In this document: positions 1 to 64,000 of the stretch, piece after piece
Layout: every line of letters starts with the position of its first letter
Numbering within the stretch: position 1 is the first letter of the stretch
NCBI GenBank assembly: GCA_015680905.1
Contig: CM027385.1
Coordinates: 78,885,501 to 78,949,500, forward strand
Length of the DNA: 64,000 bases
DNA from: Coptis chinensis
Taxonomy: Eukaryota > Streptophyta > Magnoliopsida > Ranunculales > Ranunculaceae
Direction: 5' to 3'
The notes under the pieces: generated by a model
What the model saw: only the letters and a program-made list of their open reading frames with translations
Told to the model about the DNA's origin: nothing
The model's database searches: none
Position numbers and translations under genes: made by a program

Positions 1-288
1 TCTCACATGTGACTGGGACAAAATAAAATAAAATAAAAGTCAACTAATCATAAAATAAGTAACAATGTACACCCAAAACTAAGTAGACAACAAATAAAAT
101 TGTATTGTATGCACTATATGTCTATATGAGCCTAAAAAAATAAATTTGGATAGATTTAATGCACCATCCACTTTGGGATTTAGACATTTAGTCATCGTTA
201 AGGATTTCAAAAACCACAGTAATTACGACATATTCCAATTAAATTTTTGAATTTATAATTTTTTTTTCAACACTATAATGTAATTTCC

Positions 289-291
<3 letters not shown>

Positions 292-371
<80 letters not shown>
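292..371. repeat. (AT)n microsatellite
   Basis: An uninterrupted run of about 40 AT dinucleotides in AT-rich, gene-free DNA. The surrounding stretch 1-540 has no recognisable gene; it may belong to the Helitron that ends at 3760 or simply flank it. Confidence 0.97.
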
Positions 372-373
<2 letters not shown>

Positions 374-544
374 AACCAAAACAAATTCCAATGGAAAATT
401 AAATTATACAAAAAATAACATCACAAAACATATAATAGAAAATTTTGCATTCATTATAATGCAAGCTCACATGTATATAAAAAAATAAAAAAAAAAATGG
501 CAAACCAATAATAACAAATATTTTAAAATATATATAATACTACA

Positions 545-1424
545 TGAAACTAAGCTCAAAGAACAATTAATGGGAAATTGAAAATTGGATGCAAATACAT
601 CGAACTAACCTCAAATAATATTTAACGGAAAATCAGAAATTGGATGCAAATGCAAACATTAAACTAATCTTAAAATGTAATTAATGGGAAATCGGATTAT
701 GGATACAACTGCATTAAACTAACCTCAAAGAATAATTAACAAAAAATCAAAACTTGGATGCAAATACATCGAATTAACATAAAAAAAATAATTGTCAGGA
801 AATAAAAAACTGGTTGGAAATGCATTGAACTAACCCTCAATGATTAAATTAATGGAAAATCGAAAAATGGATGCAACTGTATTGAACTAACATCAAAGAA
901 AAATTAACTATAAATTGGGAACAAGAAATTCATAGAATTAATCTTAAATAATAATTAATGAGAAATCGAAAAACGGATGCAACTGTATTGAACTAATCTA
1001 AAAAAATAAACTGGATACAAATGCATTGAACTAATATCAAGAAATAATTAATGGAAAATTGAAAACTGGATGCAAATTCATTGAACTAACCTCAAACAAT
1101 AATTAACGGGAAATCGGAAACTAGATGTCAATGCAACCTTATCGAATAATAAACGAGAAATAAAAAACTGAATGCAAATGCATTAAAATAATCTCAGAGA
1201 ATAATTAACGGGAAATCGGAAATTGGATGCAAATGCATTGAACTGACATCGAAGAACAATTAATAGGAAATTGTAAATTTGATGTAAATGCATTGAACTA
1301 ACCTCAAAAAATAAATAATGGAAAATCAGAAATTATATGCAACTACATTGAACTAACATCAAAAAATAAATAATGGAATTGAAAATAAAAAATTGGATGC
1401 AAATGGATTGAACTAACCTCAAAA
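545..1424 (+). repeat. Degenerate ~55-bp tandem array, module 1
   Basis: About 16 imperfect units carrying the core GATGCAAATGCATTGAACTA followed by a segment resembling CCTCAAAGAATAATTAACGG and then GAAATCGGAAACTG. Units vary by substitution and small indels. No reading frame is maintained. The array ends where the unique tail starting near 1425 begins. Confidence 0.9.
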
Positions 1425-1765
1425 CATAGTTGTGTTATATGTTGTGGGAATGTCTCGATAAGTATAGTTTTGCATTTAAAATAGTGTTTATTTTATCTTT
1501 TTTCGTATGATTGAAAACGTCTTGCTATTCAAGTAGCTCTAATATGAACTTCGCCTTATTAGGCAATCTCACAAAACTTTAATCAAACTTCTATTATTAA
1601 ACAACAAAATGAAGTTGAAGGGTTTTATCAAGAGTGAGTTTTTTTTTAATGGATAATGGGCTTTTCGCGTTATAAGAAATTTGGACGAGTTATCAATATA
1701 ATATTCATATATAATAGTTCTGCATATATAGTTGCAAATATTTTTCAGAATAATTAATATAACAT
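1425..1765 (+). repeat. Helitron tail module, copy 1
   Basis: This unique segment follows array 1 and is repeated at 3412-3760. Both copies share the GTCTCGAYAAGTATAGTTTT motif, a CAAGTAG(C/T)T block and the closing TTTTTCAGAATAATTAATAT-like stretch. Copy 1 is the more diverged and has no intact hairpin/CTAG terminus. Confidence 0.8.
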
Positions 1766-1929
1766 CACATGTTCGTAGATAATATTTAAAGATCCCACAT
1801 AGTGAGTCGTGTATAATTTAAAGAATAATTAACAGGAAATCGGGAACTAGATAATTTTTTATGATCCCACATTCCCACATAGTAAATGAAACATAATTTA
1901 TTTTTATATCCTGTTTGAAGTTGATATTA

Positions 1930-3411
1930 CACACCACATTGGATATTTAAAAGAAAATTAAAAACTGGATTCAAATACATTGAATTGAGTTCAAAGAGTA
2001 ATTAACAGGAAATTGGAAACTTTATGCAAATACAATAAACCAGACTCAAAAAGTAATTAACTAAAAATCGGAAACTGGATGTAATTGCATTAAACTAACG
2101 TTAGAGAATAACTAACGAGAAATTAGAAATTGGATGCAAATCTTTGAAAAATATTTAACAGGAAATTGGAAACAATGTGTAAATACATCAAACAAACTTC
2201 AAATAATAATTAACGGAAAATTTGAAACTGGATGCAAATGCATTGAACTAATCTCAAAAAATAATTAACAGAAAATTAAAAACCGAATGCAACTGCGTTG
2301 AACTAACCTCATAGAATAATTAGTGGGAAATCGGAAACTAGATGCAAATCCATTGAAATTAAATAACCTCAGAGAATAGTTAACGAAAAATCAGAAACCG
2401 AATGTAATTGCATCGAACTAACCTCAAAGCATAAATAATAAAAAACTAGATGCAAATATATTGAACTAACCTCAAAGAGTTATTAACGGGAAGTCAGAAA
2501 CTGTATGCAAATACAATGAACTAATCTCAAATACTAATTAACGAAACATTGAAAAATGGATACAACTGCTTTGAACTAATCTCAATGAATAATTAACGGG
2601 AAATCATAAATTTTGATACAACTACATTAAACTAACCTAAAAAAATGATTAATAAGAAATCGAAAACTTGATGCAAATGCATTGAACTAACCTCAAAGAG
2701 CAATTAACTAGAAATCGAAAATTGAATGCAACTACATTTAGCTAACCTCAAAGAATAATTAACGGAAAATCAGAAACTTGATTCAATTGCGTTAAACTAA
2801 AATTAGAGATTAACTAATGGTAAATCAGAATTTGGATGTAATATCTTGAGGAATATTTAACGGAAAATCAGAAACTTGATACAAATGCATTGAAATAACC
2901 TCAAAAGATAGTTAACAAGAAATAAGAAATCGGATGTAACTGGTCGAACTAACTTCAAAGTATAAATAACTAGAAATTTGAAACTAGATGCAAATGCATT
3001 GAACATCGAACTAACCTCTAAAAATAATTAACTGAAAATCAGAAACTGGATGCAGATGTATTGAACTAATATGAAATAGTAATTAATGAGAAATTGGAAC
3101 CTGGATGGAAATGCAATGAACTAATCTCAAAAACTAATTAATGAAACATCGAAAACTAAATGCAACTGCACTAAATTAACTTTAATGAATAACTAACGAG
3201 AAATCATAAACCTGATACAACTGCACTGAATTAACCTCAAAGAATAATTAACGGGAAATCGAAAACTTGATGCAACTGCATTGAACTAACCTCAAAGAAT
3301 AAGTAATGGGGAATCGGAAACTAGATGCAATAACTACATTGAACTAACCTTAATGAATAATTAACAGAAAATCAGAAACTTGATGCAAATGCATTGAACT
3401 AACCTCGAAAC
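1930..3411 (+). repeat. Degenerate ~55-bp tandem array, module 2
   Basis: About 26 imperfect copies of the same ~55-bp unit as the array at 545-1424. The array is directly followed by the second tail module (3412-3760) that carries the Helitron terminus. Some units are shortened or internally deleted. Confidence 0.9.
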
Positions 3412-3730
3412 ATAGTTGTATTATTTGTAGAGGGAATATAATGTCTCGACAAGTATAGTTTTGCATTTTAAATAATGTTTATCATAATTATTTTATTATG
3501 ATTGAGAGTGTCTTGTTATTCAAGTAGTTTCAATATCATTTTCGCCACATTGAACATTCTCATCAAACTTCAATTATTAAAAGAAGTCGATAGGTTTTAT
3601 CAAGGTTTGATGTTTTCTTTTTATTGAGAGTTGTGCAAGAAATTTAAATTAGTGATTAATATAATTTTCATATATATCTTATAGCTTTGTATAATTACTA
3701 ATATTTTTTAGAATAATTTAATATAACGGC

Positions 3731-3760
3731 ACCCGTTCGTAAGACGGGTTTGAAAACTAG
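3731..3760 (+). other. Helitron 3' terminal hairpin and CTAG end
   Basis: A 6-bp perfect stem (ACCCGT / ACGGGT) with a TCGTAAG loop lies just before TTGAAAA and CTAG. It is the signal that fixes the element's 3' end and orientation. Confidence 0.78.
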
Positions 3761-4914
3761 TAATGTTATATACTAACTACTAACTACTTACAGAGTTACA
3801 GTATCATACCAAAAAAATTAGAGTTCATGTTTTGTACAAATCTTGTGGGTGTTAAAATGGAGCAACTATGTGTACTTTTTCGATCAAATGGAGATTTCAA
3901 AACCAAAATAATTGAACATTTTAATTTCCATCATCTTCCAACTTACAAACAATTTCCTCAAAAGTCGATCAAAACACATTTTGACCAATGCAATCTTTTC
4001 TTTATTCCAATTACCTATCAAAATTTTCAATTAACTAGAGAAGATAAAAAGGAAAGTATATCATTAGTTTGTTTTTTTTTTAAATAAACTGACGATTGAT
4101 GCATGCATCCGGAGGATAGCGAAAAAAAAAAATTAAAAAATACATGCATCAAGAAACAAAGAAACATTGGGAATAAAAATATTTGTGAAATAAAACTCAA
4201 GATAAAATAACATAACTCAAACAATGTATATATAGTATACATTTTACCACCCAATGTATCTATTGATAAACTACGTACACCTTCTATTTAATGACGGGCC
4301 GACTAATAAAAAAATAAAAAATAATATAACAAGTTTGCTGTTGACTTATCTCTCTCTCAACCCCCAAAATACATCAAATTAACTTGTTGTACTTATAGCC
4401 CTTTTTATTCCTTTTACTCCCAACATTTAAAACCCGCGAGTGATAAACTAGTCTTAAACCCTAATCTATAAAAACGATACCCTAATCACTAGTATCACCA
4501 TCTGTAAGAATTCTGGTGGAGTAAGGTGTTGCAATAATAAAGATATCAAAGCGTTTTACTTTGTTTGAACTTTGAAATCTTCTGTGAGAGGACAAATCAT
4601 TGTAACAAATGTCAGGATTCAAGTAATTACATAAAAGTATTATTGTTGAATCAGGGAAAAGAAGTCGTCCCATAATATATTTCATATCATCCACAAATCC
4701 TTATCCCATCATTGAAAAAAAAAAATAGATCCTATATATAAAATGACACAAACAATTGAATTCTCACGCTTCAATTCGCTCAAGGGTTTTTGTACATAAA
4801 CTCATAGGAGGCTCGAAAGTTGAACCGTTTTACTAACATGAAATTCATACTTTACTTAAAAGTTAGATTGCATGAAATGCTCAGCAGCATAAAAGATTGT
4901 GGACTAAGCCCAAT
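3761..4914. other. Intergenic, no gene seen
   Basis: AT-rich DNA between the Helitron end and the HEI10 promoter. Short open frames here (for example 3827-4087) have low-complexity, uncharacteristic composition and no family resemblance. Confidence 0.6.
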
Positions 4915-4972
4915 ATTCAGGCCCAAAGCCCAACTCAATAAGCCACGTGGATTCACAAAACAGTATATATAA
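4915..4972 (+). promoter_or_regulatory. HEI10 core promoter
   Basis: It contains GGCCCA (site II-like) at about 4920, CCACGTGG (G-box) at 4943-4950 and a TATA-like TATATATAA at about 4964-4972. An AGGGTTT telo-box lies in the leader near 5053. Site II plus telo-box is common in plant genes active in dividing cells. The function is inferred from position. Confidence 0.55.
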
Positions 4973-5416
4973 CAACGGCATTAGCGCCTTTTTTCACTTT
5001 TCTTTTCATTTCAATTTTGAGTTCAATCATTTTTTTTTCTCTCTCTCTCTTAGGGTTTCGATTTCGTTTTTTTTTCACTGGTCTCGATTCATTTATATCT
5101 GATTTAGATTTCACGAGTTTGGAATTCAATTGGTAGAACGAATCTTCAAAGGTAATCATCTTATTGGATGTAAAGTTGTAGATCTAGTTTACTAATTGAC
5201 TAATGTTTTCATGTTCTCGAATTTCAAATTTACTGCATAATTTATGTTGATTCTGTTACTTGTTCTTAGAGAGAAATTTAGTTTAGCTGAAATGAGTAGA
5301 TCTAGTTATTCAATTATTTTGGAAATTTCATTGTTTCCATGGTTTTAATTTGTTGTGACCTGCTTCACAATCTCTGATTGTTTTTGTGCTGTGAAATTTA
5401 TGCAGGAAAGGCAGAA

Positions 5417-7555
5417 ATGAGATGCAATGCATGTTGGCGAGAGCTGGAAGGGCGTGCAATTACAACTACTTGTGGCCACCTCTTGTGTATCCGTTGACTG
5501 GTTGTTTGTGATTTTGCATTGCTTGTTTCTATTTAACTAGTAGTTGTGTACATTCGTGCACTTGCAAAGATTTTTCTTAACAACAGGTTAAGGCACAGAA
5601 GATGCGAGCAAGATCCTGAACAATGATGGGGCATGTCCTATTTGTGATCAAGTCCTTTCTAAAAGGTATATATTTTATATGCAGATTTAGCTTTTGGGTA
5701 CATCATTATAGTTGCTCATCCTTTAGAGTTATGGAATAGATTCATGAGAATGTTAGGGATTGTCATAGTTGGACTAGAATATATACATATTGTAATTTTG
5801 ATTTTGCATTGGTGAAATAGTAGTGTAGGAAATTGCAGTGACCAGACATGATCATTGCTTTATTTAGAAACAGTGCTTCACAAACATTGAATCAGAGAGC
5901 AAAACTTTACTTCTTATTTAGTATATATATATCGTTGTTGATTATAAATGTTGTGCTTCACTTAATATGCTGCATTCTGAGGTTTGATTACTGTTTACCT
6001 TACTATCATTATGTCTTTGCCAACCTCAGCCATATGAAACCTGTGGATATCAATCCGAGCGATGAGTGGACAAATGTAAGCATTCATGCCTCCACTTATA
6101 TCAACTTGCTTTCTCTCACTGTAACCCGGGCTTAGTAATTTTCATCATATTTGCTCTGCAGATGGCCATGGCTGGAATATCTCCACAAATATGTATCCTC
6201 AATTTATTTCTTTGTTATTTCCTTATTTGTGGTTTTGTCCCCCTTCAGAAGTACCTCATCTTCAAGAGGAAACAATAAACAACATTATAAAGATATTGAG
6301 TTTACTGTGTACACCCACTGTTTAATGGGGATGAACAAACTGAATGGGTTATTTGAAAAAAAAGACTAGTTAAAGTTTTGTGTTCCTTGAACTAAAACAG
6401 TGATGAAAAGTGCATACAGAAGTGTAATGTTCTATATTGGGCAAAGGGAACTGGAGATGCAATTCAAGTTAAACAAAATAGTTGGTCAGTCCAGGCAGAA
6501 ATGTGAGCTAATACAAGAAAAGTTCACTGAGAAACTAGAGCAAGTCCATACTGCGTACCAGAAAATGGCCAAAAGGTGCCAGATGATGGAACAAGAGATT
6601 GAGAACTTGTCCAAGGATAAGCAAGAGCTACAAGAAAAATTCTCAGAGAAATCTAGGTAAAAGATTTTAATAGTGTTTTACATCTCCTATATGTGTGTGT
6701 GTGTGTGTTTACTACGTAAATGCCATCTTGAGATTCAGGTTGATTGTCATCTTGAGAGCATGAGTTTACTATGTAAATGCCAGGCAGAAGAGGAAACTCG
6801 ATGAGATGTATGATCAATTGAGAAGCGAGTACGATTCAATAAAACGATCTGCCATCCAGCCGGCAGGCAATTTCTTCTCAAGGGCTGAACCTGGCCTGTT
6901 TTCTAACCCAGCTAATATGATGGACAACAGAGATCATCTTAGACAAGGTAAATCGTTACACGAGTTAGGCAGACATTTCTACACCAAAAAATATTTTATT
7001 TCTTGTTTATGTAAATGTTCACTGTCTTTGATGCACTTGTAAACTGAAATGAGCTTAACGCTTTCTGTTAAGCCCTTCCGAAAAAATACAAGTTAATTTA
7101 TTTGTCGCAGATTGCTCGATTTTCACTCCTGACACTCCAGGGCGTAGAGAAGATATATGGCCTGCATCAAGACAGGAGTCCAACTCTGGCCAATTTGATT
7201 TATCCGGTGGCTCACCAATTAAAGTGCAAGTTTCTGGCGACAACGGTAACAGAAGGCCAGGTGGTCGTCCACTTGCTGGAGTTGGAAGTGGAGGTGGAGT
7301 TGGAGTTGGTAATCCCTCCATGACTTTGCGAAATCTCATTCTTTCACCTATGAAGCGGCCTCAGCTATCTCGTAATCGCACTCAAATGTTCAGGTAAGTT
7401 ACTCACCTGTCAATGTCATGTTCAGATTCGTAAACCAGAGGTCCAGTGACCATTTTCCAGTCTAGTCATTTCCCTTTCAAACGTTAGGTGTGGATTGCAA
7501 TTGTTGGGCAGGAACTATCTTTTAATTGAAGCTTCATTATGGTTTCAGGTTATAG
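5417..7555 (+). CDS. HEI10: HEI10 (CCNB1IP1-like) RING E3 ligase, meiotic crossover factor
   Basis: Eight coding exons with GT-AG introns: 5417-5486, 5593-5665, 6030-6075, 6162-6192, 6401-6656, 6784-6947, 7111-7393, 7549-7555; 309 residues, close to the ~304 of Arabidopsis HEI10. A 5'-UTR intron spans 5152-5405. An N-terminal C3HC3-type RING (C3, C6, C19, H21, C24, C38, C41) is followed by MKPVD and PQILMKSAYRSVMFY, then a charged coiled coil (HTAYQKMAKRCQMMEQEIEN region, about residues 95-190). The tail is glycine-rich and ends LRNLILSPMKRPQLSRNRTQ. These blocks are diagnostic of HEI10, the ZMM SUMO/ubiquitin-ligase family protein that loads on the synaptonemal complex and marks class I crossovers in a dosage-dependent way. 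All phases join and there is no internal stop, so the gene looks functional. The last exon contributes only two codons plus a fragment. A duplication breakpoint lies about 25 bp after the stop. Confidence 0.95.
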
Positions 7556-8476
7556 ACTGGAATATGGATTGCATCAATGATAAAGCTTCTCAGATAAATT
7601 TGATCTCTCGACGAGATGAAACTCGTTAAGATTGACTATTACCTTAGAATTTGGAAAGTCCACGCAGATCTTGGTTTACCTTTCCAATAAATCTTGTATG
7701 CCAGTATATACCTGATTGGCACAATGTATAGGTGCTCCACAAAATAGATAGAAAGTGTTAACAAGTTGTAAAATTGTCTGCAACTCTGCATCGACTCTGG
7801 AAATGTAAATTTACAGCAAGACTTAGAGTGCGACATGAAAAATCACATAAATTTTCTTGAACATGATAATTTCTGTTTTGTGTCATTGTGTGTGAACATT
7901 ACTGAGATAGTTTCTCTTCCATCATATGTTTTATAGTAAGCATTATGTTCTGCAAATTGTCAACCCTTAGGATTGTCATGGTACAAATACGAATCTACAA
8001 TAAACAATTTAAGTACCATGACTAATTTTGGCAAGTCTAGTGCAACTGCTGATGTGTTTAGTACAGGAACATTTACATGGTAAGTACAAATTTTTCGGGG
8101 AAAGAGTTTCATGAAATTAGAAGCATATGTGTTTCCAGCCTAAAAGATTCTCATTAGCCAATTTTCATCAATTCGTTTCCTTCTTGTTGCTGGAAAATGT
8201 TTTAGGAACATGGTAAAGCATAAAAAAGCAAGAACAGTGTTCCCACAGAATTCTGCAAAACAAAATGAAGTCCTTTGATGAAAGCTTTTCTCTGCTATCG
8301 ACAGAGCGTACATTAGGGAATGAAGACGTTGAGAAAATTATCTTCAGGTAATCAGTCCTAAGAAGCTTTTTGTACAGTTTCAGATTTTCAGTATGCCCTG
8401 TTTTATTTGCAAAGAATTTCATAAAGAATGTTTGAGTGAGGTGTGAGAACAATAAAATATGACAGCAAAAATGCAA

Positions 8477-10150
8477 TTATATAGTTGGTAAAAAGACTTT
8501 CAAAACTGGACCATTGGAGGATACCTCAATGGAATCTCCATTTTGAATTGAATGGAAAACATGAGAGCCATCAATATAAATTACACCTTCTTGACTATCC
8601 CAGGTGGCATGCATGGATTCATCATATTTAATCAATCCATGCATTAAGCTAGAATTGGTTGCTCCATGTAAAATGTGTTCTCTTACTAGATACTGCAGGT
8701 CGTGGCTTGCAATGTGCATCGGAAATCCTCCTGCTGATAGCATGGCTGCTGTGGATCCAGCAGCAGTAGATACCCTGAGACCACTTGACCGACAATTCAC
8801 CAATGGTGATCCGTTCCCTTTAGTTCTGCGATATCATAGAGAAGGATTATACATCCGATATTTAAGTATTGTTTCTAACAATAATATTCCTTACCGCCCT
8901 TACTTAAATGAAAATCGAGAAACTGTTGCTGGACAAGGATGGCAAATCAGAAGGTCGTTGAGAGCATATTGCGGCAGCAGTTGTATGTTTACAGATGTCG
9001 ATATCCTTGACAACTCAGAGAAAGCTTTTCTTCCTTGAAGGATGTCGTCTAACACCTAAACGAAATGATTAATTAATTGCTGTTAATATTCCAAGAAGCT
9101 TTACAATTACAAGTGGTGAAAATGTTTAAGATTTGTTCAGGCAATTCCTTTCACTTAAGGTGATCTTATTACTCAATCTTCAAAAATCTAATTTGATATT
9201 ATCAAATCTTCTTAGTGACCGTGTGTATGTGCGCACGCTTGTGTTCAGATTCCTCTTTAAGATGCTTTATATATTGTACCAGCTTTAAGGCTTTGAGTTC
9301 CTCAAGCAAGGTACTGTGGATTGGCCTCACGAAGCTAGCAAATTGCCTTAATTGGGACTTGTCAATTATTAAAAATCGACCAACCATCATACAGGATAAA
9401 CTACTGCCTCTAAAGTCTAAACTCCAATGTAAAGAACTTAGAATGCATAAATGGAGCTTTTATCAATCAAGGAACCCATTCTATGTTATTTGCTAGAGAT
9501 AGTGTCTGGAGTTTACATGATTCTTTCTCTAACTTAAAATGAGAGTTTTCTATACTTACTTAGTCAGGTCTACTTACTTGTTCAAAATTTCCAACTGTAG
9601 CAGCACATAAGTAGCCAGTGCTCCTTGTAGCATCAAACTCATTACTCAGTTCTTCCACCTAGAAATGAAACAATATCTAAATTTTCAAACACAATGCAAG
9701 AGGTAAAAAATATTATCAACTGAACTGACCTCTTCAGCTACTGTGGGATCTGAGTTCACTCCTAGAACTGGAATCGAGTCATCCATGAAGTGACTGGCCT
9801 GCAGAAGAGTGCCATCACCACCAACAGTGATGACCATCTCCACATCACGGATTGGTTGCACTAGATTGTTACGTAAAAGGGGCTCCCAATCAAGGGACTT
9901 GCGTCGCAGAATATTTTCACAAAATCTAATTGCATCTTTATGAACCTTACGCTTGTTGTCCAAGTAACTTAAAACCTGCATCACCCAGGAAGGTTAATTA
10001 ACTCCAGGGTTGGATAAAGTGCCTATTCAAATTGAACATAAAAAAAAATGAACGGACCTTTGGGTTTGTAATGTGAGAGAGACCGTTTGTACGTTTTGTT
10101 GGGTACACATTGAAGGGCTTCAATAGCAATAGTAGTTTTTTTCTCGACAT
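8477..10150 (-). CDS. NADK3: NADH kinase (NADK3-like), copy A
   Basis: Five exons on the minus strand: 10150-10058, 9975-9730, 9658-9578, 9055-8904, 8825-8477; 306 residues versus 317 for Arabidopsis NADK3. The start MSRKKLLLLLKPFNVYP matches the family N-terminus. The ATP-NAD kinase signature GGDGT is at residues 83-87, followed by GVNSDP, then RSTGYLCAAT, NDLLICHPCPATVSRF and CRSSGLRVSTAAGSTAAM. The enzyme phosphorylates NADH to NADPH; the Arabidopsis relative is peroxisomal/cytosolic. The first intron has an unusual donor, GTCCG (copy B has GTCTG). Relative to copy B and the Arabidopsis protein this copy changes conserved positions (REPI to REHI, WYS to WDS) and ends FLPTI. A MITE sits 27 bp upstream of the ATG. 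It is open throughout but may be under relaxed constraint. Confidence 0.9.
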
Positions 10151-10176
10151 TTTTTTCTTCTTTGTTTCTTCTCTTA

Positions 10177-11035
10177 GGGTGTGTTTGTTATGATCGAAAC
10201 ACTATGGAAAGGAAAGGAAAATAAGAGTGGTCCACCTTTTCCATAGTTTTTAAGGTGTTTGTTTACTCATGGAAAGGAAATGGGCTTTTCCATATGGAAA
10301 CAAATGGAAAAGGTTTTGTGTCTTTAACTAACTCCTGAAAATTTTGTGAAAAGAAAAGGAAATGAAATAGATAGATAGGGACTTACTACTAATACACACA
10401 TGACCCAACAATACAATTATTCCTTTCCATAGCTTTTGCAAACAATGATTATTACTTTCCCCAGTTTTTACTTTCCTTTTCATACCATTTAAGGGTGTGT
10501 TTGTTATGATGGAAAGGAAAGGAAATACTATGGAAAGGAAAGGAAAATAAGAGTGGTCCACCTTTTCCATAGTTTTTAAGTCGTTTGTTTACCCATGGAA
10601 AGGAAATGGGCTTTTCCATATGAAAATAAATAGAAAAGGTTTTGTGTCTTTAGCTAACCCCTGAAATTTTTGTGGAAAGGAAAGGAAATAGATAAATAGG
10701 AACTTACTACTAATACACTCCACTCAACAATACAATTATTCCTTTCCATAGCTTTTGCAAATAAACATGATTATTCCTTTCCCTAGTTTTTACTTCGGCT
10801 TTCCCCAGGTTTTACCAAACACATACCATTTAAAATTATTTCCTTTCCATTCCATTCCATTCCATTCCATAGTGGACCACCCATTTTATTTCCTTTCCTT
10901 TCCATGAGTTAAAATTTAACAAACACACACTAAAATTATTTCCTTTCCATTCCATTCCATTCCATTCCATTCCATAGTGGACCACCCATTTTATTTTCTT
11001 TCATTTCCGTGAGTTAAAATTTAACAAACACACCC
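10177..11035. mobile_element. Tourist-like (PIF/Harbinger) MITE with internal duplication
   Basis: Terminal inverted repeats start GGGTGTGTTTGTTA and end TAACAAACACACCC, with further inverted similarity inward (AGTGGTCCACC / GTGGACCACCC). It is flanked by the 3-bp target duplication TTA (10174-10176 and 11036-11038), typical of PIF/Harbinger MITEs. Inside, a ~316-bp block is repeated directly (10177 and 10493), and a CCATT-rich right end block occurs twice (about 10836-10930 and 10931-11035). The element has therefore duplicated internally or taken a nested copy. The paralogous site in copy B (around 17818) is empty. It has no coding capacity. Confidence 0.85.
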
Positions 11036-11038
11036 TTA

Positions 11039-11457
11039 CTCAGAGCGTCACAGAAACCAATTTCACTAATCACATTGGGCTTAAATGTGTGTGTGTGTGT
11101 TTTTTTTTTTTTTTAATATTTAGGCCAGGTTTGAAATATTGGATTGGGCTTGTCGATATTTGCAGCATGACAAATCCAGCTCAGCAAATTCTGTTATAAC
11201 TGTCAAAGTGTACGTTTCAGTTGTAGGAAATAACTAACTCAACGGTCTTGTGTTAGAGAGTGAGAGAGATTCTTTATAAATAGGCCGGTACCATGCATGC
11301 ATGTAATTAATGTAACAAAGCTCTCATCTCATTTCTTGATCAGTTCATCACAATATAGAATGCTAGAAGTCTAGAAGAAGTGAAGAAATTGTTTCCTTTT
11401 TACTACTGTCTATATTCATCTTAATTTCTTATTACCTTTCAAGTTTCAAGAAACGAA
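11039..11457 (+). promoter_or_regulatory. Shared spacer/promoter between NADH kinase A and F-box 1
   Basis: A divergent spacer: the kinase runs left and the F-box gene right. TATAAATA at 11275-11282 is a good TATA box for the F-box gene. The sequence next to the MITE (GTCACAG, CCAATTTCA) is the original kinase leader, conserved in copy B near 17832-17862. Confidence 0.5.
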
Positions 11458-12609
11458 ATGGAGAAGAAGGAAGATATTCCCAACGCCACCCTCCCAGAAG
11501 CGATCATAGACGACATACTCATCCGACTACCTCTCAAATCTCTAGCAAGATTCAGGTGTGTATCGAAAAAATTGAATGATTTAAGTAGAGACTCTCGTTT
11601 TATTCAGATGCACAACACTCATTTCAAGAATAGAAACCAACTTTACCTCCTTACTGATTACAATGAAGAACCGAATCCTGGTTCGCTAGATTTAATGGGA
11701 TTATCCATTGATATCAAGTCTTGTCCTGAATATGTTTTTGGTGATTGCAATGGAGTATTTCTTGTATACAAGATTGATGACAATCACTTACCTGATACAT
11801 ATTGGTTACTAAATCCTTGTACTGGAGAATGCGTAATGTTACCAGAGCCTCCTTGTGAAGATATAGATTTGCAGTATAACAAGGATAATATTCATTATGG
11901 TTTTGGGTACAGCGAGAATGATAAGGACTATAAAGTTGTTAGAATCAGATCGATTTGCGTTAATGAAGGACATGCTATTCCTATAGAAGTTATGGTTTAT
12001 ACTCTTAGGAGTAATTCTTGGAGAAAGATTAAAAACAGTGGTGATGTACATGTTCCGTTTATACTACAGGAATTGAAGGCCGGAGGGGAAAGAGGGGCAC
12101 ATGTTAACGGTTTTGTTCATTGGGCAGCAAGTGATTTTTGTATTGATTGGCGTGATCAAGAAGAATGGTCTGAAATGTACGAGTTGAAAGATCATACTAC
12201 TAGTAAAATTATTGCATTTCACTTTGGAGGTGATACGTTTCAAGAGGTACCATATCCGGAGTATTATGGTGTGGATCTCTTTGAACATATTGGTATCTAC
12301 ACTTTGGATGGGAACCTTTGCTTACATGTTTATGTCAATTGCTGGACGACTCATATATGGGTGATGAGGGAGTATGGTTTGAGAGAGTCTTGGACCGAAT
12401 TGCTTATCATGAATGGCCCTAATTTGTGGGATTATCCTTTTCGTATATTACACTTTATTACAAATGCAGATGAAAGTGTTCTGCTTCAACTTCGACACCT
12501 GTGCCTCACATCAGAAGAACGTGTGAAAGAGGTTTATGATATTATTGGACATCGTACGTCTCAAGCAACATTGTATGTGGAGAGCCTTGTGGGACTAACT
12601 CAGCGTTAG
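11458..12609 (+). CDS. F-box protein with F-box-associated domain, copy 1
   Basis: A single-exon gene of 383 residues. An F-box lies at about residues 10-52 (LPEAIIDDILIRLPLKSLAR, then FRCVSK and RFIQMH). It is followed by an FBA-type interaction domain (GFGYSENDKDYKVVRI, VYTLRSNSWRKI, GFVHWAA, LDGNLCL, WVMREYGLRESWTEL). Such proteins join SKP1 and Cullin 1 in SCF ubiquitin ligases and use the FBA region to bind a target; the target here is unknown. The ATG chosen is the first in frame and lies about 175 bp after a TATA box. It is the best preserved member of a four-copy local F-box series. Confidence 0.9.
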   Translation: MEKKEDIPNATLPEAIIDDILIRLPLKSLARFRCVSKKLNDLSRDSRFIQMHNTHFKNRNQLYLLTDYNEEPNPGSLDLMGLSIDIKSCPEYVFGDCNGVFLVYKIDDNHLPDTYWLLNPCTGECVMLPEPPCEDIDLQYNKDNIHYGFGYSENDKDYKVVRIRSICVNEGHAIPIEVMVYTLRSNSWRKIKNSGDVHVPFILQELKAGGERGAHVNGFVHWAASDFCIDWRDQEEWSEMYELKDHTTSKIIAFHFGGDTFQEVPYPEYYGVDLFEHIGIYTLDGNLCLHVYVNCWTTHIWVMREYGLRESWTELLIMNGPNLWDYPFRILHFITNADESVLLQLRHLCLTSEERVKEVYDIIGHRTSQATLYVESLVGLTQR

Positions 12610-13361
12610 CTGGGAAGCTGTGGAATAAGAAAGAAAGCTAGGGGAGGAAAATGTCTTGCACTCTTGTGTGGCTGTTCTTGCATGCACTCTTGGTTGAATA
12701 ATTTGTGCTTCTCTCTTGAACATGCACATTTGTATTTTGAAAGGATCAGACCACAGTAACTTTGAATTTTGTAGTTTGTAATATGATTGAGCCATGGCAG
12801 TTGCAATAATAGGCGCTAATGTTGGGTCAGAAGTCTTGGCCTTTTAATTTCGAAAAGACTGTGGTACTTCTCCTGTATTATATCGACTGTGACGACCTCG
12901 CTGTCTAACCTTTAATCATCCCTTTTGTTTGGTTTTTAGGAATTCCTGCTTTCTGCTTCGTTCTTCCTTTTATGATCACCTATTGGAACTAGCATTTCAT
13001 TAGTTGCAGTGGTTGCTCCAAATTTGGAAATTTTGGTTTCTTTCTGCAAGCCAAACTATTATTGTTTTTGTTGGCGCTGACAATATTATTGTAGCAGATT
13101 AGCAGCAGCAACTAAGTGAACTAACTGCACCTGTAATAAGATCCTGTTTTGGTAGTAGCAATATTGCTAAGGGCATATGCATTCTTTGGACATGAATGTT
13201 GATTTTTCGTGGCATAATGGTTATTAAGTTTTTTGAGCAAGAAATTGCAGATGGGCATTCTAGCCTTATGAGCAGTTTGCTCCTTGCATCCCATGAGCTT
13301 GCACAACTTGTTACCCTCACTCTTGCTCACCACTGAACCCAGGGCACTCCCTTAAGAAACA
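12610..13361. other. F-box 1 downstream region
   Basis: No further gene seen. It includes a segment (about 13135-13325, AAGGGCATATGCATTCTTT to the AGTTTGCTCCTTGCA stretch) that recurs after the other F-box units near 18826-18965, 20890-21050 and 24725-24910. The F-box copies were therefore amplified with their 3' flanks. Confidence 0.65.
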
Positions 13362-13573
13362 TACTAAAGCTTCTCAGATAAGCTTGTTGTCGAAGTTTGA
13401 TGTCTAACGAGAAGAAGCTGGTTAAGATGGACTATTACCTTAGAATTTGGAAAGTCCACGCAGATCCTGGTTTACCTTTCCAATAAATCTTGTATACCAG
13501 TGTATACCTGATTGGCACAATGTATATATAGGTGCTCCACTATATAGATAGATTAGTGGTAACAAGTTGTAAA

Positions 13574-13703
13574 TGTTAGATATAGGCTGATTATGTAAAC
13601 GGGTACTTATGTATATTCCTAGTGTAGGGTTCAGTATATATGCTAATATCAGTTGTAATAGTTAGTTAACCTTTATAATACAATGTAGTCGACTTTGTTA
13701 TCA
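13574..13703. mobile_element. Solo LTR of TRIM size
   Basis: A 130-bp insertion starting TGTTAGATA and ending GTTATCA (TG...CA), flanked by a perfect 5-bp duplication GTAAA (13569-13573 and 13704-13708). The matching place in copy A (about 7764-7772) has a single GTAAA and no insert. Size and termini fit a solo LTR from a small terminal-repeat element (TRIM). It is a fossil with no coding sequence, younger than the segmental duplication. Confidence 0.82.
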
Positions 13704-14124
13704 GTAAAATTGTCTGCAACTCTGCATCGACTCTCCAAATGTAAATTTACAGCAAGACTTGGAGTGCTACGTGAAAAATCACATATAAAGCTTCTTGAAC
13801 ATGATAAATTCTGTTTTGCGTGTCAGCATTACTGAGATAGTTTCTCTTCCATCATATGTTTTACAGTAAGCTTTATGTTCTGCAAATTGTCAACCCTTAG
13901 GATTGTCATGGTACAAATACGGATCTACAATATACATTTTAAGACCCATGACTAATTTTGGCAAGTCTAGTGCAAGTGTGCAACTGCTTAAGGAACATTT
14001 ACATGGGAAGAAGTACGAATATTTCAGGGAAAGAGTTTCATGAGATTAGAAGCATATATAATATGTAAAAGATTCTCATTAGCCTATTTTCATCAATTCT
14101 TTTCTTTCCTTGTTGCTGGAAAAC

Positions 14125-14865
14125 TTTTTTTTTTTTTTATATATATGATAAGTAGATTTTATTAGAATGGACGTGCAAATCACTGTTACAGATAGTGAGT
14201 GAGAACATCACAAGTTCTGCAACTGAAAAGGAAAACATACATGGAAGTAAAAGAAAATAGCATCCCTAGAATATTACATCCCCGGAGCCGGCCATTATCA
14301 CACGAGGTCAATCCAGTACCAAGTTCCTGAATTGGAATTGTAGCCTTTCCTCATAATTAGACATCCAATACCACAACAGTTACAACACACTTTTGATCTC
14401 CCCGACTGTTTGTGAGACCGAGCATTCTTTGTTCCTGAAAATATGATGATTTCGGTTCTTCCATATTACCCAAATAACAGCATATGGTAATAGACTCCAA
14501 ATGATCGATCCAAAACTCTTCCCTCCTTCTTGGCCAATTTGCAAGAAATTCTTCGACTGAAACGGCTTGCACTAGCAAAGGAAACGCCATAACCATTGGT
14601 TGGAACATGAGAGTCCATACCTCCAAAGCGAAGCCGTAATGCAGGAACACATGACTAATGCTCTCCATGAACATATTACACATAGTACAAATGGGAGAAA
14701 CCACCATACCTCTACGAAGTAGAGCATCCGCCGTTAAGATGCGCCTATGCATGACACACCAAAAGAAGAACTTCACTTTTAGAGGAATTGGGATTTACCA
14801 GACAACTCTTGAAGGAAAAGGAGTGGATATTTGTTCTGGAGGACGATCATGTTCACGGATTTTAT
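14125..14865 (-). mobile_element. 5'-truncated LINE with zf-RVT domain
   Basis: The insert begins on the plus strand with a T-run (14125-14138), i.e. a poly(A) tail on the minus strand. It is flanked by a perfect 12-bp duplication TTGCTGGAAAAC (14113-14124 and 14866-14877). Minus-strand frame 14776-14357 encodes the zinc-binding region found after plant LINE reverse transcriptases (KFFFWCVMHRRILTADALLR, CTMC, SHVFLH). The usual final Cys after the HxxxH part is a Tyr. The RT domain is missing, so this is a typical dead-on-arrival 5' truncation. Copy A has the empty site near 8190. Confidence 0.88.
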
Positions 14866-14924
14866 TTGCTGGAAAACGTTTTTGGAACATGGTAAAGCCA
14901 TACAAAAAACATGAACAGTGTTCC

Positions 14925-15044
14925 CACAAAATTCTGCAAAACAAAATGAAGTCGAAAGCTTTTCTCTGCTAGAGGCAGAGCATACACAAAATTCTGCAAA
15001 ACAAAATGAAGTTGAAAGCTTTTCTCTGCTAGCGACAGAGCATA
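14925..15044. repeat. 60-bp tandem duplication
   Basis: Two adjacent 60-bp copies (14925-14984 and 14985-15044) starting CACAAAATTCTGCAAAACAA, differing at a few bases. Copy A has one copy, near 8245-8310, so this arose after the segmental duplication. Confidence 0.9.
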
Positions 15045-15224
15045 CATAAGGGAATGAAGACCTTGAGAAAATTATCTTCGGGTAACATGTCTTACGTCCT
15101 AAGAAGCTTTTTGTACAGTTTCAGATTTTCAGTGTGCCCTGTTACTTGCAAAGAATTTCAAAACGAATGTTTGAGTGAGGTGCAAAAACAATAAAATATG
15201 ACAGCAAAAATGCACTTATATATT

Positions 15225-15787
15225 TTTTTGCATGCAAGTAAGGAGTTGCATTACGAATAAAAGAATGTGTTACAGAGAGAGAATAAGATTACATTGCATC
15301 TGACTTGACAAAATCTAAGTAGGATCAAAAGGGGCAGTCCACTCTCGGAACAAAACCTGGTCGAATGTCACTCCAAACAGCTTGTCCATTATCAAGAGTT
15401 GAGCCATACCTTGCTGCATCTGCTCGAAAGTTAGCTTCACAAAAGTTACTAATTATTCTCCAAGAGCTAAGTTTTGAAGTTGCTATTTTCCATCTTGCTC
15501 TGATCCTCTACGTGTGTTCTCCATAAGACTCTGTCCCACTGCCGATGAATCACATTCTATCGGTAACTCAGACCATCCTCTATGCACAGCATGTTCGGCT
15601 GCCAAGACGATTGCCCAATATTCTGCTTCAAAGTTTGTTACTACTCCAAGCCCTTGTGCAAGAACACCTAGTATCTGATTGTCTTTTCCTAAAGAGAACA
15701 CCAGCACCTTCATTGCCTGGATTGCCAAGGAGCCATGGGTGTTGGCTTTTATACAATACACATTTCAAATGTAAGTTTTACATACAT
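15225..15787 (-). mobile_element. LINE-derived fragment with RNase H-like domain
   Basis: An insert present in copy B and absent from copy A (which reads straight through at about 8478-8490). It starts with a short T-run on the plus strand. The minus-strand frame about 15761-15483 resembles the plant LINE RNase H (RVT_3) fold: KANTHGS (usual NTDGS Asp replaced by His), FEAEYWA and PIECDSS, continuing in decayed form toward 15310 (EANFRADAARYGS). No clear target duplication was found, and the right edge is uncertain (15787-15812). It is not the 5' half of the LINE at 14125-14865: the two are in the wrong order to be one element. Confidence 0.7.
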
Positions 15788-17806
15788 TCATTCACTGGTT
15801 GACAAGTGGTGCGGTAAAAAGACTTTCAAAACTGGGCCATTGGAGGATACTTCAATGGAATCTCCATTTTGAATTGAATGGAACACATGAGAGCCATCAA
15901 TATAAATTACACCTTCTTGACTATACCAAGTGGCATGCATGGATTCACCAGATTTAATCAATCCATGCATTAAGCTAGAATTAGTTGCTCCATGTAAAAT
16001 GGGCTCTCTTACTAGATACTGTAGGTCATGGCTCGCAATGTGCATCGGAAATCCTCCTGCTGATAGCATGGCTGCTGTGGATCCAGCAGCAGTAGATACC
16101 CTGAGACCGCTTGATCGACAATTCACCTTAGGTGATCCGTTCCCTTTAGTTCTGCAATATCATAGAGAAGGATTAAACATCTGGTACTTCGAATTGTTTC
16201 TAACAATAATATCCCTTACTGGCTTACTTAAATGAGAACCGAGAAACTGTTGCTGGACAAGGATGGGAAATCAGAAGATCGTTGAGAGCATATTGTGGCA
16301 GCAGTTGTCTGTTTACAGATATTGATATCCTTGACAGCTCAGAGAAAGCTTTTCGTCCTTCAAGGATGTCGTCTAACACCTAAAAGAAATGATTAATTGC
16401 TGTTACTCCTGTTAGTATTCCCCCTTTTAAGAATCTTTACAATTACAAGTAGTTAAATGTTTAAGATTTGTTTGGTAACCAATCATGAATCATTTCACTT
16501 AAGGTGATCTTAGTTCAAGCTTCAAAAATCTGAATTTGATATTACTAAATCTTCCAAGTGATCGTGTCTATGCGCGCAGACTTGTTTAGGATTCCTCTTT
16601 AAGATGCTTTATATATTGTACCAGCTTAAGGCTTTGCGTTCCTCAAGCAGGCCCTGTGGATTGGCCTCAAGAAGCAAATTGCCTTGGTTGCGACTTGTGA
16701 ACAATTAAAAGTCGACCAATCATCAAATAGGATAAACTACTCCCGCTAAACTCCAATATAAAGAACTTAGAATGTATAAATGGAGCTTTTATCAATCACA
16801 AGGAACACATTCTATGTTATTTACTAGAGAGAGTGATTGGAATTTACATGATTCTTTCTCTAACTTAAAATGAGAGTTTCTCTACTTTCTTAGTAAGGTG
16901 TACTTACTTGTTCAAAATTTCCAACTGTAGCAGCACATAGGTAGCCAGTGCTCCTTGTAGCATCAAACTCATTACTCAGTTCTTCCACCTAGATAAAGAA
17001 AATATTAGGATGTTCAAGAGAAAACATATCTTACTAATTCTGAGCCAGATGAAGCAAAAGGAAGAAACAATATCTAAATTTTGAAACACAATGCAAGATA
17101 TCAAAAGTATTAGCAACTGAATTGACCTCTTCAGCTACTGTAGGATCTGAGTTCACTCCTAGAACTGGAATCGAGTCATCCATGAAGTGACTGGCCTGCA
17201 GAAGAGTACCATCACCTCCAATAGTGATGACCATCTCCACATCACGGATCGGTTGCACTAGATTGTTACGTAAAAGGGGCTCCCAATCAAGCGATTTGCG
17301 TCGCAGAATATTTTCACAAAATCTAATTGCATCTTTATGAACCTTTCGCCTGTTGTCCAAGAAACTTAAAACCTGCATTACCCAGGAAGGTTAATTAACT
17401 CCATGGTTGGATATAAAAAAGTACTGGGAATAAGAAAGAGATGCCAACTACCTAAATTAGTAACTACTAGAAAAAGTACATGAACATGCCAACAAAAAGC
17501 CCGGTCTTATCTGCCCATGAACATTTTTATCTAAGCCTACGAGTTAACTTCATTAAACCCTTTGAACTTGAACTATACCTATATCTTCACAACAAGAACA
17601 TGATTCCTCTATAAACATTTATGCATAAGAGTGTTCAGTTCTAACTTTTACACCAACACAACAACTTATTTTTAAAAATGTTCCAAAATAAAAGCATAGA
17701 AATGAGAGCAGACCTTCGAGTTTGAGACATGAGAGATACCGTTTGTACGGCTGGTTGGGTACACATTGAATGGCTTCAAAAGCAATAGCAGTCTTTTTCT
17801 CCACAT
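15788..17806 (-). CDS. NADK3: NADH kinase (NADK3-like), copy B
   Basis: Exons 17806-17714, 17372-17127, 16988-16908, 16379-16228, 16151-15788; 311 residues. The exon structure is identical to copy A. The start is MWRKRLLLLLKPFNVYP; GGDGT is at residues 83-87; the other family motifs are RSTGYLCAAT, NDLLISHPCPATVSRF and SSGLRVSTAAGSTAAM. It keeps family-typical residues where copy A has changed (REPI, WYS) and ends FLPHHLSTSE, nearer the Arabidopsis FLSHGIS end. Its 3' UTR is interrupted at once by a LINE fragment, so the stop and polyadenylation context may be affected. No MITE lies in its leader. It is predicted to be the more conserved kinase of the pair. Confidence 0.9.
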
Positions 17807-18010
17807 CTCTTTCTTCTCTAACTACAGAGTCCAGAGTCACAGCAACCAATTTCATTAACCACCTTGGGCTTATACGTCGGTTTTTTTATTGGACCTGGTT
17901 TCGAAATATTGGAGTCAGCCCAACCCGTGTTTTTTTTTTCTCATTTGGTACTGTGTTTTCATTTTTACAACTGTCTATTCTTTCTTGCCTGTCAAGTTTC
18001 AAGAAACCAA

Positions 18011-18590
18011 ATGGAGAAGAATAACAAAAACCAAGTTTACCTATAACAATAAAACGATATCTTGTTCGCTAGATGTAATGGGATTGTCCATTAATATCAA
18101 ATCTTGTCATGGAGATGTTTTTGGTGATTGGAGTGGGCTATTTCTTGTATACCTATAAGCACAATCCTAAAACATTGTGGTTTCATACTAAATCCTAGTA
18201 CCAGAGCCTCCTTGTGAAGATACAGATTTGCAGTATAAGGATAATATTCATTGTGGTTTTGGGTACTGTGAGAATGATAAGGACTATAAAGTTGTTAATC
18301 AAGGATATAGTATTCCTATAGAAGTTGTGGTTTATACTCTTAGGAGCAATTCTTGGAGAAATCTTGAAGGCAGTGGTGATGTACATGCATGTCCGTTTAT
18401 ACTACAGGAATTGAAAGACAAGGGGAAAGAGGGACACATGTTAATGGTTTCGTTCATTGGGCAGCAGATGATTTTTGTATTGATTGGCGTGACAAGGTTT
18501 ATAGAGAAGATGAATGGTCCCGAGTTGAAAGATATTATGCATAGTAAAATTATTGCATTTGATATTTGATGTGCTATTTTGCGGTATTGT
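18011..18590 (+). pseudogene. F-box gene copy 2, deleted pseudogene
   Basis: The leader (CAAGTTTCAAGAAACCAAATG) and first codons match F-box copy 1, but the F-box itself is deleted and the frame stops after about a dozen codons. Later blocks align to copy 1: the SLDVMGLSINIKSC region (18063-18150), GFGYCENDKDYKVV and VYTLRSNSWRNL (18228-18400), and the DFCIDWR stretch in another frame (18470-18500). Frame shifts and internal deletions separate them. Homology fades about 18590, just before a SINE. It cannot make an F-box protein. Confidence 0.88.
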
Positions 18591-18627
18591 CTTTTTCGTA
18601 TGTTAAGCTTTGAAAATGAAGGTGAAA

Positions 18628-18759
18628 CAGGTGCCGACTAGCAAAGTCGGTAAAATTTTTGGGTGATGATACCAGAAGTTTAGGGCTCGAACTCCGCCAT
18701 CATCAAAGAGTTACTGATCTCATTTAAAACAGGCTTACCAAAAAAATAAAATAAAATAA
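18628..18759 (+). mobile_element. tRNA-derived SINE
   Basis: About 130 bp with a pol III box A-like TAGCAAAGTCGG (about 18639-18650) and a box B-like GGCTCGAACTCC about 43 bp later. It ends in an A-rich tail (AAAAAAATAAAATAAAATAA). It is flanked by 13-bp duplications AATGAAGGTGAAA (18615-18627) and AATGGAGGTGAAA (18760-18772), one mismatch. It lies in the eroded 3' part of F-box pseudogene 2. Confidence 0.82.
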
Positions 18760-19131
18760 AATGGAGGTGAAAGTGTGCTGCTTCAAGGTCCTGGTCTACA
18801 ATTGTACGTGGTAGTAGTATTATTACTAAGGGCATATGCATTCTTATGGCATGAATGTTGATTTTTCATGGTATCAAACCGTATCATGGTTTAGTTTTTT
18901 GAGGAAGAAATTGGGGATGGGCATTCTAGCCTTATGAGCAGTTTGCTCCTTGCAGTCCATGAGCTTGCACGTCCTTTTATTCCGAAGTTTGGGTATAGTG
19001 ATTTCGAACGGAATATCTGAATTCCGTCGAATATTTCGGTTTTTGCAAAAATCGGAACGGTATCGAAATAACAATATAATGTCGAAAAATATAAATTTTC
19101 CAATTTTGGTCGAAATAACCTAGCTCTAAAG

Positions 19132-20325
19132 ATGGACAAGAAGAAGAACATGAAAAAGAAGAAGGAAGAGATTATTTCTAACGCCACACTCCCACAAGTG
19201 ATCATTGAGGACAACATACTCACAAGACTACCAGTCAAGTCACTAACTAGATTCAGGTGTGTATCCAAAACATGGAACATGTTATATACAGACCCTCGTT
19301 TTATAGACATGCACCTTACTCATTCAAAGCATAACAAAAACCAACTTAACCTCATCACTGACGAATCTGGTTACAACCCACGTTTGGTACCACTTGATGG
19401 AGTGGCAAGAGGGTTGTCCTTATATATTAACTCTACTGAGGCTACTGTTTATGGTTCTTGTAATGGTATATTATTGTTATATCATGGCGGTTCCGGAAGT
19501 TCCGATAGCCCGCCTCGTATAGGCGGGGATTTGTGGTTATATAATCCTAGTACTGAAGAATGCTTAGATATACCTGAGCCACCTTGGGAAAATATAGATT
19601 TTAAGCCTTGTGATTATGTGCATTATGGTTTTGGTTATAGTGAAACTGATAAGGATTATAAAGTTGTTAGGATTAGTTCTTTTCATGTTACTGAGTATAA
19701 TCACGTCATTCCGAAAGAAGTCTTAGTATACTCGCTGCGTAGAAAAGCTTGGAGAAAAATTGATGACAGTGGTGATAAACATGTTCCATTTATACTACAA
19801 GAATTGGAATTCCAATCGGTAAAAGGGGAACTTGTTAATGGTTCTGTTCATTGGAAAGGAGAGGACTTTTGTATTGACTGGCGTAACAAGGTTTATGGGT
19901 TAAAAGAAAAAGCTACTAGTAAAATTATTGCATTTAACCTTGAAGATGAGACTTTTCATGAGGTGCCTCACCCTGAGTATTATGGTTTGGATTTGCTTGG
20001 TACTATTACTGTTTGTACTTTAGATGGATACCTTTGCTTAATTAAGTTTGCGGATATTGGTTGGAATAAAGACGTGTGGGTGATGACGGAGTATGGTGTG
20101 AGAGAATCTTGGACAAAACTGTTTAGCATCGAAGAGCCTATTCTGCAGGGTTGTTGTTTTCGTATGGTATGCTCTTTAAAGAAAGGTGAACATGTTCTGT
20201 GCTCTGATATTGATCTATATCAGTATTCCATCAAAGGACAAATCTTGAAAAAGTTTCATTCTCTTGTACCTTATTATTATTCATTAGCAACAATGTACAT
20301 GGAGAGCCTTGTTGATATAACTTAG
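19132..20325 (+). CDS. F-box protein with F-box-associated domain, copy 3
   Basis: A single exon of 397 residues with a lysine-rich start (MDKKKNMKKKKEE). The F-box is at about residues 17-60 (LPQVIIEDNILTRLPVKSLT, FRCVSKTWN, RFIDMH). The FBA region has GFGYSETDKDYKVVRI, VYSLRRKAWRKI, GSVHW, LDGYLCL and WVMTEYGVRESWTKLFSIEE. It is clearly paralogous to the gene at 11458-12609 but well diverged. It is a likely SCF substrate receptor of unknown target. The upstream 150 bp are AT-rich and unlike copy 1's promoter, so expression may differ. Confidence 0.9.
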   Translation: MDKKKNMKKKKEEIISNATLPQVIIEDNILTRLPVKSLTRFRCVSKTWNMLYTDPRFIDMHLTHSKHNKNQLNLITDESGYNPRLVPLDGVARGLSLYINSTEATVYGSCNGILLLYHGGSGSSDSPPRIGGDLWLYNPSTEECLDIPEPPWENIDFKPCDYVHYGFGYSETDKDYKVVRISSFHVTEYNHVIPKEVLVYSLRRKAWRKIDDSGDKHVPFILQELEFQSVKGELVNGSVHWKGEDFCIDWRNKVYGLKEKATSKIIAFNLEDETFHEVPHPEYYGLDLLGTITVCTLDGYLCLIKFADIGWNKDVWVMTEYGVRESWTKLFSIEEPILQGCCFRMVCSLKKGEHVLCSDIDLYQYSIKGQILKKFHSLVPYYYSLATMYMESLVDIT

Positions 20326-21662
20326 AGTTATCTGGGAAGCTGTAGGATAGGATAGAAAGGGAAGGAAAATTAACTGTCTAGTTTATCTGTTCTGCATGGA
20401 CTTAAAGCTGCCTTTTGTCAAGGGATGAAGAGAAATCGAGATTGTTTGGCAACCAGAGCTTCTCTTGTGAAAATACTTGGATCATGAAGAGGACCATCTG
20501 GTAAGTTTGAATTTCGTAGTTTATAATATTGAGCCTTGACATTGTAATATTGTGCACACTACTTTTGTTGCAATAGCCAATAGGCACTATGCTGGTCAGA
20601 AGTCTTGGCTTGTTTACTTTCCGTAGAGACTAGTATTTCTCCTGTAATGACTGTAACCTCCTATAACTAATCTTTCATCATTGCCATGTTTGGGTTTTAT
20701 TGGAGTTCCTGTGCTCTGTTTGTTTATCCTTTTAATTTTTGGATAACCTCTTGGTACTAGCATTTAGATGTGGTAGGGAGTTTCCATTCTTGCAATTCTT
20801 GGTGTTTTCCTTCATGTCAAACTGTTGTTGTTGGTACTAGCAACATTGTTATTAGCAGCAGCAGTAGCTGAAGCAGCAGGAGAAGTAAGATCGTGTTTTA
20901 TTAGTAGCAATTTTACTAAGGGCATATGTATTCTTTTTACGTAAATGATAATCTTTTTGAGGCATCATGCTTTTGTGGTTAAGATTTTTGAGCAACAAAT
21001 TGGATATAGTCATTCTAGTTTTATGGGCAGTTAGGTTCTTGCAGTCCATGAGAAACCTATTAATGACACCATTGCGGAGGAAGATTTGGGCAGTTCAGAA
21101 AGATAGCCATCAACTAGTTTAGTCTTTCGAAACCGTAGGCTTGGAAGTATTTAACATGTACCCTGAGTCGGCGGAGGGTCAATCTTTGGATGACTTTGCT
21201 CCTGCATTACATCTTCCTCTATTCTCTGTACTATAAAAGAATTCAGTTCAGTTGCGTCAGTAAATACTGAATATGTTAAGATTTGTCAAGTTTGCTAGGA
21301 TGTCCGTTCTAGTAGTTGTAAGTTGTAACTACAGAACAACTGTAACTTTTTCTTACATAGAAATCTGTATATAGACGTCAAGTGTCTGACAAACCAAGTG
21401 ATCTCATAATGAAAAGTCCTCTGGTTGTTTATCCTTTTCTTCTTGTTCAATTTCTCTGGTTTCTGTAGTTGGTTTCTTAATAATATCATTAACTTTGCAT
21501 GCACTACATCGAAATTCTATATCATTGTCTCTACTTCTGGCTGCTTTTGTCTTAACCGGCTCCCTTCTTCCCATCTCTCCAGCACAGAACAAACGTACAT
21601 ATTTTAACATTACCAATAGAAAACTATGCACTAGCAGCATGAAAACCCTGGATAACACCCTT
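20326..21662. other. F-box 3 downstream region
   Basis: It holds the 3' flank shared with the other F-box units (20890-21050). An extra ~370-bp stretch (about 21272-21640, starting TGTTAAGATTTGTC) has no counterpart in the parallel region after F-box 4; it could be an insertion but has no proven ends. No gene seen. Confidence 0.55.
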
Positions 21663-21667
21663 GCTAA

Positions 21668-22987
21668 TATTGAAAACCAGAAAGCAAGAAATGAGGATGA
21701 GGAAATAATGAATTTATTGATTACTTTGTTATCTGTTACAGGTAGTATTTATAGACAAAATATATAAACGGTTACAACAGTTTCTCAACAGAATAACGAA
21801 CTTTATACCTGACTAACAAACTTAGTTTGACTATTCAGTATACTCTGTTACTGAATAGGATTCTTATATACATCAATACACCCCCTCAAGTGATCAGTGG
21901 TACAATGGAGAGCTTGTTCTGTAAGAATTGTAGTTTTGTTGGAGATAAGCCCTTGGTGAATGTGTTAGCAGTCTGGTCCTCTGTACAAACATATTTAAGT
22001 TTGAGAACTTTGTTTGTGACAAGTTCTCTAATGTAATGACCTCTGTGTTTTGTGCGTGCATGAAACATAGGGTTGGATGATAGGGCTATCGCACTGAGGT
22101 TATCACACCATGTAGTTGGTGGTCGAGGCGGAAAAATATGGAGATCTTGGAGTAAGATACAGAGCCAATATATTTCTGCAGCTGTTGTTACCAATGTCCT
22201 ATATTTGGCTTCTGTGGATGATTGTGACTGTACTTTGCTTTCATGAGATCACCATGCAGGAAGGCATTGGTGACATCAAGTTGTGTTATTTTAATATACT
22301 ATTCCTCTTACCAAGCCTAAAAAAAAAGGTGTGTTATTTTCCAATCAAGTTGCACTGCAATTGCAAGAATTAACCTTATAGTTGTGGCATCTGCAACTGG
22401 AGTTAAATGTCTCATTGAAGTCTATTCCGGGCTTCTGATGATAACCTTTAGCAACTAAGTGTGCTTAATATTTGTCATTAGTCCCATCTAACTTTTCTTT
22501 GATTCTGAACACCCTTTTGTTGTCAACTAAGTGCATACTGGGATGATAAGGGACAAGAGTCCAAGTTCCTGTCTGCAGTAGTGCATTATACTCTGTCTGC
22601 ATTGCATTTCTTCACTTTTCATCCTTAATGGCTTGCAAATGGCATATTAGTACAGTAGGTTTGGACTCTATTTTTGAAACAGAAACAGATGGCATTGGAT
22701 TCCTTGTTGCAGAGTATACTTTCTTTTTGACAATGCCAGATTTGGACCTAGTATGCATAGGTTCAACTGGTTGAATGAGATGAGTATGAGTGGTACTATG
22801 TGATGGAAGAGATGATAATGTGTTTGAACTGTTGTTTGGAAGTTGCATTTGAGAGGATATTGGGTTAGAAGTCATTGGACAGTGATGGTGATTAGTAATA
22901 AATAGTAGGTGAATGTGATGAACTGGAATGAGAGTTTGAAGGACTAGATGCATTGGACTCTGACTAGGATTCTTATGTACATCAATA
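21668..22987 (-). mobile_element. Ty1/Copia LTR element relic
   Basis: A fossil Copia element in minus orientation. The 3' LTR is 21668-21878 (about 211 bp, ends TATTG...CAATA), next to a polypurine tract (CCCCCTC on the plus strand at 21881-21887). A Copia RNase H region (21886-22194) and a remnant of the integrase/RT hinge region (about 22612-22985) follow. Only a short piece of the 5' LTR remains at the right edge. The 5-bp target duplication GCTAA is perfect (21663-21667 and 22988-22992), and the parallel F-box 4 region has the unoccupied GCTAA (near 25223). The element is short of most of its body and clearly broken, of moderate to old age. Confidence 0.8.
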
Positions 22988-22992
22988 GCTAA

Positions 22993-23560
22993 AACCAGGA
23001 CATCCTCGTTGGTGGATCTGCTTTCAGAGCTTTTCAAATTACATTGACCAATACTTTTCCCTTGGTTTTGATGGTCATTATAAAATGCTTGTAGAAATCA
23101 ATTTCAAGCTTGCGGTCCTCTACCTACCAGTCCTTTGGCACCATTTGATGGTTTATGCTTCTGTGACACCATTCCAGTGTGGATCACTATTATTCTCCAA
23201 AGGGAGCTTTCTAGTTAGCGTAGGAGCACTCCAGTATTAGTGTGTCGATGGAGGCTTTGGAAGCTATTGAGTGAAACTGACCATCTTCATTCTTCAGCTT
23301 CTCTACAGTCTCATACATCTCTAGATGCTCTGCCGCAGAAAGAGCTGCGACCACTTTCTAAATCATTCCATAACATAAATCCTGACATATTTCAAGAGCA
23401 GCTTGTCCTCCATGATCACGTGGTTTTACAGTCATATACTTCATTGTGGTTGCGCCCAACTTCCGCAAGTGGGAATTCTTGACAGTAGGGTCGTAGTTAG
23501 AAGTATTTAGTCAGTCGCCAGAGAAAATGTAGCGGTATTTGACTACGGGTAAGAGAGTCA
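22993..23560. repeat. Downstream F-box unit duplication, copy 1
   Basis: It matches 25233-25900 over most of its length (shared TAGGAGCACTCCAGTATT, CTGACCATCTTCATTCTTCA and CATAACATAAA(T/C)CCTGACA). It is part of the amplified F-box flank. The minus strand holds short peptide-like stretches (around KLEIxxxK) in broken frames that I do not recognise. Confidence 0.75.
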
Positions 23561-23746
23561 CAGACCTTATTTTTCAGAGATGCAAACTAGTGAAATAACC
23601 AACAGATAAATCAGAGAATTTTTTAATGAAGCTGGAACGTCTATTCCTGCCCATCAACGGCTGCTATGATGAGTAAAAGGGATCACAAGTTCCCAACCTA
23701 GCTGTAAAAATATCCTTTGTTCTTACCCATCCCTTTTTTCCTATCA

Positions 23747-24215
23747 ACTGAAAAATGGAGTGACAAGGTTTATGCAGAAGATGAATGGATTCAAGTTTAC
23801 GAGTATAAAGAAGAAAATACTTATAAAGTCATTGCATTTGATATTGAAGGTGAGATTTTTCATGAGGTTTCGTACCCTGAGTATTATGGTTCGGATTTGG
23901 TTGATTATATTAGTGTTTGCATTTTAGATGGAAACCTTTGCTTGATTAAACTTGCGGATTCTGGTTGTAAAGATGTATGGGTGATGAAGGAGTATGGTTT
24001 GAGAGTGTCTTGGACGAAACTGTTTAGCATCGAAGAGCCTATTTTGCAGAATTATTGTTTTCGTGTGTTATGTTTTATTGAGAAAGATGACCATTTTCTA
24101 CCTTATGACAGTGATCTATATATGTATTTCTTAAAAGACCAAAGCTTGAAAAAGATTCAGTCTTCCTTTTTCTAGTAAAGCAGCATTCTACGTGGAGAGC
24201 CTTGTTGCACTCAGT
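23747..24215 (+). pseudogene. F-box gene copy 4, 3'-half remnant
   Basis: Homology to the second half of F-box copy 3 starts at about 23747 (KWSDKVY). It runs through YKVIAFDIEGEIFHEV, YPEYYGSDL, LDGNLCLIKLADSGC, WVMKEYGLRVSWTKLFSIEE and QSLKKIQSS. The frame stops at 24175, and the terminal ATxYVESLV block continues out of frame to about 24215. The F-box and the first half of the FBA region are absent. A frame of about 150 residues is still open, but without an F-box it is unlikely to act in an SCF complex. Confidence 0.88.
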
Positions 24216-25232
24216 TAGTATCAGCTGGGATTTTGGCAAGCTGTGTGTAATAGGGAAGAAATGTTTGGGAAAGTGTTTGCTTAGCTGTTCGCAATGGAGT
24301 GATGGACTTGAAGCTGCATCTTGCCAAGGGTTGAAGAGAAAAGCGGTTGGGTTCTGATTGTGCTTGTCTTGTGAAGACTGATGCTGTGCATAAATTGTTT
24401 AGTTTTCATGATGAGCCTCGACATTGTACACTATTTAGTTGCAATAGGCACTATGTTGATCAGATGTCTTGGTGTTCTAACTTTCCCAAGAAACTAGTAT
24501 ATCTTTTATGTTTTGACTGTTATGCATGCTTATGTAATGACTGTACGACCTCCTATCTAAGCTTTGTTTTGGTTTTATTGGGATTCCTGCCGTTGTTTGT
24601 TTATTCCTTTTTCTGGTAACATAGTATGTTTCTCTCTATACGCGATGAACCAATGGCTCCATCCTAGTCCATTTTTGGGTTCTGTCTTACAAGTTAAAAA
24701 TGCTAAACCTGAAAAGGAGCGAGGGCATATGCGTTATTGTTAGCAAAAGTATTAGTAGCAGATTAGCCGCAGCAGTAATGAGTTCTTGTTTTGCTAGACC
24801 TGAAAAGGAGTAAGGGAATATGCATTCTTTTTATGTAAATGCTTTAGTTTTCAGTCTTTTCACGCATCATGGTGAACTTTAGAGTAGCAAATTGGAGATA
24901 GGCAGTGTAGGTTGCTAGATTGCACATTTCTTTTCCCTCACAGTTGCTCGAGAAACTTATCAATAGTACGACAAAGTTTGCCATGGGCTGGCCTTGCGAA
25001 CCGGTCTCAGCAAGATCATTAAACTTTAAAATGGAAAGTTTGAGCCCCTCTTGCCCAACAAGATACCCGTCGACAAGCATTGAAGCTCTTCCTCTATTCT
25101 CTTGTTCTGGCCCTCCATCATGGCAACAAGTAAGAAATTGAACTTCAATGCTTTACAATTCTTCTAGACATGATAGAATTGAAGATGTTGTATGGAACTT
25201 CAACCCTGGATAACACCCTTGCTAAAACCTGG

Positions 25233-25900
25233 AAACTCTCCTTAGTGGATGTGCTTTCAAAGCGTCTCCAATTACGTTGGCCAGTACTCTTCCCTTGGCA
25301 ATTTCGAGCTTGCATACAAGTCCTCAACCGACCAGTCCTTTGATACCATCTGATGCTTTATGCTTGTGTGACACCATTACAGTGTGAATCACTACTATTC
25401 TCGAATTAAAGCTTTTTATATTTGTAAGTGTAGGAGCACTCCAGTATTGGTGTGTCCATGTAGGCTTTGGAAGCTATGGGGTCAAACTGACCATCTTCAT
25501 TCTTCAGCTCCTCACACCACTGTTCCAGATATTTGGTAGTCTAAAGAACTATAACTGAGTCCCTCCAACTGCAGGAGATACTGCAATGAGGAATTCTTCC
25601 ATTTTGTAAATAATGCTTTCTTTCGCTACAGTCTCATGCATTCTATATGCTCTGCCGTACAAAGAACTGCAACCACATTTTAACTCATGCCATAACATAA
25701 ACCCTGACACATTTCAAGAGCAGCTATCCTCCATGATCACGTGGATTTCACAGTCATGTTCGTCATTGTTTGGTTGTGCCCAACTTCAGCAAGCAGGCAC
25801 TCTTGGACAGTAGGGAAACTTTGTAATTAGGACTTCGCAAGTCAGTTGCCACATACCTTCTTCTAAATGAGTTTAGTCAGTAGCCACTAGCGAAACTGAC
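25233..25900. repeat. Downstream F-box unit duplication, copy 2
   Basis: The partner of 22993-23560. Together with the shared flank around 24725-24910, it shows that F-box copies 3 and 4 belong to two amplified units with common 3' flanks. The Copia relic of copy 3 is missing here. Confidence 0.75.
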
Positions 25901-26094
25901 CACTGGTAACACAAATCTTGCCTTGCGTTTTCTGTATGGTCCTTCTGAAATTCTCATTAATTCATTAAATAAATTCTTCTCACTATCACACAAGTTCTTA
26001 CTTCTTACCGCAACATCCCATCTTGGAAAGAAAAATAGTATCCATCTGTAGGATTAGACATCAATTGATAATATAGCTTAAGTTTTGACAAAAT

Positions 26095-26461
26095 CTACGC
26101 CAATTCCAAATAACTTTTAACTACTGCAGTAGGAAAATAGTTTTCTTTTTTCAGTTCTTTAATTCCTTCCTCTACCATCTGCAATTCAAAAATGTATGAA
26201 ATATGAAAGAAAGAAAATTTAAAGCGCAATTAACTGATTTTAAGGAATTAAAATTGAGTTGGTACTATACCCCTGCATATGGTGGGTAAGTGGGATTGGT
26301 ATTCAAGTCCTTCCAGTCCGGAAGTCTTGCAGCAATCTGCTCGATCTTCCGAAAAAGATTGGCCGGTTAGCTTCCATTGTAGTCATGGCTTCCTTTAGCT
26401 TCTTCATGCACCAATTAAGTTTCATCCATACTTGTGATGGAAGGTGACGTGGTACACTGCT
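26095..26461 (-). pseudogene. 3' end of an unidentified gene, fragment
   Basis: Two exon-like blocks on the minus strand. The upstream block, 26461-26271, reads VPRHLPSQVWMKLNWCMKKL and KEAMTTMEANRP. After a one-base frame shift it continues KIEQIAARLPDWKDLNTNPT and YPPYAG. A GT..AG intron (26270-26179) joins in phase to 26178-26095: MVEEGIKELKKENYFPTAVV, then KSYLELA and a stop. The amino-acid composition and clean splice phase look like a real C-terminus, but I do not recognise the family. The shift near ANRP and the absence of upstream exons suggest a pseudogene fragment. Confidence 0.5.
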
Positions 26462-26925
26462 CTAAGTTTCTCGTTTTTGGATGTAGTTGATCAAAATGAT
26501 ACTGAGATGTTCATAAATGCTAATCGATCTATCATTTATATATTGTATCTGTCATTCAATTCGTCTATTGTTTGCACGAATATGGAGATTATAATCAGCA
26601 TCCATTCTACATTTCTTGGCTTAGCTCAGTTGGTTTTCATGAGTTTGTCCTTGAAAGCAGTTTAATGTGTGGAATCCATAACAGAAAACTTCAAACATGC
26701 CCATCAGCCCATGAGCAAAGCCCTTGAGAAACCACTTTCTAAATTGCTGGTATACAGAACCAGAACACTCGATTACAATATTTCATGAAAGTTTCATGAA
26801 AGTTCCAAAGAGTGGTGAGTTTGATTCCGGGCCAAGTTCATTCCGGGCCATGCATCCTTAAAAACAAAATACACTGGTAGGACAGTACAATTTGTAGAGT
26901 GATTTGAGTTCGGACATAAAAGTTA

Positions 26926-27351
26926 GAAAAAACGACTAAAAAGGGTATCAAACTTTACAAGTTTTGACAATACGGGACCATGACAGTTTGGGACCAAAAT
27001 GTTTGATTTTTGCAATGTAGGACTTCCGTCAAATTTCTCCAACACCGTTTATAATTTGTATTAATTTTTATTTTATAAATTAATAAAAATAAAAATTAAT
27101 TTGTAATGTTGAAAAAAAATTAATATAAATTAATTTGTAATATTGAAAAAAATTAATATAAATTTTATAATTTGCAATGTTGAAAAAAAAATACAAATTA
27201 ATACAAATTAGAAAAAGTGTTAGAGAAATTTAACAGAAGTTCATACATTGCAAAAATCAAACAGTTTGGTCCCCAAACTGTTAGAAAAAAAAGTTTGGTC
27301 CTCATATTATTATAAGGTGTAAAGTTTGATACCTTTTTTAGTCGTTTTTTT
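26926..27351. mobile_element. Mutator-type MITE with long inverted repeats
   Basis: A 426-bp element with ~120-bp imperfect terminal inverted repeats (GAAAAAACGACTAAAAAGGG versus CCTTTTTTAGTCGTTTTTTT; GTTTGATTTTTGCAATGTA versus TACATTGCAAAAATCAAAC). The centre is AT-rich. It is flanked by a perfect 10-bp duplication ATAAAAGTTA (26916-26925 and 27352-27361), fitting the 9-10 bp of Mutator-like elements. No coding sequence. Confidence 0.88.
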
Positions 27352-27565
27352 ATAAAAGTTACGAAGAAGACATTTATTTACCCGCATCCCGTGTGTGGGC
27401 CCCGAAGTTTCGGTGGCCCGGCCCAACGATTAAAATGTGGCCCAATATGTATCCATTCACATGTCAAAAACAAAAATCGTTCGCGTTATTATTTGTTTTC
27501 TCCTCCTTTTAATCGATTTTTTTTTTTTTTTTTTGAAAGCTATTACTGGGACATTGTTGGAAACT

Positions 27566-28224
27566 TAGGGGTGATAATTTGGCCCTCAGGCCCTTAACCT
27601 GCCCCGCCCTACCCGGCTTGACCCGGCCTTCAAAATTGCATGTTCAATCCCTCAAAAGTTGTTCTCACAGATTTGAGCCCGACCTTCATGCTTATAAGGG
27701 GCGGGCTAGGGACTAGGTTCTGAAGCATGAGCCCAACCCTCATTAAGCCCTCACTTGGCCCTCATACGTTTTCTTATTATTTTACATTATATTTATGTAT
27801 TATACTATAATTATCTAAGTTGTATAAAAAAAAAAATCACTAAATTAGTTTTCAATAGGGGGATAGATTAGAACATAACATATGTGTTTTTTGTAATTGA
27901 TTGAGTGATAGGAATATAAGTCATACATAAAAGAAAATCCAAAAATATAGAGGTTTGAAAAATATTATCTCTTAGTTAAAATTGATATACATAAGCAAAG
28001 TATGATAAAAATAAATAAAAAATCACCAAAACAAAAGTAAACTAGTAAAGTATAATTAGACCGGACTCGACCCGACCCTCATTTGGCCCTTAAAAATGAG
28101 GGTCGAGAGATGGGTTAAGGGCTTGAGTTTTCATGCTTGACCCTATTCGACCCGACCCTCAATCATAAGAGCTTTTATGGTTTGAGGGCCGGGATAGCCC
28201 GACTCGACCTTTTTATCACCCCTA
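27566..28224. mobile_element. GC-rich hAT-like MITE
   Basis: Terminal inverted repeats TAGGGGTGATAA (27566) and TTATCACCCCTA (28213-28224). The subterminal regions are full of CCCGACCCTC/GAGGGTCGGG-type motifs in both orientations. Flanks read TTGGAAACT and TTGGAATGT, an imperfect ~8-bp target duplication. A central AT-rich segment has no coding potential. The family is suggested by the 8-bp duplication and is not certain. Confidence 0.7.
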
Positions 28225-28965
28225 GTTGGAATGTCCCAGACTTTGTATACTTTTTCATGAAGTCACAATTTGTATTCCTGGAAGTTAGACCGGTCAGCTA
28301 ATTAATAGCTGGAAATATATTTTGAGATATCACAGGAAAAGTCATTCTCCTCAAATGCTCCATTCTTCCGTAATCATTCCAATCCTGAGTGATTCTTAGA
28401 TGTTGGGTTGATACCATCTTTTGGTTCTTTGACATTGTCCAATCAGGAAAGAAGACAAGTCGCTCCTCATGAGCCCATCTTGACTATCATATATCACCCC
28501 TTCCCTTCAAGAATCATCTATATAAATGTCAACACCAGGGATAGAGTTAGGATTCTAAGCCAGGGGGTGTGAGATTATCTGCACACTTTACCACCCCCAA
28601 AACAAAAAATATGCAACTTTTTTATTTTTTTTGTAAAAGGTATGCAATTTTTTTTTTTAATTTTGTCAGAAGGTCTAAACAATAAAGATCAACAAAATTA
28701 TGCATTTATTCTAATTCGCAAAACTAGAGTGAGTTGACTACTAAAAATTTAATATGGACTGATGAAGTTAATTACTTAAACACTTAAGCCATTAATTGAT
28801 ATTAATATGTCTATATATATCTACATAATCCAGTCCACAAGTCTACAACAATTTAACAAATTGTTAGCGTACGTGCTTCTTATAATGCTATAAGTTTATA
28901 TCGTCCTACTATTATGTGAAGAAAACTATAAAAAAATTAACTTGTATTATTTTGTTTTGTTTTGT

Positions 28966-29057
28966 TTTAAGTGAAATTTTTATTGATAATGATAATGAGT
29001 TTTACAAACAATTAGAACAAGTGTGTAACAAGTTGTGTTGCAAGTTCTTTCTGAATT
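28966..29057 (-). mobile_element. LINE 3'-tail remnant
   Basis: The segment AAATTTTTATTGATAATGAT to CAAGTTCTTTCTGAATT matches the 3' end of the LINE at 61753 (about 61777-61860), in the same orientation. Only the terminal ~90 bp is present. A long T-run follows at 29058-29079. A further copy lies at about 30927-30990. Confidence 0.65.
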
Positions 29058-29650
29058 TGTTTTTTTTTTTTTTTTTTTTTTGTTTTTTGTTTGGGTTGAG
29101 GTCTCACATTTGTTTAAGAATTGAGAGTGATTGCTTGTGTCGGTTCATATTACTAAAATTTCAACATTTAACATATTTCACTTCTTTTAACCGATGATTT
29201 TTTTCAGTAGCACATACAAACTTCAAGAAACTATTATATTGTTTGCAAAGCTTCTTGAAATCAAGATCAGTTAAAAAAAAGTCGGGAAACCTTTGTTATA
29301 TCATTACAAATAGGACATATATCAAACCTTGGAACTAAACATATTACATGAAAGAATCTAGACATGGATCTACACAAAGATTCATATAGGGTGATCTTGG
29401 ACACACCCATAAAAACACTCATTTACCCCATAACTAACTAAAGTTTTTGTCATACCCTAATAACCGTCTCAATCCAATAATATCTCTGGGGTATTTCCAA
29501 TAAGGGCAAAAAAAAAAAAAAACAACAACAACAAAAAACAAAAACAAAAACAAAAACAAAATAAAACAAAACAAAAAAGGGTGATTTTGGACACACCCAT
29601 AAAAACACTCCCATACCCCAACTTTAAAATAAATAAATAAAATTATTTTA

Positions 29651-31030
29651 GACCCTAAAATTGAGTTGGTACTATACCCCTGCATATGGTGGGTAAGTGG
29701 GATTGGTATTCAAGTCCTTCCAGTCCGGAAGTCTTGCAGCAATCTGCTCGATCTTCCCAAAAAGATTGGCCGGTTAGCTTCCATTGTAGTCATGGCTTCC
29801 TTTAGCTTCTTCATGCACCAATTAAGTTTCATCCATACTTGTGATGGAAGGTGACGTGGTACACTGCTCTAAGCTTCTCGTTTTTGGATGTAGTTGATCA
29901 AAATGATACTGAGATGTTCATAAATGCTAATCGATCTATCATTTATATATTGTATCTGTCATTCAATTCGCTCTATTGTTTGCAATTTAATATGGAGATT
30001 ATAATCAGCATCCATTCTACATTTCTTGGCTTAGCTCGGTTGGTTTTCATGAGTTTGTCCTTGAAAGCGGTTTAATGTGTGGAATCCATAACAAAAACTT
30101 CAAACATGCCCATCAGCCCATGAGCAAAGCCCTTGAGAAACCACTTTCTAAATTGCTGGTATACAGAACCAGAACACTCGATTACAATATTTCATGAAAG
30201 TTCCAAAGAGTGGTGAGTTTGATTCCGGGCCAAGTTCATTCCGGGCCATGCATCCTTAAAAACAAAATACACTGGTAGGACAGTACAATTTGTAGAGTGA
30301 TTTGAGTTCAGACATAAAAGTTAGAAAAAACGACTAAAAAGGGTATCAAACTTTACAAGTTTTGACAATACGGGACCATGACAGTTTGGGACCAAAATGT
30401 TTGATTTTTGCAATGTAGGGACTTCCGTCAAATTTCTCCAACACCGTTTATAATTTGTATTAATTTTTATTTTATAAATTAATAAAAATAAAAATTAATT
30501 TGTAATGTTGAAAAAAAAATTAATATAAATTAATTTGTAATATTGAAAAAAATTAATATAAATTTTATAATTTGCAATGTTGAAAAAAAAATACAAATTA
30601 ATACAAATTAGAAACGGTGTTAGAGAAAAAGTTAACAAAAGTTCCCCACAACTCTTAAGTCCCCATTAAAAAAGTTGATATTAATATGTTTGATATATAT
30701 ATCTACATAATCCAAATCCCAAGTCTACAAAAAATTTAACAAATTGTTAAACAAAAATCGCGTTTGTATTTGTTTTTTCTACTTATAATTTTTTTTTTTT
30801 TTTTTTGTTTTTGTATAAGTTTATAATTTGGCCCTACTCATTAACTATAAGAAAACTATAAAAAATTAACATTGAAAGTAAAAATTAACTTGTATTTTCT
30901 TATTTTTTACATTTGTTTTGTTTTATAGTGAAATTATTATTGATAAAAAAAAAAATGATAAATTAGTTTTACAAACAATTAGAACAAGTTGGAATATAAG
31001 TCATACAAAAAGTTCTTTAGAGGGGACTCT

Positions 31031-31069
<39 letters not shown>

Positions 31070-31630
31070 TTTGGGTTGAGGTCTGACATTTGTTTAAGAA
31101 TTGAGAGTGATTGCTTGTGTCGGTTCATATTACTAAAATTTCAACATTTAACATATTTCACTTCTTTTAACCGACGATTTTTTTCAGTAGCACATACAAA
31201 CTTCAAGAAACTATTATATTGTTTGCAAAGCTTCTTGAAATCAAGATCAGTTAAAAAAAAGTCGGGAAACCTTTGTTATATCATTACAAACAGGACATAT
31301 ATAAAACCTTGGAACTAAACATATTACATGAAAGAATCTAGACATGGATCTACACAAAGATTCATATAGGGTGATCTTGGACACACCCATAAAAACACTC
31401 ATTTACCCCATAACTAACTAAAGTTTTTGTCATACCCTAATAACCGTCTCAATCCAATAATATCTCTGGGGTATTTCCAATAAGGGCAAAAAAAAAAACA
31501 ACAACAACAAAAACAAAAACAAAAACAAAAACAAAATAAAACAAAACAAAAAAGGGTGATCTTGGACACACCCATAAAAACACTCCCATACCCCAACTTT
31601 AAAATAAATAAATAAAATTATTTTAGACAC
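29651..31630. repeat. Tandem duplication unit 2 (internally deleted)
   Basis: Repeats unit 1, but jumps from the middle of the Mutator-type MITE (about 30640) to the segment equivalent to about 28800. It therefore lacks the hAT-like MITE. It includes the gene-fragment exon (29868-29678, minus) with the same frame shift as unit 1, a truncated MITE (30324-30640), a LINE tail and a second copy of the 29058-29650 region (31032-31625). Confidence 0.9.
29678..29868 (-). pseudogene. Second copy of the unidentified gene fragment
   Basis: Only the penultimate exon-like block is present. It is nearly identical to 26271-26461 and shares its frame shift between MEANRP and KIEQIAARLPDWKD, so the damage predates the duplication. 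The final exon is not included because the duplication starts inside the intron. Confidence 0.5.
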
Positions 31631-33206
31631 ATTTATGTTCCTAGTTAAATCATTTTTTTTTTTATTAGGCATATCCAAGATAAAACAATTCATTTATTAT
31701 AATATATTAAGGACCCAATACTTAACCATATTCATTAGAATATATATTTATTAGAATATATTAAGGACCCAATATTTATTATAATATATCTTTTTCATCA
31801 TGAAATCAAGTTAATTTTAAGACATGCTTTCATGAAGTCCACTTTAACCATTTCCTTTTAGCATCCAACTAGCTCATTTGCTATTAAGAAACAATCAAAA
31901 GTTTGCCTTTTTCTTTCAAAAACATTTTGAAAATTGGAGATAATGCCACCTATCACCCCCTTCAACCTCAAAGCTATAAACTTTGGTATTAATTTTGTAT
32001 TAATCTGAAAAAATAGTATTTATATATCAAGTGAGCTTCTATTTCTATTTCTATTTTGAGGCGGTGCTTGCATATTACGCAACTATATGGGTCCCAACGA
32101 GTTGGTTTTGGGTCTGGTCTTAGCGGTTTCAGTTTGGGTTTTGCTATTTACGGTTTTATCGGTTTCGGTTCTCAACAGTTTTAGTATGAGAATTATAGAA
32201 CCCAACCCAAAACTATAAAAACCCACAGGTTTTTATTGGTTTCGGTTCTAATTCGGGTCTTTATTATTTATTATTATTATTAAACAATTTCAATAATTTA
32301 AACACTAAAACTTTTTTATTTTTATTTTTTTTTATTTTCCTACATGATAATATTTTATATATAATTAGTGATGTATCAACAATCATATTTACATCAATTT
32401 ATGAATACGTATCAATCATACACGTTAAAACAGTTATTATTCATGTGATAATTTAAACCTTTGATATATAAATTAAAATAATCAAATATCTAACCTTATA
32501 ATTTTAATTTTTTTTATGTGCATACACATATATTTGTTTCCTTGTATTAACTCGATCGTGTACACGTGCAATCACATATATTTGTTACCTTGATATATTT
32601 TACGTGCATACACATATATTTGTACACGTGTATTAACTCGTATTTTAAATCGAACATGCGAGTACATGCGTCTTACAATTACATCTCATCACTAATTTTT
32701 AACATGAACACTGTATATTGGTTTATAATAAGTGTGTGTACCACAATATATCAAACATGTATATCCTATTTAAATATACACGTGCATAAATTAATAAATA
32801 TAAAATGTATATACACGTTGACATTATTATTAACATCTATGATACACTTGTTTAACGTATAGTTATAAAATATACATTTAACAACACACATTCACTATTA
32901 TACTATATATATTTAATAGACTTTTACACGTAAAAAATATATTTTATATTATAATGTATTAGTTTGATTATCTTAAATGTAATATAATACTAAATTTTAA
33001 ATATCGAAATCATAATAATCGGTTCTGGTTTCGGTTCAGGTACCCATAGATTTTTTACTATTCGGTTCAACGGTTTCGGTCTTTTATCGGTTTGGTTTTT
33101 AATGACCCATTTTAAATGGGTCTAACTTTTAAGACCCATAATCAAACATTCGGTTTTGGTTTTGGTTTGGTTCCGGGTATCGTCGGTACCCATTGGCACC
33201 CCTACT
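31631..33206. other. AT-rich intergenic DNA with GGTTTCGGTT-type repeats
   Basis: No gene seen. 32090-32260 and 33020-33200 are rich in TTCGGTTTCGG/TTTGGTTTTGG motifs and may be the subterminal ends of one MITE-like element ending at about GGCACCCCTA (33194-33203). The central part is AT-rich with many ACACATATATTTGT-like stretches. Confidence 0.45.
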
Positions 33207-34419
33207 CAAGGCTCAAAATATCACCGATATATATCATTTTTTTGGTACACCGACATCGATATATATCCACCGAATATTGAGTCCTTTTTACCCGATATAT
33301 ATCGGAATTTCCGATATAAAACTTTATATCGCCGATATAATTGATATATCCGATATTTACGATATATATTGTTGGACTTTTTGACCATTTTTAAATATAA
33401 ATATTTTTTATATATCCGATATATGTCGGCGAAATATCCGATGATAGTGGTGGTGGTGATGGTGACAACAATTGTGGTGGTGGTGTTGGAGGTAATTTTA
33501 ATGTTTAATTGCATGACTCAACTGATGAGGAAACTCCATTGGACCCACAAGTATATGAGGTTGCACCCATAAACAATAGTGGTAGATGAGTTCTTAATGA
33601 CAATTCCCAGAGAATGTATGAGCCAGGGCGTGGAAGTGTTGGTCAAAAAAGACAACGATGACACATTATATAAAATGATGTTGATATTGATTCAGTTTCT
33701 TCTAATTTTGAAATAATGAGTATGAGTTCAGGGACACACGACCATGACAATGAGAGGGTATATGGTAGTGGTTGGGGATACAACCAATCAAGAGATAACG
33801 ATTCTTCTAGTGGCATGATCAGTCACCCTGCGAGTAGTGTGTCATATAGTTCTTTATATGGATATTGGATGGGGGTTGATCAACAACCTTATGGCGCACC
33901 ACAACCTGAACCAACATATGAACAACTCTATCCAAGTTAATTATGAATTTGTTAGAACTGCACCTGGATTTGTTGCATTGCGCCAAATGTATACTTACAC
34001 CGATACTCCTCGAATTGGAATCATGTTAGAATTTCCAATACAAAAATATGAGTGACATGTTCGACAATTTCTCGACGGTGGGTATAACTCTGTATACACT
34101 TGGGTAGGGTATTGTGAAGTAGTTAGGATTCAAGAATCGGGTATGGAAGTTGACCAGCCACGTCACTCGTTTATGTATTGATGTAACTTATTTATCTTAT
34201 TTTGTAATTTGAGACATTGAATACATTAGATTATGACATTATGGTTAATTATTTGTCAATATTTTTTTTATGGTTTTCTTGATAAATAAATGTTGCTATT
34301 ATGTCCTTCAATATATCTGATATTCTCGATATTTTTGATATTTTAGATAGTTTGGACGGGTCACAAAAAAAAAATAGATATATCCGATATATTCACCGAA
34401 TTCGATATTTTGGGCCTTG
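33207..34419 (+). mobile_element. hAT-like DNA transposon relic
   Basis: Inverted termini CAAGGCTCAAAATATC (33207) and the complement of CAAGGCCCAAAATATC (ending 34419) enclose ~1.2 kb. Subterminal regions are packed with CGATATAT motifs on both sides. Inside, the plus strand encodes fragments resembling the acidic, Gly-rich C-terminal tail of plant hAT transposases (DDSGGGDGDNN near 33438) and an open frame 33716-33940 rich in Ser/Gly/Tyr/Gln. The catalytic and dimerisation domains are not visible. No clear 8-bp target duplication was found. Confidence 0.5.
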
Positions 34420-34439
34420 TCCCTTCGCAACTATATGAG

Positions 34440-35221
34440 CTGACTATTGGGCTGGTCCGAATAAAGAAAATAATGTGGGCTGTCCACTGTCTTGGCCCAA
34501 CTTAATGGGCTTTATTATATTCGCGGATGACATTGGAATTTCTACGGTGGTTCGGCAAAATTATTTTATTCCTTTCACATAGTCATGAGTTACATATTTA
34601 TTTTTAACGTTAGACTAATACAAAGTCAAAACTCAAAACGTGATTGGATTTTTAGTATGCATTTTATTTTAATTTTCTTCCACAAGTTCCTTACAACAGC
34701 CATAGACAATTCGCACTTTCACATGCCTATCACCACAAAACTAATGTAAAAACCGTGATGCCCAACTTGTTGCCAACTTACAAGTTTTTTTTTATGATGA
34801 ACCTACTTACAAGTTAATTCCTTTTTCGATAAGAGACATCCCCCCTTTCCAAGGAGTTACATGTTTACTTGTTGCCAAATTAATTCTTTTTTCTAATTGT
34901 TAGGTGTGGTCAAATATACATCTCATGCTCCAAATTTTGAATCTCTAGTCGACCATCTTTTTTTTTTGCCTTGACTCATAAATATAGGCCGACATATATC
35001 AAACCATCTAGGAATCATCTACAAATTCAAGTCAACAGGGACATGGTAATAATAACAATTCATATGAAGGACTCATTCTAAAAAACAACATCTTCTTTAC
35101 AAGTCTTCCTTTTGAAAAACCAAAAAAAAAATTCCTTCTTGTTGAGGAAAAAAAGAGCTGCCATCTCTTTTTCACATTCTTTCTTCACATTTCAACAAAA
35201 AAGAAACAATCTTTGTTAACA
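34440..35221 (+). other. Intergenic and upstream region of the ankyrin kinase
   Basis: No gene seen. The AT-rich sequence ends in a purine-rich leader (AAAAGAAACAATC) before the ATG at 35222. No convincing TATA box was identified. Confidence 0.4.
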
Positions 35222-38200
35222 ATGGAAGCAAAAAACCCAACAACAAGAGTTGTAACACTAGTGAAACAATCATCACTAGCACCAGAAAGAGGCAGAGAAG
35301 AAAATGAGTTAGAAGTAACAGAAGCATCAATAGAGCCAACGGTGAAACTTATGTATTTAGTAAACGAAGGTGATCTTGATGGGATAAATGAGTTATTAGA
35401 TATTGGAACTGATGTGAATTTTAAAGATATTGATGGTAGAACAGCTTTACATATTGCTGCTTGTCAAGGTCGTACTGATGTTGTTGACCTCTTGGTTAAA
35501 AGGGGTGCTAGTATTGATCCTAAAGATTGCTGGGGCAGTACGGTATAATTATATTGTTTTTTACACTGTCTTGTTGTTTTGATGTTAAATGGTGTTGTAC
35601 ATTTTTTTAGCTACAAGTCAAACTTAGATTTATGATCATTTGTGACATGCCCAAGTTGCGAATTTGATTGCTTTGTGTTTAGTATACGCTTTTATGGGCA
35701 TTTGATGTTAAATGGTATTGCAAATTTTTGTCTACAAGTTAAACATGGATGGTTTGCAGGTTTATTATCGTAACGATGTTCCAAGTCCCAACTAATTGAA
35801 CATTGACAGAAAATGTGTATTTACTTTCGTTGCAATAGTTTAATCAAATATGGAGTTGGTTATAATGTGTAGTAACTAGTCATGGTTTAAGTAACTAAGG
35901 AACCTTATTTGTGACCTACCTAGTAATTTCTAGAGTCAGAACATATTTTTGGGATATTCTTCTAGCTCGTCTTTTGCAGTTGATCACATTGAATGTAAGT
36001 ATTGGTTAACTTTTCTGGGGAAATGACATAGTGGTTTTGCATGAAACTGTCTTCTACCAATTTTTGGTAATCTGCTTATTTGTTGAGCCCCTCCATGAAA
36101 AAGTTAATCTCCAAGTACTTCGATAATTTGTTTCATTTGTGTTACTGTCATTTAACATCTGTTAGTTAAAATGGACCTGAAATAAATTCTTTTTTATCAT
36201 TTTTTTCAACAGCCTCTTGCTGATGCAATTTATTACAAAAACCATGATGTGATCAAGCTTTTGGAAAAGCATGGTGCAAAGCCTTTGGTATGTGCATATA
36301 CTTTCAATCTTTCATTGATTGGATGTGTTAGTTGTTATTGTTCTGATCTTCATTTCTCTATTTTTATCAAAATTCAACCTAAGCAGTATAATTCATCTGT
36401 CTCACCTGGCTCGACCGTTAATGGCTACAACAAGGGTCTGACACACCCTGGTCAGGCCCATCTCTCCTAAGAACACTGGTTATGAGAAAAAGAATGGCTC
36501 CTTACACACAGTCTTGGCCTAACTGACTTGAGTGTAACAGATACCATTTTGAGGACATAGTTGTGGATTCTTAGAATATAATCTTGTCAGTAGATGGCCT
36601 CCTCTTCTGCTGGATGAAAGTGTTTGAGGATTTTAGGGATCTAAGCTTTGGGCATTGTGATTAGGGGAGTAGTCTTGCAAGTTAGACACATTAATAGGTG
36701 TTATTATGGACAATTTTATGGTGTTAGACATGTTAGTATCCTATATTATGGTGTTAGTTCCATCGTGTGTCTTCTCACATCTTAGGCATGACACGTCGGA
36801 GTATGACATGTCAGACACAACATATTGTCCTAGAAGAGCATGTCTTTGTTACTTAGTGTAGTAAAGTTAATCTGGGGTTGCATGCGGAGTGACAATGTGT
36901 TATATTTCCTGGTTATCTTTCACAACGTGTCTGCTTCTGACAGTCCGCCTAACTTTTCAGTTTACAGTTTAATTATTCAATTTTATCACATGTGATCATT
37001 CTTTTCTTTTTGGTGCATACCACTTTTCAGATGGCTCCGATGCATGTCAAAAACATCCGTGAGATACCCGAATATGAGATTGATCCTAGTGAATTGGATT
37101 TACGTTATAGCGTTGAATTAACTAAGGTAACCTGGCTCCTTTGATTGATTGATTGCTTTATGTCAATTCTTTTTGCTCTATTGATGATTAAGGACTTTGA
37201 TAGAGTTATTTTAAAACTCTTGATTTTGTACAAAGACTCTGTTGATAATAATACTCTGAATTATTATGCGTTAAGTCAATCATTTATTAAGAGTATCAGG
37301 CTATATGCATAACATTTCTAATTTAACTTCCATTGTACTACTTGTTCTTTCTAGGCCTCTCATTGTATTGATTCCCCACTAATACTTTAGTGTGAAGCGG
37401 CAATAAATTCTTCATTGCCTTATTACTTCTAGATAAATAGATTTATTTTACAAGCTAGTTGAGCTACTAAAAAATTTGGCCAGAATTTTGAAGGTTCTTG
37501 TTTTTTGTTTTATATCAGGGGTTATTGGGCTAATAATTTCTTAAAACGGTTAATTTTGATAATTCTATTTTTCATTGAAGCTTGACAAGTGACTGAAATC
37601 ATGGAAACAATTTAATGAGTTAATGCTATACAGGATATCCTTAGACGTCTAACTTGAAATATTGCCTGAGTTTCAGGATTCTGATGAATGGATAAATATA
37701 AATTGGTATTCATCTGAAGCATAATATAATTAGTTTCATAGTTTCATGTTTGACAGTGATAGAACCTTGTTGTGACTATGATGTAACTCATATTCAAAGT
37801 GATGTAAATAGCAAATCTCAGTATTGCTATTTATAGTAAATCGCGGACTTACTATTTGCGAGTGCTTTTTCATTACAAAGTATCAACATCATCTTCATTG
37901 GACATTTATCTCAATCATTTCAGCTTGTCCACAATCGTCTATTTAAATATGTCAGAAGAAAAAATTGTAACATAGAAAGAAAAATAAGTCTAATAACGGG
38001 TCTTATACAAACCTCCGTGTATCTTTTGGAATGTAGAGATGTCCATGTGGTTATATGTTCTGTGAGTTAGGCCTGCCTATATGGGTGACACTTTGGTGTG
38101 CCTTCCAAGTTTCTTTGTATTTTGTCTAGAATGGTCTCTCTGTTGTTTTGCTGCTCCACATGCTATGTTATTTTGCTCAATTTGTTTCACCTGACAAAGG

Positions 38201-41200
38201 AAGGTGTTTATGCTGAAAAATATTGCAGGGAACATTTCGTACTGCATTGTGGCGTGGAATTCAAGTGGCTGTTAAAATGATTGGGGAGGATGTGATAAGT
38301 GACGAGGATAAAGTGTGGGTTGATCTTATATCACTTGTGAATTCTGAAAGTTTTGATCATCATTTGGTGACATGTTTTTGTCTCCTTTTATTCCTAAATG
38401 ATGGTTGCCTGGTACTATAGATTCAGAGAAATGTTATGAACACAGTGTCTCTGGTTTATTATACAGAACGGCATTCAGGGATGAGCTTGCATTGCTTCAG
38501 AAGATAAGACATCCTAATGTAGTCCAGTTTTTGGGCGCTGTTACTCAAAGTAGTCCAATGATAATCGTGGACTGAATTTTTGCCCCAGGTTAGTCCTAGC
38601 AGTTGAGGTTGTAACTCTATCTTTCTAGTGCATAAAGGTGTATTCAATGCACATAAATGATTGGAATTATTTTCTTAGCTCAATCTTTCTGGTCAAACAA
38701 TTCCGGGTCTATTGGCTGAAACATAATTGTTTTGTCATAGCCTAAAGTTCCATACAAAATTTCCATTATCTTATCAATATTTTTACAAAATTTAGGTCAT
38801 TTGGAGGTAACACAATATTCTGACACCAATTTTTGGGAGATTTAAACATTTGTTATTATTTAAATTTTCACATTAAATAACTTTCTAGCAAACAGATTAT
38901 AGTTGTGTTTCTCATGGTATTGCACTGTATCTCCACATCCGTATGGTATTCGTTTTTTTTAGTTTCAGTTGAGTTTTATTGTCTTGGTTATGGTGCAGGG
39001 TGATCTTCGAGCATATCTTAAAAGAAAAGGAGCTTTGAAGCCAACAACTGCAGTGAAATTTGCACTCGATATTGCAAGGTACCCTGGCTGAATTTAATGC
39101 TTGTTAGTGAAGTTGTCTTTAATCAGAATGAAAATAGGTGTGTGAAAATAGTAATCAATTTTCAATTGAGTTAACATATTGAGGGATGTCTCTGAAGATA
39201 ATAAAGATTATATTTGAACTTAGAGATAATTAATATCTAATAAAGACCTCTAACTATTTGATTAATTATCTCATTTACTCGTGCTTTGGCCAAAGGGAGG
39301 ATATATAAACTTATATGAGGCAGTGTAAAAAACGGGAGGAACCTCATCCTCAACTAGGCAAGTAAACACATAAACGAGATTTGTGATATCCCTCCTGTTC
39401 TTGTTTTGGGAAAATAACGGTGGATCACATGCCATAAGTTGCGAAATAAATAATTATTTTATGGTCACAGCTATTGTGTGAAACCACTGAGTTTGATAAA
39501 GAAATTAAATCTTTTTGTGAAAAGTTGTAGATAGTCTTGATGGTTTTCATGCATGAACCAAGTCCTGCTAGCTTGTTGAACACATTTTAAGTACTCTAGA
39601 TTGTAGGATCCATGGTGTTGTGCAAATCCCAAATCCTTTATGTTATTGGCAAAAGGAATAGTTTGTCCTCATGTTTGCTTGATGATTTGGCAGGGGAATG
39701 AACTACTTGCATGAGAATAAAACAGAAGCAATAATTCACCGTGATCTGGAGCCCTCGTAAGTTTTCTTGTGAAACTTGTTTAGTTGAACTCGTTACTTAG
39801 TGAGTTTGCATTAATGTTGTTGTCAACCTGAATAATCTAAAACTATCAGTAATTTCTTTTACTTTGCCTACGAGTAAGATAACAGAAATATACTGCGGGA
39901 TGATTCTGGGCACCTAAAAGTTGCAGATTTTGGAATTAGCAAGATTCTAAAAGTTGCAAAAACGGTTAAAGAAGATAGACCTGTATCGTGCACCGACGCA
40001 TCTTGTGAGTGCAATTTTTTTCTATGAAAAGTCACTTTCTATCATTTTTTTTGGTTTTGATTGTGTAAGTGTTGAGATCAACCGGTTTCTTCCTAGATAG
40101 TGTCATTTTCCTGAAAATACAATCCTCTTGAAAAAACATTTTGGAAAATGAATTCTTCAAAGAATGAGTTCAACCTCCTTTTTCATAAAGAGTAAGTTGT
40201 TTTCAACTTCGAGGAGAGAGATACTGTTATTAAAAGGTTTGAAAATTTTGGTCCAAGTATAACTTAATTAAAATAGATTTTCAAAATAACAACCAAACAA
40301 CCAGAAAACAGATTTTTTTAAATGAATTCTTTGAATTCAATTTCTTTTGATTTCCATGGATGAAAAACACAGTTTTAGAATGAGTATACGTCTGAAAAAA
40401 TTTTGTAATCAGAGATTGTTTTGAGAAATCTTTTATGGATGAAAGGTTTTGGAGAAGTTAAAACAGACTTTTGTGTGTGCATGTTTTGCCTAATTAAGTA
40501 CAGAGTTATGGATTCCAAGCACAAAGATATGTTTTTCACAAGTAGTCTGTTTTGTTCATACTGTGTAATCATCTTTGTTCAGTTGGTTGATTTGGAGTGT
40601 TATGGAATCTTATTTGTCATGAACAGGTAGATAATGTGGCTCCTGAGGTTTTAGAAATGAAGAATATGATTTGAAGGTGGACGATTTTCATTTGCTTTAA
40701 TTCTTCAAGAGGTAAAAGTCTTTTTGAATCTAGTACGATTTTGCACCGCCTTAAAAGAAATAGCTGTGATTACTGCAATTGTTGAGATTTCATTGAGTTG
40801 TCTTTTTTGTTCACTGCACTCAATTGATATTCACAACTTGATGGCTTTCCCTGCATATTCATATGCTTTAGTTTCCCTGCCTGTAAATAACATGCATTAG
40901 GATGGTGTGAGAAGAATTAGAGCTCCCCGAATTTTCTGTTTTCTGATAGATTGGGTTCACAGTTTTGTTTATCTTGAGCCTACCTGCTTACTTCACTCAA
41001 GGGTGTCTGCTGTCACTAAACTGTTAAGAATAGGCTAGTACTGTACAAGTTGCTTCTCACCAGTCTCTATTGATACTGTTCTTTGTCATAATAGGTTTTA
41101 AACTCTTAGTTACCAATTTGAAAAGAAGGTTGCAACAGCTAAAATGTGTCTTGAAAGATGTGTCTAATGTGAAAATAGTAGGTCTCCTAATATGTATGTT

Positions 41201-42135
41201 GTAGATGAATAATTATTGTTTAGTACTTCAACAAACCAGATTACACATTTATTTCAGATCATCTTGTATTTTAGATGATTGAAGGCTGTGCACCTTTTTC
41301 CACAAAAGAAGAGCATGAGGTTCCTAAAGCATATTCAGAGAAAGAACGTCCCCCTTTTAGAGCTCCAGCGAAGCTTTACTCACACGGTTTAAGAGAGTAA
41401 GTTCTTCCCTCTTGCTTTTATTTTGTATTTTATATTGTTTAACAAAATGCTATATTTGGAGTATTAGCATTTTAGATTTTGGCTTTGCTGCATTTGGTTT
41501 TGACATCCGGCTCTCCTTTGTTATATGGATAGCATCCAAATTGTTTCTTTTCCACAAAGGATAGTGGATTATTTGCTTTCCAGTAGGAATGTTACATGGT
41601 GTTTGACAGGAATTCCTCATTACTTATACACATGTTCCTTATTAGTCTTTTACTAAGTTTGGTGATGAAAGCTTCAAGTACTTTGATTTAGGATTTCCCT
41701 TTTGCTTTGTTTGTAAGTTAGAATAAGTGTTGTAATTTACTTGTCCTTGTGTTTTGCTTATAGGTTGATTGAGGAATGCTGGAGTGAAATGCCTGCTAGA
41801 AGACCGACTTTCAAAGTAATTATTCAGAGGCTGGATAACATTAATAAACATTTCACTCAGAAGAAGCATTGGAAGGTATATCCTATGTTGTATATTATCC
41901 TCTTTAAGCAATATATATTTTTCTGGAATATATTCGATAAGAAACTTTTTGTACGTTTCTTCTTTTTGTCATATTACAGTTTTCTGTTTTTATTTTTATT
42001 TCTTCTCCTTACAATGGTGATTTTGCAAATGAACAGGCGAAAACATTAAAATGCTTCCAAAATCTTGAGGCAATATGGAAGAAAGACCATGCTGACCGAA
42101 GCACCCGTTCTTCTGGTTCTTCAACTAGACAATAA
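35222..42135 (+). pseudogene. Ankyrin-repeat/ILK-type protein kinase gene, frame-damaged
   Basis: Twelve exons follow the plant integrin-linked kinase family: 35222-35542, 36213-36287, 37031-37126, 38229-about 38315, 38467-38588, 38999-39078, 39694-39756, 39886-40004, 40627-40711, 41275-41396, 41764-41875, 42037-42135. Ankyrin repeats lie in exons 1-2 (DGRTALHIAACQGRTDVVDL, KNHDVIKLLEKHGAKPL). The kinase domain has VAVKM, IRHPNVVQFLGAVTQ, GDLRAYLKRKGALKPTTA, the family-typical HRDLEPSN (Glu for the usual Lys), DFGISK and IEECWSEMPARRPTF; it ends in RSSGSSTRQ-like Ser/Thr/Arg. The family acts in stress and receptor signalling. Odd points: the exon 4/5 junction does not join in frame; exon 5 has an extra G before ACTGAATTT; exon 9 lacks single bases in the VAPEVF and DVFSF regions, giving stops. 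Remaining exons are clean, so it is either a young pseudogene or carries assembly errors. Confidence 0.8.
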
Positions 42136-42967
42136 ATAATGGGACATATCCGTTTAATTTGGTTTACAAGTATGCATTCCGTTGTCCTTTTTTTCCCACT
42201 ATTCTTTCAGCTAACTGAAGCTAAGTTTGGCCAAAGTTTAGCTATGGCCCTTTTTATGGTGAAAATAGTTAATATCACCTGCTATTGGTTGACAACAATT
42301 ACTTTTCGAACAATGACGGCCATGACCACATTGGTATTTTTCGTTGAAGGAATCTGCTGGTCATGAAGTCGTTAAAGCTTTCAGGGTCTAGTATTGTAAA
42401 AACGCTACTCATTCAGTACAATTCAAATATAAGATACAGGAGATTTCAGGAGGAACTATCGGTTATTGATAATGTCTGTGCATATTTTAATGCGGTTTTT
42501 CTGGAACCTTTTGCTGTCTAACATTTGCTATGCTGAAAGGCCAGAATACCGAAATTAACTTTACTGTACTATTTACAAGAGCATTCATTTTATCCTCTTG
42601 TTGAAGAAGCTCCACTGCAATCCTGGGAAGAGTGTTTTATGCTCGAGGATAGTGACAATCTTTATAAAGAAACTTCAAACATTCTTGAAGACCTCAGCGT
42701 TTCTTTGCTTCTCTTTCAGCCTGCAAATATTCAAGTGTAAAATAATGAAAATCCAGAAAACAGATTTTGCCTTGAGAAGCAAGTCTGAGACTAGAACAAA
42801 TGAACAATGCTCGTGGGCAAAAGTACGCATATTGCCTAGGCAAGTTTTGTTTGATGATCCTCTTAATTTTGTTCTAGACCAGATCTTTAAACTCATAAGT
42901 TTGCCTAGCATTGGGAGTTTCATCAAGATCCATTGTGATAAACTCAAGAAGCGCATTGCCTGAAAGT

Positions 42968-43672
42968 TCATAACAAACTTACCGCCTTGAGAACTCGTTC
43001 AAAGGCTTCTGGTCCGTGTTTCTGAATGTAGCGCTCAACCGATTTTCTACCATCGAAACTCATCATTTCTAGAACACGCCTTTGGCTTTCAGGATAGTTT
43101 GAGTTCACGTCAAGCCCAATCTTAACGTACTTTCTTACCAAATTCTCGTATATGTAAGCTGCTCCATTGAACATTGGTAGTACTAACCAGAAGCAGAACA
43201 CCAGCTTCAGGTATGGCCATAATGGAAGCCTGCCACAGTTTATAAAATTGGTTCAGAACGTAGGCATATAAGAGTGTTACTTTCCCTTAAAAAACTCACA
43301 TATCTGTTACTTACCACTGGAGAACTTTAAAACAAGAAAGCTCGAAAAGCGCTATCAGTGAATACAAAACCCAATATGTTAGCCATTGTTGATCGTCGAG
43401 TGTGCTAGGACTTTCGATAGCTCGTATCGACGCATATCTGTTCATACATTTCACAACTTATTTCCCTATACATTTTTTTAATTATGGTAAACAACAACTG
43501 CAAGGCTATTAACTTACAAGGGGTATAGTAGCATGACTCCTGGTCTGTTTCACAAACAAACATATTGGTGTCAAACACTAGATTAACTTTTGTACTAGTA
43601 GTGTATATTAAGAACAAATACATACCCAATCAATGTATCGAAATGCCTAGCGATTGCTCCAAGAAAACCCAT
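42968..43672 (-). CDS. HVA22-like protein (TB2/DP1 family)
   Basis: Exons 43672-43626, 43544-43518, 43437-43315 and 43229-42983, all GT-AG and in phase, give 148 residues. Reading on through the next donor (GTAAGT) adds VSLL and a stop at 42968. The protein starts MGFLGAIARHFDTLIGPGVM and has LLYPLYASIRAIE, WLTYWVLYSLIALFELSCFK, WLPLWPYLKLVFCFWLVLPM and NGAAYIYENLVRKYV, matching the HVA22e/f type. Several hydrophobic hairpin segments place it in the ER membrane, where the DP1/Yop1/REEP family shapes tubules; plant members are often ABA- and stress-induced. A distal last exon is possible: an acceptor at about 42962 leads to LLEFITMDLDETPNARQTY-like sequence, but in a different phase. The gene converges with the kinase gene. 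Confidence 0.88.
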
Positions 43673-44243
43673 GGTAATAAACAGTTTTTGCTTAAATTTT
43701 TTTATGTGTACATGAATTAGATACTTGACCTTTTTATAAAACGTATGGAAGGATGGACAGGAGGAGAAAGTTAAGCATATCTAGTAGAGATGTTAAAGTA
43801 AGCATAACCTTTGTTCGTAGGACTGAAATATTCTTGGGTAAATTCTCCAATAGGCCATGATGATAATGTCATTTTGTTCCTAATCCGGCCATTGTCAGCA
43901 ACTTAATGCAAAAAGTTTGTGCTCTGCTGCTATTTGTGGCTGAATTAGAAATATATTGATATTATCATGGCCGAATCAGAAATTTACCTAAGATTCTGTT
44001 GCAACGTAGTACGTTGCAACAAAATTTATCCTAGCTCCTACCTATCAGATCATAACAAATCGATCCATTGGGTAATCCAACACCCAACAACAAAAATTAA
44101 AAAACCATATCCAAACCCTACTTCTTTCCGGTCTTTCTCCGACCCATCCCAATTCCCAACCCAAACCCAACCCAACACCCGTTCCTTTCCCTCCCTTCTC
44201 AGAAAACCGCTATTTAAACAGCTTGGGCTCTTTCTTTCTTCAG
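43673..44243. other. Spacer and leader between HVA22 and the hAT-derived gene
   Basis: A divergent spacer. The right part (about 44090-44243) is C-rich with repeated CCCAACCCAAACCC, and is probably the non-coding first exon of the hAT-derived gene, ending TTCTTCAG before GTAAAAG. A frame of about 99 codons here (43967-44266) has no family features and is probably not coding. Confidence 0.45.
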
Positions 44244-44433
44244 GTAAAAGGTTAATTACTGTCTAAAGATGCAATCTTTACATGAATTTGGTATATTTGA
44301 GTTTGATATTTTGAATTTTCAAGTCTAAAGATGCAATCTTTACATGAATTTGGTATATGTGAGGTTGATATTTTGAATTTTAACGAAATTTTGATGCTAG
44401 TTTTGAAATTAGTTGTTCTTGTTATACTTGCAG
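44244..44433 (+). other. 5'-UTR intron of the hAT-derived gene
   Basis: Donor CAG/GTAAAA at 44244 and acceptor CTTGCAG at 44433 leave a non-coding leader joined just upstream of the ATG at 44459. It contains a 62-bp tandem duplication (44261-44322 and 44323-44384). Confidence 0.6.
44261..44384. repeat. 62-bp tandem duplication
   Basis: Two adjacent copies starting GTCTAAAGATGCAATCTTTA, with three or four differences, inside the predicted 5'-UTR intron. Confidence 0.9.
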
Positions 44434-44458
44434 AGTGTAGTAATATTTTGTCCATGTG

Positions 44459-46414
44459 ATGGAAGTATCAAAGGAGACCACTGTTGTTGTGAAATCTAGT
44501 AGATTGAAATCACTTGTGTGGAATGACTTTGAAAGGGTTAAAAAGGTGATGTTATGGTGGCTATATGTAAGCATTGTAATAAGAAACTTAGTGCATCTGC
44601 AACTAGTGGAACCTCACATTTGAAGAATCACTTAACTAGATGTAGGAAAAGAGCAAATCGTGAATTAACTCAGAAATTACTTCTAGTCAGAGGAAAACAA
44701 AGAGATGGAGCTATTAAGTTTGAGCAAGATTATGGCCCACTAGATTTTAAGTTTGATCAGGAGCAGAATCTACTACGTCTTAAATTTGATCAGGATAGAA
44801 GTAGATGTGATCTAGCACGCATGATTATTGTGCATGAATATCCACTATCCATGGTCGAACATGCTGGGTTTAGACGATTTGTTACGAATCTTCAGCCATT
44901 GTTTCAACCCATGTCGTGTGAGGCTGTCAAATCTGATTGTGTGCAAATTTATGGCAAAGAGAAGCAAAAGGTGTATGAGATGCTGGATAAAGTTCCTGGT
45001 AGGATTAGCCTCACAGCTGATTTGTGTACTTCATACCAAGATAATGGGTACATGTGTTTGACAGCTCATTATTTCGATGAGTCCTTGCTGTTACAGAAAA
45101 AGGTCCTTAATTTTGTAATGGTTGATCCACACTCGGAACAATCACTTGCAGAAGTGATTAATACATGCCTGATGGAGTGGGACATTGATCGTAAGCTTTT
45201 CTCGATGACATTTGACAAATTATTTTCCAATGAAGTTGTCTTCAGAATTAGAGAACGACTTTCTCAAAGCAGCTTGCTTCTGAACAGTGGTCAGTTATTT
45301 CACGTGCGTTGTGCAACGAATATTCTGAATATGATTGTTCAGAATGTGTTGGAAGCATTACATGAGGTAACACACAAAATTAGAGAAAGTGTAAGGTATG
45401 TTAAAAGCTCAGATACAATACAGCAAAGCTTCAGTGAGATGGCTCAGCAACTGATAGGTGATACTCAGAGGAGTTTGTGTCTTGATTGTCCTTCTCAGTG
45501 GAATACAACTTATGCTATGATTGAAGCTGCAATTGAGTACAAAATTGCATTTTCTCATTTGCAAGAATGTGACTCTGATTACACTTTAGCACCATCTGAT
45601 GTAGAGTGGGAAAGGGCAAGTACTGTTTGTAGATATTTAAAGCTTTTTATTGAAGTTGCTAATGTATTCACGGGTGCGACAACTGCCAACCTTTATTTCC
45701 CTGAGCTATGTGATATTCATCTGCAATTAATTGAACGATGCAAGAGCTCAGATCCTTTCATTCATTCCATGGCACTAAAGATGAAAAGCAGGTTTGATAC
45801 ATATTGGAATATTAGCAGCTTGGTTTTAGCAATTGCAGCCATCTTGGATCCTCGATTCAAGATGAAGTTGGTGGAATATTACTATCCTCAGATCTATGGT
45901 CCCAGTAGTTCGCTGGATCACATCAACGGTTTTTAATGGTATCAAGGATCTTTACCATGAGTATGCTATTTCGGCCAACAATGACTTCATTTGATCATGG
46001 TTTGACTTCTGATGTTCCCAGTAGTAATGGGCTAAAAGGTGCCCTACATAGCATGAATAATGATACCAGGGATAGGCTAAGTGGGTTTGACAAGTTCCTA
46101 AATGATACTTCAGATAACCAACACTTGAAGTCAGAGCTGGATAAATATTTGGAGGAACCTGTCTTTCCTAGGAATGTGGATTTTGACATTTTGAACTGGT
46201 GGAGAGTCAATGCGCCGAAATATCCTATCTTATTCTTGATGGCTCGTGACATTTTGGGGATTCCTATGTCAACGGTTGAATTTGATTCAGCATTCAACAT
46301 TGGAGAACGAGTACTTGATCCATATAGGAGTTCATTAGAGACAGACATTCTACAGGCTCTTGTATGCACACACGACTGGTTGCGGGATGAAACTGAAGGT
46401 TGGTTACTTCATTA
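44459..46414 (+). pseudogene. DAYSLEEPER/RICESLEEPER-like hAT-derived gene, three frame shifts
   Basis: Related to domesticated hAT transposases of plants. MEVSKETTVVVKSSRLKSLV leads into WNDFERVKK. A missing base in the A-run near 44543 shifts the frame, and the long open frame resumes by 44554 with the BED zinc finger (CKHC, then SHLKNHLTRC). The catalytic-core-like region follows (MIIVHEYPLSMVEHAGFRRF, RISLTADLCTS, HVRCATNILNMIVQ, CPSQWNTTYAMIEAA, AAILDPRFKMKLVEYYYPQI). Two more shifts (near 45930 and 45995) flank FNGIKDLYHEYAISANNDF. The C-terminal hAT dimerisation domain is intact (ELDKYLEEPV, FDILNWW, YPILFLMARDILGIPMSTVE, FNIGERVLDPYRSSL). There are no inverted termini, and a 5'-UTR intron is present, so it looks like a host gene rather than a mobile copy. 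An alternative 3' splice (46404 to about 46483) would replace the end with GSEAIRMALS. Confidence 0.8.
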
Positions 46415-49400
46415 GACGTCGTTTAATTTTCTTGTTATAAAATCAAAAGTTCTAATTTGCTTTCATTCATTCTGTGTTTTAGGGTCTGAAGCAATCCGAA
46501 TGGCCCTAAGCATCTCGTCATCTTAGCATGTAAAAAGTATGTGTTTGACATTCCATGTCCCTTCTTTTTTAATAACTTAACATTGAATTGAAGAGAATGA
46601 AGTGCATGAATCATTGTCTTTTGTTCTGCAGGTCAGATGGATAGGGTGGATCGGATTACTGGAATTGATCTACATTGACTCTGCATATTTCCTTTCAGCG
46701 TAACTTAGGCATATGCTCATCTTCTGCATATATTTCCTGTTAACTAATTTATCTAATTTTTGCTTCAATGAGAATCTTGATATGCTGACCTATCTCTGTG
46801 TCTTCGTCTTAGATTTATTTACTATTGTGTAGATAATGGTCTCTACGACTCTACATGACAAAAACTAAGGTTTTCATAATGGTGTTCGCATCTAACATTT
46901 TGGATTTGCGTCATATTAGCGTGCTCATGTTTTGTTGGGATATTCGGTTAGGTGAGCCATGGTGGCGCTGTGTTTCATATATGGCACATTGTGATATATT
47001 GCCACATGGTGGACGAGATTAGGTTCCGATAATGTAATACATATGTTTTGGTTCCGATAATGTAATACATATGTTTTGGTTGATCAACGTTGATCTAGAT
47101 AGGCAGTTTCACATTTAGTCCATGATCAAATATTTATTCAGTTACTTTTGCACAACTTCATAAGAATGAGAGTAACTCCTGTGCATTTGCATTCTCCTTA
47201 TGCAAAGTGAAATTGTAATCTACATACTGAATTTTTGTATTTTGCACTTCGAAACTTACACTGGAGTAGAATTTGAATTGTATTTTCCAACTGCATTTAC
47301 TATGGTAATCATGATTTCCTTGCCATAAATTGCCCACCAGTAACACAGAGTAAAAGAATGACAAGTAAAAATGCGGCTTCCATTTGCAAACCGTTATCAA
47401 ACTACGGACTAAACTGGGATAACGTTTGGTTGAGCCCATAGCAAAAGCAAACTGTGTTTAGGCTATGAGGTAAGTGGGGCGCTTCGGCTTACGTTTTTAG
47501 TCAAATCCTCTTTTAAAAGCTCCACTCCAACCAAATGCCCAGTTTTCTTTTTCTCTGCAAAATCAGCAAAATGTGTGGATTTTTTTTTGATAGTGGAGAC
47601 CCATGATAAAGAGACAAATGCGTCAGCCGTGATAAATTCAACAAATTGTATGGATAATGCACCAAAAGCTCGAAACTGTAAGAACTTGTCAATGTTAGAG
47701 ACATAAACCACTGTATGTTGCTTTAGAATTCATAGATACAAATTATACAACACAATTATGCAAACTATTACATGTTGAATTTATGAACAGTATGTTATTT
47801 CTGTTACTCATGTTCTTTACTTTTCTTTTTTCCTTTGTACAGCTTTTCATGATCAATCATATTCGTTCTTGTCCAGGGACATTTCATTTGTTATTTAAGC
47901 AATAGCTAAACTAAATATGCAATTTATTGTAGTAGGTTTACGCCATCAAAGACAATCATGAATCATCAAGAATTTTTGGACGTCTAAAGATGTATTATGT
48001 TGCCTGTGGTCCTGATTCAATCAGTACAAAGTTAAAAAAAAACAGAAAACAGAAATGATTCGGTATTGACGTCGACTCTTATGAATAGCACATGTGCACT
48101 TCAATATGAACTGTATTTTCTTCTTTCTTTCAGGTTAACCATCCCATCTAATGTAGAAGAAATCGTCTTGAGTCCATTTAGTCTAATACTTGTTTTCCCC
48201 ACTAATAAAGTGAGATTCTTATTCAGGTGTTATTATTTGCAATCTTGTCCACAAAATGAAGTTCTGAAAGACTAAAACTCCTAACTTTTGTGTAAATAAA
48301 AAAAAATCCTTTTTTTCAAGTTTTCCCGTTTAGGGTAGTAAACGCATTGCTTGTAGAGTTGCATATAGACACTAATACCACTAATTAAGGATAATTTCTC
48401 GTAGGTAATTCTCGTTATGGTTTCATTGCTCCCTTGAATTCAACTCTTCAATTCCATGTTTTTATTTTTGCATATTAGAGAGTTGTGGACACATGAGTTT
48501 GCTAAGATAATCTAATTCAGCAGTAGGGATGTTATAACGTCTAACTGGAATTACTAAATTTAATCAATGCATTCGGAATGGGGAACTCTGAAAAAATTAG
48601 CAATTCTATTATAGTGAAGTTCATTTCTAGATTTGTGTTCCAACTTCCAACAACAAAGTTATAGAACACAATAGCTTATACTTGACGAGCATGGTTTGCT
48701 TGAGTCCTTTTATCCATTTCTTAGCTATTCATTCGCAATGCTGGTTCTCAGCTCTTTGTTGTAATTTTGATTTTATGCCGGTACAGATTATCTTCTTCTA
48801 TAGTACATATTAGGGTTCAATTATCACCTTACGTATGCACGTACATATAGTAGTACTAGATACCAAAACTGGCACATGTGATGTTTGTGACACAAGGCTG
48901 TCAAGTGAGGCAGCATTCCTGCAGATGTACAACTAGTTTCTTGCAAGGCCTATTTTGTAAGGTTTTTATGTGTACATTACCTAAGTTGAGCTATATTACC
49001 AGTTACCACACAACTTGTCTATGTCTACGATCATTCTACTTTGCTGACGCTTACACATCATTTAGGGACCATCGGCAAGAATTGATTAATTGGGATAGAT
49101 TTTCCATTAGAGGAGTGGAATTCACAGGTTATAAAAAAAATTTACATCCCAAATCAATATGGACTCCAACTAATCGACTGTAATGGGTCCCTGATTGAAG
49201 AAGATGGACGCGGTGTTATTTTGTTTGAGTAGACTCCCCTATTCTAATACGTAGTTAAGAAGGTTTGGATTCTTGTTTAAGAATACCCGCATCTTGAGTC
49301 TAAGAAGTACAGGGAATATTAGTCACTTTCGTCTTAAACTTGAATTCGACATGAATAATACAAGTACTCTAATTAATTTTATCAAGGCTAGCTTTTTAGT

Positions 49401-50720
49401 TATTTAGTAGAATTGGGAACAATAACCATTGGCTTTCAAAATGTTTGTATTGCTAAGTCCTAACTCTGTAGGTGCTCCTATGATTACTCGCTTGACCCCA
49501 TTTTAACACGTCTCATCCAATTTCCATCCGATTTTATGAAACGTATGACTATACAAGCTCAATATATTCTCTAGCTAATTCTAACCACTATTATCCATAC
49601 TAAGTTAATATACAAATGTAAATAATTAAGTTAAAAGAAACTGTCTCACTTCGTCTAGTTGGATGAAGAAACATTAAGAGATTTCGAGATGGCTACCTAG
49701 AGAGCAAGAGCAAGAGTAGTGTTGTCTGGTGTTTAAGGGGCTAATGTCGAAATGAGTAGTGAAATATGTTAAGTTTTCTGATTTGGTTTAGCCACAGCCG
49801 GCAGTAATTAACACAGAAAAATTAAAGCAAGATAATTAATCAACATTAACCAGGCTGACCCACCCTGATGAATTTTGTTAGTAGGTTAATGATAAGACGG
49901 CTTATCTTTCCATAGAATGCATTAGGAAATAGTTGTCCAAAACTCCAGGTGTGTTTTGAAGATTGTAGGACCTCATTTTCTATATCTGGACTAAGGACCA
50001 GTTCATCTTCCAAAAACGTTGTCCCAGCTTCTAGTCCCTAGTGATATTAAACTCCATTCTTACATACAAGAAATTGGGAAATGGAGGGGTATGCATCAGA
50101 TGGGAGTCACCTTCAGCCCTTCACTTAGGGATGGAGAATGTCACAGTCCTAGCTAATAACTTTTTTGACTATATTACCAAATACCAAAGAAGAGAAATAT
50201 TACAAGTCCTCAGAAATTATAAAGCCATAAACATGAGATGATGAGAGAAATCCTTGTTAGATTTTCTTCTTTTATTCTATCACTTCTGAATGCAACTCAG
50301 CATTATTTGGCTGAATGTCACATTCACATTCAGCCTCATTTAATAAATTCTGTCCAAAGTCCCTTTCAACCTATAGTGCTCTCCATCACCATGAAATAGA
50401 CCTTTATGTATTCTCTCTCTCTCTCTCTTTCTCTCTCTTCCTGATCTCTTTCTAACTTTGTTTGATGAGTGAGTAAGAAGTCTTTGTTCTTAATTTGCTT
50501 TGTGCTTGTTATAGCTTCTTCCTATTTCAGTTACAAAAGTTCTCTTGCTATTTCTGAACATTTCCTTGGGTTTTTCTTCAAGAGGTTTGTGAAGAAACAA
50601 TTGAAGTAAAGCATGATTCTTTAGTCTCTTTAGTCCAATTTACCATTCTTCATTTCCTTTTTCTTTATTTTCAGCGCAACAACGGAGTTCCCAATTCAAG
50701 ACGACTCTCCCACACAAAAA
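46415..50720. other. Long intergenic region upstream of the MADS-box gene
   Basis: About 4.3 kb with no supported gene. Small frames here lack family features. It includes a 28-bp tandem duplication (about 47024-47079, TTTTGGTTCCGATAATGTAA repeated) and a (CT)n tract at 50412-50440 in the likely MADS leader/promoter. Probable 5' UTR lies at about 50450-50720. Confidence 0.5.
50412..50440 (+). promoter_or_regulatory. CT-rich (GAGA-type) tract upstream of the MADS gene
   Basis: A nearly pure CT repeat about 300 bp before the start codon. Such tracts are bound by BPC/GAGA-binding proteins in promoters of plant MADS-box genes of the AGAMOUS and SEEDSTICK type. That role here is inferred from position and composition. 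Confidence 0.4.
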
Positions 50721-53700
50721 ATGGGAAGAGGAAAGATTGAAATCAAGCGAATTGAAAATACTACGAACAGACAAGTCACCTTCTGTAAGCGTCGCAATGG
50801 TTTACTCAAGAAGGCCTATGAATTGTCTGTCCTTTGTGAAGCCGAGGTTGCTCTTATCGTCTTCTCTAACCGTGGTCGCCTTTATGAGTATGCCAACAAT
50901 AGGTATCTCATACAACTCTTCTGCTCTTACTCCTTCTGTATTTCAAGAGCTTATTTAGCTCATGGTCTAACTAGAGTCCTAAAATGGTACTTGTTCTTGT
51001 TTCAAACATATTAGGGTTTCCTTTTTCCTATAATCTAATTTTTCACCTTGTTAGATTTCCTACAAGAACTATACAATTTTTTCTTCTCTTTCTTATATAT
51101 GTGTTTATATTTTTTGCTTCATTTTTAGATCATGGTTTTTGTAGGTTATATTAGATCAGTTCTGATGGATATATATAGCACTGTTTGCATCTTTTAACAC
51201 TGTTTTTCTGTACTGTCCCAATTTTTTTGTGACATTTTTTTCTCTCTCTCTCTCTCAAGTTCTCAATCTTCAGCTAGAGTCTAGCTATCATCCAGTTTCC
51301 AAAAAAAGGACTGGGCTGGTTATATGTGTAAGGCACCAGATCAGTGAAACAACAAGTTTTAAAGCAATTTTGCAATCAAAAAGTAAATTAGGGTTCTAAT
51401 TAGGGTTGTCATCCAAGATGAGTCCTTAAAATGAATTTTCTACCAGATTTTACAACAAATTTTCATAATCCCACCTAACAAATCCTTTTTTCTTTTCCAG
51501 TAAAGCTATACAAAATATATTGTTTTAGATCTCTTACTATTTCTATTTTTCATCAATAATACACTGTCCAGGTATCCATTCCATCATTCCATTTTTTTTT
51601 TCCATCTGACAAACAACTGATAAAAGATCAATGAAGTAGGACAATAAAAGCAAGATTTACATCAAAATAGTATATAAGCAATTAAAGTATTCTAAAATAT
51701 CTCTTGGGGCTCATTCAAAACACTCCATCTCACTGACTGAAATCAGATTAGTGTGTTGAAGCTTCATATGCAGGTATTAAGTTGTTGCATATTTTGGTGT
51801 CTGTTACCCTTTTAAGACAGATATGTATGTTTTAACTTAAAAGGGAAGGTGATATTATGTGGCTGTCTTGGTTAGATACGTGGAATCTTTGGTCACGTTT
51901 TGTGGTATTTTCAGCTCTTAAAATCTGACAAGAAAATGGTCTTCCAATGCTGCACACTCTTTGCATTTTATGTGCAAATATGAAACTTTTTCCACATTAG
52001 CCTTTTAATGAGCTTTTTTAGAAGAAGCTGAACCAATGGAGATTGGAGAGAGGCTGAGAGAGAGAGTTTTGTAACGTGATACATCGAAAATTGGAGACTG
52101 CCTGGTTAAAAAGTTAGGTTGACTGGTTTTTCACAGTGGCACTATGGATATTCTCTAGTTTACCAATGTCAAGATTATGGAAAAATGCTTAGAAAATACA
52201 CGTGTCTTTGTGATCTCCATCAGATGGTTGAGATGGGAAATTCAATCATTTTATAGGATCTTGTTTCATGGTTATCGACGAAGTTAAGGTTAAAAACCTC
52301 TCTAGAAAAGAGAGCCTGCTTTGCTGTGGATATGTGTATTTTCTCACCTATGATTGGACAACGGAAATGCAATTGCAATGATGAGAGGTGAATTTACATT
52401 AGGGATTAGACCACATATGATAGAGTCCTATTTCAATGCACAAAAAACTCTAATTTTTGGGACATCACAAACTTACGTGGATAAGTGGAAGGTTTAACTT
52501 TTTTTTTTTATCTAAATCATTATTTAACTCTTCAAGGCTGGCATAGGATACCTTGGGAACTATGGAAAATTCGCCTATGCAAACATTTAACATATCAACG
52601 AATCAAAGACAACATTATATTTTAAGGCAAAACTGACTATGTATGATTTTCATTCTGTTTAGCAACTACAACGAGGAATGAAATGTTCACCAACTCCCCC
52701 AAGTGTTCAAAGTATATATACTCATTAAAAAAATTTACACAAAATGTGCTAAAATTTGCAATGCCTTGCAGTGTGAGAAGGACGATTGACAGGTATAAGA
52801 AGACATGTACCGATGCATCAAGTTCGTTAACTGTATCGGAAGCCAACACTCTGGTAAGGTTCATTTGTGTATGTTAATAGGGATTGAAATCCTATTGCGA
52901 ATCATTTGTGTATGTTAATAATTGTAGCATTTGATTAACTCGATCACTTTTGAATTACGCAATCATCTCAGTTTTACCAGCAAGAGACCTCGAAACTCAA
53001 ACAACAAGTTGAGATTCTTCAAAACTCAAACAGGTGAGATCGACACTGGTTGAGCTCATTTGAATAAAAGGTTTGCCTTGTACAATTTTATTAATAAGTT
53101 TCAGTCTGCAGGCATTTGAAGGGTGAAGCTCTTAGCTGCTTGAGCATTAAGGAGCTCAAACAACTTGAAAGTAGATTAGAGAAAGGCATCAGTAGAATCC
53201 GTTCGAAAAAGGTACTTGTTCGTTTTTCCATCCAATTGTTGATTCTTAGTGAAAGAAAATATACTAACAGTTTTCGAATTTAATTTATTGAACAGAATGA
53301 GATGCTGTTGGCTGAGATTGAGTATATGCAGAAGAGGGTAAATGCATACTTTATACATTTGCTTGTCACATTTTGATATCAGCAAGCATAGAGATTGTAC
53401 TCTAATATAATTACCATATTAAATGTGCTTTGGTTGCAGGAGATTGACTTGCACAATGACAATATATATCTCAGATCCAAGGTTTTCTCTCATAAACAAA
53501 CCTTTTATTCTCTAAACAGGTTCTACCATTACATATTTACATGCATGGTTGTCATTAAAAATGTTTCTTAAGTTGCTAGGTACGAGTTTGTAATTTGGAT
53601 GTTGTGGAGTTGTGACCATCTAAAGAAGTTTTAAGAGAACCTAAACTCTGAATGCTCTAGTATCTAATTTAATTGCATGTCTCAAGATATTCCAGTTTGC

Positions 53701-54104
53701 CACGCCCAATGTCTCGTTCCTTCCTCAGTATATATACATGTGTGTTTTTAGTGACAATTTTGCATGTGTAGATAGCGGAGAATGAAAGAGCCCAGCAACA
53801 CATGAACTCATTGCCTGGGAACGAATATGAAGCTATGACTTCAGCACCATATGACGCTCGCAACTTCCTCCAAGTAAATTTACCTGAGTCCAAACAGCAG
53901 CAGTATATTTCAGAGCTAACTGCCCTCCAACTTCGGTAAGGATACAATGAGGACACGTACAACGACTTTCTAGAATTTGCATCACAAGAAACAAACAATT
54001 AATGTATATGTCTCATTGATAAGATTTAGATTTAATTGCTTTGCAATGATATTTAATTTCACGCCCATAATTATTCTAATTATGTTCTTTCCATTTGCAG
54101 TTAA
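50721..54104 (+). CDS. AGAMOUS/PLENA-lineage MADS-box transcription factor
   Basis: Eight exons: 50721-50902, 52772-52853, 52972-53033, 53112-53211, 53296-53337, 53440-53481, 53772-53935, 54101-54104; 225 residues. This is MIKC type. The MADS domain (1-60) has [38 protein letters not shown] and [10 protein letters not shown]. The I region has [20 protein letters not shown]. The K domain has [40 protein letters not shown] and [20 protein letters not shown]. The C-terminus has [24 protein letters not shown] and a closing TALQLR, corresponding to AG motifs I and II. C-class proteins set stamen and carpel identity and end floral meristem growth as tetramers with SEP proteins. The 42-nt K exons and a last exon of one base plus the stop are typical of the family. 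No N-terminal extension is seen. The lineage (AG versus PLE/SHP) is not resolved. The gene looks intact. Confidence 0.93.
50903..52771 (+). promoter_or_regulatory. Large first coding intron, likely enhancer
   Basis: A 1,869-bp intron directly after the MADS exon, the position of the regulatory second intron of AGAMOUS. It contains CCAATGG (52033-52039, LEAFY-like core CCANTG) and TGATTGG (52351-52357, the complement of the CCAATCA box known in AG introns). No full CArG box was found by eye. The regulatory role is inferred by position. Confidence 0.5.
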
Positions 54105-54526
54105 TTTGCTGAAGGAAGCATGTCCCAACAGTTCGTTCTTTTGAGTTCTCTTTTGTGGTATCTGAAAAAGTAGAGTTTATCCAATTATCCCAGTGAGGGA
54201 TTTTGTTCATTGAGTTCTTTATTCTGGTTACTTGTTATAATCTCAATATGAAAGATAGTACTTTCATTCAAGTTAGCATACACGAGACGTATGTTATGAA
54301 TAATTAACTTATCTAATACATTGGTTTTGAGGGGTTCGTCCCCCATATATATATGTATAAACAGCTCCATTGTGTGATAGGTAGCAAAGCGATTCAGTGT
54401 GCGCGAATGCGTTTCTTTGACGTGATATGATCTTATTATCTAAGTTTGTAAATCTTTAATTATTCACCAGATGTGATCAAGTTAAATTCTGTTTGGTGAA
54501 AATGAGTCGTCTCGACCAGATCAGAT

Positions 54527-55202
54527 TGTTGGAGTTATCCCTCACATGAGGAGAGAAACCGGAGCGGACGTAAAAACGCAAACTTCGACATCGACATCCG
54601 AGGTCGAGCGCCAGCTAAGGGCGCCCGGAGCTCCGGTAACATAGGGCGACCAGCTTCAAAGTGAAGCGCCAGCGCTCGATGTCCAGTTCTTGGTGACTTC
54701 ATCAAGGCCAGAGTGATGCGCCAGCGGCCAGTCTATTTTTCGTGGGCTTGCTACAAGATCCGCGAATTTGGTTTTTGGAGATAAAACCAAAAATCAAGGT
54801 TTTGGAAAACCTAACCAATGTAACCAAACAAGTCGGGATTGGAATCCGTGACTAAAACAAAAGAGATAACCTTTACTGAGAGATACAACCCTCGTAAAGA
54901 GATAAGAGTGATCTAGTAAAGGTGAGAGACCAGTAAAGGAGAGATTGTAATCTTCCTTCCCACTTTATTAAGAACTGGCTCTTGTGGAAGTAGGCATCAT
55001 TACCGAACCACGGTAAATCTTTGTGTTGTGGTTTGCTTTTATTTGCTTTACATTATTATCTATTGTTAATAGTTGTTTAGCGAGTTGGGCATGTTAGTAT
55101 AGGTAGTTTGTGATATTTGAGATTTATTTGGAGTTGAAGTGTGTTTCATACAAGTTATCCGTGTAGTGGGGAACCCGATTGATATTGTTGTAATCCCCAA
55201 CA
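54527..55202 (+). repeat. 5' LTR of the Copia element
   Basis: 676 bp, starts TGTTGGAGTTATCCCTCACA and ends TAATCCCCAACA; the primer-binding site follows directly. Confidence 0.92.
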
Positions 55203-58200
55203 AGTGGTATCGTGAGCCAGTTAGAATAAATGGGGTGTTATCCGAATCTTGGTCGGGGTGTTTGAAAATTCCCCGAGAAAGATTTGAGGTTAAATAACTT
55301 GTAGAGATGGACCATTCCGTGAACACTCGTATGATGAGTCCGAATAGGAAGAACTACACCATCCGAAAGCCAAGATGGAAGACTTGCTATACCGCAAAGG
55401 ACTTGGCACTTCCCATTGAGAATGAGGAGTAAAACCGTAAAAAGGCCCGATGAGGCCGAGAAAAAAGCTTGACAGAAAGCTATCGGGTACATTCGACAAT
55501 GGATAGACGATGGTGTCTTTCACCATGTGGCCCAAAGAGACTACGACCTTCTATGGAAGAAACTCGAAGACCTTTATGAGAGGAAGTCGGGTGGAAACAA
55601 AGTGCTAGTCGTTAAGAAGTTTGCGGACACCGCACCAAGAAGGTTCTTCAATGTCCGAAAGCATCTTAATGAAGTACGTAATATCATCAATCGATGCATT
55701 TGATGAAGATCAATTTGGGAGACGGTTGAGGCTTTGTTTCTATTAGGCTCTACCCGAAAAGTTGGGAGACATTAGCAGCTTCTACATGGAGCAGCCGGGA
55801 TGGAATTGTTACCATGGAGATGGCTACCACGCCTTTGTTGAATGAGGAGACTAGAAGGAGTGCAAGAAGCGACTCTTCTAACTTCGGAGGTCCTTTTCAC
55901 GAGAAACGGGGAGAGGTCGGGCGAAAACCATCTCGCTTCTAGGTGATGATGTATAAATCTAGGGGTGAAGCTAGAACTCCTAAGGCGCAGAGGCAATGTT
56001 ACTATTGTTGCCACCAAAGGCCACTTCGATATGATATGAAAAGTAACAATCAAGAGGGATGAGAAGAATAACCGTGTACATGAAGACATGGTGCGAGGAA
56101 CGGAAACACAGCAGAGATACTACCGCACTAGTCGATGACCTAGTGGGAATTGGTCGATTGGGGTGTGTCCGTCTTAGTACCTCATGTCGATACTGAGTGG
56201 GTGATAGATACAGAGCATCCTATCACGCCACACCGCGACGGGGATTCTTCACTACCTACGGTGTGGTGAATATGGTGAAGTAAGGATGGGTAACAAAGTT
56301 GAGTCTCAAGATTATAGGCATTGGAGATGTTCATGTACAAACCAATGTCGGGCTACACCTTGACACTTTCGAAAGGATGTAAGACATGTCCCCGACATAC
56401 GGCTAAGCCTAATTTCGGCCGGGAAATTAGATGATGATGGCTTTGTAAACTCGTTTGGTAACGGGTATGGAACCCAACCCGAGGTTCCATTGTAGCGTGA
56501 GGAAAGAAAACTTGCTCTCTTTACAAAACACGCGAGGGCTAGTTTGTGTAAAGCGTTTAAATCGTAAGAAGAAGCTTCATCCGAATGGCACAAGAGACCG
56601 TGGTCACATGGGCATAAAAGGGATGGAAGTTCTTGCTAAGCAAAAGGCCATGCCGGACATTAAAGGTACACATTTAAGTACATGTACTCATTGTTTGGTA
56701 GGAAAGCAACACGGGGTGTCTTTCCAAAGATTCCCGCCTCACGAAAAGGACAAATCCTTGAGCTAGTGCAGGCAATACGACTTATGTGGTCCTATGAGAG
56801 TGAAGTCCCACACCGGGGAGTTTCTTCTTGACATTCATTGATGATCGTCAAGAAAGATATGGGCCTATAGTCCGAAGACCAAGGATGAAGTACTTGGCGT
56901 GTTTGAGAAATTCCACGATGGTGGAAAGAGAGACTGGAAGTTGTTGAAGTGTATTCGCCGGATAATGGGGGTGAGTACATTGGGCCATTTGAAGAGTATT
57001 GCCGAGTCATGGGATTCGCCATGAGCGCACCGCTTCCCAGACACCGCAAAGAATGGAATAGCGAGAGAATGAACCGCACCATTGTAGAGAGGATAAGATG
57101 CATGCTATCTCACTCTAAGCTACCTAGAAGCTACCGGGTAGAAGCAATGCGCATGGTACGGCATGTGATCAACCCGTCACCGAAGAAAGCCTCCTCAATA
57201 GTGATTATCCGAGAGAGTATGGTCGGCGAGATGTTGATTATGGATACTTGAGGGTATTTGGGTGCGGGGCATTTGTGCATATTCCGGGATGAGAGATCCA
57301 AGCTTGATGACAAAGCCAAGCGGTGCATTTTTCCGGGTTATGGAGATGAAAAGTTTGGTTACAAACTCTATGATCCGATTAACAAGAAGGTAATCCAAGT
57401 CGAGATGTTGTGTTCTGGAAGACCAAACCATAGCAGACTTTGAGGAGGGTGAGAAGCTTCTGTGGCTTTCACCAATGATCTTGTTGATTCGAACCGGTTC
57501 CTACCGTGGAACGTCGCGTAAAGGCATTGAGAATGCAGAGAACCATGAGTTTGAAGCTCATGATGAGAATCCTATTGCTCATGATGGGATAGAACCTATT
57601 GGTATAGAAGATGCAGATGAGATGCATGAACCACCACCGAAAGCAAGCGAAGTGTATCCTCCCGAGGCACCCGCCAGATGGGGCAAGGAGGTCCGACAGA
57701 GAGAGACTAGCTTCAACTGTATCCACCACATAATGCGTGCTACTATCGGATGGTGGAGAACCTATGTACTATCAAGAGGCACTTGAAGGTACGCATAAAA
57801 GAAAAGTGGTTGAAGGCCATGCATGACGAGATGGATTCTTTGCATAAGAATCACACTTATGAAGTTAGTTGAGAAACCCACAGGGAGAAAAGTTCTCAAG
57901 AATAAGTGGATATACAAAGTCAAGCATGAGGAGAACAATCCTCACCCAAGGCACAAAGCTCGCCTTGTTGTGAAGGGATTCGGGTCAAAGAAAAGGAATT
58001 GACTTTGATGAGATTTTCTCTCAGTAGTGAAGATGACTTCTATCCGGGTGGTATTGGGTATGACCGCAAGTATGAACCTAGAGGTTGAAAGCAGCCTAGA
58101 TGTTAAGACAGCCTTTTCTTCATGGAGACCTTGAAGAAGATGTCTACATGGACCCGACGAGGGGGTTTGAGGTCAAAGGCAAGGAGCACCTAGTATGCAA

Positions 58201-59373
58201 GCGATAAAGAGCTTGTATGGGTTGAAGCAAGCACCGAGACGTACATAAAGTTTGACTCCTTTATGGTGAAGCAAGGATACAAGAAGTCCGCTCCCATCAT
58301 TGTGTGTTTGTTCGTAGATTTCCGGATGGGGATTTCATTGTGCTATTGGCCGTATGTGGATGATATGTTGATAGTTGGCCCAAACATCAACAAGATATCC
58401 AAGCCGAAGAAAGACTTGAGTAAGTCCTTTGAGATGAAGGATTTGGGTCAAGCAAAGCAGATACTTGGGATGCGGGATCACTTTCGTGACGAAAAGAGTG
58501 GAAAGTTGTGGCTTTCAAGAAAGCTACATTGAGAAGGTGTTGAAGAGATTCAACATGGATCAAAGCGAAGCCCGGTCGGTTGTCCGCTTGGTGGCGGTTC
58601 GCATGACCAAAGAGATGTGTCCCTAAGGGTGAGCATGAGCAGAGTCGATGGAAAAGATTCCTTATGCATCCGCAGCGGGCGCTTTGATGTATGCCATGGT
58701 GTGTACTAGACCGGATATTGCTTTTCGCCGTTGGGGTGGTAAGCGATTTCAAAATCCGGTAAAGAGCATTGGGAAGGTGTTAAGTGGATATTGAGATATC
58801 TCAAAGGCACTTCCAAATCATGTTTGTGCTTTGGTGGAAGTAAGCCCTTACTTGAAGGCTACAATCGATGCGCATACGGCGGTGATGTTGACTGATGAAG
58901 TCCACCTCCGGTTATCCGGTTACTTTTGCGGGGGGAGCAGTTTCTTGGCAATCTAAGTTGCAAAAGTGTGTTGCCCTCCACCACTACGCCGAGTATATTG
59001 CGGCCACCGAAAGTGTTGCAAAGAGTTGCTATGGATGAAGAGGTTCTTCGACGAACCGGGGCTAAAACGTAAACAGTTTGTAGTTCTATGTGATGACGGT
59101 CGAGGCGCCATCCACTTGAGCAAGAATCCGAAGTTTTCATTCTAGATCCAAGCACATACACGCATGCTTATCATTGATTAGAGAAGTACTCGAAGACAAG
59201 CATTTGTGTATCGAGAAGATCCATACCGACAAGAACGGGTCGGATATGATGACCAAAAGTCTTACCGAAAGGTAAGTTTGATGTTTGTTGTGCTATTGCC
59301 GAATGGCGACACTCCTCCCGCTGATTTGGCAATTGCATGGAGGTAGCCCCCTCACCGCTCGAGGGGGGGAGAT

Positions 59374-60032
59374 TGTTGGAGTTATCCCTCACATGAGGAG
59401 AGAAACCGGAGCCGAAAACGGCAAACTCGACATCCGTAAGTCGAGCTCGATCTGGCCGCCGCTTCCGCCAGCGCTCCAAGAATATAGGGCTTAATTCGCT
59501 CAAAGTGAGCGCCACCCGTGTCAGTGTCTTCAGCCGACTTCGCCAGAGTGAGCGCCGGCCGCAGTCTATTTTTCGTGGGCTTGCTACAGTATCCGCGAAT
59601 TTGGTTTTTGGAGATAAAACCAAAAATCAAGGTTTTGGAAAACCTAACCAACAGAACCAAACAAGTCAGAAGGATTGGAATCCAGACTAAAACAAAGAGA
59701 GATAACCTTTACAGAGATACAACCCTGTAAAGAGATAAGAGTGATCTAGTAAGGTGAGAGACTGTAAAGGAGAGATTGTAATCTTCCTTCCCACTTTATT
59801 AAGAACTGGCTCTTGTGGAAGTAGGCATCATTGGCCGAACCACGGTAAATCTTTGTGTTGTGGTTTGCTTTTACTGCTTTACATTATTATCTATTGTTAA
59901 TAGTTGTTTAGCGAGTTGGGCATGTTAGTATAGGTAGTTTGTGATATTTGAGATTTATTTGGAGTTGAAGTGTGTTCATACAAGTTATCTGTGTAGTGGG
60001 GGAACCGATTGATATTGTTGTAATCCCCAACA
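59374..60032 (+). repeat. 3' LTR of the Copia element
   Basis: 659 bp, same ends as the 5' LTR, preceded by the GAGGGGGGGAGAT polypurine tract and followed by the CAGAT duplication. Confidence 0.92.
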
Positions 60033-60037
60033 CAGAT

Positions 60038-60552
60038 TCCCAATTTCAGCTGCTAAGAAACATATTTTGTCTAACTCTTGTAATCTCCTACCCCTTTTCC
60101 TATACTCAATACAATTCTCAGCTCACAAGGCCAAAAAAAACTAACTCATCAAAAAACAAAATAAATTTGTGTTTTATGCATGGTTGATTCAATTCTCTCC
60201 CAAAGGCATGTCCTAAATTTAATTTGGAGTTTGTTCCATTCATCCAAATCGTGGACCTGAAAGCAATATATCGCGCTTTTTACATATAGTTGGGGATTTG
60301 AAATTATCGGAATTAAAATCTGAAAACTAAAATTCACAATATTTCGACCAATGTCATATTTTGATTTCGACTAATTTTGAAATCATCAATATTTCGACCC
60401 TAGGTTGTTTTTCATATTTTTTAAACCGAAAATATCGGCAAAATTTTGGCATTTAAAACGCGAATCATGAACACCGCTTTTTGATTGTAGATTTAATTTT
60501 GAGCATACCCACGAGAGAAAAAAAATAATAATAAAAAAAATAATAATAATAA
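60038..60552. other. Flank between the Copia element and the inverted repeat
   Basis: No gene seen. 60290-60470 is AT-rich with repeated AATATTTCGAC motifs, and (AAT)n-like tracts run up to the inverted repeat. Confidence 0.45.
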
Positions 60553-61748
60553 TAGTTGAAGTATGAAAAAGCGTAAGTACCTATCGTTGTTAAAGGATCG
60601 AAGAGATTGTTTTGCTCGATTATTTCCTAATGTAATTTCTTCGTTCTTTTATATACTTTACAATGTTAAAGTAATGATTCAGTTATTGTTTTTCTGAAAT
60701 TGGGTTGTTAGTTTATTTGTGGATTGTGTTGTTTTGGACTTTTTGGTTATCGGGGTGCGAAAACCATATTCATACGGTTAGAATGATATTAATTGGGTTG
60801 TACAACATTGCATAGTTATTGTTTGACAAATTATTTGAAAGGGGAATTATATCATTGTCAATTAAGAAAAGGTTGTGAAATTGGTTTGGATGAAGAAATA
60901 TTGGATTATAGTAGATAGTTATGTGGCTATGTTGTCTAAGGCTCAATTTTTAGTATCGACGACAAATAATAGTTATGTAAGAAAAATCCAAGAATTTATG
61001 GTGTGGACATTTTAATATTTAGGAAAAGCATCAAATAGGGATAGGGAAGGTCGGGGGAGGGATTAAAAGACTGTGTGTTTATGCTATGTTCTCAGACTTT
61101 GTGTTTGTGATGTGAAAAAATAATTATTTCTTAAAGGCTAACTGAACAAGTGAAAAACCTGAAACACAAAGTCTGAGAACATAGCATAAAGCCATAAACA
61201 CACGGTCCTTTAATCCCTCCCATGAACCCCTCTGTCCTATTTGACAACTTTCCCTAAATATTAAAATGTCTACATCATAAATCCTTGAATTTTTCTTACA
61301 GAACTATTGCTTGTTGTCGATACTAAAAATAGAGCCTTAAACAACATAGCCTCATAACTACTTACTACAATCCAATATTTTAATCAACTTCATCCAAACC
61401 AATTTCACGACTTTTTCTTAATTGACAATGACATAATTCCCCTTTCAAACAATTTGTCAAACAATTACAATGCAATGTTATATCTACAACCCAATTAACA
61501 TTATTTTAACAGTATGAATATGGCTTCTTGCACCGGCCCACACAACAAAAACAACACAATCCACATATAAATTAACAATCCAATTTCAGAAAAACAACAA
61601 CTGAATCATTATTTTAACATACTGTAAAGTTTAAAAAAACAGAAGAAATTACCTTAGGAAATAATCAGGATTGGAGCAGGAACAATCTCTTTGATCCTTT
61701 AACAAGGCATATGTCATTTGCACTTAGGTTTTTTTCACACTTCAATTA
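60553..61748. repeat. Very long inverted repeat (foldback structure)
   Basis: The left arm 60553-61106 is the reverse complement of the right arm 61162-61748, separated by about 55 bp. Matched blocks run along the whole length. From outside in they include TTGTTAAAGGATC with GATCCTTTAACAA, GGGGAATTATATCATTGTCA with TGACAATGACATAATTCCCC, and ATGCTATGTTCTCAGACTTT with AAAGTCTGAGAACATAGCAT. Identity is roughly 85% by eye and highest near the loop. No open frame or transposase is present. It could be a foldback/MITE-type element or a hairpin-RNA locus. Confidence 0.92.
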
Positions 61749-61752
61749 GTGT

Positions 61753-64000
61753 GGTTTTTTTTTTTTCTTCTAAAGTAAAAATTTTATTGATACTGATGAG
61801 GAATTTTACAAATAATTAGGACAAGCGTGCAACAAGCTGCGCCGCAAGTCCTTTCTGAATAGCAAATCATATTCTTCTAAAAACAAACTCATTAGAACCA
61901 ACTGTCATAACGTTACTGTTCATAACTCTCTGAAGTCTCTTGAGAAGCTCAACAGCCTGTTGTTCCAAGAAACCGAAAGTGTCAAAACTAAACGGAATGA
62001 AACAATGCTGGTTAGCCGTGCAAGCTTCCTCATGCTTCTCCATCTTCCCTATCACTGCTCTCTTAGCTGCTTCTCCCACCTCAAAGACTCCATTCCCAAG
62101 CCCTACCAACGGAGAGAGGATTATCAACACATGCATGTCTCCCCTCGGACCAATCAGATATCAATACATCCGCAGGACGAAGTGTCGATCTGCTCTCATT
62201 CGGATCAGTGAGAAAGTTAACAGGAGCCTCTTTCTTCACTTGTACCCCGGCCACCCCTTCAAAATGCATCATACAAAATGTTTCTAACATGATCATGTCC
62301 ATTTAAAACCGGAAAATGTCTACAATGTCTTTGCATGGTCCCCAAAGGCATCTAATCTACTTTTTTGCATACAGGATAAAGACCCCGAGTCCAGTACTGA
62401 GAGGAATCATAAGGCGGTACCCGAGAATGGCACGATACTCCACGTGACATACCGGCCCCAGTCCTCCATCGAATAGCAAGTAGAAAATCTTTTCAATGTT
62501 CCGACTGCAAGCATCCAATGACTGCTTTCTGACGAGTAGAGAACTCAAACTCCCTCTCAAGACTAGCAACAATCTTACCATAAAAAGCTTCTGCCAAAAC
62601 TTTTTGTGGTTTTGAGGGGACGGTAGCATTCACAGCCAGATAATCAAAGTCAAAATCGGGAAGACAGAGACGCAATGCATTGGTAGCATTACTAAGGATC
62701 TCACCCATAGGCATTGGACCACAACTCCTAAGAATGTGGTTCTGAAGCTCTGAAGTTTGAAAACGGGAGGCTACAAAAGCAAAAGCAGAGACATCAGAGG
62801 CACAATAGATACCTAACCCACCAAGGCGCAATAGAAGCTTCGCTAAACGCCACTGCAAATCACCGAAGCCAGGACCATCAGAAACTATAATGCCCTGCAA
62901 AACCATGCGAATGTGCTGATCAAAAGTCTTAGCTGCCTCCCTAAAAAAAGGTGGTAGACAAGTATGAACTGCAAAAACCAATTTGGAGAGCCCAGCACAA
63001 GCTCGTAAAAGTGCTAACTCACACTGTGGATCCTCTAATGCAGCTAAACGGTCCATCGAAGTCATAGCCTTTTCAACACGCTTTACGAAAGCAAGACTCA
63101 TGACAAAAAGAATCGGTGCTAACTGCCCCTCAAGTAACGACCCCATGTTGAGGACAAGATAAATCGAAGGAAAGAGACCGGGGAGTGGAATGGCGCGGAT
63201 CCGATGATGGCCAAAATATCTCGGTCTTGGCCACATTAAGAACCAACCCATAAGAAGGCCCTTCTTCCCCGAATGATACGCAGAGCTGCATCCACTTGTT
63301 CTCAGATCCCCAACTAGAGTCCCATCATCTAAGTACCAAGCACGGAGCAATAATTGACAACTTGACCCGGATCGTAGAATCGAGGAGGGTGCAACACCGG
63401 TCTGAAGAGAAGGGGACCCAAAGGATCACCTTGCTGAACCCGTGGAGCGGACCATATGTAATCATCCCCAAGTATAATCTTGCGGTGACAATACAAAATA
63501 CTCGAACCAAGGGAAATAGCGGGGAGTAGCGAATCACGAACCTCTCTCAACATAGTAGTCCGATCCAACCATATTAAAGGCATTCTGAAAATCAACTAGT
63601 AACATAGAAAGAGATGTACTTCATCATTTAGCACATACCATGCGATTAACGGCCAAAATGCAAAATCTGCTTGTCATCTTGGGACACCAACCCCATCCTT
63701 AAAAATCCTGCAAAGTACCCTACCACCTATTTGGAAACCCCCTTTTTGCAATTTTGGAAACAAGACGTTTTGAACCATACCCACAGACTATCCAACGAAT
63801 CCCATTATCCTTTTTAAGAAGTGGACACACAGTAGTAACTCTCATAGAATCATTCTAGCTCTCCAGACATTGTCCACTGTAACCCTCATTCACCAATAAT
63901 AAGGCATCTAACAAGTTAGACTTGTCATAGGCTTGGGATTCATTGCATCCTGGCCCATCTAACAAGTCGCATGGTTAGGAACCGATAAGAGCCCAAAACT
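61753..64000 (-). mobile_element. LINE-type reverse transcriptase element, 3' part, decayed
   Basis: Minus orientation: the T-run at 61753-61767 is its poly(A) tail, and the 5' end lies beyond the window. From 63600 leftward the frames read LLVDFQNAFNMV, QQGDPLGPLLF and AWYLDDGTLVGD (RT palm with the YLDD catalytic motif, 63340-63305). A long frame 63350-62493 then has DPQCELALLRACAGLSKLVF, GPGFGDLQWRLAKLLLRLGG and SRFQTSELQNHIL. Further fragments are LRPADVLISDW (about 62190) and PFSFDTFGFLEQQAVELLKR (about 61990-61930). This set is a widespread plant non-LTR RT family. Several frame shifts separate the blocks, so it is inactive. Confidence 0.82.

Follow-up and report, generated by a model that had tools for sequence, protein, structure and literature searches.

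The window, a stretch of 64,000 nucleotides of the Coptis chinensis genome (C9:78885501-78949500), carries on its forward strand a MADS-box gene (50721-54112), recognised by an SRF-TF domain in exon 1 (3e-27), whose 3' end was placed by eye at about 53.94-54.11 kb, and a Ty1/copia-type LTR retrotransposon (54527-60032) with an RVT_2 domain and the target duplication CAGAT. These lie upstream of a large palindrome, which is followed on the reverse strand by a LINE with a reverse transcriptase gene (61766-63921). No Pfam match was obtained for the LINE frame in the window, where the longest frame is 310 aa; in a paralogous copy of this region, described below, the LINE has an open frame that matches RVT_1 (6e-13) and reaches 406 aa. 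Elsewhere the window contains a large tandem-repeat array (525-3741, self-matches of about 67-84%) and an F-box gene cluster (11458-12609, 19132-20325 and 23717-24175) situated within diverged tandem copies, the first two members being assigned by the Pfam F-box domain and the third by DNA similarity. A second palindrome (26927-27350, 74% self-match) is found inside a direct repeat (26249-27242 and 29656-30644, 97%), in the second copy of which (30325-30644) the palindromic self-match is limited to 30433-30628.

The large palindrome consists of a left arm (60553-61106), a loop of 55 bases (61107-61161) and a right arm (61162-61748). The arms are identical in 488 of 543 alignment columns, with 19 gaps, and they align locally with a score of 687, whereas none of 200 first-order Markov shuffles scored above 39; the giant inverted repeat with arms of about 550 bp and a loop of about 55 bp that a sequence-only reading had described is therefore real. 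The same is true of the potential of a transcript to form a hairpin, since the predicted RNA fold (-643.5 kcal/mol) lies far below the energies of shuffled sequences (mean about -230, best -260, n = 12); it includes six uninterrupted helices of at least 21 bp. The arms had also been said to be best matched near the loop, which holds for the 29 nt adjoining it (100% matched) but not otherwise, as the outer half of the arms has 27 mismatches and the inner half 28. The arms contain no open frame that reaches 90 aa, and they are about 10% diverged. The palindrome is a real structure with an ordinary cause.

A search of the 936-Mb genome with the palindrome yielded at least 84 matches at 43 or more places on contigs C1-C9, corresponding to at least 34 loci when matches were merged at 10 kb; all genome match counts are minimum values. 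The window and the paralogous palindrome account for two of the 34 loci, and 19 of the 32 others (L007-L025) were examined, plus the paralog. All 19 dispersed loci carry element sequence that continues past the arm, often rearranged or split by inserts (e.g. L017, L018, L019 and L024). Full-length copies of the family start with CAGGGGCGGATC and finish with GGCTCCGCCACTG, or with close variants of these. In a pattern search, short terminal inverted repeats of hAT type were recognised at both ends in 10 of the 20 loci scanned; in the other 10 the two ends were not recognised together. The 8-mers flanking the ten two-ended loci, scored as the better of two registers, agree at all eight positions in three cases, at seven in six and at six in one. 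Thus, nine of the ten show an 8-bp target site duplication with agreement at 7 or more of 8 positions, a level reached by 0.1% of random positions. The two-ended count includes both L016 and L022, which are mutual paralogs and alike beyond the element. Unit length is 872-1056 bp in eight uninterrupted two-ended copies, and is exceeded by the scored end pairs at L016 (2.4 kb) and L018 (2.6 kb).

A more distant match on contig C3 (L031) shares with the family the 5' end of the element (about positions 9-80) and the region of the intron end and start codon (750-937), and downstream of these it has separate open frames matching DUF4371 (4e-46) and Dimer_Tnp_hAT (4e-6). In L031 the 3' terminal repeat was not recognised and the frame is broken, which leaves the 5' half as the basis of the link to a transposase. 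Together, the hAT-type ends and the 5' parts shared with a locus bearing transposase domains identify the arm family as non-autonomous hAT elements. Judged by these alignments, the arms are predicted leader and intron sequence of this dispersed transposon, and the family has the look of an element shortened by internal deletion, with the leader, the intron and the first codons kept. We take this DUF4371-carrying family to belong to the Tip100-like branch of hAT elements. The window itself also contains a hAT-type transposase gene (44554-46415), made up of two abutting frames, the first with a BED zinc finger and a hAT-like RNase-H domain; no DNA match between this gene and the arm family was seen.

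When a full copy of the element (L012:2601-3656) is used as the reference for numbering, the left arm proves to be a truncated copy on the forward strand (60553-61113) covering element positions 144-725, and the right arm with most of the loop a second truncated copy on the reverse strand (61116-61765) covering positions 131-779 reversed, each 84% identical to the reference. The right copy lacks a 16-base family stretch beside the loop, as read by eye from the alignment. The loop begins with the final few bases of the left copy, passes the junction near 61114 and continues into more 3'-ward sequence of the right copy; it is largely right-copy sequence that is absent from the left copy. Both copies lack their 3' ends and are joined tail to tail, and the 580-650 bp that they have in common make up a long, imperfect palindrome. 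At the left edge an A-rich tract (60528-60552, forward strand) occupies a place that is also A-rich in full-length copies, and here, near element position 130-145, the left copy has lost its 5' end. The LINE interrupts the right copy, its A-rich 3' end lying inside the A-rich tract of that copy. Beyond the LINE, the paralog resumes the element at positions of about 139-64 and then passes into an AT microsatellite; the window and the paralog diverge at 63921, before this far-side remainder. The identity of the arms, their orientation, the breakpoints and the LINE within the right copy are all observed, as is the same junction in a paralogous block. We are highly confident that the palindrome is a relic made of two truncated copies of one non-autonomous hAT element, whose tails meet near element positions 725 and 779. 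The earlier statement that no known element ends could be recognised stands to the extent that ends are absent, because both copies have lost them; it missed that the arms are the interior of a transposon. As a unit, the palindrome has no terminal repeats of its own and no coding frame of at least 90 aa, and is therefore not expected to move.

Losses at the same place were seen elsewhere in the family: in L009 and L010, as in the left arm, the 5' end is lost close to this A-rich tract (element positions of about 142-149), where the LINE of the right copy is also found. It is possible that this tract is a hot spot for breakage or insertion. In L024 (2261-2983) the first part of a family copy is inverted beside the remainder, so that inversions inside the family are not unique to the window.

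A second whole palindrome, 97% identical to that of the window, is located 161 kb away on the same contig (C9:79107220-79108421), with a predicted fold of -721.5 kcal/mol across 1205 nt. It is part of a block near C9:79090500-79110600 that matches window positions 38296-63921 minus the copia element and holds the MADS-box gene, the palindrome and the LINE; the block was viewed from C9:79090500 on and may reach further left. The empty copia site in the paralog is clean, and CAGAT is duplicated in the window. That the palindrome might be a part of the copia element was rejected, since that element stops at 60032, is bounded by a target duplication of its own and has an empty counterpart site. 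From the end of the MADS-box gene to the palindrome the distance is about 0.9-1.1 kb in the copia-free paralog and 6.4-6.6 kb in the window. The exact junction word occurs at two places only, the window and the paralog. When 3 mismatches were allowed, three further matches appeared, none of them at listed family loci, and a reversed control pattern gave one match. As the junction is common to both blocks, the palindrome is older than the split of the blocks and the copia insertion; the LTR divergence of the copia element is 0.05 and the divergence of the arms 0.11.

Because the junction is shared, a single accidental error of assembly also becomes less probable. An artefact produced by a self-folded read or a chimaera would fit with the general difficulty of assembling long palindromes, with the unusual density of small differences from the paralog within 60.03-63.9 kb (right arm excepted), and with the chance that the paralog is a second haplotype placed in tandem. 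However, both palindrome and junction recur at another locus, which has changes of its own, and arms that differ at about 10% of columns and at 19 gaps are unlike those of a self-folded read. The doubt is thereby reduced, though not removed, and we regard an artefact as very unlikely.

The two blocks could have arisen by a true duplication, or the assembly could have set two haplotypes in tandem. They are about 99% alike outside 60033-63921. Within that interval, leaving aside the right arm and loop, the window differs from the paralog by 2-7% substitutions and 18-42 small indels per kb, compared with 0.15-0.56% substitutions and about 3 indels per kb in 50001-54526; the right arm (587 columns) shows 1.0% substitutions and zero indels. 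Differences in the left arm are mostly window-derived, with 25 of 37 substitution columns in the family alignment, a count inflated by misalignment (12 in a pairwise alignment). The dense differences in 60033-63921 may reflect either local consensus error or an uneven history.

In order to see how the two arms are related, we compared them with other members of the family in a tree comprising 18 dispersed copies and the window arms, from which L024 was omitted because it has too little continuous core, and in which the paralog's two arms stood in for L026. The shape of the tree is close to a star; starred pairs were confined to L016 with L022 and to each window arm with its counterpart in the paralog. 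In a single common alignment the arm-to-arm identity is 89.9% for the paralog and 86.0% for the window, while the 153 pairs formed by the 18 copies have a mean of 89.6% (range 83-98). The arms have four derived changes in common in the paralog and two in the window, and other pairs have a mean of 2.1, with 18 of 153 reaching four. By these measures, neither pair of arms stands out as closer than pairs of other family members. A grouping of all four arms in one clade was not rejected (AU p 0.41), and by identity, derived changes and this test, a sister relationship of the arms is neither supported nor rejected. The star-like tree, the average identity and the AU result thus leave two trimmed insertions or an early doubling in place, between which we consider the odds about even.

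The joining event itself is something we infer. Two nearby inverted copies may have lost the intervening DNA, including their 3' ends. Alternatively, a single copy would have been duplicated in place soon after the burst of the family, either through a break that was repaired by folding back or through local re-insertion of a copy in inverse orientation soon after the family had spread. Duplication in place, to which we give an even chance, would account for the nearly identical stretch of the element that the two arms span, with inner ends about 54 element positions apart. Chance neighbours are rare in the genome (118 first-look candidates in 936 Mb, 40 of them scored), and by our own estimate two chance insertions within about 1 kb are unlikely for a family of this size; the AU test, moreover, does not reject the arms as one clade. 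On the other hand, the arms are not especially close to one another and have no excess of common derived changes, the latter speaking for two insertions; an event in place would need to date from about the time of the burst.

The sequence-only reading had proposed that many homologues of the arms in the genome would indicate a foldback transposon, and had advised a look for flanking target duplications. Many copies of the arm sequence do exist, but the arrangement of two arms was found nowhere else among the listed matches. Long inverted arms of dispersed sequence are what an FB/FARE-like element, with the arms as its own terminal repeats, would present. Nevertheless, the 19 examined loci carry sequence beyond the arm, ten loci show the short terminal repeats of the element, and no independent mobile palindromic copies with target duplications were encountered. 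A scan for flanking duplications of 6-12 bp around the palindrome returned A/T runs only, a result weakened by the LINE that forms the right flank. With the junction confined to the window and the paralog, and no other listed place having two arms, the palindrome does not represent a foldback transposon family, and we give that explanation next to no credence.

A further suggestion, that of a young MIRNA-type locus or an inverted duplication of a source gene, is not supported, given the origin of the arms, which are dispersed hAT sequence about 10% diverged. At the loop end, an Rfam scan of 58000-64000 gave weak matches to MIR5512 (46.8 bits), mir-4875 (34 and 33.8 bits, one per strand) and MIR7504 (33 bits), which could be taken to favour a MIRNA gene or a young precursor. 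These are far under the gathering scores of 139, 90 and 83, and no match in the scanned interval attained its gathering score. The present foldback, at over 1.1 kb, is longer than accepted plant MIRNA precursors, and the source is a transposon rather than a gene; a MIRNA origin is accordingly very hard to credit. A gene-derived inverted duplication was rejected as well, as the splice donor in the right arm lies in the leader of the hAT family, whose intron end and start-codon region is common to L031.

Transitions between the arms that keep a G:U pair (19) are about as numerous as those that break pairing (18). Since the arms are no closer than other family members and G:U-keeping changes are not favoured, there is no sign of selection on the fold, and we rejected such selection as a candidate. 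The palindrome is probably without an evolved function; from this analysis its most likely state would be that of an inert relic, which may be methylated and may give some 24-nt siRNAs. Like an inverted-repeat siRNA locus, it is a long repeat with the predicted ability to form dsRNA. Read-through transcription would provide such dsRNA and then, by precedent, 24-nt siRNAs matching the hAT family, and production of siRNAs from the palindrome appears plausible on these grounds. The precedent is Arabidopsis: of 634 inverted repeats situated no more than 3 kb from a gene, about 486 make 24-nt siRNAs according to the review PMC12595863.

A functional siRNA locus, with the hAT family as its target in trans or the MADS-box gene in cis, after the manner of Mu killer or of the gene-side repeats of Arabidopsis, would draw on that precedent, on the strong predicted folds of both palindromes with their long uninterrupted helices, and on the position of the paralogous palindrome about 1 kb from the end of the MADS-box gene. 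It is nonetheless unlikely, given that changes show no bias towards preserving G:U pairs, that the arms drift as other copies do, and that in the window a 5.5-kb copia element separates the palindrome from the gene. More specifically, the paralogous palindrome might be read through from the MADS-box gene and its siRNAs might silence hAT elements in trans, the window copy having been disconnected by the copia element; we consider this improbable. If it were true, the connected and disconnected hairpin loci would constitute a natural pair, and should siRNAs be found, paralogs near to and far from the same MADS-box gene would offer a handy natural comparison.

The locus illustrates that striking long hairpins can arise from ordinary transposon debris, and it calls for caution, as neither hairpin length nor a view of the sequence by itself is enough to tell a MIRNA-type locus from a pair of inverted transposon fragments. 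Among known systems, gene-side inverted repeats of transposon origin, such as those of Arabidopsis and that of HaWRKY6 in sunflower (as covered in a passage of PMC12595863), are likewise transposon-derived repeats near a gene; they are reported with siRNA data, whereas the window has fused truncated copies known from sequence. Mu killer of maize, according to a section of PMC3440606, is also a partial inverted arrangement of transposon sequence, and the proposal there is that transcription of a neighbouring gene runs on through it and yields a long hairpin RNA. In contrast to the window arms, which are non-coding, it includes transposase-gene sequence, and its silencing of MuDR/Mu lines has been reported, an example of a transposon family silenced by an inverted fragment of one of its members. 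Fold-back inversions from broken ends resemble the palindrome in their inverted arms with a short spacer, the outcome expected of fold-back priming in the portions of PMC7467729 and PMC10622511 that deal with it; those cases come from yeast, disease and cancer, and with window arms that have no excess relatedness the mechanism is a candidate only. Finally, while the window arms differ from Tip100-like non-autonomous elements in being internal fragments devoid of ends, the family from which they derive compares well with hAT-Tip100-like elements: it has a longer relative with DUF4371 and hAT dimerisation domains (L031), and its terminal repeat, beginning CAGGGGCGGAT, and 8-bp duplications correspond to the terminal repeat CAGGGGCGGAG and 8-bp target duplication published for Tip100 (in an excerpt of PMC12511174).
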